Positions 1-64,000 of a stretch of DNA of 64,000 nucleotides are shown here, in pieces. Position numbers and translations under genes: made by a program. Source of the DNA: Citreicella sp. C3M06 (lineage in GTDB: Bacteria > Pseudomonadota > Alphaproteobacteria > Rhodobacterales > Rhodobacteraceae); contig NZ_JAHKQA010000042.1 of NCBI RefSeq assembly GCF_018860705.1, positions 1 to 64,000 on the forward strand, given 5' to 3'. Position 1 is the stretch's first letter; each line of letters begins with the position of its first letter. Under the pieces are notes generated by a model. It ran no database searches. It was not told the origin of the DNA and worked only from the letters and a program-made list of their open reading frames with translations.

Positions 1-207
1 AAATACCCCTCGCGAGACATTGCTTTGCAATGCCCTGCCGGGCAAGGGACAAGCGGAGATAAAAGCGGCGCAACCGCATCGAGATCATGTTCGGCAGGCT
101 CCAAGACTGGAGGCGCGTCGCGACCCGCTATGACCGATGCCCCAAGGTGTTCCTCTCAGCCATAGCCCTCGCGGCTCTCGTCATTTACTGGTTATGAATC
201 CTGACCC
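1..207 (+). mobile_element. Right end of an IS5-type insertion sequence, with the transposase C-terminus
   Basis: Reading from about position 63 to the TGA at 195-197 gives a peptide beginning KRRNRIEIMFGRL and ending ALAALVIYWL. This matches the conserved C-terminal end of IS5-family (IS427-like) DDE transposases. The frame has a TAA at 60-62, where relatives usually have a tyrosine codon, so this copy may be inactive or frameshifted upstream. Ten bases after the stop lies CTAG (207-210), a typical target for this group; the host primase reading frame resumes immediately beyond it. The rest of the element is outside the window. Confidence 0.8.
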
Positions 208-1689
208 TAGGCTGTAGCCCGCCCATTGTTGCAGGAACCGGATCGCGCCCGCATCACTGCCGGTCGCTTGGTCGAGGAAAGCCATCCATCGCGGGCAATC
301 GCGTTGTGGGTCGAAAAATTCTGGCGAGATCGGTATCGCGGCTGTGATCTTGGTAATCATGTCTGATTGCCGCGCTGGGCGCAGTTCGCCAGTGCGCAGG
401 TTGACCGTTCCGCCCGGTGTGCCCAGAAGCCAATGGTCCCGGTCCCACAGGTCGGCTGTCACAGCGAAGGCACGGTCAGCTTGGGCAAAACGCTCCACGG
501 CAGACGCTGTTGCCGCTTTCGCCAGAGCCTTCGCGGCGGCACATCGCGGTTCTGACGCGGCGCGAACGCGGCACATCTGCCTAGCCCAATCGAATGCCAG
601 CTTCGACTCTTCCTTCTGCCAGTGGCTGCCGGTCCAGACGTACCAACGGCCCGATGAGTGACAAAAGCGCAACCGATCAGCGTTGTATGCCGCGAATGCG
701 AGGGCCACGCCGTCTTCCGTCATTGGGAAACCCGCGAAGCTTTCCGGCAGATCGTCGAAAAGGTCAGTCATATTGCCGTAATCTGGCGGCAACTCGATAG
801 GCTTCCTGAGTCCGTCATTCCAGCCATGATTGAACGTGTCGCGGGCTTCGCGTTCCAACAGACCAGATGTCTTTCCAGCCTCAATGAGAACAGCCGTCGC
901 CTTGTAACGCGACAAAGCACCATGCGCGCCTGCACCGCCCGCCCAAAGGCTTGCATCGTTCAACGCGGCCTGCCGCCCACCTTCAGCGGTTGCTGCAACG
1001 TCTGCGGCACGCTTTGTAAGGTAGTCGAGCGCCCATTCACGATGGAAATCGGATGCTTCCTGAATGTCGACAGGTTGCCTTTCAGGTTGTGTAGGCGGTG
1101 TCAGTGCTACGGGCCAGTCGGGCAAAGGCATTCCCTTTGCCAGTTCCTCACCCTCTACTCGATACAGCTTTCCATCTTTGAGGCTGCCGGGGGCGATCAC
1201 GAAACCGCCGTTGTTCCGCACGTCCAGGCCGGGACCGATCTTTCCGACCGTAGCTTTCAGATCGGGCTTGTAGGCGAAGAATAGATGCAACCCGCCGCTG
1301 GGGGTCACGGTTCGGATCGGGGTCATTGCCCGGTGATCATAGAAGCCCAAGGTCGAAAGCGACAACAGCCCATCTTTGCCGTTCTTTACGTCGACGTTCA
1401 GGACGCTTATCCCGTTGCGCTCGCCCGTGATCAGAGCAACCCGCGCTTCCGACCAATCTCGCCACCATTTGCGGATTTGAGCCGCGTCCGTTGAGGCGAG
1501 TTCCTTGAAACCCGAAATCGGCTTCCATCCGCCACCTTCGCCCCATTGGCGCACGGGACAAACCGCAAGCCCACGGGCTGCCAGTGACAACGCAACGTCC
1601 ACATTTTTCGTCGTGGGCGGCGTTGGCTGCAAGAGGTCGGTCAGATCGGTTTCGTTGGAGACTTGTCCGGGCGGGAAGCCCGCAAACAA
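181..1689 (-). pseudogene. Prim-pol / D5_N primase-helicase gene truncated by the IS
   Basis: This encodes the front part of a phage or plasmid type primase-helicase that would start replication of the integrated element. Residues about 30-195 form a bifunctional primase-polymerase domain (NVDVKNGKDG and GGLHLFF motifs). The later part resembles the D5_N region that precedes a superfamily 3 helicase. The frame enters the IS end after LQQWAGYSL (about 210-240), adds eight IS-encoded residues (GSGFITSK) and stops, so the P-loop helicase half is missing. The called start is TTG at 1689 with a poor ribosome-binding site. An ATG with a good site lies at 1742 in another frame, so the true N-terminus is uncertain. 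Confidence 0.8.
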
Positions 1690-1694
1690 GTCGC

Positions 1695-1742
1695 TCAGAT
1701 CGGTATCAGTTTGACCTTGAAAAATGTCAGTATTGCTGCCAT
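1695..1742 (-). other. Leader ORF or out-of-frame N-terminus of the primase
   Basis: An AAGGAAC ribosome-binding site precedes ATG at 1742, and the frame stops after 15 codons (MAAILTFFKVKLIPI). Adding one T to the T5 run (plus-strand A5 at 1720-1724) would fuse this start to the primase frame, which is open from there onward (FQGQTDTDLSDLFAGF). Either a frameshift has disabled the normal start, the site frameshifts, or this is a small translated leader. The sequence alone does not decide. Confidence 0.35.
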
Positions 1743-1869
1743 ATTAAGTTCCTTAGAGGGTCATCGGGTTGCGTCCCCGGTGACCCTGTTCTTTTTTGTG
1801 GCGGCAGAATTGAACAGGATCACCTTGCCACTATACAGCGGCAAGATTGATTCGTCTAACTATTTGATG

Positions 1870-1888
1870 TTTCACGTAAAATGTGAAA
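1870..1888. promoter_or_regulatory. Inverted repeat between the integrase and primase genes
   Basis: TTTCAC and GTGAAA are separated by seven bases just after the integrase stop codon. A second repeat, CTTGCC...GGCAAG, lies at 1824-1845. They sit upstream of the primase gene and could be operators or weak transcription ends. No T-run follows, so a classic terminator is unlikely. Confidence 0.3.
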
Positions 1889-1890
1889 GT

Positions 1891-3087
1891 CTAGGTGAGC
1901 AAGTCGGATAAGTCAGTGGCTGACTTTTTTACGGCGGTTTCGATATACAGGCTCCACCAGTCGAGCATCTTTCTCCGCTCGGGTAGAAGTTGCGCCGCGT
2001 TATAAGCGCGCCTTACTTTGTCCTTCGGTTCATGGGCCAATTGCTTCTCGATAGCGTCGACCGACCACAGGCCACTTTCGTTGAGCACAGTTGACGCCAG
2101 CCCACGGAATCCGTGGATCGTGGCCCGTCCGTGATAGCCCAGACGGTACAGCCCATAGAGCATGGTGTTCTCGCTGATCGGCTTGCCCTTGTTCCCCGGC
2201 ACGATCCATTCCGAGTCGCCTGCAATTTCCTTCAGCTTGGCGAGGATGGCGAGGCTTTGCGGGGTCAAAGGAACGATGTGATCACGGTTCATCTTCATGC
2301 GCGATGCGGGGATTCGCCATACATCGCCGTCTATCTCACGCCAGTTGCTGAAGCGCAGTTCGTTGGTCCGTACAAAAGTGTGCATTACGAATTCGATGGC
2401 ATAGCGGGTCTGCGGTTCGCCGTCATAGTGGTGCAGCTTCCAGAGGAAACCTGCGAGTTCACCCGCCTCGATACGGGCCATGTGTTTGACGCGCGGGGTA
2501 GGCTTCAACGCCCCTCGCAGGTCTGCCGCTGGATCGCGGGACGCGCGGCCCGTTGCGATGGCATAGCGCATGATCGCGCCCGTGGTCATACGGATGCGGC
2601 CCGCAACGTCCGGGGCGCGGTCCTCTACCGGGCGCAGCATGTCTAGAATTTGCGGGGCAGTCAGTTCTGCGATGGGGATTGGTCCGATGGCAGGGAAGGC
2701 ATCCCGCTCGAAACGCGACAGGATGCGGGCGGCATGGGCGGGGGACCATGTGACCGACTGAGCCTTGATCCATTCGCGGGCTACAGCTTCGAAGGAATCT
2801 CCGGCAGGGGCGGTCAGTGCCGCCTTGGCGTTCGCGCCAGGGTCCAGCCCATCCGCAAGGGCGCGCTTGGCTTTGTCTCGCAGGGCGCGGGCATCGGCCA
2901 ACGCGACTTGTGGGTATGCGCCGAAGGACAGGACCTTCTCTTTCCCTACGAAGCGATAGCGCATCCGCCACAGCTTGCCGCCAGAAGGTGAGACGAAAAG
3001 GAGCAAACCGCCGCCGTCTGCCATTTTCCTTGGTTTTCCCGTGGGATCGGGCTTCGCGCCACGGCACGCTGCGTCTGTGAGAGGCAT
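1891..3087 (-). CDS. int: P4-type tyrosine site-specific integrase
   Basis: This 398-residue protein is the recombinase that integrates and excises the element at tRNA-Cys. The N-terminal 90 residues are the DUF4102 arm-binding domain of P4/CP4-57-type integrases (MADGGGLLLFV, LSFGAYPQVALADAR). A core-binding domain follows, then the catalytic domain. The active-site set is present: R240 in VRTNELR, H325 and R328 in HGFRG, H352 in QLAHE and the nucleophile Y362 in RRAYN. It therefore looks intact although the neighbouring primase is broken. It is read away from the tRNA, the usual layout for this family. The start ATG has an AGGAT site upstream. Confidence 0.93.
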   Translation of the reverse strand: MPLTDAACRGAKPDPTGKPRKMADGGGLLLFVSPSGGKLWRMRYRFVGKEKVLSFGAYPQVALADARALRDKAKRALADGLDPGANAKAALTAPAGDSFEAVAREWIKAQSVTWSPAHAARILSRFERDAFPAIGPIPIAELTAPQILDMLRPVEDRAPDVAGRIRMTTGAIMRYAIATGRASRDPAADLRGALKPTPRVKHMARIEAGELAGFLWKLHHYDGEPQTRYAIEFVMHTFVRTNELRFSNWREIDGDVWRIPASRMKMNRDHIVPLTPQSLAILAKLKEIAGDSEWIVPGNKGKPISENTMLYGLYRLGYHGRATIHGFRGLASTVLNESGLWSVDAIEKQLAHEPKDKVRRAYNAAQLLPERRKMLDWWSLYIETAVKKSATDLSDLLT

Positions 3088-3106
3088 AGGAATCTATCCT
3101 GCGAGA

Positions 3107-3169
3107 GTGTGGGTATCCTTATTTCCGAGAATACCCGCATTCGATACCCACACAAGCTGGGTGCCCACA
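3107..3169. repeat. Repeated GTGGGTATC motifs upstream of the integrase
   Basis: An exact 11-base inverted repeat (GTGTGGGTATC at 3107-3117 and its complement at 3143-3153) lies 20-66 bases upstream of the integrase ATG. Related half-sites are ATACCCGC at 3131 and GGGTGCCCAC at 3160. The position between the integrase gene and its tRNA target suggests arm-type sites for the integrase, or sites for an excisionase or repressor. Confidence 0.45.
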
Positions 3170-3269
3170 GTCAATCTTGTCCCCGAAGATGGGCTGTAGC
3201 CTATTTTCTCAATGAAATCAGTGGTCCGGTTTGGGCCAGATTGCAGGAAATCTATCGAAAAAGGGGTGA

Positions 3270-3295
3270 TGGAGGCGAGTACCGGAATCGAACCG
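3270..3295. other. Inferred attachment site (tRNA-Cys 3' end)
   Basis: P4-type integrases commonly recombine within the T-arm and 3' end of a tRNA gene. The intact tRNA 3' end lies here, 183 bases from the integrase start. The matching direct repeat at the other end of the element should lie to the left, outside the window, so the boundary is inferred rather than seen. Confidence 0.4.
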
Positions 3296-3343
3296 GTGTA
3301 CACGGATTTGCAATCCGCTGCGTCACCACTCCGCCAACTCGCC
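3270..3343 (-). tRNA. tRNA-Cys (GCA)
   Basis: On the minus strand the sequence folds as a complete tRNA: acceptor GGCGAGT paired with ACTCGCC, anticodon stem CGGATT-GCA-AATCCG, a T-arm with GGTTCGATTCC, and an encoded 3' CCA. The anticodon GCA (complement TGC at 3309-3311) reads cysteine codons. A CCCCTTTTT tract directly after the 3' end is a plausible terminator. The 3' end faces the integrase gene, so it is probably the attachment site of the element. Alphaproteobacteria usually carry one tRNA-Cys gene, which would make this replicon essential. Confidence 0.95.
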
Positions 3344-3583
3344 ATCCGTGTGGTTCACGCCATTTAGCCGATGTCACAAGGCGGCGCAAGTGGTCAAGCG
3401 GTCTGTGGTGAAAGCTGGTAGTCTCCGGCCCGGGTTGGGTGCGCATTGGCCCTCGTCGGGAGCGCCTGCAAGCGTCATGAACGCCCGTGGTCACACGCGG
3501 AAACACAACAGTTCATTTTCTCGGGAACAGTTTGCGATCCCGTTGGTTCGCCTCTCAAGGATTATCCAGACAGGGCCGAACCA

Positions 3584-4552
3584 TTGCGGAACGCCGTTTT
3601 CCTCATCAGCCCGCTGCTGCTTGGCGGCTGCGCGGGACGACATAACTGGCTTGCGGGCGCTGGAGCCGAGGCGGCCCGTATCGAACAACTGTTCTGGGTC
3701 CTGCTGATCGGCGCAGTCGTCATCTGGTGCACCATCATCGCCGCCGCGGTCTATGCGAATCGGCGGCAGGTCGACCCCAAGCTGGAACGACAGGCGCGCT
3801 GGTTCATCATCTGGGGCGGCGCGGTGATTCCGACGTTTCTGGTCAGCGGCCTGCTGATCTGGGGCATGGTCATCCTGCGCGACATCACCTCGGATAGCGG
3901 CGACATCACCGTGCGGGTCGATGGCGAACGCTGGTGGTGGCGGGTGATCTACGACGGCCCCGACGGCGACGTGGTGACCGCCAACGAGATCCGCCTGCCG
4001 GTGGGCCAGACCGCCCTGTTCCGGCTGACGGCGGATGATGTGATTCATTCGTTCTGGGTTCCCGCCCTGGGCGGCAAGATGGACATGATCCCCGGCCGCG
4101 AAACCACGCTTGCGCTGACCCCGCAAAAGACCGGCAGCTGGGGCGGGCTCTGCGCCGAATTCTGCGGCGGGGCGCATGCGCTGATGCGCTTTGATGCGGT
4201 GGTGATGGAGCCGGAGGATTTCGACGCATGGCTCGCCGCCGAAGCCGCGCCTGCGCAGGTGGCCGAGGGCGATCCCGGCCTTGCGATCTTTCTCGAAGAG
4301 GGCTGCGGCGCCTGCCACAGCATTCGCGGCACGCAGGCTGCCGGGCCGGTCGGCCCCGACCTGACCCATGTCGCCGCCCGCGAGCGGCTTGGCGCCGGGA
4401 TCTACGCCATGAACGCAGACAACATGGCCCGCTGGATCACCGAAACCCACGAGATGAAGCCGGGCATCGACATGCCGCCCTATCCCGATCTGGACGGCGC
4501 GCGCCTTGACCGGCTCGTCACGTTCCTCATGAGCCTGGATCACGCCGAATGA
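3584..4552 (+). CDS. coxM: Cytochrome c oxidase subunit II with fused cytochrome c domain
   Basis: This subunit receives electrons at the binuclear CuA centre of a caa3-type oxidase. I start it at TTG 3584, giving 322 residues with a lipoprotein signal (LLLGGC, Cys16). Two membrane helices follow (about 34-56 and 72-98), then the CuA cupredoxin domain with ligands H145, C180, C184, H188 and M191 (CAEFCGGAHALM). The C-terminal cytochrome c domain has CGACH (231-235) and a probable Met ligand at 287. The frame is open upstream to 3446, but that extension does not resemble the family. The stop overlaps the start of subunit I by four bases. The layout resembles Bradyrhizobium coxM, an alternative oxidase set; the symbol is by analogy. 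Confidence 0.9.
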   Translation: MRNAVFLISPLLLGGCAGRHNWLAGAGAEAARIEQLFWVLLIGAVVIWCTIIAAAVYANRRQVDPKLERQARWFIIWGGAVIPTFLVSGLLIWGMVILRDITSDSGDITVRVDGERWWWRVIYDGPDGDVVTANEIRLPVGQTALFRLTADDVIHSFWVPALGGKMDMIPGRETTLALTPQKTGSWGGLCAEFCGGAHALMRFDAVVMEPEDFDAWLAAEAAPAQVAEGDPGLAIFLEEGCGACHSIRGTQAAGPVGPDLTHVAARERLGAGIYAMNADNMARWITETHEMKPGIDMPPYPDLDGARLDRLVTFLMSLDHAE

Positions 4553-7104
4553 CACAGGAAATAGACCTTTCCAAGCTGGCGCCCCCCGAGCCTTTTGACG
4601 AGGCCCGCGACAAGGCGCAGCGCGCCCGCCTGATGACGGTCTGGCAAGAGCCGCCGGGCTGGAAGATCATCACCGCGGTCAACAACAGCCATATCGGCAA
4701 ATGGTACCTTCTGACCTCCTTCGCCTTCTTCGTCTTTGCGGGCATCCTTGCGCTGATGATCCGGGCGCAGCTGGCGGTGCCGAACAACGATCTGTTCAGC
4801 CAGCAGCTTTATAACCAGCTGTTCACCCTGCATGGCACGGCGATGATGTTCCTGTTTGCGGTGCCGATCTTCGAGGCGGTGGCGATCCTGATCCTGCCCG
4901 AAATCCTTGGCGCCCGCGATCTGCCGTTTCCGCGCCTGTCGGCGTTTGGGTACTGGTGCTTCCTGATCGGCGGCGTCTTCGTTTGCGGCTCGATCCTGTT
5001 CGGCGTGGCCCCCGATGGCGGCTGGTTCATGTACACGCCGCTGTCGTCGAACACCGAATACAGCGGGCTTGGCGCCGATATCTGGCTGCTCGGCCTGTCG
5101 TTCATCGAGGTCTCGAGCATCGCCGCCGCCGTCGAGCTGATCGTCGGCGTGCTGAAATGCCGCCCCCCGGGAATGCGGCTGAACCTGATGCCGCTCTATT
5201 GCTGGTACGTGCTGGTGGTGGCGGGGATGATCCTGTTTGCCTTCCCGCCGTTGATCGCCGGGGATCTGCTGCTCGAGATGGAGCGCGCCTTTGGCTGGGC
5301 CTTCTTCGATGTCGACCGGGGCGGCGATCCGATGCTGTGGCAGCACCTGTTCTGGATCTTTGGACACCCCGAGGTTTATATCGTGTTCCTGCCGTCGATC
5401 GCCCTGATCGCGACGATGCTGCCGACCTTTGCCGGGCGACCCATGGTGGGGCATAGCTGGATCGTGTTGTCGGCGATCGGCGTGGCCTTCCTGAGCTTTG
5501 GGCTCTGGGTGCATCACATGTTCACCACCGGGCTGCCGGAAATCTCGCTGAGCTTCTTCAGCGCGGCCTCCGAGGCGGTGGCGGTGCCGACCGGCATCCA
5601 GATTTTCTGTTTCATTGCCACGATGCTGGTCAGCAAGCTGCGCCCTTCGGTGCCGATGCTGTTTGCCGGCGGCGCGCTGGCGATCTTTGTCTTTGGCGGG
5701 CTGACCGGCGTCATGGTGGCGCTGGTGCCCTTCGACTGGCAGGCGCATGACAGCTATTTCGTCGTGGCGCATCTGCACTACACGCTGATCGGCGGGATGC
5801 TATTCCCGCTGATGGCGGGGATTTGTTACTGGTACCCGTTCGTGACGCAAAGGGCGATGAATGACCGTGCGTCCCGCTGGGCGTTCTGGCTGATGTTCGG
5901 CGGGTTCAACCTTGCCTTCCTGCCGATGCACTGGACCGGCATCATGGGCATGCCGCGCCGGGTCTGGACATATGATCTGTCCGATGGCTGGGCGGTGCTG
6001 AACATGGTGTCGACCATCGGAGCCTTTGTCTTTGCCGCCGGCTTCGCGGCGCTGGCCGCCAATGTGCTGTGGCCACGGGGCAAGGCGCCGCTGGTCGCGC
6101 GCAATATCTGGAACGCTGGCACCATGGAATGGTCCGGCGAAGTTCCGGGCAAGCCGTGGGGCGCGCGGTCGATCCCCTATATCCACACCCGCTATCCGCT
6201 GTGGGAGCAGCCCGGCCTCGTCGAGCAGATCGACCGGGGCGAATGGTTCCTGCCTGACGCCGAAGAGGGCAAGCGCGAGCTGATCGTGACCGATATTCTC
6301 GACGCGCGGCCCCTCTACGTGCAGCGGGTCGGCGGGCCGACCTTCCTGACGCTTGGTTCGGCCTTCTGCCTTGGCACGGTGTTCATCCTTGCCACCTTTC
6401 ACCTCTGGTCGCTGGCGCTGGCATTCGGCGCGGGGTTCATCGGCTTCACCCTGTGGTGGCTGTGGACCGGCACCTCTGAAATCCCCGAGCGGCCCAGCAA
6501 GCCGGTCGGGCGCGGGCTGACGCTGCCAACCTATGCACAGGGCAACCGCTCGCCCGGCTGGTGGGCGGTGTTCATCACCATGACCGGCGATATGACCGCC
6601 TTCATGGGGCTGGTGTTTAGCTATTTCTTCTACTGGACGGCGCTGCCCGATTTCTTCCCGGTCGCGGCGCAGATCCCGGCGTTGCACTGGCTGCTTCTAG
6701 GTCTTGGCGGGCTGATTGTCGGCTGGCTGATGAGCGTCGGCGCGCGCCGGCAACTGGGGCAGGGCGCGCGCGGCACCGCGATGGCGCTGCTGCTGGGGGC
6801 GGTGCTGGCGGGCTTTGCCGGGCTGGGGGCTTGGGCCTTTGCCGCCCATGAGGCCGGGCTTGATCCGACCGTGCACAGCTTTGATGCGATGGTCTGGATG
6901 CTGGTCCTCTGGATGGGGCTGCATCTGCTGCTGAACGCGGTGATGCATGTCTATGTCGCGGCGCGCATCTGGGCCGACATCTGCAACCCGGACTACCGGG
7001 CAGACCTGATGAACCTGACGCTGTTCACCCATTTTCTGGCACTGACGGCGATTGTCATCTTCATCCTGCTGGCGGTGTTCCCAATGCTGATGGGGGCGGT
7101 ATGA
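4549..7104 (+). CDS. coxN: Cytochrome c oxidase subunit I fused to subunit III
   Basis: This is the catalytic subunit of a proton-translocating heme-copper oxidase, 851 residues. Residues about 40-530 are subunit I. The heme and CuB ligands are present: H95, H273 with the crosslinking Y277 (GHPEVY), H322/H323 (WVHHMF), H408 and H410 (HLH). The D-channel acid D124 and gate E275 are kept. The K-channel lysine (Paracoccus K354) is glutamine here, Q351, and the D-channel asparagines 131/132 are Ser-Ala. After about residue 640 a subunit III-like set of helices follows in the same chain (MTGDMTAFMGLVFSYFFYW), ending in MHVYVAAR. Fusion of I and III is known in caa3 and ba-type relatives. It sits between subunit II and assembly genes in one operon. 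Confidence 0.93.
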   Translation: MTQEIDLSKLAPPEPFDEARDKAQRARLMTVWQEPPGWKIITAVNNSHIGKWYLLTSFAFFVFAGILALMIRAQLAVPNNDLFSQQLYNQLFTLHGTAMMFLFAVPIFEAVAILILPEILGARDLPFPRLSAFGYWCFLIGGVFVCGSILFGVAPDGGWFMYTPLSSNTEYSGLGADIWLLGLSFIEVSSIAAAVELIVGVLKCRPPGMRLNLMPLYCWYVLVVAGMILFAFPPLIAGDLLLEMERAFGWAFFDVDRGGDPMLWQHLFWIFGHPEVYIVFLPSIALIATMLPTFAGRPMVGHSWIVLSAIGVAFLSFGLWVHHMFTTGLPEISLSFFSAASEAVAVPTGIQIFCFIATMLVSKLRPSVPMLFAGGALAIFVFGGLTGVMVALVPFDWQAHDSYFVVAHLHYTLIGGMLFPLMAGICYWYPFVTQRAMNDRASRWAFWLMFGGFNLAFLPMHWTGIMGMPRRVWTYDLSDGWAVLNMVSTIGAFVFAAGFAALAANVLWPRGKAPLVARNIWNAGTMEWSGEVPGKPWGARSIPYIHTRYPLWEQPGLVEQIDRGEWFLPDAEEGKRELIVTDILDARPLYVQRVGGPTFLTLGSAFCLGTVFILATFHLWSLALAFGAGFIGFTLWWLWTGTSEIPERPSKPVGRGLTLPTYAQGNRSPGWWAVFITMTGDMTAFMGLVFSYFFYWTALPDFFPVAAQIPALHWLLLGLGGLIVGWLMSVGARRQLGQGARGTAMALLLGAVLAGFAGLGAWAFAAHEAGLDPTVHSFDAMVWMLVLWMGLHLLLNAVMHVYVAARIWADICNPDYRADLMNLTLFTHFLALTAIVIFILLAVFPMLMGAV

Positions 7105-7517
7105 GACACGAATCCGACAAGCAGCCGGGCCGCTTCGGCCCTCCGGGAGACGCACCGCGGGTCATCGACCAAGGCTCGGTCTGGATCATGGTCGCTGCCC
7201 CGACGCTCTGGGCGATTCATTTCGTGGCCAGCTACGTGCTGGCGGCGACATGGTGCGCCAAGGCCGGGCCAGCGCTGAGCGAGCCGCGCTGGATCATCGT
7301 CGCCATGGGGGTGGTTTGCATCGCGCTGATCGCCTGGCTGGGGATGATGGCAGTGCGGCGCTATGGAGGCGTCTTCGTGATCTTCGAAGAAATCACCGAA
7401 AGCTCGGAGCGCGGGCGCGACAAATTCATCGGCCATGTCTCGTTGTTGCTCTGCGTGCTGTCGGTGATGGCGATCGTCTTCACCACGCTGCCCGGCTTCA
7501 TGTTCAGCACATGCTGA
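7101..7517 (+). CDS. Small membrane protein of the oxidase operon
   Basis: This 138-residue protein has about three membrane helices (about 27-51, 63-85 and 112-134) after a hydrophilic N-terminus. It has no motif that I can assign with confidence. It overlaps the oxidase gene upstream (ATGA) and the CtaG-like gene downstream, so it is almost certainly translated with them. In Bradyrhizobium coxMNOP two subunit III-like proteins follow subunit I; this could be a remnant of the second one or an accessory or assembly factor. Function is not established from the sequence. Confidence 0.75.
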   Translation: MRHESDKQPGRFGPPGDAPRVIDQGSVWIMVAAPTLWAIHFVASYVLAATWCAKAGPALSEPRWIIVAMGVVCIALIAWLGMMAVRRYGGVFVIFEEITESSERGRDKFIGHVSLLLCVLSVMAIVFTTLPGFMFSTC

Positions 7518-8083
7518 TGCGGCGCGCCATCGCCTGCGCGCTTCTGGCGGCGCTGTGGCTCGGGCCATTGCCGGGGCTGGCGACGGGGTCGATGGTGCTG
7601 CACATGGTGCTGCATCTGGGCGTGACCACGGCGGTTCCGGCGCTCTGGGCGCCGCGCCTGCCGCTGGCCGGGCCGGTGGCGCTGCTGCTGGGCGGTGTGG
7701 TCGAAATGGTGGTTGTCTGGGGCTGGCACCTGCCCGGCCCGCATCTCTGGGCGCGGTTCACCGGCATCGGATTTGCGCTGGAACAGGCGTCCTTCCTTGG
7801 TGCGGGGATGCTGCTTTGGGCGGCAGCGCGCAGCGCTGGCCCGTTCGGCGGCGCGCTGGTGTTGCTGGCGACCACCATGCACATGACGCTGCTGGGGGCG
7901 CTGATCGGGCTGAGCCCGCGCGATCTCTACGGCGGGATCTGCGCCGGGCATCTGGGGCTGAGCGCGCTTCAGGAACAGCAGATCGCCGGGGCGCTGATGG
8001 CGGGCGCGGGCGGCGCGATCACCCTTGTCGCCGCACTGGGGCGGCTGGCGAGGGCACTGGAACTCAAGGAGGCGCAGGCATGA
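7511..8083 (+). CDS. CtaG-like (caa3_CtaG) cytochrome oxidase assembly protein
   Basis: This 190-residue, very hydrophobic protein has about five or six helices and conserved histidines (VLHMVLHLG, WGWHLPGPHLW, TTMHMTLLG, GHLGLS) typical of the caa3-type CtaG family. That family helps copper insertion or assembly of caa3 oxidases and is unrelated to Cox11-type CtaG. The start ATG at 7511 overlaps the stop of the preceding gene, and its own stop overlaps the next start (ATGA). It is shorter than many members of the family, which may reflect loss of an N-terminal helix. Confidence 0.8.
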   Translation: MLMRRAIACALLAALWLGPLPGLATGSMVLHMVLHLGVTTAVPALWAPRLPLAGPVALLLGGVVEMVVVWGWHLPGPHLWARFTGIGFALEQASFLGAGMLLWAAARSAGPFGGALVLLATTMHMTLLGALIGLSPRDLYGGICAGHLGLSALQEQQIAGALMAGAGGAITLVAALGRLARALELKEAQA

Positions 8084-9153
8084 CGCGCTGGAAACTCTGG
8101 GCGGGGGCGGCGCTGGCCGTGCTGGTTATCGGTGGCAACGCTTTTTACTGGCTGGGTGCCTATAACATCGCCGCCAGCAAACCGCATCTGCCGGGCGTCG
8201 GCGGGGCGCTGCACCAGTATCTGCGCAACGCGGTGACGGTGCGCGGCTGGGGCGTGCATATGCCCGAACACGTCGATCTTGCCGATGACGGGCTGATCCG
8301 CCTTGGCGCAGGGCATTTCGCCACCGGCTGCATGAGCTGCCACGGCGCGCCGGGCATTGCGCGCAACCCTGTCGTTACCGGAATGCAGCCCGAACCGCCG
8401 ATGCTGAGCGGCGATTACGAGGCCCCCGAATACTGGTGGATCGCCCGCCACGGGTTCAAATACACCGGCATGCCGGCTTGGCCCGGCGAAGGGCGCGATG
8501 ACGAGCCATGGGCGCTGGCGGCCTTCCTGTCGCGCTACGAAAGCTTTGATCGGGCCTCTTTCGAGGCGGCCGCCTTTGGCCGCGCCGGAGCCTATGACGG
8601 CGATGGCGTGCGCTTTGGCGGCCTGCCGGGCGCGATCCCGCCCGAGCTGGGCTGCGCCCGCTGCCATGGCGACGACGGGCTGGGCCGCGACGGTACCGCG
8701 CCCAAGCTTGCGGGCCAGTCGCAAGCATGGCTGTCGCTGGTGCTGAGCGCCTATGCCGACGGCCACCGCGAGAGCGGCTTCATGGAACCGCTCGCCGCCC
8801 CGCTGAGCGAGCAGACCATCGACGCGCTGGCGGCGCGCTACGCCGGGATGGGCGGAACATGGCAGGGCAGGGCGTTGGCGATGGGCGATCCCGTGCGCGG
8901 CGAAACCCTCGCCCGGCAGGGCAGCGAACATGACGACATCCCCAGTTGCGCGTCGTGCCACGGCGCCAATGCCCGCGCCGACACCCCAAGGATCGCGGGG
9001 CAGGATGGCTACTGGCTGGTCAACTGGCTGCATATGTACCGCGACGGCCCGGTGCCGCAGACCCCGCGCGCACATCTGATGGCCGCCGCCGCAAGACCGC
9101 TCAGCGACACGGATATTCTTGACCTTGCTGCCTATTACGCCGGGGGCGGCTAA
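8080..9153 (+). CDS. Membrane-anchored triheme cytochrome c
   Basis: This 357-residue protein has an uncleaved N-terminal membrane anchor (about residues 7-28) and three heme c sites: CMSCH (84-88), CARCH (192-196) and CASCH (290-294). The second and third domains look like tandem class I cytochromes (AGQSQAWL and AGQDGYWL repeats), so the protein is probably a mono-heme domain plus a c4-like diheme pair. It begins with a strong AAGGAGG site and overlaps the CtaG-like gene. As the last gene of the oxidase operon it is a good candidate electron donor to the oxidase, or a link to another donor. The partner is inferred. Confidence 0.87.
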   Translation: MTRWKLWAGAALAVLVIGGNAFYWLGAYNIAASKPHLPGVGGALHQYLRNAVTVRGWGVHMPEHVDLADDGLIRLGAGHFATGCMSCHGAPGIARNPVVTGMQPEPPMLSGDYEAPEYWWIARHGFKYTGMPAWPGEGRDDEPWALAAFLSRYESFDRASFEAAAFGRAGAYDGDGVRFGGLPGAIPPELGCARCHGDDGLGRDGTAPKLAGQSQAWLSLVLSAYADGHRESGFMEPLAAPLSEQTIDALAARYAGMGGTWQGRALAMGDPVRGETLARQGSEHDDIPSCASCHGANARADTPRIAGQDGYWLVNWLHMYRDGPVPQTPRAHLMAAAARPLSDTDILDLAAYYAGGG

Positions 9154-9188
9154 CCTCGCCTTAACCAGACCCGCGCGAGGATCGGCGC

Positions 9189-9587
9189 ATGATTGTCCTG
9201 CGCCTGCTTCGCCTGTTGCTGCCCGCCCTGATCCCGTCCTGGCGGTTCTTTCGCGCTGTCGCCGCCTCTCCCCGGATCGAGGTTCGTGCCGCTGGCAGCG
9301 CCGATTGGCGCGAGGTGGCGCCGCGCCCCGATCACCTGTCTCTGGCGCGCATGTGCCGACGGATGCTGTGGAATCCGCGCTGGAACGAGGCGCTGTATCT
9401 TGTCAGTCTGGCGGAACGGGTGGTGGAACAGGGCTCTGCCCATGCCATGCACGAGCTGCAACAGCGGGTCAGCAAACTGCGCCCGAACGAGCAGCTTGAG
9501 CTGCGGCTGGTGTTCATCGACGTACAGGGCGGCGCGCTGATGCGCGAGGTGCTGTATCAGAGCGCCCCGTTCGGAGGGCCGTGCTGA
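9189..9587 (+). CDS. Hypothetical protein paired with an HTTM-like membrane protein
   Basis: This 132-residue protein has a hydrophobic, basic N-terminus (MIVLRLLRLLLPALIP) that could be a signal anchor, then a soluble domain rich in Arg, Leu and Trp (LARMCRRMLWNPRWNEALYL). I do not recognise a family. An AGGAT site precedes the ATG. The next gene starts at once, so the two are likely translated together and their products may act together at the membrane. Confidence 0.7.
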   Translation: MIVLRLLRLLLPALIPSWRFFRAVAASPRIEVRAAGSADWREVAPRPDHLSLARMCRRMLWNPRWNEALYLVSLAERVVEQGSAHAMHELQQRVSKLRPNEQLELRLVFIDVQGGALMREVLYQSAPFGGPC

Positions 9588-10271
9588 ATGGGCTTCGAGT
9601 TCGCGCTGCGGCTGACCGAGGTGATGCTAGCGCTGGCACTGGCGCAGCAAAGCCTCGAGCAGATCGCGATAGATCGCCGCGATGCGCCGTGGCTGGGCCT
9701 GCGGCTGGCGCTATGCGCCGCGCTGCTGGTCCCGGCACTGGCCGCGCCGGCAATCTGGGGGCTGTTCGGGCTGGGGCTCTGGTGGCTCTGGCGCTACGAC
9801 GGCTCCTTCAACGGCGGCTCGGACAAGATGACCTTGCTGATCCTCGCCTGCCTGAGCGCCGCGCATCTGGCGCCAGACCGGTTCTGGGCCGAAATGGCGC
9901 TGGCCTATCTCGCCGTGCAGCTGGTGCTCAGCTATGTGATTTCGGGGCAGGTCAAGCTGATGAACCCGGCGTGGCGCAGCGGCGAAGCACTGCGCCACGT
10001 GTTCCTGTTCTCGGCCTACCCGGTCAGCGAAGGGCTGCGCAGGCTGGCCGACCGGCGGCTCGTCACCTTCTGGGGCGGCTGGCTGGTGATGCTGACCGAA
10101 GTCGCCTTTCCGTTGTTTCTGCTGCACCCGCTGGCGCTGCTTGCCGGGCTGGTGCTGGCGGCGGGGTTTCACCTGTCGAACGCCCTGCTGTTCGGGCTGA
10201 ACCGGTTCTTCTGGATCTGGCTATGCGCCTGGCCCTCGCTGATCTGGCTTCAGGGCAGGCTGACGAGCTAG
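9588..10271 (+). CDS. HTTM/DoxX-like integral membrane protein
   Basis: This 227-residue protein has about six membrane helices. It resembles the HTTM (vitamin K-dependent carboxylase-like) membrane domain: a YVISGQVKLMNPAWRSGEALR segment followed by a helix and FHLSNALLFGLNRFFWIW. It lacks the C-terminal domain of full-length HTTM proteins. A CGGAGGG site lies about ten bases before the ATG. Biological role is unknown. Its gene ends three bases before the convergent peptidase gene. Confidence 0.65.
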   Translation: MGFEFALRLTEVMLALALAQQSLEQIAIDRRDAPWLGLRLALCAALLVPALAAPAIWGLFGLGLWWLWRYDGSFNGGSDKMTLLILACLSAAHLAPDRFWAEMALAYLAVQLVLSYVISGQVKLMNPAWRSGEALRHVFLFSAYPVSEGLRRLADRRLVTFWGGWLVMLTEVAFPLFLLHPLALLAGLVLAAGFHLSNALLFGLNRFFWIWLCAWPSLIWLQGRLTS

Positions 10272-10274
10272 GGA

Positions 10275-11381
10275 TCAGCCCGCCAGCAAGCCCATCAACC
10301 GCTCTGTATCCATCGCATGACACAAGCCCGCGGCGGGCCGGGCCAGCGGCACGGTCTGCGCGGCGCACAGCGCATTCAGCACTGCCTCATCCACCGCCTC
10401 GACCGCAGCCATGTACACCGGGTCCAGCCGCTCGTCGTTCAGGCAGCTCATCTGGCGCCACGCCCCCGAAAACTGCGGCAGCTCCATCTGGTTGGCAGTC
10501 GACAGCGCAAGGAAGATATCGCCGGAATTGTTGCCTCCGGGAGAGCCTGCCCGCCCGATGCCGATGGCGGCGCGGCGCGACAGCCGTTCCAGCTGACCGG
10601 GCAACAGCGGCAGGTCGGTGGCGAGAATGACGATGATCGAGCCGCGCTCGCTGGTCATACCGGGAATCCGGTGATCCGTCATCGCCTCGCCGACGCGTTT
10701 GCCTGCCACCGTCAACCATGGGCGCAGCCCGTGGTTCGCCTGCACCAGCGCCCCAAGCGTAAATCCCTGACCGTCGATGTCGATGGCGCGCGACGCGGTG
10801 CCGGTGCCGCCCTTGTACTCGTAACAGATCATCCCCGCGCCGCCGCCGCTGTTGCCCTCAGGAACCAGGCCGGGGCGCGCCGCGTCCAGCGCCCTGCGGG
10901 CAAGGGCTTCGGTGACGTGCAGACCGTTGATATCGTTGAGCACCCCGTCATAGGTTTCGGCAACCACCGGCATCGCCCACAGATGGTTGTCTTCCCACGC
11001 AGCGCCGTAGGTTTCGATCATCCAGCGCACCGCCGCAGTATGGCAGGCCCCGATGGCATGCGAATTCGAGATCATGATCGGCCCGGCCAGCCAGCCGCCA
11101 TCGCGCACCCAATGTGCGCCGGTCATCTCGCCATTGCCGTTCAGGCTGAACTGGCCGGCCCAGACCGGGCGCGGCACCGGATCGCGCCCGCGCGGCAAAA
11201 TCGCGGTGACGCCGGTCTGCACCTGAATGCCGCGCGTCGCCAGCGCCGGGTCGCGCGAGGATAGCAGCTCGGCCGTGCCGACCTCGATCCCCGGCACATC
11301 GGTGATGGCGTTGAGCGGGCCGGGCGTGCCGGGCAGCGGAATCCCGACCGCGCGGGCACGGGGGCGTGTTGGCGATGTCAT
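10275..11381 (-). CDS. P1-family aminopeptidase (DmpA/BapA-like)
   Basis: This 368-residue N-terminal nucleophile hydrolase belongs to the DmpA / beta-peptidyl aminopeptidase family. These enzymes cleave themselves before a serine and then remove N-terminal residues, including D- or beta-amino acids, from amides and peptides. Family features are ITDVPGIEVG near the N-terminus, NSHAIGACHT, EGNSGGGAGMICYEYKGG and the probable self-cleavage point at RGS-IIVILATD, with GRAGSPGGNNSGDIFLA downstream. There is no signal peptide, so it acts in the cytoplasm. Its ATG overlaps the stop of the upstream permease gene, making it the last gene of the transporter operon; the transported compound may be its substrate. 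Confidence 0.9.
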   Translation of the reverse strand: MTSPTRPRARAVGIPLPGTPGPLNAITDVPGIEVGTAELLSSRDPALATRGIQVQTGVTAILPRGRDPVPRPVWAGQFSLNGNGEMTGAHWVRDGGWLAGPIMISNSHAIGACHTAAVRWMIETYGAAWEDNHLWAMPVVAETYDGVLNDINGLHVTEALARRALDAARPGLVPEGNSGGGAGMICYEYKGGTGTASRAIDIDGQGFTLGALVQANHGLRPWLTVAGKRVGEAMTDHRIPGMTSERGSIIVILATDLPLLPGQLERLSRRAAIGIGRAGSPGGNNSGDIFLALSTANQMELPQFSGAWRQMSCLNDERLDPVYMAAVEAVDEAVLNALCAAQTVPLARPAAGLCHAMDTERLMGLLAG

Positions 11382-12196
11382 GTCTGGCGTCTCGATCTGA
11401 GGTAGAGGCCGATGGCAGCGATCAGCAGCGTGAACAGCAGCATCAGCGTCGCGATGGCGTTGATTTCCGGCTTGATGCCACGGCGCAGCATTCCCCAGAT
11501 GTGGATCGGCAGCGTGGTGTTGCCGGTGCCCGCGATGAAATAGGTGATCACCAGATCATCCATCGATATGATGAAAGCCAGCAGCCAACCGCAAAGAATG
11601 CCCGGCGCGATGGTCGGCAGGGTGATCTTGCGAAAGGTCTGCGCCGGGCTCGCGCCCAGATCGGCCGACGCCTCTTCGAGACCCGGATCGCTCTGCGCCA
11701 GCCGGGCCGAAACAGTGACAAAGACATAGGACACCAGAAAGGTCGACTGCCCGATGATGATCGTCAGCATCGACAGGTTCATGCCGATGGTGATGAAAAA
11801 GATCAGCAGCGCGATGCCCAGCACGATATCGGGCATGATCATCGGCAGCATCATCAGCGCCCGGTACATCGGCGCCAGCCGGAAGCGATAACGCGCCACC
11901 GCCAGCGCCAGCGCGGTGCCGAACACGGTCGACAGAACCGAGGTCGACAGCGCGACGATCAGGCTGGTGCGCACCGCGCCGTACAGCTGCCGGGTGCTGT
12001 CGACATAGGTGGCGTTGTCGGCCAGATCGGTCTTCATCCCGAAGATCTGCCGATACCAGTCCAGCGTGAAGCCATCCCAGATCATCATGTTCAGCGTGTT
12101 GGCGTTGAACGAATAGATCACCACCAGCAGGATCGGCGCGTAGACGAAAGCAAGGAACAGCAGGCCATAAAGGCTGAGCAGGCGGCGCAAACTCAT
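11378..12196 (-). CDS. ABC transporter permease, PotC type
   Basis: This 272-residue inner-membrane permease belongs to the spermidine/putrescine-type ABC family. Six helices are visible, and the coupling loop EEASADLGASPAQTFRKITLP carries the EAA motif that docks with the ATPase. I start it at ATG 12196 ([11 protein letters not shown]) because homology begins there; a longer frame upstream lies inside the neighbouring permease gene. It overlaps that gene by four bases and the peptidase gene by four bases. Confidence 0.88.
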   Translation of the reverse strand: MSLRRLLSLYGLLFLAFVYAPILLVVIYSFNANTLNMMIWDGFTLDWYRQIFGMKTDLADNATYVDSTRQLYGAVRTSLIVALSTSVLSTVFGTALALAVARYRFRLAPMYRALMMLPMIMPDIVLGIALLIFFITIGMNLSMLTIIIGQSTFLVSYVFVTVSARLAQSDPGLEEASADLGASPAQTFRKITLPTIAPGILCGWLLAFIISMDDLVITYFIAGTGNTTLPIHIWGMLRRGIKPEINAIATLMLLFTLLIAAIGLYLRSRRQT

Positions 12197-13071
12197 GTCT
12201 TTGCCCTCGCAAGCCGGGTTTGTGCCAACAGCAGCACCAGCACCGCCGCCATCACCAGCATCGCCAGCGCCGAGCCGAAGGGCCAGTTGCGCGCCGACAG
12301 GAATTGCTGCTCGATCAGGTTGCCGATCATCAGCACTTTGGCGCCGCCGAGCACCGAGGGCACGATGAAATTGCCAAGCGCCGGGATGAAGGTGATCACT
12401 GATCCGCCGACGATCCCCGGCATCGTGGCCGGCAGCACCACCTTGCGAAAGGTCTGCCAGCGCGTCGCGCCCAGATCGAACGACGCCTCGATCTGCGCCA
12501 TGTCGAGCTTTTCGATCGCCCCGTAAAGCGGCAGGAACATGAAGGGGATGAACACGTAGGTCATGCCAAGGATCACCGCGAAATCGGTGTACAGGAATTC
12601 CACCGGCGTCGAGGTCAGCCCGGCCCCCATCAGCGCCTGATTGAGAAACCCGGTGGGCCGCAGGATCAGCACCCAAGCGAACAGCCGCACGATCAGGCTG
12701 ACAAAGAACGGCAGGGTCACAAGAAAGATGGCAAAGGCGCGCAGTCCGGGGCGCATCCGGCTGATCCAGAACGCCGCCGGATAGCAGATCAGCAGGCTGC
12801 TCAGCACCGTCAGCCCGGCCAGCCGCAGCGAGCGCAGGAAAATGGCGATATAGACCGGGTCAAACGTCTCGTAGCGGGTGTTGGCCCAGCCAAGGATGCG
12901 CCCGAAGTTGAGATGCGAGAACACCCAGTCGACGCCGCCATACAGCCCCGGTGTCAGAAAGGCATAGACCAGCATGATCAGCAGCGGGCCGAAGAAAAAG
13001 ACCAGCAGGAACAGTGTCGGCGCGCCCAGCAGCCCAAGCAGATGACCCCGTTTGCGACGCTCAAGGCTCAT
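12193..13071 (-). CDS. ABC transporter permease, PotB type
   Basis: This 292-residue permease partners the PotC-type protein. It shows the N-terminal helix after a basic start (SLERRKRGH), six further hydrophobic segments and the EAA loop [21 protein letters not shown]. Overlaps of four bases with both neighbours indicate translational coupling in the order binding protein, ATPase, PotB, PotC, peptidase. Confidence 0.9.
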
Positions 13072-14129
13072 GGCAGCACCTCGTCGATCAGGTGCAGCCC
13101 TTGCGCATCGGCATATAGCGTCATCGCAGCGCCGATATCGGGCAGCGCCCCGTCGGCGCGCAACAGCGCGCGCAGCGTGCCATGCCCGGCGGTGTCGAGC
13201 ACCACCTGATGATCCGTGCCAGTGTAAAACGTCTCGCGCAGCGTGCCGTCAAAGCGCAGGGCCGGGCCGTTGGGGGCACGCAGGCAGAGCGCTTCGGGGC
13301 GCAGCAACAGCGTGGCAGGCCCGCCCCGGCGCGCCGCCGCAAAGCCTTGCCCGTCACGCAGGCGCGCAGCGGTGCCCGAGACCTCTGCGGGCAGCAGGTT
13401 GCTTTCGCCCAGGAAATCGGCGGTGAACAGGTTGGCCGGCGTGCGGTACAGCGCGCCCGGCGTGCCGATCTGCTGGATGCGCCCATGCGCCAGCACCGCG
13501 ATGCGGTCGGACATGGTCAGGGCTTCTTCCTGATCGTGGGTGACGAAAATGAAACCGATGCCCAGCTCGCGTTGCAGCGCCTTGAGTTCCTGCTGCATCT
13601 TCTGGCGCAGGTTCTTGTCGAGCGCCGACAGCGGCTCGTCGAGCAGCAGCAGTCGCGGCTTTCCCGCCAGCGCCCGTGCCAGCGCCACCCGCTGCTGCTG
13701 GCCCCCCGAAAGCTGCGCGATCGAGCGTTGCTGCATGCCGGACATACCGACAAGATCCAGCATCTCGCCGACGCGGGTGTCGATCTCGCGCTTGTCGCGC
13801 CCCGCAATTTCAAGCGCATAGCCGACGTTGCGCCCCACGCTCATATGCCCGAACAGGGCGTAGCGCTGGAACACCGTGTTCACCGGGCGGCGATGCGCGG
13901 GCATCTGCGTGACGGCGGTGCCATCAATCAGCACATCGCCATCGTCCAGCGTCTCAAAGCCGCTGATGGTGCGCAGCAAGGTGGTCTTGCCGCAGCCCGA
14001 CGGGCCCAGCAGCGTGACGAATTCGGCGCTGGCAAGCTTTAGCGACACACCGTCGAGCGCGGTCATGCTGCCGCCCTCGGGCGTGGCAAAGACCTTGCGG
14101 GCCCCGACGATTTCAAGAGGAGAAGGCAT
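13068..14129 (-). CDS. ABC transporter ATP-binding protein, PotA type
   Basis: This 353-residue ATPase powers the polyamine-type importer. It has Walker [10 protein letters not shown], the signature [15 protein letters not shown], Walker [13 protein letters not shown] and the H-loop [11 protein letters not shown]-terminal TOBE-like regulatory domain follows ([10 protein letters not shown] region). I start it at ATG 14129 (MPSPLEIVG), preceded by AGGA at about ten bases; the frame stays open 26 codons upstream, into the end of the binding-protein gene, without family similarity. Confidence 0.9.
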
Positions 14130-14179
14130 AGTCGTTCGTTCCTGCGATCCGGCGGGACGCGCCCGCCGGAGAGTTTCGG

Positions 14180-15208
14180 TCAGCGGGACGTTTTGATGCG
14201 GGTCCATTCCGCGTTGTACAGTTGCAGATCGCGGCCAAGGTCTTCGAAGATCTGCAGCGACTGGATGACCTCCTGCGACGGATAGATCGTCTCGTTGGCG
14301 GCGATCTCGGCGGGGATCAGCTCTTGCGCGGGCAGGTTGGGGGTGCCGTTCATCTGCTGCGCCACGTTCAGCGCGGCGATCTCGGGGCGCAGGTAGAATT
14401 CAAGAAACGCCTGTGCGGCCTGCTTGTTCGGCGCCGATTCCAGCACGCAGATGTCTTCCTGATACATCGTCGCGCCTTCCTTGGGGATGATGTAGCCGAT
14501 GGTGTCGGGGTTCTCAGAGACGTAGAGGTTCGCGCCCACGTACCAATGCGCGGCGGCCACATCGCCCGAGATCACCTGCGGCACGGAATCATAGGTAAAG
14601 GCGGTCACCCCGGCGCTGTGCTCGATCACATAATCCGCCGCCGCCTTGACCTGCGCAGGATCGGTGGCGTTGACCGGCGCGCCGGTCATGATCAGGCCGA
14701 TGCCGATGGTTTCGCGCAGATCGTCCAGCAGGGTGATCTTTTTACCCGCCTCGCCAAGGGCAAAGAAATCCTCCCAGCCGGTGATCTCGCCCGCCAGCGC
14801 CTTGTTGTAGACGATGCCGACATTGCCCCATGCATAGGGCAGGCAATATTCGGCATCGGGATCGGTTTTCGCGCGCACGAATTGCGGGTCGATATTGGCA
14901 AAGCCGGGGGCCTTGCCGATGTCGGTCTTGGCCAGCAGGCCAAGCTGGAACAGGATGTCATGCATGTGCACCGACGGGAAAACGATGTCGTAACCCGTGG
15001 CCCCGGCTTGGATCTTGGCAAGCATTTCCTCGTTTGAACCATAGCTGTCGAGGGTGACCTCGATCCCGGTTTCTTCGGTAAAGGCGTCAAGCACGGCCGG
15101 GTTGATGTAATCGCCCCAGTTGTACAGCGACAGCCGCTCTTGAGCAGAGGCGGCAAGCGGCGCCAGCAGCAGGATTGCGCTTAGGGCAAGGGGCGATTTG
15201 TGCGTCAT
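14180..15208 (-). CDS. Periplasmic polyamine-type substrate-binding protein, PotD-like
   Basis: This 342-residue secreted protein has a signal peptide (cleavage near AASAQE, residue about 22). The mature protein starts with [18 protein letters not shown], the hallmark of spermidine/putrescine-binding proteins. It continues with [13 protein letters not shown] and [12 protein letters not shown]. It is the first gene of the operon and probably the most expressed. The actual ligand cannot be fixed from sequence: the family includes spermidine, putrescine and related amines, and the linked aminopeptidase hints at an amide or peptide. Confidence 0.88.
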
Positions 15209-15268
15209 GGGGGGCGTCCTGTCAGATGATGTTCCGGTTTTTCCTTGAGTCGGGAAGATGGGGTGGTA

Positions 15269-15302
15269 CTGTCATTTTGGTCAAATGTTAGTTTTCTGTC
15301 AT
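15269..15302. promoter_or_regulatory. Operator-like repeats between the pot-type operon and rpiR
   Basis: The divergent gap contains CATTT-TGGTC-AAATG (15273-15287), a five-base inverted repeat, and two direct copies of CTGTCAT at 15269 and 15296, spaced 27 bases. They lie 13-46 bases before the regulator ATG and 61-94 bases before the binding-protein ATG, where a divergent RpiR regulator would be expected to bind. Binding is inferred. Confidence 0.4.
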
Positions 15303-15314
15303 ATAGGATTGCGC

Positions 15315-16181
15315 ATGTCTCACGGGTTTTCCTCCTTCGCCCAAGCGTCTTTCGATGAATTTATAGGCAAGATGGAAGCCGGGCTGCCGGATCTGCCCCG
15401 GCAGGAAGCCAAGGTGGCGCAGTATTTCCTGCTGAACCTCAACGCGATCTCGTTCGAGACCGGCAAGACCATCGCGCAAAAGGCGGGGGTGGCGGAAATC
15501 ACCGTCGGGCGGATGCTGCGCCGCTTCGGCTGCGCCGGGATGAAAGAGTTCAAGGAGCTGCTGCGCCACCGCTATTCGGTGATCGGCGACAGCGTGAGCG
15601 ACGACACCGCAGAGCTCAGCGGCGACTGGCAGCAGCAGAGGGCCGCCGAGCTGCGCGCCGTCGGTACGGTGTATTCGCGGATCGGCTCTCCGGCCTTTGC
15701 AGCCGCCGAACGCTATCTGCGCGAGGCGGACGAAGTACATGTCACCGGGTTTCAGACCGTGCGCGGCCTTGCCGAAGACACCGCGCGACGGATGGCGCTG
15801 GCCCGCCCGCGCGTGCGCTTTATGTCCGGCCACGACAGCATGTTGTCCGAATGGCTCGATCCGCCCAAACCCGGCGCAAGCTGCCTGCTGATCATCGACG
15901 TGGTGCCCTATGCCGCCGAATGCGAAACGCTGGCACGGCTGGCCCGCGAGCAGGGCCGCACGGTCGTGGTGGTGACCGACGAATACTGCCACTGGGCGCA
16001 GGAGGTGACGGATGCGGTGATCAACGCGCCTTCGAAAACCGGCCTGTTTCTGGAATCGGTTCTGGGCCTGACCGCCGCGACCAGCCTGCTGATCCATGCG
16101 GTGGCAACCGGCCCCGGCAGCGACCCCGACCAGCGCCTGCGCGACTGGAAGCGTCTGGCGCAGCGCATCGGTATCTTCTGA
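15315..16181 (+). CDS. RpiR-family transcriptional regulator
   Basis: This 288-residue regulator has an N-terminal helix-turn-helix of the RpiR type (residues about 20-95, with TIAQKAGVAEITVGRMLRRF) and a C-terminal SIS sugar-isomerase-like sensor domain (about 120-265). SIS domains normally bind phosphosugars, although RpiR proteins linked to amine transporters exist. I start it at ATG 15315, behind AGGAT. It is divergent from the transporter-peptidase operon and probably controls it. Confidence 0.88.
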   Translation: MSHGFSSFAQASFDEFIGKMEAGLPDLPRQEAKVAQYFLLNLNAISFETGKTIAQKAGVAEITVGRMLRRFGCAGMKEFKELLRHRYSVIGDSVSDDTAELSGDWQQQRAAELRAVGTVYSRIGSPAFAAAERYLREADEVHVTGFQTVRGLAEDTARRMALARPRVRFMSGHDSMLSEWLDPPKPGASCLLIIDVVPYAAECETLARLAREQGRTVVVVTDEYCHWAQEVTDAVINAPSKTGLFLESVLGLTAATSLLIHAVATGPGSDPDQRLRDWKRLAQRIGIF

Positions 16182-16202
16182 ACGCGCCTGCGCCGGACGC
16201 AA

Positions 16203-16235
16203 GCGGGCGGACCGACACAGTGTTGGTCCGCCCGC
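16203..16235. terminator. Bidirectional hairpin between convergent genes
   Basis: GCGGGCGGACC (16203-16213) and its exact complement (16225-16235) flank an inner ACAC-A-GTGT stem, giving an almost continuous 16-bp stem. It lies between the ends of the convergent rpiR and transaldolase genes. There is no T-run, so it is probably a structure that stabilises or ends transcripts from both sides. Confidence 0.6.
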
Positions 16236-16297
16236 CGCGCACAATCTGGTTTATGTAAGCTTTGCCCTAGGCCAGAAACCCGGCCCGGGGCAGATGC

Positions 16298-17236
16298 TCA
16301 GCGCTCTGCGATCAGCGCGATAAGCTTGCGGTGATCGGCGTCAAAATTGCGGATGCCCTCGGCCAGCTTTTCCGTCGCCATGGCATCGGCGTTGAGCGCC
16401 CAGCGGAAGGCGGGCTCGTCATAGCTGGCCTTCGCCACACCGGTGGCCTTTTCGGGCGACAACATGCGCGGCAGCTCGGATGTATCCGCCGCCATCTCGT
16501 CGAGCAGCTTGGGCGAGATCGTCAGATTGTCACAGCCCGCAAGCGCCTTGATCTGGTCGGTGTTGCGGAAGGACGCGCCCATCACCACGGTGTCGATGCC
16601 GTTGGACTTGTAATAATCGTAGATGCCGCGCACCGATTTGACGCCCGGGTCTTCATCGGGGGTGTAGCTGTCGACGCCCTCGGCCTTCTTGTACCAGTCG
16701 GTGATCCGCCCCACGAAGGGCGAGATCAGGAAGGCGCCCGCATCGGCGCAAGCCACCGCCTGCGCCATGCAGAACAGCAGCGTCAGGTTGCAGTCGATGC
16801 CCTCGTCCTGAAGCACTTCCGCCGCGCGGATGCCCTCCCAAGTGGCCGCGAGCTTGATCAAGATGCGGTCCTTGCCGATGCCGCGCGCGGCATAATCGGC
16901 AACGATCTCGCGGGCGCGGGCGATCGAGGCGTCCTTGTCAAAGCTCAGGCAGGCGTCGACCTCGGTCGACACCCGGCCCGGCACCAGCCGCGTCAGCTCG
17001 GCGCCCACGGCGACGGTCAGCGTCGCGACCAGCGCTTCGGGCGACAGCCCGGCGGCGCGGCCCTTTTCGATCTCGGCAGCGATCAGCGCCTCGGACGCCG
17101 GGTCCTTCAGCGCCGCCAGCACGAGGCTGGGGTTGGTGGTGCAATCCACCGGCGCCAGCCGCTTGACGGATGCGACCTCTCCGGTGTCGGCCACGACCTT
17201 GGTCATGCCGCGCAATTGTTCCAATACGGTGGTCAT
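16298..17236 (-). CDS. tal: Transaldolase
   Basis: This 312-residue TalB-type enzyme moves a dihydroxyacetone unit between sugar phosphates (sedoheptulose 7-phosphate and glyceraldehyde 3-phosphate to erythrose 4-phosphate and fructose 6-phosphate). Motifs include DCTTNPSLVLAA, GRVSTEVDACLSFD, the Schiff-base lysine in ILIKLAATWEG and CNLTLLFCMAQAVACADAGA. It is the last gene of the transporter-dehydrogenase operon, behind a GGAAAGGACA site. With the split transketolase on the other strand it completes the non-oxidative pentose phosphate reactions for the substrate of this cluster. Confidence 0.95.
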   Translation of the reverse strand: MTTVLEQLRGMTKVVADTGEVASVKRLAPVDCTTNPSLVLAALKDPASEALIAAEIEKGRAAGLSPEALVATLTVAVGAELTRLVPGRVSTEVDACLSFDKDASIARAREIVADYAARGIGKDRILIKLAATWEGIRAAEVLQDEGIDCNLTLLFCMAQAVACADAGAFLISPFVGRITDWYKKAEGVDSYTPDEDPGVKSVRGIYDYYKSNGIDTVVMGASFRNTDQIKALAGCDNLTISPKLLDEMAADTSELPRMLSPEKATGVAKASYDEPAFRWALNADAMATEKLAEGIRNFDADHRKLIALIAER

Positions 17237-17264
17237 CGGATGTCCTTTCCCTTTGCTGCCAGCG

Positions 17265-18056
17265 TTACCAGCAGCAGAAACCGCCGTCTACCAGCAGGTC
17301 CACCCCGGTAACATAGGAGGCTGCATCCGACAGCAGGAATACCGCCGGGCCGACCATCTCATCGACCGAGGCCATGCGCTGCATCGGCGTCTGGCTTTCG
17401 AATTCCTTGGTCTGGTGCACCATCTCGGGGCGGGTGTTCATCGGCGTGGCGGTATAGCCCGGCGAGATCGAATTGACCCGTATGCCATGGCCGACCCATT
17501 CCATCGCGATGGATTTCGACATATGGATCACCCCGGCCTTGGACGCATTATAATGCACCTGATTGAGGCCGCGATTGACGATCACCCCCGACATCGACGC
17601 GATATTGACGATTGCTCCGCCCTTGCCATGGGCGATCATCGCCCGGCCCTGCGCGCGGCAGGTCAGCCAGATGCCCTTCATGTTGATGTCCATCAGGGTC
17701 TGGTACTGATCCTCTTCCATCTCTTCGATCTTGTTGGCATTGGCGATGCCCGCCGCGTTCAGACACAGCGTCAACGGGCCCAGATCGGCCTCGGTTCGTG
17801 CCACAGCCTCGGCCATGGCATCGCCCGAGGTCACATCCGCCGCGATTTGAACCGATTTCGCGCCCGCCCGCGCGATGAAATCGGCGGTCTGCGCAAGCCC
17901 GTCATCGCTGCGCCGGTCGATCAGCGCGACATTGGCGCCGCATTGCGCCAGCCCCATGGCGATGCGCTGGCCAATGCCGCTGCCAGCGCCGGTGACAAAG
18001 GCGGTCCGGCCCGAAAGGTCGAACATCTTTGGGGTGTTGAGGGTGATCTCGGCCAT
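17265..18056 (-). CDS. SDR-family polyol/sugar dehydrogenase (first copy)
   Basis: This 263-residue short-chain dehydrogenase has the NAD(P) motif TGAGSGIG, the NAAG motif in CLNAAGIAN, the catalytic Ser in ASMSG and YNASK. An acidic residue after strand 2 (ALIDRRS) favours NAD. The ending YVTGVDLLVDGGFCCW resembles ketose reductases and polyol 2-dehydrogenases such as galactitol and D-arabinitol dehydrogenases. I start it at ATG 18056, eight to nine bases after AAGGA, rather than at GTG 18065. The probable job is oxidation of an imported sugar alcohol; the exact substrate is not visible. Confidence 0.85.
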   Translation of the reverse strand: MAEITLNTPKMFDLSGRTAFVTGAGSGIGQRIAMGLAQCGANVALIDRRSDDGLAQTADFIARAGAKSVQIAADVTSGDAMAEAVARTEADLGPLTLCLNAAGIANANKIEEMEEDQYQTLMDINMKGIWLTCRAQGRAMIAHGKGGAIVNIASMSGVIVNRGLNQVHYNASKAGVIHMSKSIAMEWVGHGIRVNSISPGYTATPMNTRPEMVHQTKEFESQTPMQRMASVDEMVGPAVFLLSDAASYVTGVDLLVDGGFCCW

Positions 18057-18086
18057 GTCTGGCACTCCTTCCGTGCTGCCCTGAGC

Positions 18087-18854
18087 TCAGGACATGATCA
18101 GGCCGCCATCGACGTTGATGGTCTGGCCCGTGATGTAATCGGCGTCGTTGCTGGCAAGAAAGGCGATCATCGCCGCCACGTCCGCGCCCGACCCGGCGCG
18201 TTTCATCGGGATATTCTGCACCCAGCTGTCCATCAGCTCGCCGGGGCCGTAATCGCCCAGCATCTTGCCCCAGACGCGGTCGTTGTAATCCCACATATCG
18301 GTCTTGATGATGCCCGGGCAGATGGCGTTGACGGTGATGTTGTCCAGCGCCACCTCCTTGGCAAGGCTCTGGGTCATCCCCATGACGCCGAATTTCGACG
18401 CGGCATAATGCGGGGTATAGATGAACCCCGCGCGCGCCTGCCCGGAGGCGATGTTGATCAGCTTGCCGCCGCCGCGTTGGCGCATCCGCCGGATCGCTTC
18501 CTGGCAGCACAGGAAGGCGCCCTTGGCGTTGACGTCCATGGTGGCGTCCCAGTCTCGCTCGCTCAGATCCTCGATCTTGGCGATGGTGATGATCCCGGCG
18601 TTCTGGACCGAGATATCAACCCCGCCGAACGCCTCCTCGGCGGCGTCATAAAGCCCCACCACGGCGGCCTTGTCCGCCACATCGCAGATCACGCCGATGG
18701 CGCGGGGCAGCGAGGCCGCCGCCGCCATCACCTGCTCCTCGACCGAGGCGAGCACCACATTCGCCCCCTCGTCCGAGAACCGCTGCGCAATGGCAAAGCC
18801 GATGCCCTTGTTGCCGCCGGTCACAACGACGGTCTTGCCTTGAAAACGGGTCAC
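18087..18854 (-). CDS. SDR-family dehydrogenase (second copy)
   Basis: This 255-residue short-chain dehydrogenase has TGGNKGIG, NAG in QNAGI, catalytic Ser in NIASG and YAASK, and ends TGQTINVDGGLIMS. It is only distantly similar to its neighbour, so the pair is not a recent duplication; the two may act on different carbons or stereoisomers. It starts with GTG at 18854 behind a GGGAGGG site. It lies in the middle of the same minus-strand operon. Confidence 0.85.
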   Translation of the reverse strand: MTRFQGKTVVVTGGNKGIGFAIAQRFSDEGANVVLASVEEQVMAAAASLPRAIGVICDVADKAAVVGLYDAAEEAFGGVDISVQNAGIITIAKIEDLSERDWDATMDVNAKGAFLCCQEAIRRMRQRGGGKLINIASGQARAGFIYTPHYAASKFGVMGMTQSLAKEVALDNITVNAICPGIIKTDMWDYNDRVWGKMLGDYGPGELMDSWVQNIPMKRAGSGADVAAMIAFLASNDADYITGQTINVDGGLIMS

Positions 18855-18876
18855 GATGCCCTCCCTTTGGCACGGA

Positions 18877-20358
18877 TCAGGCGGTTGCCAGTTCCATCAC
18901 CGATACGTTGTTGGCTTGCGCATGATCGAGAATGCCCGCCTGCCGCCCCGCCGCCATCACCATGATGCGGTTGGACACCCCCAGCACTTCCTCGAGATCA
19001 GAGCTGACGACGATCACCGCCACGCCCGATTGCGCAAGGCCGACGATTATGTCGTAGATCGACGAGCGCGCACCGACGTCGATACCCCGCGTCGGCTCAT
19101 CCAGCACCACGACTTTGGGATCGCGCGCCAGCCACTTGGCGATGACCACCTTCTGCTGGTTGCCGCCCGACAGCTCGTTGGCCTTTTGCGGGCCTTTGCC
19201 CTTGACGCCGAACTTGGCGATATTGGAATCTGCGAACGCGCGCACCTTGCCCGAGGTGATGAAGCCGCCGGTCGAAACCTTGCCCAGATTGGCGTAGCCG
19301 ATGTTTTCCGCGATGCTGTGCTCCAGCACCAGCCCCTGAAGCTTGCGGTCCTCGGGGACCAGAACGATGCCGTTGGTAATAGCATCGCGCGGGGATTTCG
19401 GTGTGATGTCGCGCCCGTGCAGCAGCACCTTGCCCGATGCGATGGGATCGGCCCCAGCGATGGCGCGCACCAGCTCGGTGCGGCCCGCGCCGACCAGCCC
19501 GGCAATGCCGAGGATCTCGCCCTTGCGAACGGTGAAATTGACGCCCTCGAAATCGCCGCGGGCCGAGGCAAGGCCCTGCACCTCGAGCACCGGTTCATCG
19601 CAAGGCGTGGGCAGCGCCGGGAACATCCGGTCCAGCTGACGGCCCACCATGGCCGCGACAATGCTGCGGATCGGCACATCGGCGCTGTCGAAATCCTGCA
19701 CCTTGGCGCCGTCGCGCATCACCACGATGCGGTCGGCAACCTGACGGATCTCTTCAAGCCGGTGCGAAATATAGATGATGCCAACGCCTTCGGATTTCAG
19801 CCGCGCGATCTGTTCGAACAGCCGCTTGGCCTCTTCGCCGCCCAAGGCGGCGGTCGGCTCGTCGAGGATCAGCAGCTTTGCGTTCAGCGTCAGCGCCTTG
19901 GCGATCTCGACAAGCTGCTGCTTGGCGGTCGACAGCCCATCGACCTTGCGGGTGGGCGACACATCAAGGCCCAGCCGTTCCAGCCCATGCTTCGCCTGCT
20001 GCGCCATGGCGCGCCGGTCGATCATCCCGGCGCGGCGCGGGTAGCGCCCGACAAAGACGTTTTCGGCGATACTCAGATGCGGCAGCAGCATCAGTTCCTG
20101 ATGGATCATGCCGACGCCCGCGTCGATCGCCTCGCCCGGATTGGCCGGGGCGTAGGGCTGGCCCTGCCATGTCATCTCGCCCGACGAGGGCGCGACGGTG
20201 CCGCTGATGATCTTGGACAGCGTGGATTTGCCCGCGCCGTTCTCGCCCAGAAGCGCGACCACCTCGCCCGGACGGACATCGATATCGATGCCGTGCAAGA
20301 CCTGAATCGGCCCGTAGGACTTGCGGATATTGCGCAGCGACAGGATCGGAGCGGTCAT
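18877..20358 (-). CDS. Sugar ABC transporter ATPase, RbsA/XylG type
   Basis: This 493-residue protein has two fused ATPase domains, as usual for the CUT2 sugar importers. The first has GENGAGKST and DEPTAALGG. The second has the degenerate P-loop GLVGAGRTE, with a full signature LSGGNQQK and DEPTRGID. I start it at ATG 20358 (MTAPILSLRN) because AAAGG lies eight bases upstream; an ATG six bases earlier is too close to that site. It works with the permease and binding protein upstream in the operon. Confidence 0.92.
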   Translation of the reverse strand: MTAPILSLRNIRKSYGPIQVLHGIDIDVRPGEVVALLGENGAGKSTLSKIISGTVAPSSGEMTWQGQPYAPANPGEAIDAGVGMIHQELMLLPHLSIAENVFVGRYPRRAGMIDRRAMAQQAKHGLERLGLDVSPTRKVDGLSTAKQQLVEIAKALTLNAKLLILDEPTAALGGEEAKRLFEQIARLKSEGVGIIYISHRLEEIRQVADRIVVMRDGAKVQDFDSADVPIRSIVAAMVGRQLDRMFPALPTPCDEPVLEVQGLASARGDFEGVNFTVRKGEILGIAGLVGAGRTELVRAIAGADPIASGKVLLHGRDITPKSPRDAITNGIVLVPEDRKLQGLVLEHSIAENIGYANLGKVSTGGFITSGKVRAFADSNIAKFGVKGKGPQKANELSGGNQQKVVIAKWLARDPKVVVLDEPTRGIDVGARSSIYDIIVGLAQSGVAVIVVSSDLEEVLGVSNRIMVMAAGRQAGILDHAQANNVSVMELATA

Positions 20359-20434
20359 GAGCATTGCCTTTCGCAGGTGTCGATAAGGGTGGCCGGCGCC
20401 CGGCAAGGGGCTCCGGCCGTGGACGGTGCCGTGG

Positions 20435-21361
20435 TTACGGATGCTCAGCGACGTAGTCGGCCGCGTTCTCGGGCGTGGTCAGGAAGCCCGGCAGCAGCTG
20501 CTCGGCGGGCAGTTCTTCGCCAGCGGCCAGCTTGATGGCGCTGTCCACGGCAAGGCGCCCGATGCCGCGCACCTGCTGGGTCGCGGTGGCGTCATAGCCC
20601 CCCTCGGCCAGAACCGGCAGCGCGGTGGTGTCGCCGTCAAAGCCGCCGATATAGACGCGGTGATCGATGTTCGACACTTTCACGCCCTGCATCGCGCCCA
20701 TCGCCAGACCGTCGGCCTGACCAAAGATGATGCTGACCTTCGGGTTCGCCTGAAGCAGGTTCTGCGAGATATCAAGCCCTTCGGCCTGCGACCACTGGTT
20801 CGACCATTGCTGCGCCACCAGCTCGACGCCGGGGTTTTCCTCGATGGCCTTCATGCAGCCCTTGGTGCGCTCGACCTCGGGGGTAGTGCCCTTCTGGCCG
20901 TGGATCATGATCATCTCGCCGGTGCCGCCCGCCAAGCCAATGATGTGCTTGCAGACCTCATAAGCCGACGCGGCGTTGTCGGTGGCGATGAAGGTATCGC
21001 CCGGCTCGCCTTCGGCGTTGCGATCAACGTTGACGACGGGGATGCCTTGCGCCCGTGCCAGACGCGCCGGAACCGTCGCGGCGGCGGCGCCAGCGGGCAG
21101 ATAGATCAGCGCGTCGATGTTCTGGGTCAGCAGATCCTGCACCTGGCTGACCTGTGTCGCGCCATCGTTCTTGGCGTCGACGGTGATGACCTCGATGCCC
21201 TTTTCCTTGGCGTAGTCTTCGACACCGATCTTGATCTGGTTGAAATAGTCGGCCTGCAGGTTGGTCACGGCAAGGCCAAGGCGCTTGACCTCGGCGGCCT
21301 CGGCGCTGAATGCGAACGCGGCCATGGCGGATGCTGCAAGCAGCGATGCCTTGAGTTTCAT
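20435..21361 (-). CDS. Periplasmic sugar-binding protein, RbsB type
   Basis: This 308-residue protein has a signal peptide (cleavage near AEAAEV, about residue 22) and the type I periplasmic-binding fold of the ribose/xylose group (LGLAVTNLQADYFNQIK, DALIYLPAGAAAATVPA, IPVVNVDRN, GGFDGD). It delivers the substrate to the RbsC-type permease. A strong GGAGGAG site precedes the ATG. The ligand is probably a sugar or sugar alcohol. Confidence 0.92.
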   Translation of the reverse strand: MKLKASLLAASAMAAFAFSAEAAEVKRLGLAVTNLQADYFNQIKIGVEDYAKEKGIEVITVDAKNDGATQVSQVQDLLTQNIDALIYLPAGAAAATVPARLARAQGIPVVNVDRNAEGEPGDTFIATDNAASAYEVCKHIIGLAGGTGEMIMIHGQKGTTPEVERTKGCMKAIEENPGVELVAQQWSNQWSQAEGLDISQNLLQANPKVSIIFGQADGLAMGAMQGVKVSNIDHRVYIGGFDGDTTALPVLAEGGYDATATQQVRGIGRLAVDSAIKLAAGEELPAEQLLPGFLTTPENAADYVAEHP

Positions 21362-21458
21362 GGATGTCTCCTCCGGTCGTTTCGAAACGCTCCTCGCGTC
21401 TCGTCAGGGTGCCCCGCAGGGCAGTGACCGGCGGGCGCGGGGCACCCGCCGGGAAAAT

Positions 21459-22433
21459 TCAGCGCTTCTTGAAGGCTTCGGCAGCGACGGCGAGCGCGAT
21501 GACCACGCCGATCACCACCGACTGGGTAAAGGGCGACACGCCCAGCAGGTTCAGCCCGTTGCGCAGCACGCCGATGATCAGCACACCGATGATGGTGCCG
21601 ACGATGCCGCCCTGCCCGCCGCTCAGGCTGGTGCCGCCGATCACCACCGCCGCGATGGTGTCGAGCTCATAGGTAAATCCGGCGGTGGGCTGCACCGAGT
21701 CCAGCCGCATCGCCAGAACCACACCGCCAAGCCCGGCCAGCAGGCTGGACACCACATAGACGCCGACGGTCAGCAGATTGGTGCGAATGCCCGCAAGCCG
21801 CGCCACCTCGGGATTGCCGCCAATGGCATACAGGCTGCGCCCGGCAGAGCTGTAGCGCAAGAACACCCATCCCAGTGCGAACACCACCAGCATCACGGCA
21901 ACGGTCGCGGTCAGAAAGCCGCCGTAACGAATGAAGGCCAGCATCGAAAACCACGCCGGAAAGCCGACGATCTGCTGGCCATCGGTGATCATGTTGGCAA
22001 GGCCGCGCGCGATCGACATCATCGCCAGCGTGGAAATAAAGGCGGGCACGTTGAACAGGGTGATCAACAGCCCCGACACCGCGCCGCTGGCCGCCGCGCA
22101 GGCCAGCGCCACCGCGATGCCGATGCCCAGCGGGTAGCCCGCGACATTGGCGACATATCCCATCACCATCATCGCCAGCGCCAGCACCGAGCCGACCGCA
22201 AGGTCGATGCCCCCAATCAGGATGACCAGCGTCATGCCCACCGCCATGATCCCCAGCACGGTGATCTGGTCGAGCACATTGAGCAGGTTGCGCAGGGTGA
22301 AAAACGAGTCGGTCGCAAAGGACAGGAAGATGCACAGCAGCACCAGCCCGATCAGGGGGCCAGTTGCCCCGCTCAGCGAGAACATGTCAGAAAGCCGCGG
22401 CCGCTCCGACGACGTGGATTGGGTCATGGTCAT
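21459..22433 (-). CDS. Sugar ABC transporter permease, RbsC type
   Basis: This 324-residue permease of the CUT2 family has about eight to ten helices and typical segments such as GITVLGIMAVGMTLVILIGGIDLAVGSVLAL (short form GGIDLAVGS) and IGGTSLSGGQGG. I start it at ATG 22433 because GGAGGAGGAT precedes it; an in-frame start five codons upstream lacks a site. It is the first gene of the minus-strand operon. Confidence 0.92.
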   Translation of the reverse strand: MTMTQSTSSERPRLSDMFSLSGATGPLIGLVLLCIFLSFATDSFFTLRNLLNVLDQITVLGIMAVGMTLVILIGGIDLAVGSVLALAMMVMGYVANVAGYPLGIGIAVALACAAASGAVSGLLITLFNVPAFISTLAMMSIARGLANMITDGQQIVGFPAWFSMLAFIRYGGFLTATVAVMLVVFALGWVFLRYSSAGRSLYAIGGNPEVARLAGIRTNLLTVGVYVVSSLLAGLGGVVLAMRLDSVQPTAGFTYELDTIAAVVIGGTSLSGGQGGIVGTIIGVLIIGVLRNGLNLLGVSPFTQSVVIGVVIALAVAAEAFKKR

Positions 22434-22477
22434 CCGATCCTCCTCCAAGGGTGCCCGATGGGCCTTCGGTGTAATGC

Positions 22478-22488
22478 ATATTTATTCA
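22478..22488 (-). promoter_or_regulatory. Operator-like site 1 of the polyol regulon
   Basis: TGAATAAATAT on the minus strand, flanked on both sides by ATGCAT (22474-22479 and 22488-22493). It lies between the probable promoter and the start of the RbsC-type permease gene. The same sequence occurs at 22629-22639 and a near copy at 25901-25911. Confidence 0.55.
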
Positions 22489-22508
22489 TGCATGATGGAA
22501 AATGCCTA

Positions 22509-22531
22509 ATCCGACATAACCCCGCTGTCAA
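22509..22531 (-). promoter_or_regulatory. Probable -35 region for the minus-strand transporter operon
   Basis: TTGACA on the minus strand (22531-22526) followed after 17 bases by TAGGCA, a weak -10. Operator-like site 1 lies just downstream, in a position where bound protein would block transcription. The -10 assignment is uncertain. Confidence 0.4.
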
Positions 22532-22590
22532 GCCATAGATGCACCTCAAATTCGCCGCAGCGCAGCGCCAGCCTTCGCTATCTCGGCAGC

Positions 22591-22620
22591 TTGACAGCGT
22601 CGGTTTTTGTATGTTTATAT
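22591..22620 (+). promoter_or_regulatory. Probable promoter of the transketolase-kinase operon
   Basis: TTGACA (22591-22596), an 18-base spacer and TTATAT (22615-22620) form a housekeeping-type promoter about 40 bases upstream of the transketolase start. Operator-like site 2 follows at 22629-22639. Confidence 0.5.
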
Positions 22621-22628
22621 CTGCTGGA

Positions 22629-22639
22629 ATATTTATTCA
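22629..22639 (-). promoter_or_regulatory. Operator-like site 2 of the polyol regulon
   Basis: An exact copy of the 11-base site at 22478-22488 in the same orientation, next to a second TTCAT (TTCATTCAT). It lies between the promoter and the ribosome-binding site of the transketolase gene. It is also flanked by an outer TGTATG...CATACA pair (22609-22614 and 22640-22645). Confidence 0.55.
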
Positions 22640-22660
22640 TTCATACAAGGGGATACCGCG

Positions 22661-23482
22661 ATGGACACCCAAGACCTTCGCCGCATGGCGAACCAGATCC
22701 GGCAGCGCGACGTTCGGGCCGTCTTTGAGGCTGGGGCCGGACACATCGGCGGCGAGATGTCGGTCACCGACCTGCTGACGGCGCTGTATTTCGACATCAT
22801 GAACGTCGATCCGGCCAACCCGTTGGACCCGAACCGCGACCGCCTCGTGCTCAGCAAGGGCCACACCGCGCTGGCGCTCTACATCACGCTGTCGAAAAAG
22901 GGCTTCATCCCCGAAGCGGAAATCGAGACCTTTCTGGCGCATAACTCCCGCCTCAATGGCCACCCCAACCGGGTCAAGGTTCCGGGGGTCGAAACCAACA
23001 CCGGCCCGCTGGGCCACGGCCTGCCGGTTGCGGTTGGCATGGCCACGGCGGCCAAGCTGAACGGCGCGTCTTGGCGCAGCTTTGTCATCACCGGCGACGG
23101 CGAGATGCAGGAAGGCTCCAACTGGGAGGCGATCATGGCCGCCGCGCAGTTCAAGCTGGATAACCTGACGCTGATCATCGACCACAACCGCCTGCAGCAG
23201 GGCGCAAGGCTGGCCGACACCAACAACCTCGCGCCCATCGCGCCAAAGGTCGCCGCCTTCGGCTGGGCGGTCGAGGAAATCGACGGTCACGACATGGAGC
23301 AGATCACCCGCGCCCTGTCGGCAGACACGATCACCCAAGGCAAGCCCAAATGCATCGTCGCCCACACCAACAAGGGTCAGGGCATCAGCTTCATGTCCGA
23401 CAACGTCGCATGGCACCACAAGGTGCCGACCGAAGACCAATACCGGCAGGCCATCGCCGAACTCGAGGAGGCCCTTCAATGA
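22661..23482 (+). CDS. Transketolase, N-terminal (TPP-binding) subunit
   Basis: This 273-residue protein equals the first domain of transketolase. It has GHIGGEMS, SKGH, NTGPLGHGL and the thiamine diphosphate motif GDGE...N (TGDGEMQEGSNWEA then IDHN). It must pair with the product of the next gene, which overlaps it by four bases. Start ATG 22661 lies behind AAGGGG. Split transketolases are known in archaea, some bacteria and in the apiose pathway (AptA/AptB). Here the split enzyme sits with an FGGY kinase, as in that pathway, but no apiose isomerase is visible. Confidence 0.92.
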   Translation: MDTQDLRRMANQIRQRDVRAVFEAGAGHIGGEMSVTDLLTALYFDIMNVDPANPLDPNRDRLVLSKGHTALALYITLSKKGFIPEAEIETFLAHNSRLNGHPNRVKVPGVETNTGPLGHGLPVAVGMATAAKLNGASWRSFVITGDGEMQEGSNWEAIMAAAQFKLDNLTLIIDHNRLQQGARLADTNNLAPIAPKVAAFGWAVEEIDGHDMEQITRALSADTITQGKPKCIVAHTNKGQGISFMSDNVAWHHKVPTEDQYRQAIAELEEALQ

Positions 23483-24438
23483 ACATGCCCTTCAAGGACG
23501 CCAAACTGCACGATTGCCGCAATGCCTTTGTCGCCGCTCTGGAAGAGCTGGCCGAGGCGAACCGCGACATCGTCACCGTGTGCAACGATTCGGTCGGAAG
23601 CTCGAAGCTGGGCGGCTTCAAGGAAAAGTTTCCCGAACGGCTGATCAACGTCGGCATCGCCGAGCAGAACATGGTCGGCGTCGCGGCCGGGCTGGCCAAT
23701 GGCGGCAAGATCCCCTTTGTCTGCTGCGCCGCGCCGTTCCTGACCGGCCGCGCGCTGGAACAGATCAAGGCCGATGTCGCCTACAGCCAGACCAATGTGA
23801 AGCTGGTCGGGATTTCCTCGGGCATGGCCTATGGCGATCTAGGCCCGACCCATCATTCGATCGAGGATTTCGCATGGATCCGCGCCTTGCCGAACATTGC
23901 GGTGATCGCCCCCGCCGATCGCATCGAAACCGATGCGGTGATCCGCTGGGCCGCGCAATATGACGGCGGCTGCTTCCTGCGCCTGAGCCGCGTCGGCGTG
24001 CCCGACCTGCTGCCCGAGGGCCATGTGTTCGAACTGGGCAAAGCCAACCTGCTGCGCGACGGCGCGGACCTGACGATCATCGCCAATGGCACGCTGGTGC
24101 ACCGCGCCATGAGGGCCGCCGCCCTGCTGGCCGACAAGGGCATCGAGGCGCGCGTTCTGAACATGGCCAGCGTGCGCCCCATCGACGAAGACGCCATCGT
24201 GGCCGCCGCGACCGACACCGGCGCGATTGTCACCGTCGAGGAACACACCACCTTTGGCGGTCTGGGTTCTGCCGTGGCCGAAGTGGTGGTCGACAAGGCC
24301 CCGGTGCCGATGGCACGGCTCGGCGTGCCGGGGGTGTTTGCGCATACCGGCTCGGCAGAGCAGCTGCTCGATGATTTCGGCATGGCCCCCTCGGCCATCG
24401 CCAACAGCGCCGAAGCGCTGCTGAAACGGAAAGGCTAA
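23479..24438 (+). CDS. Transketolase, C-terminal subunit
   Basis: This 319-residue protein equals the pyrimidine-binding and C-terminal domains of transketolase. The catalytic Glu is in NVGIAEQNM, the substrate loop in DLGPTHHSIEDFAW, and the C-terminal domain starts near LLRDGADLTIIANG. It combines with the upstream subunit into an active enzyme that moves two-carbon ketol units. The ATGA overlap with the upstream gene suggests balanced translation of the two halves. Confidence 0.92.
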   Translation: MNMPFKDAKLHDCRNAFVAALEELAEANRDIVTVCNDSVGSSKLGGFKEKFPERLINVGIAEQNMVGVAAGLANGGKIPFVCCAAPFLTGRALEQIKADVAYSQTNVKLVGISSGMAYGDLGPTHHSIEDFAWIRALPNIAVIAPADRIETDAVIRWAAQYDGGCFLRLSRVGVPDLLPEGHVFELGKANLLRDGADLTIIANGTLVHRAMRAAALLADKGIEARVLNMASVRPIDEDAIVAAATDTGAIVTVEEHTTFGGLGSAVAEVVVDKAPVPMARLGVPGVFAHTGSAEQLLDDFGMAPSAIANSAEALLKRKG

Positions 24439-24442
24439 GACC

Positions 24443-25900
24443 ATGGAACGCGCCATTCTGGCAATCGACGAAGGCACCACGAATTCCAAGGCCGTGCTGG
24501 TGTCGCAAACCGGAGAGATCCTCGCCAGTGGCGCGTCCCCCGTCCCCACGCAATATCCCCAGCCCGGCTGGGTGCAACAAGACGCAAATGCCATCTGGGC
24601 GGCGACGCAGAGCGCCATCAAGGCCTGCATTGCCGCCCGACCCGATGTGCAGGTCTCGGCCATCGGCATTTCCAACCAGCGCGAATCGGTTTTGATCTGG
24701 GATCGCGCCACCGGTGCGCCTCTGGGGCCGGTGGTGACCTGGCAATGTCACCGCACCTCCGATGCCTGCGAGGCGCTGAAGGCCGCCGGCCACGAGCCAG
24801 AGGTCATCGCCAGAACCGGTCTGCCGATCGACCCGATGTTCCCACCGACCAAGGCGGCATGGCTGCTGAAACATCACGCCAGCGCGCCCGACATCTGCAT
24901 CGGCACGGTGGACAGCTGGCTGATCTGGAACCTCTCGGGCGGCGCGGTGCACGCAACCGACCGGTCCAACGCCGCGCGCACCCAGCTGTTCGACCTCGCG
25001 CAAGGTGCATGGGACGAGGATCTTTGCGCGCTGTTCGGCGTCGCGAAATCCATGCTGCCCAACGTCCACGACAGCGCGCATGTCTTTGGCACCACCAAGG
25101 GCGCGGGCGTGCTGCCCGACGGCATCCCCATCGCCTCGGCCATCGGCGATTCCCACGCCGCGCTCTTTGGGCATGGCGCCTTTCACCCCGGAGACGGCAA
25201 GATCACCTTCGGCACCGGCTCTTCGGTGATGACCACGGTGCCCGATTTCATCGTGCCGCCCAAAGGCATCACCACCACCATCGCCTGGTCGCTGAACGGC
25301 CAGAGCACCTATGCCTTCGAAGGCAATATCCTTGTCTCCGCCTCGATCCTGCCATGGACACAGGCGCTGCTTGGCCTGCCCTCGGTCGATGCGCTGATGG
25401 ATCTGGCGCAAACGGTCGACGATAGCATGGGCGTCACGCTGGTGCCCGCGCATGTCGGCCTTGGCGCGCCGCATTGGAACGCCGAGGCGCGCGGGCTGAT
25501 CAGCGGCCTGACCTTCGGCGCAGGCCCGGCGCATGTGGCACGGGCGGCGTTCGAAAGCATCCCTTTTCAGGTGCGCGACGTGTTTGCCATCATGGCGCAG
25601 GCGGCGGGCGGCATCGGGCGGGTCTCGGTCGACGGAGGTCCGTCGCGCAACCGCTTCCTGATGGGGCTGGTCGCCGACATGCTCAACCACCCGGTCACCC
25701 CGGCCCGCAATACCGAAGCCTCGGCGCTTGGCGCGGCCCATCTCGCCGGGCTGGCCACCGGCATGTGGCCCGATCTGAAGGCGCTGTCGCAACTGGCTAG
25801 CCGCGACGCCGACATCGCCCCGCAGATGGCCCCAACGCAGCGCGCGCAACGCCAGAGCGCATGGCACAAGGCAATTGCCCGCAGCATCCTTGACGTGTAG
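24443..25900 (+). CDS. FGGY-family carbohydrate kinase (glycerol kinase-like)
   Basis: This 485-residue kinase has the FGGY fold. The N-terminal phosphate loop is DEGTTNSKAVLV, the catalytic Asp is in IGDSHAALFGHG, followed by TFGTGSSVM, and the C-terminal adenosine loop is VDGGPSRNRFLMG. It is closest in pattern to glycerol kinase, but context points to a ketose or polyol: it follows the split transketolase by four bases and precedes a SorC regulator. Candidates are D-xylulose, an erythrulose, apulose or sedoheptulose; sequence alone does not choose. It ends within operator-like site 3. Confidence 0.88.
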   Translation: MERAILAIDEGTTNSKAVLVSQTGEILASGASPVPTQYPQPGWVQQDANAIWAATQSAIKACIAARPDVQVSAIGISNQRESVLIWDRATGAPLGPVVTWQCHRTSDACEALKAAGHEPEVIARTGLPIDPMFPPTKAAWLLKHHASAPDICIGTVDSWLIWNLSGGAVHATDRSNAARTQLFDLAQGAWDEDLCALFGVAKSMLPNVHDSAHVFGTTKGAGVLPDGIPIASAIGDSHAALFGHGAFHPGDGKITFGTGSSVMTTVPDFIVPPKGITTTIAWSLNGQSTYAFEGNILVSASILPWTQALLGLPSVDALMDLAQTVDDSMGVTLVPAHVGLGAPHWNAEARGLISGLTFGAGPAHVARAAFESIPFQVRDVFAIMAQAAGGIGRVSVDGGPSRNRFLMGLVADMLNHPVTPARNTEASALGAAHLAGLATGMWPDLKALSQLASRDADIAPQMAPTQRAQRQSAWHKAIARSILDV

Positions 25901-25915
25901 TGAATAAAAATTCAC
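25900..25915. promoter_or_regulatory. Operator-like site 3, a perfect palindrome
   Basis: GTGAAT-AAAA-ATTCAC is an exact six-base inverted repeat that starts on the last base of the kinase stop codon, 28 bases before the SorC-type regulator ATG. It contains TGAATAAAAAT, which differs by one base from sites 1 and 2. It probably allows the regulator to control its own gene. Confidence 0.55.
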
Positions 25916-25943
25916 AGGCAACCTTGGCCGGGAGAATCCACAA

Positions 25944-26909
25944 ATGTCGCGCCTGAACGAGCTGCGCATGATCGCGCGGGTGGCCCAGATGTATTACGTT
26001 GAAAAGCAGCGGCAGGCCGACATCGCGAAACACCTGCGCATGTCGCAGGCCACCGTGTCGCGAATGCTCAAGAAGGCACAGGAAGAACAAATCGTGCGCA
26101 CCACGGTCGTCGCCCCGTCGGGGACCTATGCCGAACTCGAGGCCGGCCTGCGTGAACACTTCGGCCTGTCCGAGGCCATCGTCGTCGAATGCTCCGAAGA
26201 CCGCGACGGCGCGATCATGGCCCGCATCGGCGAGGCCGCGGCGCATTTCCTTGAAGCGACGCTGCAACCGGACGAGATCATCGGCGTGTCAAGCTGGTCG
26301 GAAACCATCCTGCGCATGGTCGACAACATTCACCCGATGAAATCGGGCAAGGCGAAATACGTGGTGCAAACCCTCGGCGGCATGGGAGACCCGGCGGTCC
26401 AGACCCATGCCAACCAGCTCACCACGCGGCTGGCACGGCTGACCGGCGCCGAGGCGCATCTGCTCAGCGCCCCCGGCGTGGCGCAATCGCGCGAGGCCAA
26501 GCTGGTTCTGCTGGGCGACCCCTATGTGCGGGAAACCATGGATCTTTTCAGTAAGATCACGCTCGCCATCGTTGGCATCGGCGCGATCGAGCCCTCCTCG
26601 ATGCTGGCCCGCAGCGGCAATGTCTTCTCCTCGCGCGAATTGTCCGATGTGACCGACGCAGGTGGGGTCGGCGACATCTCCTTGCGCTTCTTCGACAGCT
26701 CCGGTGACCCGGTGCGCACACCGCTCGACGAGCGCGTGATCGGCATGACTCTGGAAGAGCTGTCAAACGTTGAGCGGGTGATCGGCCTCGCGGGCGGCCA
26801 ATCCAAGACCGAAGCCATCCGCGGCGCGCTGCAGGCCGGTGTGCTCGACCTGCTCGTAACCGACAAATTCACCTCCGCGAGACTGCTCCGGAGCGGCCCC
26901 GAGTCATAA
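25944..26909 (+). CDS. SorC/DeoR-type sugar-binding transcriptional regulator
   Basis: This 321-residue regulator has an N-terminal helix-turn-helix (residues about 15-55, QADIAKHLRMSQATVSRMLKKA) and the SorC sugar-phosphate-binding domain (about 60-315; GVSSWSETILRMVD, QTLGGMG, GIGAIEPSSML, LAGGQSKTEAIRGAL). EryD of erythritol catabolism is of the same family. It lies at the end of the plus-strand operon behind GGGAGA. It is the likely reader of the three TGAATAAAWAT sites, with a phosphorylated intermediate as effector. Confidence 0.9.
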   Translation: MSRLNELRMIARVAQMYYVEKQRQADIAKHLRMSQATVSRMLKKAQEEQIVRTTVVAPSGTYAELEAGLREHFGLSEAIVVECSEDRDGAIMARIGEAAAHFLEATLQPDEIIGVSSWSETILRMVDNIHPMKSGKAKYVVQTLGGMGDPAVQTHANQLTTRLARLTGAEAHLLSAPGVAQSREAKLVLLGDPYVRETMDLFSKITLAIVGIGAIEPSSMLARSGNVFSSRELSDVTDAGGVGDISLRFFDSSGDPVRTPLDERVIGMTLEELSNVERVIGLAGGQSKTEAIRGALQAGVLDLLVTDKFTSARLLRSGPES

Positions 26910-26937
26910 AAACGCCGCGCCCCGCCGCGATGCCCGG

Positions 26938-27053
26938 CCTGCCTCCGGCGGGGATATTTAAGGCCAGAAGAAGCCACGGGCGCCGCGCATCGGTTTCTTC
27001 TGGCTTCAAATATCCCGGGGGGAGCGCGAAGCGCGGGGGGCTGGCCCCCCTCT
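26938..27053. repeat. Intergenic palindromic repeat, copy 1
   Basis: A 22-base arm (26951-26972, GGGATATTT...CCAGAAGAA) is repeated inverted at 26995-27016 with two mismatches. It is followed by a second hairpin, GGGGGG-CTGG-CCCCCC (27035-27050). It lies between the convergent SorC-type regulator and ribH genes. Related copies are at about 36150 and 63700. It probably acts as a bidirectional transcript end. Confidence 0.75.
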
Positions 27054-27107
27054 GCCCACAGTCAAGGGTGAAGAGGCCCGGAGCAAAGCGCCTCGGACCT
27101 GTCAGCC

Positions 27108-27581
27108 TCAGGCGACGGCCTTTGCAGCGGCGGGCCGGTCCAGTTGCCCATGAAGCGCGGCAATCGACAGGGCTGCGCGGGCGGCCTCACGGCCCTTCGC
27201 CACGAAATGCGTGCCAAAGAACCCTTCGTGCTCGGCGGTCGGCTGGAAGTGGTGCGGCGTCAGCGACACCGACAGCACCGGAACGCCAGTGTCGAGCCCG
27301 GCCTTCATCAACCCGTCGACCACCGCCTGCGCCACAAAGTCGTGGCGGTAGATGCCGCCATCCACGACCAGCGCCGCGCAGGCGATGGCATCGTAGTCAC
27401 CGCTTTGCGCCAGCCTGCGCGCCACAAGCGGCATCTCGAAGGCGCCCGGCACCTCGAAGACATCGACGGGAGCAGTCACGCCGGCGTCATTCAATTCGGC
27501 AAGGAATCCTTCGTGCGCGCGGTCGACGATATCGGCGTGCCAACGCGCCTTGATGAAGGCAAACTTGGGGGATTTTGTCAT
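27108..27581 (-). CDS. ribH: 6,7-dimethyl-8-ribityllumazine synthase (RibH, type II)
   Basis: This 157-residue enzyme makes the lumazine precursor of riboflavin from a ribityl pyrimidine and dihydroxybutanone phosphate. It shows FIKARWHADIVDRAHEGF, the EVPGAFEMPLVARRL loop and the SVSLTPHHFQP / EHEGFFGTHFVAKG segments, which are typical of the RibH2 branch (as in Brucella) rather than of the common RibH. I start it at ATG 27581 because the upstream frame lies in the riboswitch. No other riboflavin gene is near, so it is a stand-alone gene controlled by FMN. Confidence 0.92.
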   Translation of the reverse strand: MTKSPKFAFIKARWHADIVDRAHEGFLAELNDAGVTAPVDVFEVPGAFEMPLVARRLAQSGDYDAIACAALVVDGGIYRHDFVAQAVVDGLMKAGLDTGVPVLSVSLTPHHFQPTAEHEGFFGTHFVAKGREAARAALSIAALHGQLDRPAAAKAVA

Positions 27582-27651
27582 AACTCTGGTCCTTTCCGCA
27601 TGACAGAATCCCAGAGCGTCGAAGCACGGCGCCAAATGGCCCCGCACCCCC

Positions 27652-27774
27652 TTCTCTACCATCCGGACTTTCACCGTCGGCCCCGGAGTTCCACCGGATC
27701 TGCTGACCCATCGTCTATGATGGCGCTCGCGGGCTGTCACCGCCGGTGGGGAATTGCACCCCGCCCTGAGAATT
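27652..27774 (-). promoter_or_regulatory. FMN riboswitch (RFN element)
   Basis: On the minus strand the conserved RFN blocks occur in order: TTCTCAGGGCGGGG, AATTCCCCACCGGCGGT, AGCCCGCGAGCG, GTCAGCAGATCCGGTGGAA, CCGACGGTGAAAGTCCGGAT and a closing GAGAA. The element ends about 70 bases before the ribH ATG. FMN binding to this RNA lowers expression of riboflavin synthesis or transport genes, so ribH should be repressed when FMN is plentiful. Confidence 0.95.
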
Positions 27775-27779
27775 CCCCA

Positions 27780-27808
27780 GATCTGGAATCGCTGCCCCGC
27801 AAGGTCAA
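27780..27808 (-). promoter_or_regulatory. Possible promoter upstream of the riboswitch
   Basis: TTGACC (27808-27803) and CAGATC (27785-27780) are 17 bases apart, just upstream of the riboswitch. The -35 is good and the -10 weak. Read-through from the ROK gene upstream is also possible. Confidence 0.35.
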
Positions 27809-27872
27809 GTCGTTTTCCTGCGAATGATTGCTGAAAATGCTCTGACGCCCAGCCAGACGGCATTTTTGCGCA

Positions 27873-29057
27873 TCAGGTGACCGCGACAGCTGGCTCACCG
27901 GCGAATTCCGTCTCATGCAGCATCATCGCGGCCCCAAGCGCCACCCCTTCGGGCCCGACCTCCGACAGGATCAGCCGTGGCCCCGGCGTCTGTTCGAGCA
28001 GGTTGCGCGACAGCGCCTCCTGCACCAGCTTTTCGCCGCGGGCGAACAGCGTGCCGACGCGCCCGCCGATCACCACCGTCGCGGGATTGAGCAGCGTGGT
28101 GACAATCGCCAGTCCGCGCGCCAGCTGCCAGGACCAGTCCTCGAGTACCTGCCGGGCGGCCTTGTCGCCGGTATCGAGCGCGTCGAGATATTCGGCAAGA
28201 TGCGCCGCCTGTCCGCCAAGCGTCTGGAACCGCGACAGAACCGCCTGCCGCGCCACGTAGCTTTCGAAACTGCCCCGGATCGCGGTCAGATCACAAAAGC
28301 CCGCCTCGCCGATCGGCATATGGCCGAGTTCGCCCGCGATACCGCCTACGCCTTCGAGGATGCGCCCGCCGGTCATGATGCACCCGCCGACGCCATCGTC
28401 GAGCAGCACGAAGACCGCCTCATCCAGCGATTCCGGCCCCCGATGCAGCGAGCGCGCCGCCAGCGCAAAGGCGTTGGCGTCATTCACAAGGCGGCGCACC
28501 GGCAGCGCCCCCAGCCGGTCCTGCAGCATCTCCTGCACCGCGACACCGACCCAGCCGAGCGGCGGCGCGCGCAGCACCCGCCCGTCCAGATCGACGATCC
28601 CCGGCACCGCGACATTGACCCCGGCGACGATCGACGGGTCCTTGAGCGTTGACAGGTAGTCTTCGACCATGACGCCGATGCGCTCGACCACGGTGCCCGG
28701 ATCGGCCGGGCGGCTGGGCACCCGCTCTTCGCGCAGGTAGCGCGAGCGGCCCCGGTAATCGACCGCCGCCACCCGCAGAAAGCTCGCGCCGATATCGGCG
28801 CCAAGGTAATGCGCGTGATCCGGGTTCAGGCGCAGGCGGATCGACGGCCTGCCCGTGCGGCTTTCGCGCGACTGGCCGGAATCGTCGATCTCCTGCACGC
28901 GGCCTTCGTCGAGCAGCGAGGCGACGATGCTGGACGAGGTCGAGCGCGTCATCGACAGCGCGCGGGCAAGATCGGCGCGGCTCATCGAGCCGGTTGCCGC
29001 AAGGCATTCCAGCGCCCGCATTTCGTTCATCCGCCGCAGCACCACAGGCCCTGCCAT
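27873..29057 (-). CDS. ROK-family transcriptional regulator
   Basis: This 394-residue regulator has an N-terminal winged helix (SRADLARALSMTRSTSSSIV) and a ROK sugar-kinase-like domain (GADIGASFLRVAAVD, VAVPGIVDLDGRVL, ILEGVGGIAGELGHM). The usual zinc motif (CxCGxxGC) is replaced by GEAGFCDLTAIRGSFES, so only one Cys remains. The ATP/sugar site is partly kept (NDANAFAL). I start it at ATG 29057 behind GGAGGAAAG. It is divergent from the sugar ABC operon and probably represses it through the palindrome at 29130-29152. Confidence 0.9.
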   Translation of the reverse strand: MAGPVVLRRMNEMRALECLAATGSMSRADLARALSMTRSTSSSIVASLLDEGRVQEIDDSGQSRESRTGRPSIRLRLNPDHAHYLGADIGASFLRVAAVDYRGRSRYLREERVPSRPADPGTVVERIGVMVEDYLSTLKDPSIVAGVNVAVPGIVDLDGRVLRAPPLGWVGVAVQEMLQDRLGALPVRRLVNDANAFALAARSLHRGPESLDEAVFVLLDDGVGGCIMTGGRILEGVGGIAGELGHMPIGEAGFCDLTAIRGSFESYVARQAVLSRFQTLGGQAAHLAEYLDALDTGDKAARQVLEDWSWQLARGLAIVTTLLNPATVVIGGRVGTLFARGEKLVQEALSRNLLEQTPGPRLILSEVGPEGVALGAAMMLHETEFAGEPAVAVT

Positions 29058-29108
29058 GACGCTTTCCTCCGCGTTCAAATCCCCCCGTCCGTGCCTCGCC
29101 GTCCGTGG

Positions 29109-29152
29109 TTGACAAGTATTACACAATATGTTTGTTTTGCAACCAAACAAAC
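29109..29152. promoter_or_regulatory. Divergent promoter region with a perfect ROK operator-like palindrome
   Basis: GTTTGTTT (29130-29137) and AAACAAAC (29145-29152) are exact complements around a seven-base centre. They lie 52-74 bases upstream of the binding-protein ATG and downstream of TTGACA at 29109. The -10 element is not clear. This is the most likely binding site of the ROK regulator. Confidence 0.6.
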
Positions 29153-29203
29153 TGGCGACCCGGATGGAGAGACGGATTCGCCAATATCCATGAGGAGGAG
29201 ACC

Positions 29204-30457
29204 ATGGCTCTCGGAAAATCGGCTCGGCTGCTGGCGACAGTGGCCGTTTGTGGACTTGCGACCGGCGCTTCTGCGGCGGATGTCGAAGTCCTGCACTGGT
29301 GGACGGCTGGCGGCGAAGCCGCGGCGCTCAACGTGCTGAAAGAAGATCTCGCCGGCCAGAGCGTCGGCTGGGAAGACATGCCCGTCGCTGGCGGCGGTGG
29401 CGCAGCCGCGACCACCACGCTCAAGGCCCGCGTTGCCGCTGGCAACCCGCCGACCGCCGCGCAGCTGCTTGGGATGTCGGTGCGCGAATGGGCGCAGGAA
29501 GGCTCGCTTGGCGACATCACCGCGCTGGCGGATGAGGGCAACTGGGCTGACGTGCTGCCGCCGGCCGTGGTCGATTTCGCCACCTATGACGGCAAGTGGG
29601 TCGCGGCGCCGGTCAACATCCACCGCCCGAACTGGCTGTGGATCAACGCAGCGATCTTCGAAGAAAACGGTTTGACCCCGCCCACCACATGGGAAGAGTT
29701 CAACACCGTCGCCGCCGCGCTTCAGGAAAAGGGCATCACCCCGCTGGCGCATGGCGGCCAGCCCTGGCAGGACGCCACCGTATTCGATGACGTGGTGCTG
29801 GGTCTTGGCGGCGCCGATTTCTACCGCAAGGCGATCATCGAGGCCGACCTCGACGCGCTTGGCTCTGACACCATGCTTCAGGTCTTCGACCAGATGCGCA
29901 CCCTGCGCGGTTATGTCGATGACAACTTCTCGGGCCGTGACTGGAACCTTGCCACCGCGATGGTGCTGAACGGCGAAGCCGCGATGCAGCTGATGGGCGA
30001 TTGGGCCAAGGGCGAAATCATCCGCGCCGACATGGTGCCGGGTGAGGACATCCTGTGCATTCCCGCGCCGGGCACCGCCGGGTCCTACCTGTTCAACACC
30101 GACTTCTTCGCCTTCTTCGACGTGACCGGCGACATGAAGGCGGCACAGGATGCGATGGCCAATTCGGTCATCTCGCCGGAATTCCAGCACGCTTTCAACA
30201 AGGTCAAGGGCTCGATCCCGCCGCGCACCGACGTGGATATTTCCGATTATGACGCCTGCGCCCTCAAGGCCAAGGAAGACATCGCGGAAGCCTCGGCCAA
30301 CGATGCCCTGCTGGGCAGCCTCGCCCATGGCCATGCCCAGACCTCGTCCGTGCAGCGCGCCATCTTCGACGTGGTGACCGAGCATTTCAACTCGGACATG
30401 TCGTCTGAAGACGCCGTGGAAGAGCTGGTGCTGGCGGTCGAATCCGCCTCGATCTGA
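29204..30457 (+). CDS. CUT1 sugar ABC transporter substrate-binding protein
   Basis: This 417-residue protein has a signal peptide (cleavage near GASAAD, about residue 24) and begins with VEVLHWWTAGGEAAALN, the pattern of glucose/mannose-type binding proteins such as GtsA. Other family features are WKW-like NIHRPNWLWIN, PTTWEEFN and HGGQPWQDAT. It has a strong GAGGAGGAG site and heads an operon of two permeases, an ATPase, a kinase and a dehydrogenase. A sugar or sugar alcohol ligand is likely; the dehydrogenase favours the latter. Confidence 0.92.
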   Translation: MALGKSARLLATVAVCGLATGASAADVEVLHWWTAGGEAAALNVLKEDLAGQSVGWEDMPVAGGGGAAATTTLKARVAAGNPPTAAQLLGMSVREWAQEGSLGDITALADEGNWADVLPPAVVDFATYDGKWVAAPVNIHRPNWLWINAAIFEENGLTPPTTWEEFNTVAAALQEKGITPLAHGGQPWQDATVFDDVVLGLGGADFYRKAIIEADLDALGSDTMLQVFDQMRTLRGYVDDNFSGRDWNLATAMVLNGEAAMQLMGDWAKGEIIRADMVPGEDILCIPAPGTAGSYLFNTDFFAFFDVTGDMKAAQDAMANSVISPEFQHAFNKVKGSIPPRTDVDISDYDACALKAKEDIAEASANDALLGSLAHGHAQTSSVQRAIFDVVTEHFNSDMSSEDAVEELVLAVESASI

Positions 30458-30534
30458 TCTGACACCCCACAAGGACCGGCGGCGCCCACGCTGGCGGTTC
30501 TCTCTGCCTCAAGACAACCCACCCGGAGGTCATC

Positions 30535-31431
30535 GTGGCCGCTCACCCCGCCCCGTCGGCGAGGGCAAGGTTGCGTGTGCTCTTGCCGCGCCTCGTTCTC
30601 AGCCCGTCGCTCGCGCTTGTCGCGTTCTTCGTCTATGGCTTCATCGCCTTCACCACCTATCTCAGCTTTTCCGACAGCAAGATGCTGCCGAGTTACGGCT
30701 GGGTCGGGTTCCAGAATTACGAGACGCTGTTTTCCCTGCGCATGTGGGATATCGCGGTCACCAACCTCGCGATCTTCGGCATCCTGTATATCGTGATCTG
30801 CTCGTTCCTCGGCCTGATGCTGGCGATCCTGCTCGATCAGCACATCCGCGCCGAAGGCTTCATCCGCACCGTGTATCTGTATCCGATGGCGCTGAGCTTC
30901 ATCGTGACGGGCGTGGCGTGGAAATGGTTCCTCGATCCGGGCATCGGGCTGGAAGCGGTGATGCACGACTGGGGCTGGACCAGTTTCGAATTCCGCTGGA
31001 TCAAGGATCGCGACATGGCGATCTATACCATCGTCATCGCGGCGGTCTGGCAGACCAGCGGCTTTGTCATGGCGACCTTCCTTGCCGGCCTGCGCGGCAT
31101 CGACAGCGAGATGCTCAAGGCCGCCCGCGTCGATGGCGCCGGAACCTTTGCCGTTTACCGGCGCATTGTCATCCCGCAGCTGCGCCCCGCCTTCCTGTCG
31201 GCGTTCGTGGTCTTGGCGCATATGGCGATCAAATCCTATGATCTCGTGGTCGCGTTGACCAATGGCGGGCCCGGCAACGCCACCGCCGTGCCGTCGACCT
31301 TCATGTATTCCTACACCTTCACCCGCAACCAGATGGGCATCGGGGCGGCCTCGGCGGAAATCATGCTGCTGACCATCGCCGCCGTGATCATCCCCTACCT
31401 GTGGTCCGAACTGAAGGAGGACAAGCGATGA
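30535..31431 (+). CDS. CUT1 sugar ABC transporter permease (MalF/UgpA type)
   Basis: This 298-residue permease has six helices and the EAA loop EMLKAARVDGAGTFAVYRRIVIP. It starts with GTG at 30535, with GGAGGT five bases upstream. Its stop overlaps the next permease gene by four bases. It forms the membrane channel with that protein. Confidence 0.92.
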   Translation: MAAHPAPSARARLRVLLPRLVLSPSLALVAFFVYGFIAFTTYLSFSDSKMLPSYGWVGFQNYETLFSLRMWDIAVTNLAIFGILYIVICSFLGLMLAILLDQHIRAEGFIRTVYLYPMALSFIVTGVAWKWFLDPGIGLEAVMHDWGWTSFEFRWIKDRDMAIYTIVIAAVWQTSGFVMATFLAGLRGIDSEMLKAARVDGAGTFAVYRRIVIPQLRPAFLSAFVVLAHMAIKSYDLVVALTNGGPGNATAVPSTFMYSYTFTRNQMGIGAASAEIMLLTIAAVIIPYLWSELKEDKR

Positions 31432-32279
31432 CCCTGCGCCCCGCCCGCATCCTTCTTTACGCCATTCTGGGGCTGTTCTGCCTGTATTACCTGCTGCCGC
31501 TTTACGTGATGCTGGTGAATTCGGTGAAACCCCTGCAGGAAATCACCTCCGGCGGCATGATGGAACTGCCGCAGGTCTGGACCCTTGCGCCATGGCACAA
31601 TGCCTGGTCGCAGGCGCAGGTCGGCGTCGAGGCAACCGGTCTCAAGCCCTATTTCCTCAACAGCCTCCTGATGGTGGTGCCCGCCGTGACCATCGCCACG
31701 GTGCTCGGCGCGCTCAACGGCTACGTGCTGACCAAATGGCGCTTTCGCGGCGATACCATCCTGTTCGGCCTGATGCTGTTCGGCTGCTTCATCCCGTTCC
31801 AGATTGTGCTGATCCCGATGGCGCGCAGCCTTGGCTTTCTCAATCTTTCGGGCACCGTAGGCGGCCTCATCTTCGTGCATGTGGTCTATGGCATCAGCTT
31901 TTCCACGCTGTATTTCCGCAACTACTATTCCGCCTTCCCGACGGAACTGGTGCGCGCGGCGGAAATCGACGGGGCCGGGTTCTTTACCATCTTCTGGCGC
32001 ATCCTCGTACCCAACTCGGGCCCCATCGCGGTGGTCTGCGTGATCTGGCTGTTCACCAATATCTGGAACGACTTCCTGTTCGGCGCCTCGTTCAGCGATT
32101 TCAGCAGCCAGCCGATGACCGTCGCGCTCAATAACCTCGTGCAAAGCTCGACCGGCGAAAAAGAATACAACGTGCATTTCGCCGGGGCCATCATGGCCGC
32201 TTTGCCCACTCTGTTTGTCTACATCGTCGCCGGGCGCTTCTTTGTGCGCGGGCTGATGTCCGGCTCCGTGAAAGGATGA
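31428..32279 (+). CDS. CUT1 sugar ABC transporter permease (MalG/UgpE type)
   Basis: This 283-residue permease has six helices and the EAA loop ELVRAAEIDGAGFFTIFWRILVP. Start ATG 31428 lies behind AAGGAGG and overlaps the preceding stop. The C-terminal end GRFFVRGLMSGSVKG is typical of this family. Confidence 0.92.
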   Translation: MTLRPARILLYAILGLFCLYYLLPLYVMLVNSVKPLQEITSGGMMELPQVWTLAPWHNAWSQAQVGVEATGLKPYFLNSLLMVVPAVTIATVLGALNGYVLTKWRFRGDTILFGLMLFGCFIPFQIVLIPMARSLGFLNLSGTVGGLIFVHVVYGISFSTLYFRNYYSAFPTELVRAAEIDGAGFFTIFWRILVPNSGPIAVVCVIWLFTNIWNDFLFGASFSDFSSQPMTVALNNLVQSSTGEKEYNVHFAGAIMAALPTLFVYIVAGRFFVRGLMSGSVKG

Positions 32280-32283
32280 CCTG

Positions 32284-33399
32284 ATGACCCAGGCATTTCT
32301 CAACATCGACAAGGTCACCAAGGCCTATGGCGCAGTGCAGGTGCTCAACGAGACCAACATCGCCGTGCAGAAGGGGGAATTCCTCGTGCTGGTCGGCCCC
32401 TCGGGCTGCGGCAAGTCGACCCTGCTGAACATGATCGCCGGGCTGGAAAACATCACCTCCGGCGAGGTGAGCATCGACGGGCGCGTGGTCAACGACGTGC
32501 CGCCCGCCGATCGCAACATCGCCATGGTGTTCCAAAGCTACGCGCTTTACCCCAACATGACGGTGCGCGGGAACATCTCGTTCAGCATGGAAATGCACAA
32601 GGTGCCCAAGCCCGAGCGCGAAGCCAAGATCGCGCAGGTGGCCGAGCTGTTGCAGATCACCCACCTGCTCGATCGCAAGCCGGGGCAGCTTTCAGGCGGC
32701 CAGCGCCAGCGCGTCGCCATGGGCCGCGCGCTGACCCGCGATCCGGCGGTGTTCCTGTTCGACGAACCGCTGAGCAACCTTGACGCCAAGCTGCGCGTCG
32801 ACATGCGCACCGAGATCAAGAAGCTGCACCAGAAGCTGGGAACCACCATCGTCTACGTCACCCATGATCAGGTCGAGGCGCTGACCCTGTCGACCCGCAT
32901 CGCGGTGATGTTCGGCGGCGACGTGCAGCAGCTGGGCACCCCCGAAGAGGTCTACAACAACCCCGCCAACATGTTCGTGGCCGGCTTCATGGGCTCGCCC
33001 GCGATGAACCTGTTCCCCGCCGAGCTGATCGAGCTGAACGGCGCGGTCGGGGTCAAGGTGGTGACGGCGGGCGGGTTCATCACCCTGCCCTTCCCGCATG
33101 GCGCGCATCTCACCGATCAGATCGGCCGCGAGATCGTGCTGGGCGTGCGCCCGGAATCGATGACCGATCCCGAAAGCGCCGACCACGACAGCCATTGCCT
33201 TGAACATGTCGATCTGCCGGTCGAACTGGTGGAAACCACCGGGGCCGACAGCTTTGTCACCATCCTTCTGGGCGGCAAGGAATGCATCGGACGCTTCCGC
33301 GGCAAATCGACCGCCACCGCCGGGCAGCTGACCCATGTCACCTTCGACATGACCCGCGCCGTCGCCTTCGATCCGAAAACCGAACAGCGGCTGGCCTGA
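32284..33399 (+). CDS. CUT1 sugar ABC transporter ATPase (MalK/UgpC type)
   Basis: This 371-residue ATPase has GPSGCGKST, LSGGQRQRVAMGRAL, FLFDEPLSNLD and VTHDQVEA, with a C-terminal TOBE regulatory domain (about 235-370). It energises the importer. Its stop overlaps the kinase gene start. It is encoded four bases after the second permease. Confidence 0.93.
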   Translation: MTQAFLNIDKVTKAYGAVQVLNETNIAVQKGEFLVLVGPSGCGKSTLLNMIAGLENITSGEVSIDGRVVNDVPPADRNIAMVFQSYALYPNMTVRGNISFSMEMHKVPKPEREAKIAQVAELLQITHLLDRKPGQLSGGQRQRVAMGRALTRDPAVFLFDEPLSNLDAKLRVDMRTEIKKLHQKLGTTIVYVTHDQVEALTLSTRIAVMFGGDVQQLGTPEEVYNNPANMFVAGFMGSPAMNLFPAELIELNGAVGVKVVTAGGFITLPFPHGAHLTDQIGREIVLGVRPESMTDPESADHDSHCLEHVDLPVELVETTGADSFVTILLGGKECIGRFRGKSTATAGQLTHVTFDMTRAVAFDPKTEQRLA

Positions 33400-34037
33400 T
33401 GTTTGCCCTGCCCGATGCGCTGGTGGATCGCGTGGTCTCCCTCCGGGGAGACCACCGGCGCATCATCGCCGTGGTTGGCGCGCCCGGATCGGGCAAATCG
33501 ACGCTGGCCGAGGCCCTGGCCGAGGCGCTGAGCGCGCAGGGCATCAGCGCCGCCGTGCTGCCGATGGATGGCTTTCACTACGACGACGGGCTGCTGGCGG
33601 CGATGGGCCTGCGCCCGCGCAAGGGCGCGCCCGAAACCTTCGATGTGGCGGGCTTCTCGCATCTGCTGACCCGCCTGCGCGCCAATGACGAAGATCAGGT
33701 CTGCGTGCCGGTCTTCGACCGGGCGCTGGAAATCTCGCGCAATGCGGCGCGGATGATCCCCTCCTCGGTCGAGATCCTGATCGTCGAGGGCAATTACCTG
33801 CTGCTCGACGCCCCCGGCTGGCGCGAACTGCGCAAGCATTACGATGTCTCGGTGATGCTCGACGTCCCCGAGACCGAATTGCGCGCCCGCCTGTGGAAAC
33901 GCTGGCAGGATCACGGCATTCCCGAAGCCGAAATTCCCGCCAAGGTCGAGGGCAACGATTTGCGCAACGCCCTCACCGTTCTGACCCAGTCGCTGCCCGC
34001 GGATCTGACGATCCCGCAGCCCTCCCCCACGCTCTGA
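33399..34037 (+). CDS. P-loop kinase of the uridine kinase/PanK fold (FrcK-like)
   Basis: This 212-residue cytoplasmic kinase has Walker A GAPGSGKST (residues 27-35), the lid-like PMDGFHYDDGLL segment and VEGNYLLLD. Such proteins, sometimes called FrcK or nucleoside-triphosphate hydrolases, often accompany sugar ABC transporters and may phosphorylate the imported sugar, but the substrate is rarely proven. It overlaps the ATPase gene and precedes a ketose reductase-like SDR, so phosphorylation of a ketose made by that enzyme is a reasonable guess. Confidence 0.8.
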   Translation: MFALPDALVDRVVSLRGDHRRIIAVVGAPGSGKSTLAEALAEALSAQGISAAVLPMDGFHYDDGLLAAMGLRPRKGAPETFDVAGFSHLLTRLRANDEDQVCVPVFDRALEISRNAARMIPSSVEILIVEGNYLLLDAPGWRELRKHYDVSVMLDVPETELRARLWKRWQDHGIPEAEIPAKVEGNDLRNALTVLTQSLPADLTIPQPSPTL

Positions 34038-34046
34038 AAGACCCCC

Positions 34047-34793
34047 ATGACCAACTTCTCCTCCCCCGGTTTTGCCGACAAAGGCCCGATCCTCGTCACC
34101 GGCGCATCCGGTGGCATCGGCGGCGCCACCGTGCGCCAGCTGGTCGCCGCTGGCGCCACCGTCATCGCCAATGGCCGCAACGAAGAAGCGCTGGCCGAGC
34201 TGGCACGCGACACCGGCTGCCGCACCCTGCCCTTCGATCTCACCTGCGAAGATTCGGTCAAGGCGGCGCTGGAAGGGCTCGACCTCTGGGGGGTGGTGAA
34301 CTGCGGCGGCTGGGGCGGCGAAATCGCCACCCCGATGGAGACCGACATCAGCGTCTTTGACAAGGTCATGGCGATCAACGCCCGCGGCGCGCTGCTGGTG
34401 ACCAAATACGCCTCGCAGACCATGGTCGCCGCAGGCAAGGGCGGCGCCATCGTCAACGTCTCGTCGCAAGCCTCGCTTGTCGGCCTGCGCGGGCACATCT
34501 CATATGGCTCGTCCAAGGCGGCGCTCGACAACATCACCCGCGTCTCGGCGCTGGAACTGGGCGAATACAACATCCGGGTCAACGCGGTGAACCCCACCGT
34601 GGTCATGACCCCGATGTCGGCCTGGTACTGGGGCCGCCCCGAGGTGCAGGGCCCGTTCCTAGACACCATGCCGCTGCACCGCTGGGCCACCGAAGACGAG
34701 ATCGCCGCGCCCATCGTCTTCCTGCTGTCGGACGGCGCATCGATGATTTCGGGCATCACCCTGCCCATCGACGGCGGCTTCACCGCGGTTTGA
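34047..34793 (+). CDS. SDR-family dehydrogenase, DCXR/L-xylulose reductase-like
   Basis: This 248-residue short-chain dehydrogenase has TGASGGIG, the unusual NCGGWGG in place of NNAG, SSQASLVGLRGHISYGSSK with catalytic Ser and Tyr-X3-Lys, and SGITLPIDGGFTAV. The VNPTVVMTPMSAWYW segment matches the carbonyl/L-xylulose reductase (DCXR) branch. It closes the operon. In that context it probably oxidises an imported pentitol or hexitol to a ketose. Confidence 0.87.
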   Translation: MTNFSSPGFADKGPILVTGASGGIGGATVRQLVAAGATVIANGRNEEALAELARDTGCRTLPFDLTCEDSVKAALEGLDLWGVVNCGGWGGEIATPMETDISVFDKVMAINARGALLVTKYASQTMVAAGKGGAIVNVSSQASLVGLRGHISYGSSKAALDNITRVSALELGEYNIRVNAVNPTVVMTPMSAWYWGRPEVQGPFLDTMPLHRWATEDEIAAPIVFLLSDGASMISGITLPIDGGFTAV

Positions 34794-34800
34794 TCGCGGC

Positions 34801-34824
34801 GCGGCGCGGGGTTGCCCGCGCCGC
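34801..34824. terminator. Hairpin downstream of the SDR gene
   Basis: GCGGCGCGGG and CCCGCGCCGC form a perfect 10-bp stem with a four-base loop (GTTG), seven bases after the SDR stop codon. No T-run follows. It probably ends the sugar operon or limits read-through into the peptidase gene. Confidence 0.6.
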
Positions 34825-34865
34825 AGGGCATGTTACCTCTGGCGGGACAACCCATGAGAGGTACC

Positions 34866-36104
34866 ATGACCGACAGCCCCATCGACCCAAGCCTTCTCGA
34901 CCGCCTCGCCGACGTGGCGGTGCACACGGGGCTGAACCTTCAGCCCGGCCAGCAGCTTATCATCACCGCCCCGGCCGAAGCCCTGCCCTTGGTCCGCCGC
35001 ATCACCGTGGCGGCCTACAAGGCCGGCGCCGCGCTGGTGACCCCGATCCTGAGCGATCCCGAACTGACCCTCGCCCGCTTTACCCATGGCAGCGACAACA
35101 GCTTCGACAGTGCGGCGAGCTGGCTTTTCTCCGGCATGGCCGACGCCTATGCCAACGGCGCCGCCCGCCTCGCCATCGTCGGCGAAGACCCGATGCTGCT
35201 CTCCGAAATGGACCCGGCCAAGGTGTCACGCGCCGGCAAGGCAACCTCGAGTGCCTACAAACCGGCGCTGGAAAAGATCTCGAACTTCGAGATCAACTGG
35301 TCCATCTGCTCTTACCCCGGCCTCGCATGGGCCAAACGCATGTTCCCCGAACTTCCCGAAACGCAGGCCCAGCAAAAGCTGGCCGAAGCGATCTTTGCCG
35401 CCTCGCGCGTCGATCGCGACGATCCCGTCGCCGCATGGGCCGAACACAACGCCGCGCTCAAGACCCGCAGCAGCTGGCTCAACGAACAGCGCTTTGCCGC
35501 GCTGCATTTCAAAGGCCCCGGCACCGATCTGACAATCGGTCTGGCCGACGATCACGAATGGCACGGCGGCGCCGCCCCGGCCCAGAACGGCGTGACCTGC
35601 AACCCCAACGTGCCCACCGAAGAGGTCTTCACCACGCCCCACGCCCACAAGGTCAACGGCACGGTGCGCAGCACCAAACCGCTGTCCCATCAGGGCAGCC
35701 TGATCGACGGCATCGAGGTCACCTTCACCGATGGCAAGATCACCGAAGCCAAGGCCGACAAGGGCGGCGACATCCTGCGCGAGCTGATCGCGACCGACGA
35801 CGGCGCCTCCCGCCTCGGAGAGGTCGCACTGGTGCCCCATGGCTCGCCGATCTCGCAATCGGGGCTGCTGTTCTACAACACGCTGTTCGATGAAAACGCC
35901 GCCTGCCACATCGCGCTCGGCCAATGCTATTCGAAATGCTTCGTCGATGGCGCCTCGCTCTCCCCCGAAGAGATCGCAGCCAAGGGCGGCAACTCCAGCC
36001 TGATCCACGTCGACTGGATGATCGGCGGGCCAGACACCGACATCGACGGCCTCACCGCGGACGGCACGGCGGTACCGGTTTTCCGCAAAGGCGAATGGGC
36101 CTGA
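34866..36104 (+). CDS. M29-family aminopeptidase
   Basis: This 412-residue metallopeptidase belongs to the AmpS/PepS/AmpII group that removes N-terminal residues from peptides. Characteristic parts are TGLNLQPGQQLIITAP, PNVPTEEVFTTPHAHKVNG, LGEVALVPHGSPISQSGLLFYNTLFDENAACHIALG and NSSLIHVDWMIGG, which hold the Glu, His and Asp metal ligands. I start it at ATG 34866 behind GAGAGG; an ATG twelve bases earlier is in frame but has no site. It appears to be a single-gene unit. Confidence 0.92.
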   Translation: MTDSPIDPSLLDRLADVAVHTGLNLQPGQQLIITAPAEALPLVRRITVAAYKAGAALVTPILSDPELTLARFTHGSDNSFDSAASWLFSGMADAYANGAARLAIVGEDPMLLSEMDPAKVSRAGKATSSAYKPALEKISNFEINWSICSYPGLAWAKRMFPELPETQAQQKLAEAIFAASRVDRDDPVAAWAEHNAALKTRSSWLNEQRFAALHFKGPGTDLTIGLADDHEWHGGAAPAQNGVTCNPNVPTEEVFTTPHAHKVNGTVRSTKPLSHQGSLIDGIEVTFTDGKITEAKADKGGDILRELIATDDGASRLGEVALVPHGSPISQSGLLFYNTLFDENAACHIALGQCYSKCFVDGASLSPEEIAAKGGNSSLIHVDWMIGGPDTDIDGLTADGTAVPVFRKGEWA

Positions 36105-36147
36105 CGCCTCACTGATCTCGCAAACCAGCACCAGACCGCAAGATCCG

Positions 36148-36265
36148 GCCTGCCTCCGGCGGGGATATTTTGAGCCAGAAGAAACCAGAGCGCAGCGCCC
36201 CTGTTTCTTCTGGCCTCAAATATCCCGGGGGGTGAGGCCGTAGGCCGAGGGGGGCAGCGCCCCCC
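36148..36265. repeat. Intergenic palindromic repeat, copy 2
   Basis: The same two-part unit as at 26938: arm GGGATATTTTGAGCCAGAAG (from 36162) with its inverted partner ending at 36226, then a GGGGGGC-AGC-GCCCCCC hairpin (about 36249-36265). It follows the aminopeptidase gene and probably ends its transcript. Confidence 0.75.
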
Positions 36266-36670
36266 TTGCCGCGTCAGCCAGCCAACACCACACCTTCATA
36301 TCTCAATCAGTACAATCGAGCGGACCATTGCCCGGCGAAAACGCATGCCGGAGAGAACGCAACTCAGGTACCCTAGCTTCGAACCCCCGTGTTTCGCGAG
36401 GTTCTGTCGAAGTTGCTCGCGCAGGCCTCGTCGTCACTTTCGAAAGCGCACAATCGGTTAAACGGACTCTGTCGCACCGGCAGCGCCGCACAAGCGGTGA
36501 TGCGGCGTCCGCTCGAAGAGCCCAGAACCTGTACCAGCTCCCCGGCTGCCCGCCGCTTTTGCGGCGAAGGCGGCTAGCGTCCCCTCGGCCGGAACCTCGA
36601 ATGACTGCATCTCGCATGCCAGCTTCGGAGGCGCGGGCGTCCTTGATGCGAACACCCGCCGCACGCCCGG
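36266..36670. other. Gene-free stretch between the aminopeptidase and RND pump genes
   Basis: No convincing coding region, tRNA or strong promoter was found. Short open frames exist on both strands, but none has a recognisable product or a good start. Two sequences, GGTTCTGTCG near 36400 and GGACTCTGTCGC near 36462, loosely resemble the ends of IS6-family elements. The base composition is slightly less biased than in the neighbouring genes, so this may be the relic of an old insertion. Confidence 0.4.
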
Positions 36671-39600
36671 TCAGACCTGCGGGCTCGCATGGCGCGGATG
36701 TTTACCGTCTGCGCCCTCCTTCACCTGAAACACCGCGAGATACAGCGCCGGGGCAAAGACCAGCGTGATCACCGTACCTGCGATGATGCCGCCCATCATG
36801 GCAAAGGCCATCGGTCCCCAGAAGATCTGCCGCGAAATCGGAATCAGCGCCAAGGATGCCGCAGCAGCCGTCAGCAGGATCGGGCGGGCGCGTGCGTCCG
36901 AGGCTTCGAATACCGCGTCCCAGGCGGGGCGGCCTTCGGCGCGCAGGGTCTGGATCTCGTCGACGAGGATGATGGCGTTGCGGATCAGGATGCCGATCAG
37001 CGCCAGCACCCCAAGGATCGCCACGAAGCCAAGCGGCGCGCCGGACGGCAGCAGCGCCGCCACCACCCCGATCAGGCCCAGCGGCGCGACGCAAAGCACC
37101 ACAAATGCCAGACGGAAGCTCTGTACCTGCACCATGATCAACGTCAGCATGATCAGCATCATCAGCGGTACCACAGCGGCAATCGGCGCCTGACTGTCGG
37201 TCGAGCTTTCGACGGTGCCGCCGATCTCGACCGCATAGCCCGCGGGCAGCGCGTCCGAGAAGGCCGCAATGGCGGGCACCAGATCGCCGACGATGGTCGC
37301 CGGCTGGGTGGGGCCTTTGATCGCGGCGCTGACGGTCACTGTGGGCCGCCGGTCGCGCTGATGCACCACCGGCTGTTCAACGCCCCAGTCAAAGCGCGCC
37401 ACCGCCCGCAGTGGAATCGCCCGCCCGTCGCCCGCCGACAATTGCAGCCCCGGCAGGCCCTCGACCGTGCCCCGCGACGAGGCATCGCCGCGCGCCAGAA
37501 TATCCACCAGATACTCACCATCGCGCAGTTCCGTCACCGTGGCGCCATCGTAGATCGCCGCCAGCGCCCCACCGATATCGGATTGCGAGATCCCGAGGCG
37601 CCGCGCCTGATCCTCGAGGATCTGCACCCGCACCACGCGGCTTGGCTCGTTCCAGTTCAACACGATGCTGTCGAGCCGCTCGTCCTGCGCCATCACCGCC
37701 GCCAGCGCGCGCGCATGATCGCGCAGCGCGGCGACATCCGGCCCGCTGATCCGGTATTGCACCGGGCGCCCCACCGGCGGCCCGATTTCCAGCAGCTTGA
37801 CGAAGATATCCGCCCCCGGAAACTCCCGCAGCGCCAGCGTGTTAAGATCGGCGCGCAGCGCATCGCGCGCCTCGGTCGACGGGGTCTGGATCACGATCTG
37901 CCCCATGTTCGACGCCGGCGTCGGCACGTCATAGGACAGCAGGAACCGCGGCGCGCCGCGCCCCACATAGGTCGACCAGAACTCGGCCCGCTCGTCGCCC
38001 TCCAGCGCCGCGGCAAAGCGCGCCATCTGCGCCGAGGTTTCGGCAATCGTGCTGTTCTGCGGCAGGGTGAAATCGACCACCAGCTCGGTGCGATCCGAGC
38101 TCGGAAAGAACTGCTGCTCGACAAAGCGCATGCCGAACACAGACATCCCGAAGGTCAGCACCGTCAGCAGGATCGTCGCCCAGCGGTGCCGCATCGCCAG
38201 CAGCAACAGGCCGTGAAAGCGTCGCCGCAGCCAGCCCGGTCCGGCATCGTGATGCTTCATCTTGGTAGACAGGAAGGTGACCCCCAGCAGCGGCGCGAAC
38301 AGCACCGCCACCACCCAGCTGACCACCAGCGACACCGCGATCACCACGAACAGCGAAAAGGTGAATTCCCCCGCCGCCGAATCGTTCAGCCCGATGGGGA
38401 TGAACCCTGCCACCGTGACCAGCGTGCCCGTCAGCATCGGAAAGGCGATCGAGGTCCATGCATAGCTCGCCGCCCGCGTCAGGCTCTCGCCCTTTTCCAG
38501 CCGTGAGATCATCGTCTCGATGGCGATCATCGCATCATCGACCAGCAGCCCCAGCGCGATGATCAGCGCCCCCAGCGAAATCCGCTGCAGCGTGAAGCCA
38601 AGCTCGTTCATCACCACGAAGGTGATCGCCAGCACCAGCGGGATCGCCACCGTCACCACCAGCCCGGCCCGCAGCCCGAGCGAGACAAACGACACCGCCA
38701 GCACGATCACCACCGCCTCGGCCAGCGCCTTGAGGAAATGCCCCACCGCCTCGTCCACCACATGCGGCTGGTCGGCCACCTGCGCGATGTCGATGCCAAC
38801 GGGCATCGACGCCTGCGCCGCGTCCATCACCGCGCTCAGCTCCTCGCCGAATTTCAGAATGTTGGCGCCCTCGCGCATGCCCACCGACAGGCCGATGGCG
38901 TCCTGCCCCATGTAGTGGAACAGCTCGGAGGGCGGGTCTTCGTAGCCCAGCCGGATCTCCGCGACATCGGCCAGCCGGAAGAACCGGTCATCGACCCGAA
39001 GCGAGATGTCGCGCAGGCTCTGCGGGCCCTCGAAGGCGCCCGAGACGCGCACCAGAACCTGCTCCGGCCCGGCCTCGATCACCCCCGACGGGGTGATGGC
39101 GTTCTGCGCTGCCAGCGTTTGTTGCACCTGCTGCTGGTTCAACCCCAGCGCCGCCAGCCGCTCGGTCGAGAATTCTAGGTAGATGACCTCGTCGCGGGTG
39201 CCGAAAATCTCGACCTTACCGGCATCGGGCAGCGCCTGCACATCGCGGCGCACCTCTTCGACCTGTTCGCGCAGCTCGCGCGGGGAAAAGCCATCGGCGG
39301 TAAAAGCAAAGATGTTGCCATAGACGTCGCCAAAGCTGTCGTTAAAGCTGAACCCTTGAAATTCCTGAGGAAATTCCCCCTGAATATCCGCCATCATATT
39401 GCGGACCTGCTGCCAGATGCGCGGCAGCTGGTCGGCCTTGGTGGTCGGCAGCAGTTCCAGATAGACCACCGCGCTGCCCGGCCGCGTGACCGAGCGGGTG
39501 TAATCCAGCTCGTCGAGATCCTCGAGCTCCTTCTCGATGCGGTCGGTGACCTGATCGAGCGTGTCCTGCACCGTCGCGCCGGGCATCGCAGCGCTGATAA

Positions 39601-39745
39601 TCATCGTCTTGATGGCAAAATTCGGGTCTTCCTCGCGGCCGATCTCCACATAGGCCAAGGCCCCGGCCAGCAGCGACACCGCCATCAGGAACCACACGAA
39701 TGACCGGTGCCGCAGCGCCCAGTCCGACAGGTTGAAACGGCTCAT
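36671..39745 (-). CDS. RND-family efflux transporter, inner-membrane pump
   Basis: This 1024-residue pump has the twelve-helix RND layout with two large periplasmic loops. Helix 4 carries the proton-relay aspartates in LGLLVDDAMIAIE, and a second duplicated half shows GVVAALLPSGAPLGF and RNAIILVDEIQ. The N-terminus MSRFNLSDWALRHRSFVWF is typical of the group with two separate adaptors. It exports drugs, lipophilic compounds or similar substrates using the proton gradient. It overlaps the upstream adaptor gene by four bases. No outer-membrane factor is encoded here. Confidence 0.93.
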   Translation of the reverse strand: MSRFNLSDWALRHRSFVWFLMAVSLLAGALAYVEIGREEDPNFAIKTMIISAAMPGATVQDTLDQVTDRIEKELEDLDELDYTRSVTRPGSAVVYLELLPTTKADQLPRIWQQVRNMMADIQGEFPQEFQGFSFNDSFGDVYGNIFAFTADGFSPRELREQVEEVRRDVQALPDAGKVEIFGTRDEVIYLEFSTERLAALGLNQQQVQQTLAAQNAITPSGVIEAGPEQVLVRVSGAFEGPQSLRDISLRVDDRFFRLADVAEIRLGYEDPPSELFHYMGQDAIGLSVGMREGANILKFGEELSAVMDAAQASMPVGIDIAQVADQPHVVDEAVGHFLKALAEAVVIVLAVSFVSLGLRAGLVVTVAIPLVLAITFVVMNELGFTLQRISLGALIIALGLLVDDAMIAIETMISRLEKGESLTRAASYAWTSIAFPMLTGTLVTVAGFIPIGLNDSAAGEFTFSLFVVIAVSLVVSWVVAVLFAPLLGVTFLSTKMKHHDAGPGWLRRRFHGLLLLAMRHRWATILLTVLTFGMSVFGMRFVEQQFFPSSDRTELVVDFTLPQNSTIAETSAQMARFAAALEGDERAEFWSTYVGRGAPRFLLSYDVPTPASNMGQIVIQTPSTEARDALRADLNTLALREFPGADIFVKLLEIGPPVGRPVQYRISGPDVAALRDHARALAAVMAQDERLDSIVLNWNEPSRVVRVQILEDQARRLGISQSDIGGALAAIYDGATVTELRDGEYLVDILARGDASSRGTVEGLPGLQLSAGDGRAIPLRAVARFDWGVEQPVVHQRDRRPTVTVSAAIKGPTQPATIVGDLVPAIAAFSDALPAGYAVEIGGTVESSTDSQAPIAAVVPLMMLIMLTLIMVQVQSFRLAFVVLCVAPLGLIGVVAALLPSGAPLGFVAILGVLALIGILIRNAIILVDEIQTLRAEGRPAWDAVFEASDARARPILLTAAAASLALIPISRQIFWGPMAFAMMGGIIAGTVITLVFAPALYLAVFQVKEGADGKHPRHASPQV

Positions 39746-40809
39746 TCCGGGATCCTTTCTCCGACGGGCTGGCCGTCTTGCAACGAATGGATGCCGCGTG
39801 TGATCACTTCATCCCCCTCGCTGATTCCATTTGTGATCACAGCGTAGCCCATCAGGCTGCCCGCCACGGTCACCGGGGTCAGCTGCGCGGTCGCGCCCCC
39901 TGCCCCGCGGCTGACCCGCCAGACCTTGTCGTCGAGGATCGCGGCTTCGGGCAGGGCAATGGCGCTTTGCCCGTCACCCTGCGGGCGAGCCCGCGCCAAG
40001 GTGCCGATACGGAAGGCATCGGGCGGCTCGATCAGCGCCAGATGGGCGCGCCGGGTGCGGGTGCTTTGTGCTGCCACCGGCTCGATCCGGTCCAGCGTCG
40101 CAACACTGGTGATCGACGGCTCGGCGATCAGCCGCACGTCGAACAGCGCGCCGGGGTCCAATCGCATGGCGTCGGCCTCGGACAGATCGATCAGCATTTC
40201 GCGCTGCGTCAGCCCCGACACCTGCACCACCGGATCGCCCGCCGCCAGCGTGTCGCCCTGATCGGCATAGGTGGCGGTGACGATGCCATCCTGCGGCGCG
40301 CTCAGCGTTGCCAGCCCCAGCAGGTCTTCGGCCTGCGCGCGCTGCGCCTGCGCCTGCGTCAGAGCCGCCTCGGCGGCGGCAAGCGCCCGCGTCGCATTGT
40401 CGAGCGTCACCTGCGTTTCCACCCCGCGCGCCTTGAGCGTTTCGGCCCGGTCCCGCGCATCGCGCGCCGACGAGGCATTGGCCTCGGCCACCGACACCCC
40501 CGCCTCGGCGGCGCGCAGCCGCGCCGTCAGCTCTTCGGGATCGAGCCGCGCGAGCACATCGCCCTTGGCCACCCGATCCCCAAGCCGGGCCGGACGTTCG
40601 GCCACCGTGCCAATCATCGGAAAGCCAAGATCAACCGCGATGCGCGCCGCGATCGGCCCGACGAAATCGGGCTGCGGCAGCGACTGGCGCGCGACAATGA
40701 CGCTGACCACCGGGCGGGGCGTTTGGGTTTGGTCAACCTCTTCCTGCGCCATCAGCGGCAGCGCGGCCAGATTGGTCAGGATCACAAGCAGGGTGGCCAG
40801 CAGTCTCAT
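39742..40809 (-). CDS. RND efflux periplasmic adaptor (second)
   Basis: This 355-residue membrane-fusion protein has a signal peptide (cleavage near LMAQEE, about residue 22), a barrel-sandwich part (PARLGDRVAKGDVLARLDPEEL), a coiled-coil hairpin (about 100-165) and the matching second lipoyl half (LSAPQDGIVTATYADQGDTLAAG). It bridges the pump to an outer-membrane channel. It is similar in plan to the adjacent adaptor but clearly diverged. Confidence 0.9.
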   Translation of the reverse strand: MRLLATLLVILTNLAALPLMAQEEVDQTQTPRPVVSVIVARQSLPQPDFVGPIAARIAVDLGFPMIGTVAERPARLGDRVAKGDVLARLDPEELTARLRAAEAGVSVAEANASSARDARDRAETLKARGVETQVTLDNATRALAAAEAALTQAQAQRAQAEDLLGLATLSAPQDGIVTATYADQGDTLAAGDPVVQVSGLTQREMLIDLSEADAMRLDPGALFDVRLIAEPSITSVATLDRIEPVAAQSTRTRRAHLALIEPPDAFRIGTLARARPQGDGQSAIALPEAAILDDKVWRVSRGAGGATAQLTPVTVAGSLMGYAVITNGISEGDEVITRGIHSLQDGQPVGERIPE

Positions 40810-41876
40810 TCCCCCTCCTCCGCGCTCAGGGTGTTTACGTCGATGACATTGCGGCCGGGAAACAGCAACTGCGCCCCCTGCCCCACGATGCGGTCGCCCG
40901 GGCTGAGCCCGTCCGAGACCGTAAGATATTGCGTGGCGAAACTGTCGATGGTCACCGGCACCAGATCCACGTTGCCCTCTGGCGTCAGACGCCAGACCGC
41001 GGGCGCATCACCGATGGCGCTGAGCGCCTGCCACGGCAGCTGCACCACCTCGCCCTCTGCCTCGAAGCTCACCTCGCCGCGCACCGCCTCGCCAAGGTCG
41101 AGCCGAGCCGGAGGATTGGGGATGGCGACCTTGACGGCCACGGTGCCGGTGTCCGATGCCACCAGCGGCGAGACCTCGCGGATGGTGCCGGTAAAGATGT
41201 CGTCTGGCTCATTGAGGGTGTGCAGCGTCACCGTGGCCGCGCCGATGGATTTGGTCAGCAGCACTTCGGGAACGTCAAACACCGCCTCCATGTCGCCGCC
41301 AAGCGCAAGGTCGAACACCGGCTGGGCGGCGCCGACCACCTGCCCGTCCTCGGCCAGCCGGTCGATGATGGTCGCCTCCTGAGGCGCGCTGAGGGTGGTG
41401 TCGCGCAGCGCCTTCTGCGCCTGTTCCAGCTCGGCCTGCGCCCGGGCAAGCGCCCCGGCGGCGGCCTTGAGACTGTCTTCGGCGGCATCGCGTTCGGCGC
41501 GGGTGGTGGCCCCGCGTTCGAACAGCGCGTCCAGCCGGGTGAAATCGCCCTGCGCCTGCGTTTCATCAGCCTGCGCCGAGGCCAGCCCAGCCTCGGCCGA
41601 TCGCAACGCCTGCTGCTGCTGCACGGGGTCGAGACGGGCAAGGACATCACCGGCGGCGACCCTGTCGCCTTCGCGCACGAGAACCTCGATCAGCCGTCCG
41701 GCAACCGGGAAGGCGGCGGCGATCTCGTCCCGCGCCGCGATCTCTCCGGTCAGCGCGTAGGTGCGCAGTGGAAGAACGGCGGTGGCGGTGACGATCTCGA
41801 CAGGCAAGGGATCGGCGGCTTGCACCGCGCTGCCGAGGCAGGCCGCAAGGAGGCAAAGGGGGGCAAGGCGCGGCAT
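40806..41876 (-). CDS. RND efflux periplasmic adaptor (first)
   Basis: This 356-residue adaptor has a signal peptide (cleavage near VQAADP, about residue 21), AGRLIEVLVREGDRVAAGDVLARLDP, an alanine-rich coiled coil (about 85-155) and LSAPQEATIIDRLAEDGQVVGA. It is the first gene of the pump operon, behind an AGGAGG site five bases before the ATG. Operons with two adaptors may form a mixed hexamer, as in Escherichia MdtABC the pump itself is mixed; here the adaptor is the doubled part. Confidence 0.9.
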   Translation of the reverse strand: MPRLAPLCLLAACLGSAVQAADPLPVEIVTATAVLPLRTYALTGEIAARDEIAAAFPVAGRLIEVLVREGDRVAAGDVLARLDPVQQQQALRSAEAGLASAQADETQAQGDFTRLDALFERGATTRAERDAAEDSLKAAAGALARAQAELEQAQKALRDTTLSAPQEATIIDRLAEDGQVVGAAQPVFDLALGGDMEAVFDVPEVLLTKSIGAATVTLHTLNEPDDIFTGTIREVSPLVASDTGTVAVKVAIPNPPARLDLGEAVRGEVSFEAEGEVVQLPWQALSAIGDAPAVWRLTPEGNVDLVPVTIDSFATQYLTVSDGLSPGDRIVGQGAQLLFPGRNVIDVNTLSAEEGE

Positions 41877-41973
41877 GGTAACCTCCTGTCAGGATTCACG
41901 TGGCATAGTCCTAGCGTGACCGAGGGTCAGGGCAACAGGGTAAAATTTTGCGTCAAATCGCAGCGCTTCGCGG

Positions 41974-43188
41974 TCAGTTCGTGGGATCAAGCCCGTCGAA
42001 GGCGCCCGGCGACAGCTCTTCCCAGAACGCCGCGATGGCCTCGGCATTCAGGGCAGACATCCAGGCGTGGCGTTCGAAATCCTCCCGGGCGGCACCTTCG
42101 AGCCGCGCCATGAACAGGCGCTTGTCCGCATCGCGTTGGGTGGGCGTGCGTGCGGCGGCAAGCTCCTTGATGCGGGCGAGGCGTCTTGCGCGGGCGGTGA
42201 CCGGGGCAGGGGTCGGTGCAGGGTTTCGCGGCGAAACCTCCTTGCCGTAATCTTCGGACAGCGCCTTTGTCAGGTAGCCGACCGGGTTGGATACTCCGGC
42301 CTGACCCGCGACATAATCGAGCTTCTGGCGCACATAGGTTTCGCCGTGCTGGCCCATCCATTGCCGCGCCAGCCGGTCCGAGACCCCAAGCGCCTTGAGC
42401 CGCGCATAGACCGGGGCATTGCGGAACCCCTCGCCATCGTCGAGATCGAGGATCGCCAGCTGCGGATTTTCGGCGATGCGAAAGCGGATATCGGTCACCG
42501 CGCGGCCCATCTTGCGCAGCTCTGGTGTCACCACAATGTTCGAGGTCTTGTTCACCTCGGCCACGGCGGGTTTGATGATCTTGGCGTTCAGATGCTTGAA
42601 AGTCTCGTAATAAGGGCTGTCGGACACCCCCATCAGTCGGCGGAACAGATCCAGAGACCACCATCCCGTCGAGCCGGTCCGCACGAAACGGTAGCAATTC
42701 TCGTATAGCGCCAGCGCGTGCCCGGAGGTGAACCGGCGCTGGATGTTGAGGTTGATCAGCGCAAACACCTTGGGGTCGTGCAGCTTTTCCGCCAGCGCCG
42801 GGGAATAGGCGTATTCGCAGATTCCGCCCTTGAGCTTGGCATAACTCAGCAGCGCCGAAACGCCCCATTCCTGCCGACCCTCCTCATCCAGCATATCCCA
42901 TTCCGCCACCGTCTCGGCGAGCCCGCGCAAGGACGCCTTCAGGGTTTCCATGTCATTCGAATTGTACCCGATCATCAGGCACAGCGTGCGCGCATCGATC
43001 TGGTGCCGAGTTTGCGTGGTGATGGTGTCATAGGCGTTAAGCAGCAGAACGTTGCTCAGCTTGCGCTGCAACAGCGTCAGCTTGCCGGACACATGGATCG
43101 CCGCGACGTGTTTCTTGACGGCGCCGCGGCGCAGGGGGCCCGAAAGCCTGTCGCGCGGGATATCCGCCGGGTTGCCTGCCTCGTCCAT
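41974..43188 (-). CDS. repA: Replication initiator protein (Rep_3/RepB superfamily)
   Basis: This roughly 404-residue protein has the paired winged-helix domains of Rep_3-type plasmid initiators: KLTLLQRKLSNVLLLNAYD, a first domain to about residue 110, and GSTGWWSLDLFRRLMGVSDSPYYETFKHLNAKIIKPAVAEVNK at about 160-200 (short key part FKHLNAKIIKPA). It starts replication by binding iterons, here probably those at 43343-43565. I choose ATG 43188 for its GAGGG site; an in-frame ATG at 43215 is possible. The C-terminal 100 residues are basic and may be extra. It is divergent from parA. Confidence 0.88.
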   Translation of the reverse strand: MDEAGNPADIPRDRLSGPLRRGAVKKHVAAIHVSGKLTLLQRKLSNVLLLNAYDTITTQTRHQIDARTLCLMIGYNSNDMETLKASLRGLAETVAEWDMLDEEGRQEWGVSALLSYAKLKGGICEYAYSPALAEKLHDPKVFALINLNIQRRFTSGHALALYENCYRFVRTGSTGWWSLDLFRRLMGVSDSPYYETFKHLNAKIIKPAVAEVNKTSNIVVTPELRKMGRAVTDIRFRIAENPQLAILDLDDGEGFRNAPVYARLKALGVSDRLARQWMGQHGETYVRQKLDYVAGQAGVSNPVGYLTKALSEDYGKEVSPRNPAPTPAPVTARARRLARIKELAAARTPTQRDADKRLFMARLEGAAREDFERHAWMSALNAEAIAAFWEELSPGAFDGLDPTN

Positions 43189-43264
43189 CGCACCCTCGTC
43201 CGTACTGCCGATCATGCCCGTCTGCGGGGCAGGGCCTTGTGGGCGAGTCGCCCTAGCCCGGTTG

Positions 43265-43640
43265 CCCGGAGTATCCCCCGAAAGGTATCCGCTGGCAAGC
43301 GCCCCTCTGGCACCTATACGCCCGCCACGCCCCATCCCGCAGACGGGTACCCAAGGCTTGCGCCCCTGTCACAAAGGTATCCATTTGCAGGAAAGGCCAC
43401 ATCGGAGCCCAAGATGATTCGTGCCAGCAAGGCTCTAACACGGGTCAAAGCAGCGCTTTTGCCCCGTCTGCCCGCTGCAAACCCGAGAATCGGCACCCTT
43501 TCTCCTGCAAACGGGTGCCTGTGGCACCGAAAACGGATACCCAGCGCCCTGTATACGGGTCCCTTGGACTATGTTATCTAATTGTAAGTATTTAGCTTTA
43601 TCGTCCCTAAAGACTCTAAAGATCCTAAAGACTCGACAAA
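43265..43640. other. Probable replication origin with iterons
   Basis: The gap between rep and parA holds three direct repeats exactly 22 bases apart: ACGGGTGCCT (43511), ACGGATACCC (43533) and ACGGGTCCCT (43555). ACGGGTACCC at 43343, ACGGGTC at 43440 and inverted AAAGGTATCC copies at 43281 and 43374 are related. The iterons are followed by an AT-rich stretch (43570-43610) with two copies of CCTAAAGACTC (43606 and 43624, spaced 18). This is the expected build of an iteron-controlled origin with a melting region. Confidence 0.7.
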
Positions 43641-43769
43641 GCAATCTGCCCGCTGCTTGCCTGAATAATCAATGGATTGACCGCGTTGGCAGATCCGCGT
43701 TTCACAAGCCGCTCTTCATGTGCCATAGTTTCCCCGATATCGCGGCAACAAGCGAACATCCGAGGCACC

Positions 43770-45194
43770 ATGGCACAGAAACCCAGTGGCGCGGGCAAGC
43801 CCGATCTGCCCCCGTATTTCAACATCGACCCGGCAAAGGCCGAAAGCAAGCTTGGCGCGCCGATCGATACCGCGCGCTTTGCCAAGGCGGCGGCTTTTGC
43901 CGCGCGTGGGCGCGACGATCTGGCCAAACGCGGCTATGCCCCTGACGGGCAAAAACGGCTGCGGCGGTTTTCCACGTGGGAGGTTTGTCGCTACCTGATC
44001 CCCGTCGCCAGCGCGCATCTGCGCCGGGTGCTGCGGCAGAATCCCGAGCTGCCGCAGGGCGAAGGCGAGGGCAATTCCAAGTGGTTCACGCTTGAGGAAA
44101 TCCTGATCCTGCGCGACCATTTCGCCATCGAGGGCGCCAAGGATCGAGAATACCGCGCATGGCGCCCCGAGGGGCTGCCTGCCAAGGTCGTCGCCGTGGC
44201 CAATTTCAAGGGCGGCGTCGGCAAGACCTCGACCGCCGCGCATCTGGCGATGAGCGCGGCGCTGGATGGCTACAAGGTGCTGGTGATCGACCTCGACAGT
44301 CAGGGCTCGATGACCTCGATCATGGGCGGCAAGGTCGAGGACGAATGGCAGACGGTGTTCCCACTGCTGGCCCGCGATTTCGCCCAGCATCTTGCCGCCG
44401 AAAACCGGGTGCGCGAGGCCGAAGGGCAAACTCCTTTCGATTTCGACGAAACCCTGTCCGAAGCGTTAAAGGTTTCGCCACGAAACCTCGTGCAGAAAAC
44501 CCACTGGCCCAATATCGACCTGATCGGCGCCCAGCTGAACCTGTACTGGGCGGAATTTCAGGTGCCGGTGTGGCGGATGCGGGCGCGCAGCTGGGCGCTG
44601 TGGGACAGTCTGCAAAACGCGCTGAGCGAGGGCGGCCTGCTTGATGAATATGACATTGTGCTGCTCGATACCCCGCCGGCGCTGGGGTATCTGACCATCA
44701 ATGCGCTGGCCGCAGCCGACATTCTTCTGGTGCCGCTGGGGGCGTCGTTTCTGGAATTCGACAGCACGGGGCGGTTTTTCGACATGATCTATTCCACCTT
44801 CGCGTCGATCGAAGATGGCGAGAACAGCCGGTTGCGCGCCGAAGGTCTGCCCGAGACCCGGTTCGAATGGGATGCGGTGCGGGCGCTGGTGACGCGGTTC
44901 GATGCCGGGCAGCAGACCGATCTTGCCAATGTCATTCAGGCCTATTTCGGCGAGTTCATGACCACCTATCGTCAGGAAGTCACCGCCATGGTCGGGCAGG
45001 CGGGCGAACAGGTGAGTGGCATCTACGAGACCGATTATCGCGACTTCAACCGCGACACCTATGTGCGCGGGCGCGAGACGTTTGACCGCACATGGGCCGA
45101 GGTCAAGGAAGTGATCCTTGGCTGCTGGTGGCGGGATCTGAAGATGGCCGAGGCGGAAAGGGCCGCTGGCGCAGGTGAGCAGGAGGCAAGCTGA
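43770..45194 (+). CDS. parA: Plasmid partition ATPase ParA (type Ia)
   Basis: This 474-residue protein has an N-terminal DNA-binding region (about 50-125, FSTWEVCRYLIPVASAHLRRVL) and a Walker-type ATPase (FKGGVGKTSTAAH at about 155-167; VLVIDLDSQGS; VLLDTPPALG). Type Ia ParA proteins move replicons to daughter cells and repress their own operon through the N-terminal region. I start it at ATG 43770 behind CGAGG; the upstream frame is unlikely to be translated. Its stop overlaps the parB start (TGATG). Confidence 0.93.
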   Translation: MAQKPSGAGKPDLPPYFNIDPAKAESKLGAPIDTARFAKAAAFAARGRDDLAKRGYAPDGQKRLRRFSTWEVCRYLIPVASAHLRRVLRQNPELPQGEGEGNSKWFTLEEILILRDHFAIEGAKDREYRAWRPEGLPAKVVAVANFKGGVGKTSTAAHLAMSAALDGYKVLVIDLDSQGSMTSIMGGKVEDEWQTVFPLLARDFAQHLAAENRVREAEGQTPFDFDETLSEALKVSPRNLVQKTHWPNIDLIGAQLNLYWAEFQVPVWRMRARSWALWDSLQNALSEGGLLDEYDIVLLDTPPALGYLTINALAAADILLVPLGASFLEFDSTGRFFDMIYSTFASIEDGENSRLRAEGLPETRFEWDAVRALVTRFDAGQQTDLANVIQAYFGEFMTTYRQEVTAMVGQAGEQVSGIYETDYRDFNRDTYVRGRETFDRTWAEVKEVILGCWWRDLKMAEAERAAGAGEQEAS

Positions 45195-46264
45195 TGGCAA
45201 GACGCAGAAAGCTGGAGGCGCCAAGCGCCGATGAATTGCAACGGCTCGAGGCCGAGTTCACCGCCGGGCCGGTTGGCCGCGCCGCGCCGATCGCGCAGGT
45301 CGCGGGCGAGGCGGCGGCAGGGCATGATCCGCGCCCGGCCGAGGCGCGCGAAACCGCCGCGCGCGACCGGGTTGATGCGCAGGCGCATCGCGACGCCAAG
45401 GACCGGGGGCTGCTGCTGCTGGACATCCCTTTGGGCGAGATCGAGGCCGACGCGCTGGTGCGCGACCGCGTGGTGATGGACCACGAGGAGATGGAAGAGC
45501 TCAAGGCGTCGATTTCCCGCAACGGGCTGCGCCTGCCGATCGAAGTGTTCGAACGGGCGGGGCAGGGGCCGAAATGGGGGCTGCTGTCGGGCTATCGCCG
45601 CCTGCACGCCATGCGCGCCCTGCATGCGATGACCCAGCTCGAGGCGCATGCGTCGATCAAGGCCATCGTGCGCGACCCGGCGGCGATGGGCGGCACGTTT
45701 GCGGCGATGATCGAGGAAAACGAGATCCGCTCGGCGCTCTCGCCCTATGAGCGCGGCCGCATCGCGGTGATCGCGGCGCAGCAGGGCGCGTTTGGCAGCA
45801 CCGAAGAGGCGGTGGCGACGCTGTTCCCGCAGGCCTCCAAGGCGAAGCGTTCGAAGATCCGCAGTTTTGCGCTGATCTTTGAAGAGCTGGGCGACATGCT
45901 GACCTTCCCCGACCTGATCAAGGAAAAGGACGGGCTGGCGTTGGCCACGGCGCTGCGCGGCGGCGCCGAGACCCGTCTGCGCGAGGTGTTGGCCGAGCGG
46001 GTGCCGGAGACCCCGGCGCAAGAGGCGCAGCTGATTGCCGACGCGCTGGCCGATCTGGAACCGGCCCCCGAGCCGCGCCGGGGCGGGCGCCCCAAAGCCG
46101 CGCCAAAGCTGGTGCGCCGGGTGCAGACCGACAGCGGGGTGAGCTTGCAATCGGGCGAGGACGCGCAGGGCTGGTTTATCCGCCTCAAGGGCGGGCGGGT
46201 GGATCGCGAACTGGTCGAAGTGCTGATGTCGGAAATGGAGCGCCTGCTTGGCGATCCGGACTGA
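45194..46264 (+). CDS. parB: Plasmid partition protein ParB
   Basis: This 356-residue centromere-binding protein has a low-complexity N-terminus, the ParB/Srx CTPase domain (about 75-175, including LLSGYRRLHAMRAL for the GxRR motif and MIEENEIRSALSPYERG), a helix-turn-helix centre (about 190-235) and a C-terminal dimerisation part. It loads on parS sites and stimulates ParA. No clear parS cluster was found within the window. Confidence 0.93.
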   Translation: MARRRKLEAPSADELQRLEAEFTAGPVGRAAPIAQVAGEAAAGHDPRPAEARETAARDRVDAQAHRDAKDRGLLLLDIPLGEIEADALVRDRVVMDHEEMEELKASISRNGLRLPIEVFERAGQGPKWGLLSGYRRLHAMRALHAMTQLEAHASIKAIVRDPAAMGGTFAAMIEENEIRSALSPYERGRIAVIAAQQGAFGSTEEAVATLFPQASKAKRSKIRSFALIFEELGDMLTFPDLIKEKDGLALATALRGGAETRLREVLAERVPETPAQEAQLIADALADLEPAPEPRRGGRPKAAPKLVRRVQTDSGVSLQSGEDAQGWFIRLKGGRVDRELVEVLMSEMERLLGDPD

Positions 46265-46309
46265 TGTGCCGCGATGCGGGCAGGCCTTGAAAAATAATCG
46301 CCTTAACAG

Positions 46310-46335
46310 GGAACCAAAGCTTTGAGCGATGCGTT
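46310..46335 (+). promoter_or_regulatory. General-stress (EcfG-type) promoter of bphO-bphP
   Basis: GGAAC (46310-46314), a 17-base spacer and CGTT (46332-46335) match the consensus recognised by the alphaproteobacterial general-stress sigma factor EcfG (GGAAC-N16/17-CGTT). It lies 55 bases upstream of the heme oxygenase start codon in the correct direction, and no equally good housekeeping promoter is visible. Confidence 0.7.
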
Positions 46336-46389
46336 AATCACGTTAAAGGGATTTTACGCGTCGCGCGGCGATATGAGGGACAGACCGGT

Positions 46390-46923
46390 TTGACGACTCC
46401 TCAGGACAGGGCCGAGCCCGGCTTCCGCCATCTGTTGCGTGTGCAGACCAAAGCTGCGCATGACACCGCCGAGGCGGTTTTTTCTCGTTTTATCAATGAC
46501 CCGCGCGCGGGGCTTGCGTGGTTCCTAGCGGCGCAGCATGCGGCTTTTGCTGCACTGCAGCATGGGGCGCAGACCGGCGCGCTGCTCAGCGATCTGACGG
46601 CGCGGCTAGAGTCCGATCTGGCGGATCTGGGCCGGGTTCCGGTAGCGGTGCGTGGCGTCGATATCGACCCGCTGGCCGTCGATTACCTCGTGCTGGGCTC
46701 GCGGCTTGGCACCGAAGTTCTGCGCCGCCGACTGATGGCCGAGACCCCGCCCATGCCGATCCCTTCTTATTTCCTTGCCTGCGCGGCTCCGGGGCTGTGG
46801 CGGCAGCATTGCGCCTGCCTTGACGCCATTGCCCCGGACAGCCCGCGGGCGCGCCACCTGACCATCGACGTTATCGCAGGGTATGAGCTGTTCCGCCGCG
46901 CGGCGGGCGCCCAGCCCGACTGA
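46390..46923 (+). CDS. bphO: Heme oxygenase of the bacteriophytochrome operon
   Basis: This 177-residue protein is a BphO-type heme oxygenase that opens heme to biliverdin, the chromophore of the adjacent phytochrome. It has the proximal-His region LLRVQTKAAHDTAEAVFSRF and distal helix residues near VDYLVLGSRLGTEVLRRR. The family is very divergent, so the match is by pattern and context. It starts with TTG at 46390 with GAGGGA nine bases upstream; no in-frame ATG exists nearby. It precedes bphP by 12 bases. Confidence 0.85.
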   Translation: MTTPQDRAEPGFRHLLRVQTKAAHDTAEAVFSRFINDPRAGLAWFLAAQHAAFAALQHGAQTGALLSDLTARLESDLADLGRVPVAVRGVDIDPLAVDYLVLGSRLGTEVLRRRLMAETPPMPIPSYFLACAAPGLWRQHCACLDAIAPDSPRARHLTIDVIAGYELFRRAAGAQPD

Positions 46924-46935
46924 AGGACATTTTCC

Positions 46936-49521
46936 ATGGCCCCTGCCGAAGACGGCTCCGCCCCGCAGACCAGCGTCGATCTGACAAATTGCGACCGCGA
47001 GCCGATCCACCGGCTTGGCCGGGTGCAATCCTACGGGGCGCTGATCGCGGTGTCTGGCGATCTGATCGTGCAACATGCCTCTGACAACCTTGGCGAGATC
47101 CTCGGCGTGTCGGCGCAGGACGCGCTGGGGCGGCCGCTGAACGAGCTGATCGTGTCGGACGGGTTTCAGCGCATCCGGCAGGCGCTGCGCACGATCAAGG
47201 ATCCGGACGGCGTGGCGCGTCTGTTCGGCGTGACGATGCGGGCCAGCGGGCGGGCGTTCGACGTGTCGGTGCATGGCTCTGGCGCGCGGCTGATCGTCGA
47301 ATTCGAACCCAAGGCGGAAAACCGGGGCAGGGACGTGCTGCTGGATGTCTACCCGCATATCGCCGCGCTGCGCCATGACGGCGGCCTCGATCGGCTTGCA
47401 CGCGACGCCGCCCGTGCGTTACGCAGCATCTCGGGCTTTGACAGCGTCATGGTCTATCAGTTCCAGCCTGATGCCAGCGGCAAGGTCATTGCCGAAAGCC
47501 GCGCTGATGGCCAGCGCCGCTATCTTGACCAGATGTTCCCGGCCTCGGACATTCCGATACAGGCGCGCGCGCTTTACACTCGCTCGCTGTTGCGGCTGAT
47601 CGGCGATGTCGATGATCCTGGCAGCGCCATCACCCCGCCCGTCACGCTGGATGGTCAGCCGCTTGACCTGTCGCTGGCGGTCACTCGGGCGGTGTCGCCG
47701 ATCCATCTGGAATACCTGCGCAACATGGGGGTGCGGGGGTCGATGTCGGTGTCGATCATGAAGGACGGCGCGCTCTGGGGGCTGTTTGCCTGCCACCACG
47801 ACAGCCCGCACTACATCGATTACGAGCGCCGCACCGCGATCGAGATGTTCGCGCATATGTTCAGCTACGAGCTGACCCGCCACGAGACCGCGCAGCGCAA
47901 GATCACCGAAGACGCCACGCTGCGGCTTCAGTCCCAGCTGATGGCCGATATGGCCAATGGGCGCGGGCTGGCCGACAGCCTGCTGGCAGTGTCCGAAGAC
48001 CTTGACCGGGTGATCCCGCATGACGGGCTTGTGCTGTATGAAAACGAGGTGTTCAGCGCCACCGGCAGCACCCCGACCGAAGAGGAATTCCTTGGCATCA
48101 CGCGGTTTCTCGACCGGTCCATCGGCTCGGGGGTGTTCGAGACCCATTGCCTTGCTAAGCTGCACCCGCCCGCCCGCGATTACGCGGACAGGGCCGCAGG
48201 CCTTCTGGCCATTCCGATCAGCAAGCGCCCGCGCGACTATCTGGTGCTGCTGCGCCGTCAGGCGGTGGACAGCGTCACTTGGGCGGGCAATCCCGAAAAG
48301 CCGGTCACGGTGGGGCCAAACGGCATTCGCCTGACCCCGCGCAAGAGCTTTGAGGCGTGGCGCGAGACGGTGACCGGCCAGTCGCGGCCATGGTCCGAGG
48401 GTGAACGCCACGCGGCATCGGTGCTGCGCACGGTGTTGCTTGAGGTGTTCCTCAAGGTCACCGATGCGGCCAACATCGAACGCAAGCGGGCGCAGGAACA
48501 GCAGCAGTTGCTGATCTCGGAGTTGAACCACCGGGTGCGCAACATTCTCAACCTGATGCGCGGCCTGCTGGCGCAATCGCGCAGCACCGCCCGCACGCTT
48601 GAGGAATTCACCGAGAACCTCGACGGGCGCATTCAGGCGCTGGCCCGCGCCCATGACCAACTGACCGCCGAGCAATGGGAGCCGGCCTCGTTCAAAGAGC
48701 TGCTGAGCTGCGAATTCGCCGCCTATGCCGGGGCGATGGCCGAGCGGGTGCAGATCATCGGCCCTGACGCCATGGTCTTGCCGCGCGCCTTCACCACGCT
48801 GGCGCTGGTGCTGCACGAGATGGCGACCAATTCGTGCAAATACGGTGCGCTGCGAGAGGCTGGCGGCCAAGTGATCGTGCGCACATCTGTGGATCGCTCT
48901 GGCGGTTTCCTGTTCGACTGGGTCGAACGCGGCGGCCCGCCGGTGGCCCCGCCGCAGCGGCGCGGGTTCGGCACCACCATCATCGAAGGGGCCATTCCGC
49001 ATGAACTGCAGGGCGACGCCGAGATCGCTTACAAGCTGACCGGCGTCGAGGCGCATTTCCGCCTGCCGCCCACGGTGCTGTCGCAGATTGTCGACGAGGC
49101 GATGCCGGGCGCGGCCCAAGACCCTGTCGCCGCCGCGCCCTCTGCGCAGTTCCGGCTGGCCGGGCAGGGGCTTGTGCTGGAGGATACGCTGATCATCGCG
49201 ATGGATGCGCAGGGCATTCTGGAGGATCTGGGCGCGGAGAAGGTCGAGATCCGCGCCTCGGTGGCCGAAGCGCTGGACTGGCTGTCGGGCAACGAGGTGC
49301 AGTTCGCGCTGCTGGATGTCAATCTGGGCGACGGGCAGTCGCTGCCGGTGGCCGAGGCGCTGGCGGCGCGCGGCGTGCCCTTTGTGCTGGCGACGGGCTA
49401 TGGCGCAACGGCAGAGCTTGCCGCGACCTATCCGCCCTGCGCCGTCGTGCAAAAGCCGTTCTCGGAGGCGTCGATTCTGGCCGCGCTGCGAGAGGCGGCA
49501 AAGCTGCACCAAGGCGCATAG
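46936..49521 (+). CDS. bphP: Bacteriophytochrome HWE-type histidine kinase with C-terminal receiver
   Basis: This 861-residue red/far-red light sensor has PAS, GAF and PHY domains. The biliverdin-binding Cys is C19 (DLTNCDREPIHRLGRVQSYG region), the GAF has FPASDIP (201-207) and SPIHLEYLRNMG, and the PHY tongue has PRKSF. A kinase of the HWE/HisKA_2 type follows, with His532 in ELNHRVRN and an ATPase domain to about 700. The last 120 residues are a receiver (LLDVNLGDG with the acceptor Asp, then VVQKPF). It is thus a self-contained hybrid kinase, and its output partner is not in this operon. HWE kinases often feed the general-stress pathway. Confidence 0.94.
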   Translation: MAPAEDGSAPQTSVDLTNCDREPIHRLGRVQSYGALIAVSGDLIVQHASDNLGEILGVSAQDALGRPLNELIVSDGFQRIRQALRTIKDPDGVARLFGVTMRASGRAFDVSVHGSGARLIVEFEPKAENRGRDVLLDVYPHIAALRHDGGLDRLARDAARALRSISGFDSVMVYQFQPDASGKVIAESRADGQRRYLDQMFPASDIPIQARALYTRSLLRLIGDVDDPGSAITPPVTLDGQPLDLSLAVTRAVSPIHLEYLRNMGVRGSMSVSIMKDGALWGLFACHHDSPHYIDYERRTAIEMFAHMFSYELTRHETAQRKITEDATLRLQSQLMADMANGRGLADSLLAVSEDLDRVIPHDGLVLYENEVFSATGSTPTEEEFLGITRFLDRSIGSGVFETHCLAKLHPPARDYADRAAGLLAIPISKRPRDYLVLLRRQAVDSVTWAGNPEKPVTVGPNGIRLTPRKSFEAWRETVTGQSRPWSEGERHAASVLRTVLLEVFLKVTDAANIERKRAQEQQQLLISELNHRVRNILNLMRGLLAQSRSTARTLEEFTENLDGRIQALARAHDQLTAEQWEPASFKELLSCEFAAYAGAMAERVQIIGPDAMVLPRAFTTLALVLHEMATNSCKYGALREAGGQVIVRTSVDRSGGFLFDWVERGGPPVAPPQRRGFGTTIIEGAIPHELQGDAEIAYKLTGVEAHFRLPPTVLSQIVDEAMPGAAQDPVAAAPSAQFRLAGQGLVLEDTLIIAMDAQGILEDLGAEKVEIRASVAEALDWLSGNEVQFALLDVNLGDGQSLPVAEALAARGVPFVLATGYGATAELAATYPPCAVVQKPFSEASILAALREAAKLHQGA

Positions 49522-49758
49522 CGTGATTGACGCAGCGGCAGATCGGCCTTGCCGATGACAGCCAGAGCCGTGGCGCTTGCGTGCGTCGGCTGGGGCGGCT
49601 TGCGTGATCGCAGCGCTGTTCAAGGGCGGGATGGTCCGCGCAGACGCAATTTCTGCGCGCATCTGCCCGAAACTTTGGCAATATCGGGCCATTGCCTCTT
49701 GCCGTCGGGGGGCGCATCGGCAACATCCCTGCCAAATCAGAAAATAGGGACAGATCCG

Positions 49759-50742
49759 ATGAAAGCCTTTCTTCTTTCGCTGACCGCCACGCTGGCGCTG
49801 GCAGCCCCCGCCATGGCGCAGGATTTCGTGGCCCGCATCGGGCATCTGGAAAGCACCGCGCAAAGCCGCCATATCCATCTGGACAAGGTCGCCGCGCTGG
49901 TCGCCGAGCGCACCGGCGGCGCGGTGGAATTCCAGATCTTTCCGCAGGGCCAGCTGGGCAACCAGCGCCAGATGACCGAAGGTGTGCAGCTGGGCACGCT
50001 TGAGGCGACGGTGTCGCCCGCGGCCTTCCTTGGCGGCTTCAACCCGGTGGTGTCGGTGCTGGATATTCCCTACCTGATCCCCGCCGATGCGGCAGAGGCC
50101 GCAGCCCTGCGTGACGGGCCGTTCGGGCAGGCGCTGCTGGACAGCTTCAGCGACAAGGGGCTGGTCGCCATCGAGCTTTGGCCCAACGGCACCAAGCAGT
50201 TCACCTCGAACGAGCCGCTGGCCTCGCTGGAGGATTTCGCCGGGCAGAAGTTCCGCGTCATGGACAGCTCGATCCTGATCGAGCAGTACAACGCGCTTGG
50301 CGCCTCGGCCATCGCGCTGCCGTTCGGCGAGCTGTACACCTCGCTTCAGACCGGCGTGGTGGATGGCGAGGAAAACCCCGCCGACACCATCCGCGCGATG
50401 AAGTTCAACGAGGTGCAGAAATACATGGTGGTTTCGGATCACGGCGCCATGGAAGACGTGGTGCTGTTCAACCCGATGTTCTGGGACAGCCTGCCCGAAG
50501 AGTATCGCGACGTGATCACCGAGGCTTTTGCCGAAGTCATCCCCGAGCTGACCGCCCACAAGGCCGCCGCCGTGGCCTCGGCGATCGAAGACATTAAGGC
50601 CTCGGGAACCGACGTGCGCGTTGCCGACAGCGATGAGCGCGCGGCGCTGCGCGCGCTGACCTTCGGCCCGGCCTCGGCGGCCTATGTGGCCAAGGCGGGC
50701 GAGGCCGGTCAGGCGCTGCTTGATATCTACGCAGCGCAGTAA
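49759..50742 (+). CDS. dctP: TRAP transporter substrate-binding protein DctP
   Basis: This 327-residue protein has a signal peptide (cleavage near AMAQDF, about residue 20) and the DctP fold (HLDKVAALVAERTGGAVEFQIFPQGQLG, GVVDGEENPADTIRAMKF). The Arg that normally clamps a carboxylate ligand lies in AGQKFRVMDSS. It catches an organic acid or similar compound in the periplasm. AGGGA precedes the start. The 237 bases upstream hold no clear gene. Confidence 0.92.
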   Translation: MKAFLLSLTATLALAAPAMAQDFVARIGHLESTAQSRHIHLDKVAALVAERTGGAVEFQIFPQGQLGNQRQMTEGVQLGTLEATVSPAAFLGGFNPVVSVLDIPYLIPADAAEAAALRDGPFGQALLDSFSDKGLVAIELWPNGTKQFTSNEPLASLEDFAGQKFRVMDSSILIEQYNALGASAIALPFGELYTSLQTGVVDGEENPADTIRAMKFNEVQKYMVVSDHGAMEDVVLFNPMFWDSLPEEYRDVITEAFAEVIPELTAHKAAAVASAIEDIKASGTDVRVADSDERAALRALTFGPASAAYVAKAGEAGQALLDIYAAQ

Positions 50743-50746
50743 GCCG

Positions 50747-51238
50747 GTGATTGCCCTGCGCCTGTTGCGCCGCGTTGAACGCGCGGCGCTTGTCTGCCTG
50801 TTTCTGGGAATGGTGTTTCTATACACCGGGTCGGTGATCACGCGCGAGATCGGCGGGCGCGTCGCGTCGGATTTCGCATGGATCGAAGAAGCGGTGCGGA
50901 TGATGAATCTGTTTCTGGTGTTCCTCGCGCTGGGGCTGGCGCTGGAGCGGGGCAAACATGTCGGCATCCATACGCTGCGCGAACGGCTTGCGCCCGGCGC
51001 GGTGCGCTGGGTGCGGCGGGGCATCGACCTTTTGGGGCTGGGGTTCAGCCTGTACGTGGCGTGGCTGGCGGTTGGCCTTGTGCAATTCGTTCTGAAGACC
51101 GGGCAGACGTCGCCCACGCTGGGAGTGCCGATGGGGCTGATCTATATTGCGCCGGTGATCGGCTTTGCGCTGCTGGGGCTGCGCTACGGGCTTAGCCTGT
51201 TTGGCGTGATCGACCGCTTTTCGGTGGAAGACACATGA
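50747..51238 (+). CDS. dctQ: TRAP transporter small permease DctQ
   Basis: This 163-residue protein has four membrane helices and the DctQ pattern (FAWIEEAVRMMNLFLVFLALGLALERGKHVGI; ARE-like ERGKHV). It supports the large permease. The best start is GTG at 50747, four bases after the dctP stop; a longer frame begins inside dctP. It overlaps dctM by four bases. Confidence 0.88.
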   Translation: MIALRLLRRVERAALVCLFLGMVFLYTGSVITREIGGRVASDFAWIEEAVRMMNLFLVFLALGLALERGKHVGIHTLRERLAPGAVRWVRRGIDLLGLGFSLYVAWLAVGLVQFVLKTGQTSPTLGVPMGLIYIAPVIGFALLGLRYGLSLFGVIDRFSVEDT

Positions 51239-52518
51239 GCTTTGCGATTGTTGCGCTGCTGGCCGTGGTCCTGCTTGGGCTGGGGTTCGAGATGCTGCTG
51301 GTGCTGGGCGTGCCGGCGCTGCTGTGGAAAGAGCTGGAGCAGGGGCGGCTGCCCGACGCGGCGGTGGTGCAGAAGATCGTCGGGGGTATCGATCATTCGA
51401 CGCTTCTGGCGATCCCGTTCTTTATCTTTGCTGCGCATCTGATGGGCTCGGGGCAGATCGCCCGGCAGCTGGTCGGCGTGGTCAAGGCGCTGGTCGGCCA
51501 CACGCGCGGCGGCATCGGGCATGTGGTGGTGGGCGGGTCGATGGCCTTTGGCTCGGTGTCGGGATCGGCCCCGGCCACGGTCGCCGCCATGGGCCGCATG
51601 GCCTATCCCGAAATGCGCGCCGCCGGTTGGTCTGATCGCTTTTCGCTGGGCCTTTTGGTGGCGAGCGCTGAAACCGCGCTGCTGATCCCGCCGTCGATCA
51701 CGCTGATCGTCTATGGCTGGATCACCGGGACGTCGATCTCGCGGCTGTTCGCCGGCGGGCTGGCGGTGGGGCTGGTGCTGGGCGCGGCCTTTGCGGCGCT
51801 GGTCAGCTGGCAGGCGCGGCGCGAAGGCGTCGTGTCAGCGCCGCGCCTTGGCTGGGGCGCGCGCGCCCGCGCCGCCTGGGAGGCGAAATGGGCGCTGGGG
51901 ATGCCGGTCATCATCCTTGGCGGCATCTATTCGGGCGTCATCACCCCGACCGAGGCAGCGGCGGTCAGCGTCGTTTACGCCATTGTGGTCGAGATGCTGG
52001 TGCTGCGCAGTCTCGACCTCAGGGGCCTTGCGAAGATCACCGAGGACAGCGCCATCGGCACGGCGGTGATCTTTGTGCTGCTGGCCGTGGGCGGGCTGAT
52101 CAGCTTTTTCGTCACGCTGGCGCAGATCCCGAATGGCATCATCGCGCTGCTCGACAGCGTCGAGGCCGGGCGCATCACCTTTCTTCTGGCGGTGAACCTG
52201 TGCTTCCTGATCGCGGGGATGTTCATCGACCCCAATTCGACGCTGCTGGTGCTGGTGCCGCCGCTCTATCCGGTGGCGATGAGCTTTGGCATCGACCCGG
52301 TGCAATTCGGCATGATCGTCACGCTGAACGTGTGCATCGGGATGATCACGCCGCCCTTCGGGCTGGATATCTTTGTCGCCAGTTCGACGCTGGGCAAGCC
52401 GGTGACGCAGATCATCTCTGGGGTCTGGCCCTTTGTGCTGGTCAACCTCGTGGTGCTGGCGATCATCACCTATATTCCGGCGGTGTCGCTGCTGATCCCG
52501 CGCCTGATCTTCGGCTAG
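51235..52518 (+). CDS. dctM: TRAP transporter large permease DctM
   Basis: This 427-residue sodium-driven permease has about twelve helices with DctM hallmarks: LLAIPFFIFAAHLMGSGQIA, GSVSGSAPATVAAMG, LIPPSITLIVYG, SGVITPTEAAAV and MITPPFGLDIF. With DctP and DctQ it imports a solute, using the sodium gradient. It is the last gene of its operon and is followed at once by a hairpin. Confidence 0.93.
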   Translation: MSFAIVALLAVVLLGLGFEMLLVLGVPALLWKELEQGRLPDAAVVQKIVGGIDHSTLLAIPFFIFAAHLMGSGQIARQLVGVVKALVGHTRGGIGHVVVGGSMAFGSVSGSAPATVAAMGRMAYPEMRAAGWSDRFSLGLLVASAETALLIPPSITLIVYGWITGTSISRLFAGGLAVGLVLGAAFAALVSWQARREGVVSAPRLGWGARARAAWEAKWALGMPVIILGGIYSGVITPTEAAAVSVVYAIVVEMLVLRSLDLRGLAKITEDSAIGTAVIFVLLAVGGLISFFVTLAQIPNGIIALLDSVEAGRITFLLAVNLCFLIAGMFIDPNSTLLVLVPPLYPVAMSFGIDPVQFGMIVTLNVCIGMITPPFGLDIFVASSTLGKPVTQIISGVWPFVLVNLVVLAIITYIPAVSLLIPRLIFG

Positions 52519-52555
52519 GGGCGCCGCAATATTGGGCTGAAACCCCCGGCGCCCC
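52518..52555. terminator. Hairpin after dctM
   Basis: GGGGCGCC (52518-52525) and GGCGCCCC (52548-52555) pair over a 22-base interval that itself contains GGG...CCC. It starts at the dctM stop codon. There is no T-run. It separates the TRAP operon from the trehalose operon. Confidence 0.55.
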
Positions 52556-52572
52556 AATGCTGCAGCTGCAAA

Positions 52573-52597
52573 GGAACCAATTTGCAGCTGCGGTGTT
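52573..52597 (+). promoter_or_regulatory. Possible general-stress promoter of glgX-treZ-treY
   Basis: GGAAC (52573-52577), 16 bases, then TGTT (52594-52597). This is one base from the EcfG-type consensus (CGTT). The position 61 bases before the glgX ATG and the common stress control of trehalose genes support it, but the -10 is imperfect. Confidence 0.45.
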
Positions 52598-52657
52598 GTG
52601 GAAAGGTGCACCCTGTCTGGTGCAAGTGTCCTTTCCCTCGGTACCGGAACCCCATAC

Positions 52658-54733
52658 ATGTTCGATGTCACCCGCAAGGCCGACCCGCGAGACGTATCGT
52701 TCGATCTTTCTGCCGGGCGCCCCGATCGCCTCGGCGCGCGCCCAGACCCCGAGGGCACCAATTTCGCCCTGTTCTCGGACAATGCCGAAAAGGTCGAACT
52801 CTGCCTGTTCGACGAGGCCGGCACATCTGAAATCGCCCGGCTGGAACTGCCCCGCTCCGAGGGCGGCATCTGGTACGGCTATCTGCCCGGCATTGCGCCC
52901 GGTCAGGCCTATGGCTACCGGGTGCACGGCGCTTATGCGCCCAAGGATGGCCACCGCTTCAACCCCAACAAGCTGCTGCTTGATCCCTATGCCATGGCGA
53001 TGCGCGGCCATCTGACATGGGACGATGCGCTGTTCGGCTACCCGGTGGGCGGCTCGGATCTGGAATTTGATACGCGCGATTCCGCGCCCTTCATGCCCAA
53101 GGCCGTGGTCGCCGACCCCGATTTCGACTGGGAGGCCGAGCAGATGCCGCGCACGCCCTGGGAAAAGACGGTGATCTACGAGGCCCACGCCAAGGGGCTG
53201 ACCATGCGCCATCCCGGCGTGATCGAGGCCGACCGTGGCACCTTCAAGGCGCTGGCGTCGGACCCAATGCTGGAGCATCTGCAAAAGCTGGGGGTCACCG
53301 CGATCGAACTGCTGCCGATCCATGCCATGGTGCAGGATCGCTATCTGGTCGATCAGGGGCTGCGCAATTACTGGGGCTACAACACGCTGGGGTTTTTCGC
53401 GCCCAACCGCACCTATCTGGCGGGCGAGGACGTGCGCGAGGTGCGCACCGCTGTCAAACGCTTCCACGATGCCGGGATCGAGGTCATCCTTGACGTGGTC
53501 TACAACCACACCGCCGAGGGCAATGAGCTGGGCAGCACCCTGAGCTTTCGCGGCATCGACAACGCGTCCTACTACCTGCTCTCGGACGACAAGCGGCATT
53601 GCTTCGACACCACCGGCTGTGGCAACACGCTGAACGTGGCGCACCCGATGGTGCTGCGCATGGTGATGGATTCACTACGGTACTGGGTCGAGGTCTGCCA
53701 CGTCGACGGTTTCCGCTTTGACCTTGCCTCGACACTGGGGCGCGAGCCGGCGGGCTTTGAACGCGAGGGCAGCTTTTTCAGCGCCATGCGGCAGGATCCG
53801 GTGCTGTCTCAGGTCAAGCTGATCGCCGAGCCGTGGGATATCGGCGACGAGGGCTATCAGGTTGGCGGCTTCCCGTGGCCGTTTCGCGAATGGAACGACA
53901 AGTTCCGCGATGACACCCGCGCCTTCTGGCGGCGCGATCCGGGGATGACCGGGCGCATCTCGCAGCGGCTTATGGGCAGCCCGACGCAGTTCGACCATTC
54001 GCTGCGCCCGGCCACCAGTTCGGTCAATTTCATCGCCGCGCATGACGGGTTCACCCTGTGGGATACGCTGAGCTACAACGACAAGCACAACGAGGCCAAT
54101 GGCGAGGGCAACCGCGATGGCCATGATCACAACCTGTCCGACAATATGGGCGCCGAAGGGCCAAGCGAGGATGCGCATGTCGATGCTGCCCGTCTGCGCC
54201 GCGCCAAGGCGATGCTGGCAACGCTGTTCACCAGCCATGGCGTGCCGATGATTCTGGCCGGGGATGAGCTGGGCCAGAGCCAGCAGGGCAACAACAACGC
54301 CTATTGTCAGGACAACGAGATCGCATGGATCGACTGGGATGCCGCGCGCCCCGAGCTGACGCAGGCGGTGGCCGACCTGATCGCCTTTCGCAAGGATTGG
54401 GCCGGGCATCTTGCGCCCGCCGGGTTCTGGCCGCGCCCGGAGGCCACCGAAAGCCACTGGCTGCATCCCGAGGGCCGCGAGATGAGCGAAGACGACTGGA
54501 ACGACGATCTGTTGCGCGTCACCGGCCTTTGGCATCGGCGCGACGATTGCGACGACCTGTTGATCGTGCTCAACGCCATGGATGATTGCGAATTCGCTCT
54601 GCCCGAAGGCGACTGGCGGCGCTGCATCGACACCGCGCAGGAGGTGATTTCCTGTGACGAGGCGGTGTCGGGAACCGTGATTGTTTCGGGGCAGGCGGTC
54701 AGCGTGTTCAGAACCGGAGCGCCGCAAGCATGA
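52658..54733 (+). CDS. glgX: Glycogen debranching enzyme GlgX
   Basis: This 691-residue protein is a GH13 isoamylase-type enzyme that removes limit branches from glycogen, freeing malto-oligosaccharides. It has an N-terminal CBM48 domain (PEGTNFALFSDNAEKVELCLFD), the TIM-barrel motifs DVVYNHTAEGNELG, VDGFRFDLAS (catalytic Asp), LIAEPWD (catalytic Glu) and NFIAAHDGFTLWD. I start it at ATG 52658 rather than the GTG at 52598. Its products are the substrates of TreY, encoded two genes on. The stop overlaps treZ by four bases. Confidence 0.94.
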   Translation: MFDVTRKADPRDVSFDLSAGRPDRLGARPDPEGTNFALFSDNAEKVELCLFDEAGTSEIARLELPRSEGGIWYGYLPGIAPGQAYGYRVHGAYAPKDGHRFNPNKLLLDPYAMAMRGHLTWDDALFGYPVGGSDLEFDTRDSAPFMPKAVVADPDFDWEAEQMPRTPWEKTVIYEAHAKGLTMRHPGVIEADRGTFKALASDPMLEHLQKLGVTAIELLPIHAMVQDRYLVDQGLRNYWGYNTLGFFAPNRTYLAGEDVREVRTAVKRFHDAGIEVILDVVYNHTAEGNELGSTLSFRGIDNASYYLLSDDKRHCFDTTGCGNTLNVAHPMVLRMVMDSLRYWVEVCHVDGFRFDLASTLGREPAGFEREGSFFSAMRQDPVLSQVKLIAEPWDIGDEGYQVGGFPWPFREWNDKFRDDTRAFWRRDPGMTGRISQRLMGSPTQFDHSLRPATSSVNFIAAHDGFTLWDTLSYNDKHNEANGEGNRDGHDHNLSDNMGAEGPSEDAHVDAARLRRAKAMLATLFTSHGVPMILAGDELGQSQQGNNNAYCQDNEIAWIDWDAARPELTQAVADLIAFRKDWAGHLAPAGFWPRPEATESHWLHPEGREMSEDDWNDDLLRVTGLWHRRDDCDDLLIVLNAMDDCEFALPEGDWRRCIDTAQEVISCDEAVSGTVIVSGQAVSVFRTGAPQA

Positions 54734-56436
54734 GCGAACGGATCTGGGGCGCAGCGCCCCTGAACGACACCTGCTGGCGCTTTGGGCTATGGGCGCCAGC
54801 GGCCCGCAAGGTTGCGCTGGTGCTCGACGGTGACGAGTTGGCGATGCACGGTCATGACGGCTGGTGGCAGATCGACACCGGCGCTGCGCCGGGCTTGCCC
54901 TACAGCTTTCGCATCGACGGCACCGACCGGCCAGACCCGGCCAGCCGGGCGCAGGTCGATACGGTCGACGGCCCGTCGCTCACCGTCGATCCGCGCGGGT
55001 TCGACTGGGGCGCGACGTGGCAGGGCAGGGCGTTCGAAGAGGCGGTGATCCTTGAGATCCATGTCGGCAGTTTCACCCCCGAGGGGACGTTTGCCGCCGC
55101 AGCGCAGCGCCTGCCGGGCTTGGCGGCGCTTGGCATCACCATGATCGAGCTGATGCCGGTGTCGCAGTTCCATGGCCGCTGGGGCTGGGGCTATGACGGC
55201 GTGCTCAACCGTGCGCCGCACCCGGCCTATGGCACCCCGGACGAGATGCGCGCCTTTGTCCGCGCGGCGCAGGAACAGGGGATCTGTGTCATCCTTGATC
55301 TGGTGATGAACCACTTCGGCCCGTTTGGAAATTACCTTCCCGGCTACGCGCCGGGGTTTTACACCGACATCCCGACCCCTTGGGGCGACGGCATCGATTT
55401 CGAACGGCCAGAGGTGCGCGATTTCTTCCGCCAGTCGGCGCTGGGGTGGCTGGAAGACTACCGTCTGGACGGCTTCCGCCTTGATGCGGTGCACCAGATC
55501 CGCGACGGCTCGGAGCAGCATTTCATGCATGAAATGCTGCATGAGATTCACGCCGCCGCATGGGGCCGCCCCATCCACCTGATCTGCGAGGATGAACGCA
55601 ATCTGCCCGATCTGCGCGAGGCGGGCTATGACGCGGAATGGAACGACGACTGGCACAATGTGCTGCATGTCGCGCTCACTGGCGAGACGCAGGGCTATTA
55701 TAAACGCCACGGCGACGACCCCTTTGCCGATCTGGCGCATGCGCTGGCCCATGGTCAGGCGGATGAGGGCCAGCCCAAGGGCGCCCATGGCGCGCGCGGC
55801 GCCCCGGCGGCGCATTTGCCGTGGAGCGCCTTCATCAATTCCAACCACACCCATGACCAGATCGGCAACCGCCCGCATGGCGACCGCCTGCTGACGCTGG
55901 TGGGCGATGACGTGGGCCGGGTGATCCATGCCGCGCTGCTGCTGATGCCCTTTACCCCGATGCTGTTTCAGGGCGAGGAAGAAGGCTCCGAAGCGCCGTT
56001 CCCGTTCTTTGTTGACCCGCCCGATGATCGGATGCGCCGGGCTGTGCGCAAGGGGCGGCGCAAGGAACTGGGCGCGCTTGGCTATGATCTGTCAAAGATG
56101 CCCGATCCCTGCGGGCCGAACGCCATGGACATGGCCTGCCCTTACCCGTCGCCAGACCCGGCGCGCGCCGAAGCATGGCGGGCGCTGACCGGCGAGTTGC
56201 TGGCACTGCGCGCCGCGCGCATCACGCCGCTGCTGCGTTCGGGCGATACCGGGCCGGGCGAGGTGTCGCGCCCGACGCCAAAGGCGTTTCGCGTTCGCTG
56301 GGGCTTTACCGGCGGCGCCATCGAAATGGCCTTGTGCCTTGGCACCCCCGTGGGTGAACAGCTGGACAGCGCCGATTTCACCCTCGGCAACACCGCCAGC
56401 GATGCCTTTGCCATAGCCGTCAGGATCACCTCATGA
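54730..56436 (+). CDS. treZ: Malto-oligosyltrehalose trehalohydrolase TreZ
   Basis: This 568-residue GH13 enzyme releases free trehalose from maltooligosyl-trehalose. It has a short CBM48-like N-domain (WRFGLWAPAARKVALVLDG), VILEIHVGSFTPEGTF, the barrel motifs DLVMNHFGPFGNY, LDGFRLDAVHQI (Asp), LICEDERNLP (Glu) and FINSNHTHDQIGNR, and the TreZ-typical MLFQGEEEGSEAPFPFF. It overlaps both neighbours by four bases. Confidence 0.94.
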   Translation: MSERIWGAAPLNDTCWRFGLWAPAARKVALVLDGDELAMHGHDGWWQIDTGAAPGLPYSFRIDGTDRPDPASRAQVDTVDGPSLTVDPRGFDWGATWQGRAFEEAVILEIHVGSFTPEGTFAAAAQRLPGLAALGITMIELMPVSQFHGRWGWGYDGVLNRAPHPAYGTPDEMRAFVRAAQEQGICVILDLVMNHFGPFGNYLPGYAPGFYTDIPTPWGDGIDFERPEVRDFFRQSALGWLEDYRLDGFRLDAVHQIRDGSEQHFMHEMLHEIHAAAWGRPIHLICEDERNLPDLREAGYDAEWNDDWHNVLHVALTGETQGYYKRHGDDPFADLAHALAHGQADEGQPKGAHGARGAPAAHLPWSAFINSNHTHDQIGNRPHGDRLLTLVGDDVGRVIHAALLLMPFTPMLFQGEEEGSEAPFPFFVDPPDDRMRRAVRKGRRKELGALGYDLSKMPDPCGPNAMDMACPYPSPDPARAEAWRALTGELLALRAARITPLLRSGDTGPGEVSRPTPKAFRVRWGFTGGAIEMALCLGTPVGEQLDSADFTLGNTASDAFAIAVRITS

Positions 56437-58652
56437 AGCCGCTGTCCGCCACTTACCGTCTGCAATTGCGTCAGGGCGTGGATTTTGATCGCGCCGCAGA
56501 GCTGCTGGCGCATATCGACACGCTTGGGGCTTCGCATCTGTACCTGTCGCCGATCTTTACCGCGCCCGAGGACAGCACCCATGGCTATGACGTCGCCGAC
56601 CCGTCGCAGATCGATCCGATCCTTGGCGGGCGCGCCGGGTTCGAACGGCTGGCGCGTGCGGCGCAGGCGCGCGGCATCGGCATCGTGCTGGATCTGGTGC
56701 CCAACCACACCGTGCTGTCGGTGGAAAACCCGTGGCTTCTGGATGCGCTGAAACACGGGGCCGCCAGTGCCTATGCCGATTTCTTCGATGTCGACTGGAA
56801 CGAGGGGCTGATCCTGCCCATCCTGCCCGAACCGTTCGATGACATGGCGGCGGCGGGGGCTTTTGAGATCAATGCCGCCGAGGAGCGCATCGAATGGCAG
56901 GGCGGCTGGCTGCCGCTGGCCCCGGGCACGGCGGGGCTTGATCTGCCCGAGATGATGCGCGCCCAGCATTGGCGGTTGCGCTTCTGGGAGCGCGAGCGGC
57001 GGCGGCTGACGCATCGGCGGTTCTTCAATGTCACCACGCTGATCGGGATGCGCATCGAAGAGCAAAAGGTGTTCGATGCGATGATGGCGCTGCCGGTGGC
57101 GCTGGTGCGGGCGGGGCTGGTGCAGGGGTTGCGCATCGACCATGTCGACGGGCTGGCGCGGCCCGGCGAATATCTCGCCCGGCTGCGCGAAGCGGTGGGG
57201 CCAAAGGTGCCTGTCTGGGTCGAAAAGATCCTCACCGGCGACGAAGAGATGCCGCAGGGCTGGGCCACCGACGGCACCACCGGCTATGAGGCATCTGACC
57301 GCATCACCCGGCTGCTGATGGACGAGAGCGGGCAGCAGCGGCTCGACAGTTTCTGGCGCGAGGCGACCGGGGCGCATGGCAGCTACGAGGACATGTGCGT
57401 GCAGATGCGCGGGCTGATCCTTGACGGCGATCTGCGGGCGGAGCTGGTCGAGATGCAGGGGCGTGCGCAGGCGGCGCTGGCCGAGCGCGGCGATACCCCT
57501 CGCGATGGCGAAGAACTGCGCGCCGCGATCCGGGCGCTGCTGATGGTGTTCCCGCAATATCGGTCCTACGTGACCCCGGACGGGGCCCGCGACGAGGACG
57601 AGGCGTTGTTGCGCGTGACCTTTGAACGCGCCGGGGCGCTGGTCGGTGACGCCGCGACGCTGGCGGCGCTGCGCCGGCTGTTCGACGGCTCTGAGGGGCC
57701 GCAGACCTATGGCTTCGTGCGGCGCTTTCAGCAGGTCACCGGGGCGGTCGTGGCCAAGGCGCAGGAAGACACGGCGTTCTTTCGCTACACCCGCAATCTG
57801 GCGGAATGCGAGGTCGGCTCGGAGGCCGATGCGCCGCTGCTGAGCGCCGAGGCTTTCGAAAGCTGGTGCCGCGAGCGGCAGGGCCGCTATCCGCTGGCGA
57901 TGACGCTTGGCTCGTCGCATGACAGCAAGCGGGGCGAGGATGCGCGGGCGCGGCTTGTGGCGCTGAGCCATGATCCGCTGGCGCTGCGCGAGCTTTGGCA
58001 GGGGGCGGCGCCGCTGGCGACGGCGGGCGCGCCGCGCGCCGATGTGCGCTGGTACATCCTGCAAAGCGCCGTGGCGCTATGGGAGCCGGGCCGCGACGAT
58101 CTGGAAACCCGGCTGGGTGAGCACATGGAAAAGGCGCTGCGCGAGGCGCGCCAGCTATCGAGCTGGACCAACCCCGACGCGGCCATCGAGGCGGCGGCGG
58201 CGGAATTCGGCGCGGCGCTGCTGAGCGACTGGCGGCGACAGCCCCCCGAGGCGCTGAGCCGCCTCGTGCAGCGCGGCGAGGCGCTGTCGCTGGCGGCGCA
58301 TGCGCTGCGGCTGGTGATGCCGGGGGTGCCTGATATCTATCAAGGCAGCGAATATGGCAGCTATGCGCTGACCGACCCCGACAATCGCGCGGTGTTCGCC
58401 CCGCACGAACCGGACAGCCGTTTCGGCCATGACAAGCTGGCGCTGACCCGGCGGCTGCTGGGGTTGCGGGCGCGGGCGCCGGGGCTGTTCCTGCACGGCA
58501 GTTTCGAGGCGCGCGAGGATCGCGGCGGCCTGCTGGTGACGCGGCGGCGGGGCGAACAGGTGCTGTCGCTTTATGTGACGCTGGATGGCAGCTCGGCGCC
58601 GGTGCTGGTCGAGGTCAACGGCATCGCGTCTCCTGATCCGGTCTGGGTCTGA
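56433..58652 (+). CDS. treY: Malto-oligosyltrehalose synthase TreY
   Basis: This 739-residue GH13 enzyme turns the reducing-end alpha-1,4 bond of a malto-oligosaccharide into the alpha,alpha-1,1 bond of trehalose. Family features are ATYRLQLRQGVDFDRAAELL, THGYDVADPSQIDPILGG, DLVPNHT, FNVTTLIGMRIEE, GLRIDHVDGLARP (Asp), VEKILTGDEEMP (Glu) and LGSSHDSKRGEDARAR. With GlgX and TreZ it gives a complete glycogen-to-trehalose path, used against osmotic or drying stress. Confidence 0.95.
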   Translation: MKPLSATYRLQLRQGVDFDRAAELLAHIDTLGASHLYLSPIFTAPEDSTHGYDVADPSQIDPILGGRAGFERLARAAQARGIGIVLDLVPNHTVLSVENPWLLDALKHGAASAYADFFDVDWNEGLILPILPEPFDDMAAAGAFEINAAEERIEWQGGWLPLAPGTAGLDLPEMMRAQHWRLRFWERERRRLTHRRFFNVTTLIGMRIEEQKVFDAMMALPVALVRAGLVQGLRIDHVDGLARPGEYLARLREAVGPKVPVWVEKILTGDEEMPQGWATDGTTGYEASDRITRLLMDESGQQRLDSFWREATGAHGSYEDMCVQMRGLILDGDLRAELVEMQGRAQAALAERGDTPRDGEELRAAIRALLMVFPQYRSYVTPDGARDEDEALLRVTFERAGALVGDAATLAALRRLFDGSEGPQTYGFVRRFQQVTGAVVAKAQEDTAFFRYTRNLAECEVGSEADAPLLSAEAFESWCRERQGRYPLAMTLGSSHDSKRGEDARARLVALSHDPLALRELWQGAAPLATAGAPRADVRWYILQSAVALWEPGRDDLETRLGEHMEKALREARQLSSWTNPDAAIEAAAAEFGAALLSDWRRQPPEALSRLVQRGEALSLAAHALRLVMPGVPDIYQGSEYGSYALTDPDNRAVFAPHEPDSRFGHDKLALTRRLLGLRARAPGLFLHGSFEAREDRGGLLVTRRRGEQVLSLYVTLDGSSAPVLVEVNGIASPDPVWV

Positions 58653-58741
58653 GGCCGCCAGTGGCGCTTGCGACAAGTGTCTTGGTTCCGGCCTTGCCCG
58701 GCTTTGGCTATTCTTCAGGCCTTGGGCAGCCGAGGAAGGGA

Positions 58742-59419
58742 ATGCGCCGTGAAACGCCATCGGTCGGGGAAAGGGCAATGACGGCGGCGCTGGATGTGCC
58801 GGGGGCCGCGCCGCGCACGCGGGAACTTCTGGCGCTGCAGGCGCTGGCGGTGCCGATGCCCGCCGTCGCCCGGATGCTGTTTGTCGTCGATTTCCGCCCC
58901 TCGATGCTGTGCGGGCGCACGCGGGCCTTCCGCTCTGTCGCGGCGGCCGAAGCCGTGGTGCTGCTAGGGGCGGCGGCCTGCGCTGCGGGGGCCGAGGTGG
59001 GGCTGTTGACGCTGGGCTGCGGCACGGCGGTGACGCTGAGCGCGCGCCCGCGCCCGATCCGCGAAATCGTCGCCGGGCTGGTACGGGCCCACGAGGCCGC
59101 CTCTGCCCATGCGCTGGCCGGGCGGCTCGATGATCCGCCATTGGCGCGGGCGTTGTCGGGGCTAGGGCGGCTGGCGGCGCCGGGCAGTGCGGTGATCATC
59201 GTGTCGGGGTTCGAAACCCCCGGCGCCGGGCTGGGGGCCTGCCTTGCGCGGCTGGCCGAGGAGCATCGCTTGCAGCTGTTCCAGATTGCTGACGGCGCCG
59301 CTGCGTGCGAGACGCGCCGCGACATCGCCGGTCTGCCTGCCGAGGTGCTCAATGCCTCGCACCCGCCCGAGACGATCGCCGCCCGGCTCGCCGCGCTGGT
59401 GGCGCAGCGCGCGCATTAG
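58742..59419 (+). CDS. DUF58/VWA-like protein, N-terminally short
   Basis: This 225-residue protein matches the core of DUF58 domain proteins: FVVDFRPSMLCGRTRAFRSVAAAEAVVLLGAAACAAGAEVGLLTLG (short key part RAFRSVAAAEA), then VIIVSGFETPG and FQIADGAAACETRR. DUF58 proteins usually have an N-terminal membrane part and sit beside a MoxR ATPase. Here both are missing. The metal site is degenerate (DFRPS instead of DxSxS). I start it at ATG 58742 behind AGGAAGGG. It may be a truncated or reassigned member. Confidence 0.7.
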   Translation: MRRETPSVGERAMTAALDVPGAAPRTRELLALQALAVPMPAVARMLFVVDFRPSMLCGRTRAFRSVAAAEAVVLLGAAACAAGAEVGLLTLGCGTAVTLSARPRPIREIVAGLVRAHEAASAHALAGRLDDPPLARALSGLGRLAAPGSAVIIVSGFETPGAGLGACLARLAEEHRLQLFQIADGAAACETRRDIAGLPAEVLNASHPPETIAARLAALVAQRAH

Positions 59420-59486
59420 GGGCGCGGGGCGATAGGCAGCATTGTCGTGAAAAAGACCGCGGCCAGACGGCGGGAACCTGCAATTT

Positions 59487-59531
59487 CGGGCGCATTCGGA
59501 TGGCTCTGATCCGCCTATCCGAATGCGCCCG
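59487..59531. promoter_or_regulatory. 15-bp inverted repeat upstream of the NarL-type regulator
   Basis: CGGGCGCATTCGGAT (59487-59501) and its exact complement (59517-59531) flank a 15-base centre, 63 bases before the response-regulator ATG. It could be a binding site for that regulator, a terminator for the DUF58 gene or a leader structure. Its length and perfection argue for function. Confidence 0.5.
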
Positions 59532-59594
59532 CGGACAATACCATTGCGCGAGTCGGCGCAACCGGGATAGCTTTCCGTTAGGGAGGACATTGCT

Positions 59595-60302
59595 ATGAAA
59601 GACTTGATGGACGTGCCGCGCGCCGGCGCGATCAGTTCTGTTGTCATTGTCGACGACCATCCGCTTTACAGCGACGCCTTGGGGGCTGCGATCTGCCTCG
59701 CATTCCCGGGCGCCCGCCTTGACAAGGTGCAGACCTTGCGCGCCGCGCTGGATCTGATGGCGGAAGGCCTTGCGCCGGACCTTGTCATGTTCGATCTCAA
59801 GCTGCCCGACGTGACCGGCATCTCGGGGTTTCAGGCGCTGCGCCGGGTGCTGCCCGACACGCCGATCCTGGTGATCTCGTCGCTGACATCGGTGCAGATC
59901 GTGCAGGCGCTGATGGAGGACGGCGCCTCGGGGTTTCTGCCCAAGGACGCATCGGCCCCGGTCCTGCGCCATGCGCTGGCCGAGATCGCGGCGGGGCGCA
60001 AATACGTGCATCCGTCCTACTGCGGCAATGTGTGTGATGAGATCGCCAACCACCCCAAGCTGTCAGAGCTGACCCCGCAACAGCAGAAGATCATGAAGCT
60101 GATCTGCGCCGGTATGCCCAACAAGCAGATCGCCTACGAGCTGTCGCTGGCTGAAGCCACGGTCAAGGCTCATATCACCGCGCTGCTGCGCCGTCTTGGC
60201 GTGCGCAACCGCACGCAGGCGGCGGTGCTGGTCGAGAACGCCCAGCCCGCGACCAGTATCGGCGCGGGCGAAGCCGACGCCCGGGTCTTTCTGAGCCGCT
60301 GA
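59595..60302 (+). CDS. NarL/LuxR-type response regulator
   Basis: This 235-residue regulator has a receiver domain (acidic pair D20-D21, acceptor D67 in MFDLKLPD, K117) and a C-terminal LuxR helix-turn-helix (about 155-215; LTPQQQKIMKLICAGMPNKQIAYELSLAEATVKAH). GGGAGGACA precedes the ATG. The next gene begins directly after its stop, so it shares an operon with the FIST sensor and the hybrid kinase, which is its likely phosphate donor. Confidence 0.93.
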   Translation: MKDLMDVPRAGAISSVVIVDDHPLYSDALGAAICLAFPGARLDKVQTLRAALDLMAEGLAPDLVMFDLKLPDVTGISGFQALRRVLPDTPILVISSLTSVQIVQALMEDGASGFLPKDASAPVLRHALAEIAAGRKYVHPSYCGNVCDEIANHPKLSELTPQQQKIMKLICAGMPNKQIAYELSLAEATVKAHITALLRRLGVRNRTQAAVLVENAQPATSIGAGEADARVFLSR

Positions 60303-61460
60303 ATGCCGCGCGACATCGTCGCTCCGCGCTATGTCACGGTCGCCGTCTCGCGCGAGGCGGCGACCGAGGATGCTGTGGCCGAGGCGCTGCGCGGCATCGA
60401 GCTGAGCGAAACCTGTTTTCTGCTTGCCTTCGTGCCGGGGCGGCTGGATCTGCCGCGCCTTGCGAGGGCGCTGGAAACCGGTGCCGGCGGGCTGCCGGTG
60501 TTCGGCTGCACCACCGCTGGCACCATCACCCCTGACGGCTATGAAACCGAGGCGCTGCTGATCCTTGCCTTTCCGCGCGAGCATTTCCGCTGCGCCTCGC
60601 TGCTGATCTCGCCGCTCAAGCCGTTGCAGATGAAACCCATCGCCAGCGCGGTGCGCGGCCATGCGCAGGCGTTCCGCCGCACCCCCGGCTGGAACCGGCT
60701 GGCGCTGATCTTTGCCGATGGGCTGGCCAAGCAGGAAGACATGCTGGTCGCCACGCTTGAGGCGGCGCTTGGCGAGGTGCCGGTGTTCGGCGGCTCGGCC
60801 GGGGACGAGCTGGCGTTTCGCGAAACCTTTGTGTTGCAGGACGGCCAGTTGCACAGCAACGCCGCCTTGCTGCTGTTGCTGGAAACCGATCTGGAATTCG
60901 CCGGGCTGGGGTTCGACCATTTCCTGCCGACCGACACGCAGGTCGTGGTCACCCATGCGCTGCCCGAAGACCGTCTGGTGCTGGAGCTGAACGGCGCGCC
61001 CGCCGCGCTGGAATATGCCCGCATCACCGGCGTCGATCCCGATGCGCTGGGGCCACGGGTGTTTGCCGAGAACCCGATGCTGGTGCGCCAGAACATGAAT
61101 TACCACGTGCGCGCCATCCACGACGCCCCCGGCGCCCATGCGCTGAGCTTTCTGGGCGCCATCGACGACGGGCTGATCCTGACGCTGGGACGCGGCAAGG
61201 AGATCCTTGAAACGCTGGACTCGGGGCTTGGCGTCACCGATGCGCGCGGCAACGTGCCTGATTTCGTGCTGGGGTTCGACTGCGTGCTGCGCAAGCTCGA
61301 GATCCAGAAAAAGGGGCTGGCGGCGCAGGTGTCGGAAATCCTGTCGCGCCACCGGGTGCTGGGCTTCAACACCTATGGCGAACAGCATTGCGGCGTGCAT
61401 GTGAATCAGACCTTCGTCGGCGTCGCGTTCTTTGAACCGGGCCGGAGGGCGCTGGAATGA
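60303..61460 (+). CDS. FIST-domain sensor protein (NosP-like)
   Basis: This 385-residue cytoplasmic protein has the FIST N domain (about 35-215; LPVFGCTTAGTITPDGYE, LALIFADGL, VPVFGGSAGDELAF) and the FIST_C domain (about 225-370; ALEYARITGVDP, VLGFNTYGEQHCGVHVNQTFVGVAFF). FIST proteins bind small ligands; NosP, a heme-binding nitric oxide sensor, is encoded beside a kinase of the NahK type, exactly as here. Heme binding in this protein is an inference. It overlaps the kinase gene by four bases. Confidence 0.88.
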   Translation: MPRDIVAPRYVTVAVSREAATEDAVAEALRGIELSETCFLLAFVPGRLDLPRLARALETGAGGLPVFGCTTAGTITPDGYETEALLILAFPREHFRCASLLISPLKPLQMKPIASAVRGHAQAFRRTPGWNRLALIFADGLAKQEDMLVATLEAALGEVPVFGGSAGDELAFRETFVLQDGQLHSNAALLLLLETDLEFAGLGFDHFLPTDTQVVVTHALPEDRLVLELNGAPAALEYARITGVDPDALGPRVFAENPMLVRQNMNYHVRAIHDAPGAHALSFLGAIDDGLILTLGRGKEILETLDSGLGVTDARGNVPDFVLGFDCVLRKLEIQKKGLAAQVSEILSRHRVLGFNTYGEQHCGVHVNQTFVGVAFFEPGRRALE

Positions 61461-63682
61461 TCGACCCCGACGCGCCGCTCGAAGAGCAGCTCGCCCGGCA
61501 GACCCGGATCATCGACGCGCTGATGCGCCGTGCCGAGCGCCAGCACGAGGTCGGCGGATCGGCCTATGGCGCATTCCAGTCGGCGATCTCGCTTCAGGCG
61601 CAGGTCTGGGCCAAGACCCGCGATCTGGAACGCACCACCGACGAGCTGCGCCACGCCCGCGATGACAGCGAACGCATGCGCCGCAATCTGGCCGAGGCGC
61701 TTTCGGCGCTTGATGGCGGGGTGGCGGTGTTCACCGGCGGCTTGCTCGAGGTCTGCAACGACATTTTCCTCAAGCTTCTGCCTGACGTGTCGGGCCGGTT
61801 TCAGCCGGGCATGGACATCGAGCAATGCCTGACCACCATCGAAAGCTCGCGCCATCTGGTGACGGTCGAGGGCAGCTTTGACGCGGCGCTGGCGCAGGCG
61901 CGGCGCGAGGGCGCTTCGGTTGCCAGTCTGGTGATCGAGTTGCAGGGCGATCGCTGGTATCAGGTCAACCTTCAGGGCACCTCGGGGCAGGCGGTGGTGC
62001 TGTTGCTGACCGAGATCACCGCCATCGTGCGCCGCAACCGGTCGGAAAAGGAACAGCTCGTCGAAGGGCACGCCGATTACCTTCAGGCGGTGTTCGAAAA
62101 CATGACCTCGGGGGTGTGCACGTTTTCGGCGACCGGCGTCGTGCGCATGTACAACATGCAGTTCCGCGCGCTGCTGGGCCTGCCCTATACGATGCTGCAA
62201 AAGGGCACCGATCTGGCGCAGGTGCTGGATTACGTGGCGCAGCACGGGCTGATTGTCGATGCGAGCGTGTTCGAAATCGCGCAATGGCTGGACCGGCTGG
62301 ACCGGCAGGGGCGGTTGCGGCGGCGGATGCGGCATCTGTCGGGGCGGATGCTCGATCTGCACGCGTATCAGCTGCCCGATGGCGGCGTGCTGCTGGAGCT
62401 CAAGGACGTGACGCTGGAAAGCCGCGCCACCGAGATGCTGGAAAACCGCGTGGCCGAGCGCACCGAAGAGCTGACCCATGCCAACGCCCAGCTGCGCGAG
62501 CAGTTCGACGAGATGGCCCGTGTCGAGGAAGAGCTGCGCATCGCCAAGGAGCGCGCCGAGGCGGCGGTGTCGTCCAAGACGCGGTTCCTTGCCGCCGCCT
62601 CGCATGATCTGTTGCAGCCGGTGAATGCCGCCAAGCTGCTGATCGCGATGCTGGTGGACAGCGTATCGGGCACGCGCTTTGCCCCGACGGTGGAGCGGCT
62701 GGACGGCTCGTTCAATTCCATCGAACAGCTGCTGCATTCGCTGCTGGATATCTCCCGGCTGGATTCGCTGGATCGCGGGCTGCTGCCCTCCGAGGTCTGT
62801 CTTGGCACGCTGATGCGCTCGGTCTGGGAGGATCAGATGCCGTTGGCGCAGCGCAAGGGGGTGACGCTGGACATGGTGCCAAGCATGATCGTGGTGAAAT
62901 CCGACCCGGTGTATCTGCTGCGCTCGATCCAGAACCTCGTGGTGAACGCGATCCAGTATACGCCGGGCGGCGGGCGGGTGCTGGTCGGCTGTCGGCGCCG
63001 CGGCGCCGTGGTGGACTTGCAGGTCTGGGACACCGGGGTCGGCATCAGCCGCAAGGACCAGACGCGCATTTTCGAGGAATTTACCCGGGCCGACAACGTG
63101 CCGCCCGGCTCGGGCGTGGGGCTGGGGTTGTCGATTGTCGATCGCACCTGTCGCCATCTGGGGCACAAGGTGCGGGTGCGCTCCAAGCCGGGGGCCGGGT
63201 CGGTGTTTTCCATCGAGATGGAGGCGCTGCAGCGGCGGGCGGCGGCAGAGGATCGCGGGCAGGCCCCCGAGACCGCATCGCAGGATATGGATCACATCGT
63301 TCTGCTGATCGAGAACGATCCGGATGTGCTGTACGCCTTCACCGGCAAGCTGGAGCAATGGGGGGCGAGCGTGTTCGCGGCGCGCAGCATCGACGAGGCG
63401 CTGGGGCATGTGCGCGACATGGGGATGGCGCCAGACATCGTGCTGGCGGATTACCAGCTGGATGATGGCGAGACCGGGGACCGGGCGATCGCGGCGGTGC
63501 GGGCGCTGAGCGGGGTGCGGGTTCCGGCGATTATGATCACCGCCGATCGTGGCAACGCGCTGCTCAGGAAGGGCGCGGCCGAGGGGTTTTCGGTGCTGAC
63601 CAAGCCGGTGCAGCTGTCGCGGCTGCGGCCCCTGATCGACTGGAAGCTGCGCTGGCAGGCCCCCGAGGACGCGGCGGAGTAG
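61457..63682 (+). CDS. Hybrid histidine kinase, NahK-like
   Basis: This 741-residue kinase has an N-terminal coiled coil (about 10-85), a first PAS-like part (about 80-190), a second PAS (about 205-315), a coiled coil (about 325-375), a HisKA domain with His383 in AASHDLLQPVNA, an HATPase (about 490-600; NLVVNAIQYTP, DTGVGI, GLGLSIV) and a receiver with Asp665 (LADYQLDDG). No membrane helices are seen. The layout and the FIST neighbour match NosP/NahK systems that govern biofilm and stress responses. The SHDLLQP box is typical of that group. Confidence 0.9.
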   Translation: MIDPDAPLEEQLARQTRIIDALMRRAERQHEVGGSAYGAFQSAISLQAQVWAKTRDLERTTDELRHARDDSERMRRNLAEALSALDGGVAVFTGGLLEVCNDIFLKLLPDVSGRFQPGMDIEQCLTTIESSRHLVTVEGSFDAALAQARREGASVASLVIELQGDRWYQVNLQGTSGQAVVLLLTEITAIVRRNRSEKEQLVEGHADYLQAVFENMTSGVCTFSATGVVRMYNMQFRALLGLPYTMLQKGTDLAQVLDYVAQHGLIVDASVFEIAQWLDRLDRQGRLRRRMRHLSGRMLDLHAYQLPDGGVLLELKDVTLESRATEMLENRVAERTEELTHANAQLREQFDEMARVEEELRIAKERAEAAVSSKTRFLAAASHDLLQPVNAAKLLIAMLVDSVSGTRFAPTVERLDGSFNSIEQLLHSLLDISRLDSLDRGLLPSEVCLGTLMRSVWEDQMPLAQRKGVTLDMVPSMIVVKSDPVYLLRSIQNLVVNAIQYTPGGGRVLVGCRRRGAVVDLQVWDTGVGISRKDQTRIFEEFTRADNVPPGSGVGLGLSIVDRTCRHLGHKVRVRSKPGAGSVFSIEMEALQRRAAAEDRGQAPETASQDMDHIVLLIENDPDVLYAFTGKLEQWGASVFAARSIDEALGHVRDMGMAPDIVLADYQLDDGETGDRAIAAVRALSGVRVPAIMITADRGNALLRKGAAEGFSVLTKPVQLSRLRPLIDWKLRWQAPEDAAE

Positions 63683-63696
63683 GTGGGACGGGCAGA

Positions 63697-63760
63697 GGGG
63701 GGCGCTGCCCCCCGTCTCCTTACGGAGCCTCCCCCCGGGATATTTTTTGCCAGAAGAAAC
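63697..63760. repeat. Intergenic palindromic repeat, copy 3 (partial, inverted order)
   Basis: Hairpin GGGGGGC-GCT-GCCCCCC (63697-63713) is followed by a single arm GGGATATTT...CCAGAAGAAAC (63737-63760). The parts are those of the repeats at 26938 and 36148, but in opposite order and with only one arm. It lies after the hybrid kinase gene. Confidence 0.65.
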
Positions 63761-63836
63761 ACCGGGCGCCGGGCACAGACGAAGGTCTGCGCTGACAGTG
63801 CGGATGGGGGCGCTAGGCTGCGCGGCAGGGAGGATT

Positions 63837-64000
63837 ATGACCATGCGCAAGAGTTTGATGGTGCTGGCCGCATTGGCCTGTCTTGCCGGGCCGGCGGCGG
63901 CGGCTGTGAGCGAGACCTATGATCTGCTGTTCCGCGAGGGCACGCTGGATGAGATCGGCGCCGACGAGGTGCTGCGCTATAGCCGCGCCGTCAGCAATGC
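63837..64000 (+). CDS. Secreted protein, 5' part only (window edge)
   Basis: The frame opens at ATG 63837 or, better spaced from GGGAGG, at ATG 63843. It encodes a signal peptide (RKSLMVLAALACLAGPAAAA) and then VSETYDLLFREGTLDEIGAD before running off the end. The secreted nature is clear. The family is not recognisable from about 50 residues. Confidence 0.7.
   Translation, partial: MTMRKSLMVLAALACLAGPAAAAVSETYDLLFREGTLDEIGADEVLRYSRAVSN

Follow-up and report, generated by a model that had tools for sequence, protein, structure and literature searches.

Which substrate, and by what route, is consumed by the two divergent operons at positions 16298 to 26909 of the window, by which we mean the whole 64,000-nucleotide stretch of Citreicella sp. 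C3M06 DNA that was analyzed? Every named gene is an open frame (Table 1). The minus-strand operon encodes a transaldolase, two SDRs (SDR-B and SDR-A) and a CUT2-type ATPase with a ribose-type binding protein and a permease, while the plus-strand operon encodes the N and C halves of a transketolase, overlapping by 4 bases, an FGGY kinase resembling glycerol kinase, and a regulator of the SorC/DeoR type, all with Pfam or NCBIfam support. An earlier note on this DNA had placed the named genes correctly in their divergent operons, leaving the SorC-type regulator out of its title, and its remark that the cluster lacks an apiose isomerase agrees with the open-frame list, in which no ApsI gene appears.

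Table 1. Genes and operator-like sites of the Citreicella sp. C3M06 cluster, with probable start sites where these differ from the listed frames
Feature	Positions	Strand	Support and remarks
Transaldolase, TalB type	16298..17236	-	TIGR00874, 416 bits (cut-off 396)
SDR-B, dehydrogenase of the pair	17265..18065	-	61% identical to E. coli SE15 ECSF_RS02670; probable start at the ATG of codon 4
SDR-A, dehydrogenase of the pair	18087..18854	-	57% to ECSF_RS02675
CUT2 ABC transporter ATPase	18877..20406	-	AraG/XylG/RbsA-like matches, all under cut-off; listed frame opens at TTG, start probably about 20360
Ribose-type solute-binding protein (SBPw)	20435..21361	-	PF13407
CUT2 ABC permease	21459..22448	-	PF02653; start probably about 22430
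Operator-like site 1, TGCATATTTATTCA	22475..22488		Precedes importer operon
Transketolase N half, AptA-like	22607..23482	+	PF00456; 47% to ECSF_RS02710; start probably the ATG at 22661
Operator-like site 2, GGAATATTTATTCA, one mismatch	22626..22639		Precedes transketolase operon
Transketolase C half, AptB-like	23479..24438	+	PF02779/PF02780 on a longer frame starting upstream; 41% to ECSF_RS02715
FGGY kinase, glycerol-kinase side of family	24443..25900	+	Groups with apiose-cluster kinases; 42% to E. coli SE15 kinase
Operator-like site 3, one mismatch	25901..25914	-	Kinase/regulator gap
SorC/DeoR-type regulator with sugar-binding domain	25944..26909	+	PF04198; 42% to ECSF_RS02705

Apiose, a branched sugar, occurs in pectin (RG-II) and plant glycosides, and its known pathway runs through the apiose isomerase ApsI, an apulose kinase and a split transketolase that acts on apulose 4-phosphate. 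We consider it probable that the Citreicella cluster performs non-oxidative D-apiose catabolism with the two SDRs replacing the isomerase. The reactions, their order and direction, and the imported ligand are those that we infer: the CUT2 importer would take up apiose, one SDR would reduce it to apiitol, and the other would oxidize C2 of apiitol to give apulose; the sum would be a net isomerization like that of fungal xylose reductase and xylitol dehydrogenase. The FGGY kinase would then form apulose 4-phosphate, from which the split transketolase would pass a two-carbon unit to glyceraldehyde 3-phosphate, yielding xylulose 5-phosphate and dihydroxyacetone phosphate (DHAP), and the transaldolase would pass the pentose phosphate onward.

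We compared 105 split-transketolase loci, 6 of them outgroups. In a tree of kinases that included 7 FGGY outgroup rows, Citreicella and the Pectobacterium locus L063 fall inside one set of 50 rows, and in the tree of the transketolase C half a branch (100) separates both from 6 other split transketolases, although on their side of that branch the two lie in different deep clades. In both trees Citreicella sits among clusters that encode candidate apiose isomerases, which upholds the likeness to the apiose route drawn in the earlier note; the feed into the non-oxidative steps of the pentose phosphate pathway had also been called correctly. That note's substrate, a linear pentitol or a C7 polyol, has fared poorly and now appears highly improbable. 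It could appeal to the transaldolase adjoining the transketolase and to a galactitol dehydrogenase (2WDZ) among the SDR-B relatives with solved structures, but the kinase scores 465.8 bits against the GlpK model, 207.9 against XylB and 52.6 against the best ribulokinase model (all under cut-off), lies among apiose-cluster kinases and is not of the xylulokinase or ribulokinase type of ribitol, arabitol and xylitol clusters. Only 7 of the 105 loci compared carry a transaldolase at about 55% identity; the Citreicella genome itself holds two TAL_FSA genes, the second 67% identical to a fructose-6-phosphate aldolase. The sulfo-transketolase pathway (SqwGH) uses a transketolase on a sulfonated ketose with no kinase step, and the kinase of this cluster speaks against it. 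An erythritol- or threitol-like route, with a kinase followed by a TpiA-like isomerase, was prompted by tpiA genes near related clusters and is disfavored by the apiose-type kinase and transketolase.

The cluster is not a chance neighborhood. Transaldolase and transketolase are housekeeping families, and ordinary pentose phosphate genes could in principle have come to lie side by side, but we give this almost no credence: the core set is found again in Rhizobiaceae, in Pseudomonas and in other families, and the Citreicella genome contains another transketolase-like gene, C49 (35%, in a 686-residue frame). Searching plasmid records with the kinase gives 78 matches at E ≤ 1e-130, and the 10 of these examined with their annotation all carry an SDR, ATPase, binding protein and permease divergent from transketolase N, transketolase C, FGGY kinase and SorC. 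In a sample of 385 Alphaproteobacteria genomes, SDR-B relatives at E ≤ 1e-75 are present in 5, Citreicella included, and the other four all have the same kinase, transketolase pair and SDR-A adjoining. Of the 10 plasmid regions, 4 contain tpiA, as does the Pseudomonas locus L081, an occurrence that fits DHAP as a product. FMN-switched copies of ribB or ribH also stand beside these clusters. The idea that RibH2 is tied to erythritol operons found no support in a literature search; in the available part of one article, Brucella ribH2 is described as an ORF that stands alone and has an RFN element (PMC2828483).

The SDR pair is the part of the scheme that departs from the isomerase route. N, S, Y and K form the catalytic residue set of SDRs, and they are invariant in all 9 aligned sequences of SDR-A and, together with Asp50, in all 9 of SDR-B. 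A Klebsiella SDR-A with a solved structure of its own was considered and dropped, as a PDB search at E ≤ 1e-60 gave no match. The pair occurs in 31 of the 105 loci, with a XylA-like isomerase alongside in none and a FucI-like isomerase in one, the tandem Vibrio locus. A single clade of pair-bearing kinases was rejected (AU test, p = 3.7e-46; 20 rows versus 24), and front ends swap around a common kinase and transketolase, which argues for one shared ketose. Some observations count against the proposed scheme. No front end was called in 24 of the 105 loci, 5 of which have an apiose-type binding protein, and locus L036, whose kinase and transketolase are 65 to 73% identical to those of Citreicella, has no SDR pair within the 16 kb beginning at its contig start; its genome yields no more than a partial match to SDR-B (63%, 123 residues) and one at 37%. 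Searches of the Citreicella genome for XylA-like and FucI-like isomerases were empty but had no positive control, so their emptiness carries no weight.

The importer leaves more room for doubt about what enters the cell. SBPw is 25% identical to its E. coli SE15 counterpart and 29% to the binding protein of the R. etli apiose cluster, which leaves apiose a putative ligand. Isomerase cluster L033 has a binding protein with 78% identity to the R. etli protein in PDB 5IBQ; the gene of the latter adjoins oiaX, and we take its ligand to be apiose. Searching the Citreicella genome with the L033 protein at E ≤ 1e-20 gave a best match of 29%, on another contig, and no binding protein of the apiose type. 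An apiosidase was likewise sought in this genome and not found, which counts against apiose; in its favor, apiosidase-domain genes lie in two other loci, the only ones examined for them, after the kinase in L119 and beside SorC in L067.

It is conceivable, if doubtful, that the apulose core is the same and the cell takes up free apiitol or some other reduced derivative of apiose, with the SDRs serving for oxidation only, one per stereoisomer for example. Of the 24 loci with a called binding protein of the SBPw type, 23 have the SDR pair, and the contig of the other, L080, ends beside the binding protein, whereas the apiose type accompanies a FucI-like isomerase in 26 loci, a XylA-like isomerase in 8, no called front end in 5 and, in Vibrio salinus, a tandem locus where both importer types lie side by side with both front ends and one recognized kinase. 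At two aligned positions that belong to the pocket by ribose-binding-protein numbering, Ala in 8 of 8 SBPw-type proteins replaces Asn in 6 of 6 apiose- and E. coli-type proteins. A distinct importer called nearly solely beside SDR pairs suggests that free apiitol may be the ligand, but co-inheritance alone could produce the same pattern, and to oxidize apiitol to apulose one SDR would be enough. Nor is apiitol well known as a free nutrient. A stronger form of this idea we consider unlikely: clusters of the Citreicella type would be a pathway dedicated to free apiitol, a bacterial nutrient so far unrecognized, the SDR pair would supply EC 1.1.1.114, and a phosphorylated intermediate, as a close analogue of the riboflavin precursor 3,4-dihydroxy-2-butanone 4-phosphate, would explain the adjacent ribB or ribH. 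Some other branched compound as substrate, for instance hamamelitol or 2-C-methyl-erythritol, handled by a related kinase and transketolase, is very unlikely in our judgment; the divergent binding protein (25 to 29%) and a kinase only 42% identical to that of E. coli would allow it, but the kinase, transketolase and operator-like motif are common to apiose-type clusters, among which the front ends are swapped.

That motif is common to SDR-pair and FucI-type clusters with a SorC regulator. At the transketolase N gene it is present in all 29 loci with SorC and the SDR pair, including all 22 that were not used in writing the motif, and in 17 of 20 with SorC and a FucI-like isomerase, compared with none of 17 DeoR loci and a single one of the 14 in which neither regulator was called. 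Counting against the proposed scheme, it is present in only 2 of 9 loci with SorC and a XylA-like isomerase and in 8 of the 12 that have SorC but no called front end. We infer that SorC binds this shared motif, and it would control both operons from the sites in the divergent promoter region. The analysis yields a candidate operator for the SorC regulator together with a testable importer specificity. If the D-apiose scheme is right, the SDR pair, xylose-isomerase-like and fucose-isomerase-like enzymes are three exchangeable entries to one ketose, and apiose reductase/apiitol dehydrogenase, an activity familiar from early biochemistry, gains candidate genes; to our knowledge, apiitol dehydrogenase/D-apiose reductase (EC 1.1.1.114) has long been without a sequence.

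Among known systems, the Pectobacterium-type D-apiose degradation I, with ApsI, ApsK and AptA/AptB, was reportedly described by Carter et al. in 2018. For Pectobacterium L063, the kinase and the C half of the transketolase place among the same loci as those of Citreicella, but its cluster encodes a XylA-like isomerase, presumably ApsI (60% to the L033 counterpart), where Citreicella has two SDRs and an importer of another type. The oxidative apiose cluster of R. etli CFN42 (oiaX) resembles that of Citreicella in having a CUT2 importer beside apiose genes and differs in that no transketolase or FGGY kinase is annotated within 35 kb.

A close described relative is the E. coli ST131/ST14 cluster (SE15 ECSF_RS02670-02715), which has homologous kinase, transketolase halves, SorC and both SDRs, lacks apsI and likewise has a divergent transketolase operon. 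It differs in a DUF2291 lipoprotein absent from Citreicella, in lacking the transaldolase and in having kinase and regulator on the importer side. According to the available part of a 2026 paper, E. coli carrying the SE15-type cluster grows on D-apiose, and its authors hypothesize that two oxidoreductases replace apsI (PMC13001218). The screen given there requires the kinase together with aptA and aptB within 10 genes, plus a minimum of 5 among the 10 SE15 genes with 40% identity and 80% coverage (PMC13001218); by our own global alignment, rather than the authors' program, the Citreicella cluster has 6 of 10 at 41 to 61%, with the ATPase (39%), permease (38%) and binding protein (25%) below the threshold. 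Two SDRs, at 57% and 61% and with invariant catalytic residues, occupy the place of apsI. Since the kinase and transketolase cluster with apiose types and the core set matches that of E. coli, the earlier view of an undescribed pathway largely falls, as far as the available text of that paper goes (PMC13001218). An E. coli collection gave no near DNA match to 22607-26909. The Rhizobiaceae plasmid clusters (Shinella, Sinorhizobium, Agrobacterium, Rhizobium) share genes, importer type and divergent order with Citreicella, with SDR-B about 80% and the binding protein 61 to 64% identical (three loci); SDR-A follows the regulator in 7 of 10 and lies beyond tpiA in 3 of 10, and no transaldolase of the Citreicella type was found in them. 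A literature search with apiose terms returned no publication on these plasmid clusters. What is new is thus an alphaproteobacterial version with a distinct importer, a similar isomerase-free arrangement having already been reported in E. coli in 2026, and, if our reading is right, the E. coli hypothesis reaches rhizobia, pseudomonads and other alphaproteobacteria.

The window cluster comprises ten genes, all open frames, arranged as two divergent operons, with slightly more than 200 bases between the likely permease start and the likely start of TK-N. The gene families named in an earlier note, namely a split transketolase (halves TK-N and TK-C), an FGGY kinase, two short-chain dehydrogenases (SDR-A and SDR-B), a transaldolase and a ribose-type importer, were borne out, and a SorC-type regulator is added here. 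Most likely, the cluster encodes a putative apiose-type kinase/transketolase pathway with its own importer and a dehydrogenase front end (the enzymes feeding the kinase), in which apiose or apiitol would be converted via apulose and apulose 4-phosphate to DHAP and xylulose 5-phosphate.

Coordinates of features flanking the cluster and in compared loci
Feature	Location	Strand	Remark
ABC importer operon	window 12193-15208	-	polyamine-like by eye; flanks cluster
RpiR-type regulator	window 15258-16181	+	divergent from polyamine-like operon
Second lumazine synthase gene	window 27108-27581	-	just past SorC regulator
FMN riboswitch	window 27647-27777	-	106 bits; before second lumazine synthase gene
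FucI-like protein	L037:12310-13836		relatives e.g. L048-L055, L058, L112, L091, L093
Partial close match to SDR-B	G014:C7:65699-66067		away from L036 cluster
Split transketolase and FGGY kinase	L028:8636-14393		Croceibacterium plasmid; adjoin pectin-degrading genes and a GH95 gene

With the window kinase as query, 78 plasmid records were matched at E≤1e-130, 77 bearing Rhizobiaceae genus names and one labelled Roseateles. Gene order was judged on 10 annotated records out of the 78, and in all 10 an SDR, ATPase, binding protein and permease lie divergent from TK-N, TK-C, FGGY kinase and SorC; the second SDR follows SorC in 7, and in 3 an SDR annotated as glucose 1-dehydrogenase lies beyond tpiA. 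Identity to the window in three of these regions is about 80% for SDR-B and 66-68% for SDR-A. In the class sample, 5 of 385 genomes, the window genome among them, encode SDR-B relatives at E≤1e-75; this search scored no more than 6 candidates from each genome and may have overlooked weaker relatives. All four other genomes have SDR-B inside such a cluster, one with an MFS-like transporter (by eye) where the ABC importer would stand.

Among 149 family genomes, the closest kinase relative outside the window genome is at 65% (G014), and the remaining relatives listed are at 36-49%. Five of seven family stretches examined (L037, L038, L039, L040, and L042) hold a split transketolase with a DeoR-type regulator and a FucI-like protein, the L-fucose isomerase C-terminal domain being confirmed in L037, the one locus checked; in four of the five there is also a DUF2291-like protein, together with a binding protein that shares 76-87% identity with its counterpart in L033 (Rhizobium rhizoryzae). 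L041 has the kinase alone, and L036 has kinase and transketolase without the FucI-like protein. The regulator frame of L036 (G014:C2) is shortened, and this is possibly a decaying cluster. L033 encodes a xylose-isomerase-like TIM barrel instead of the FucI-like protein, and Pectobacterium L063 has a XylA-like isomerase where other clusters hold the FucI-like protein. The FucI-like protein is therefore a candidate for another apiose isomerase, unrelated to the XylA-like one. With 493.6 bits, the binding protein of L033 matches PDB 5IBQ, an apiose-bound protein encoded on R. etli CFN42 p42f in a stretch that also carries oiaX.

Named genomes scanned by sequence profile, starting from a Klebsiella sequence, gave at least 579 relatives; the best 80 of them became L043-L122, so the sample leans towards the Klebsiella query. 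BLAST labels were assigned to 105 loci with TK-C at 60% coverage, selected via transketolase and not SDR, counting six outgroup split transketolases (L125-L130) and leaving out the window and L136-L139. The front end was SDR-A plus SDR-B in 30, a tandem of FucI-like protein and SDR pair in 1, SDR-A with another SDR in 8, FucI-like in 31 and XylA-like in 11; the 24 without a called front end include the six outgroups, short contigs and five loci (L056, L057, L069, L086, and L092) in which no isomerase was recognised though an apiose-type binding protein is present. The SDR pair of Vibrio salinus is counted twice because L061 and L073 overlap on one contig. In eight loci (L095-L101 and L104) from Paraburkholderia, Burkholderia, Rouxiella, Erwinia, Pantoea, Dickeya and an Enterobacteriaceae strain, SDR-A (56-65%) is joined by another kind of partner SDR (32-37%), and the regulator is of the DeoR type.

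On the Vibrio salinus contig a transketolase pair and SorC come first, then the window-type importer and SDR-A, a single kinase and SDR-B; beyond these lie an importer of the apiose type, another transketolase pair and a FucI-like isomerase. A second FGGY kinase of the same kind was not recognised within the stretch examined. Two importers and two front ends on one kinase suggest that all feed a common ketose.

The SDR-pair label changes 6 times on a first, 62-row kinase tree (55 rows selected from loci), at least 5 changes being forced by starred branches, and 5 times on a 61-row TK-C tree, at least 4 forced; both were quick searches with SH-aLRT support only, and the changes cover gain, loss or transfer alike. 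The TK-C tree has two deep clades with long branches between them, one holding the window and the other the E. coli/Pectobacterium rows; each contains SDR-pair, FucI-like and XylA-like loci. An AU test on a 60-row kinase tree, decided on after inspecting the first tree, spoke against a single clade of pair-bearing kinases (p 3.7e-46; 20 pair-bearing versus 24 isomerase-bearing rows labelled from gene content, two very long outgroup rows left out).

A candidate operator, TGNATAWTTATKCA, was derived by inspecting the stretches between genes in the window, in L136 and in seven Rhizobiaceae loci, which are not independent of the motif. At ≤1 mismatch it has 4 matches in the 64-kb window (0.03 expected), representing 3 sites since two matches are both strands of one site; two sites fall in the divergent promoter region and the third upstream of SorC. 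Searched from 450 bases upstream of TK-N to 120 bases inside its frame, where the expected number is about 0 for every class, the motif occurs in 29/29 SorC loci with the SDR pair (22/22 among those not used for derivation, including E. coli, Klebsiella and Pseudomonas), 17/20 with FucI, 2/9 with XylA and 8/12 without a called front end. Where neither regulator was called, it occurs in 1/14 loci (L080), and among DeoR loci in 0/17, over the range around the TK-N start. A common putative operator site would fit a common regulator and a common inducer.

The importers differ in their predicted pockets. In an alignment of 14 binding proteins (8 window-type; 6 apiose-type and E. coli-type), at positions whose meaning we take from ribose-binding protein, a Trp common to window-type and apiose-type proteins is Gly in the E. 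coli type, and two positions are Ala in 8/8 window-type versus Asn in 6/6 apiose- and E. coli-type proteins. Of the 24 loci in which the window-type protein was called, 23 have the SDR pair; the other, L080, lies at a contig end. Given this Ala/Asn difference and co-occurrence, the ligand of the window-type importer may be apiitol or a different derivative.

Accompanying enzymes include tpiA in the examined stretches of L024, L030, L031, L032 and L081, a transaldolase (about 55%) in L050, L074, L075, L077, L078, L081 and L085, and fsa with a full-length transketolase in L024; these agree with DHAP and xylulose 5-phosphate being the products. Among eye-picked proteins of two loci checked for the apiosidase domain, two immediately 3′ of the kinase in L119 (Chloroflexota bin) and one adjoining SorC in L067 (Pantoea) contain it. 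The window genome gave no apiosidase match in a search positive in 2/14 control genomes, so the organism would depend on free sugar. Riboflavin genes also lie near clusters: ribB within the stretch of 16 loci, and ribH within L042, L095 and L096 and at the cluster in genome G486, with an FMN riboswitch in 5/7 ribB/ribH loci searched (not in L082 or L114). Two ribH copies occur in 4/11 alphaproteobacterial genomes with clusters, one copy being at the cluster in 3/4. The long ribB frame of L050 and L082 may be the housekeeping gene. As apulose 4-phosphate resembles the RibB product, our guess for these genes is antimetabolite relief.

According to the main text of PMC13001218, which does not contain "Rhizob", "Pseudomonas" or "Rhodobacter", growth on D-apiose is seen in E. 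coli strains of STc131 and STc14 and in E. fergusonii, and not in K-12; the cluster of the growing strains is described there as Pectobacterium-like, without apsI and with two putative oxidoreductases hypothesized to stand in for it. By global alignment, the proteins of the E. coli SE15 cluster are 56.9% (SDR-A) and 61.4% (SDR-B) identical to the window dehydrogenases, 42.3% (kinase), 47.3% (TK-N), 41.4% (TK-C) and 42.2% (SorC) to the core, and 39.1% (ATPase), 38.3% (permease) and 25.2% (binding protein) to the importer. What is new relative to known apiose systems is the combination of a dehydrogenase front end with a separate importer type.
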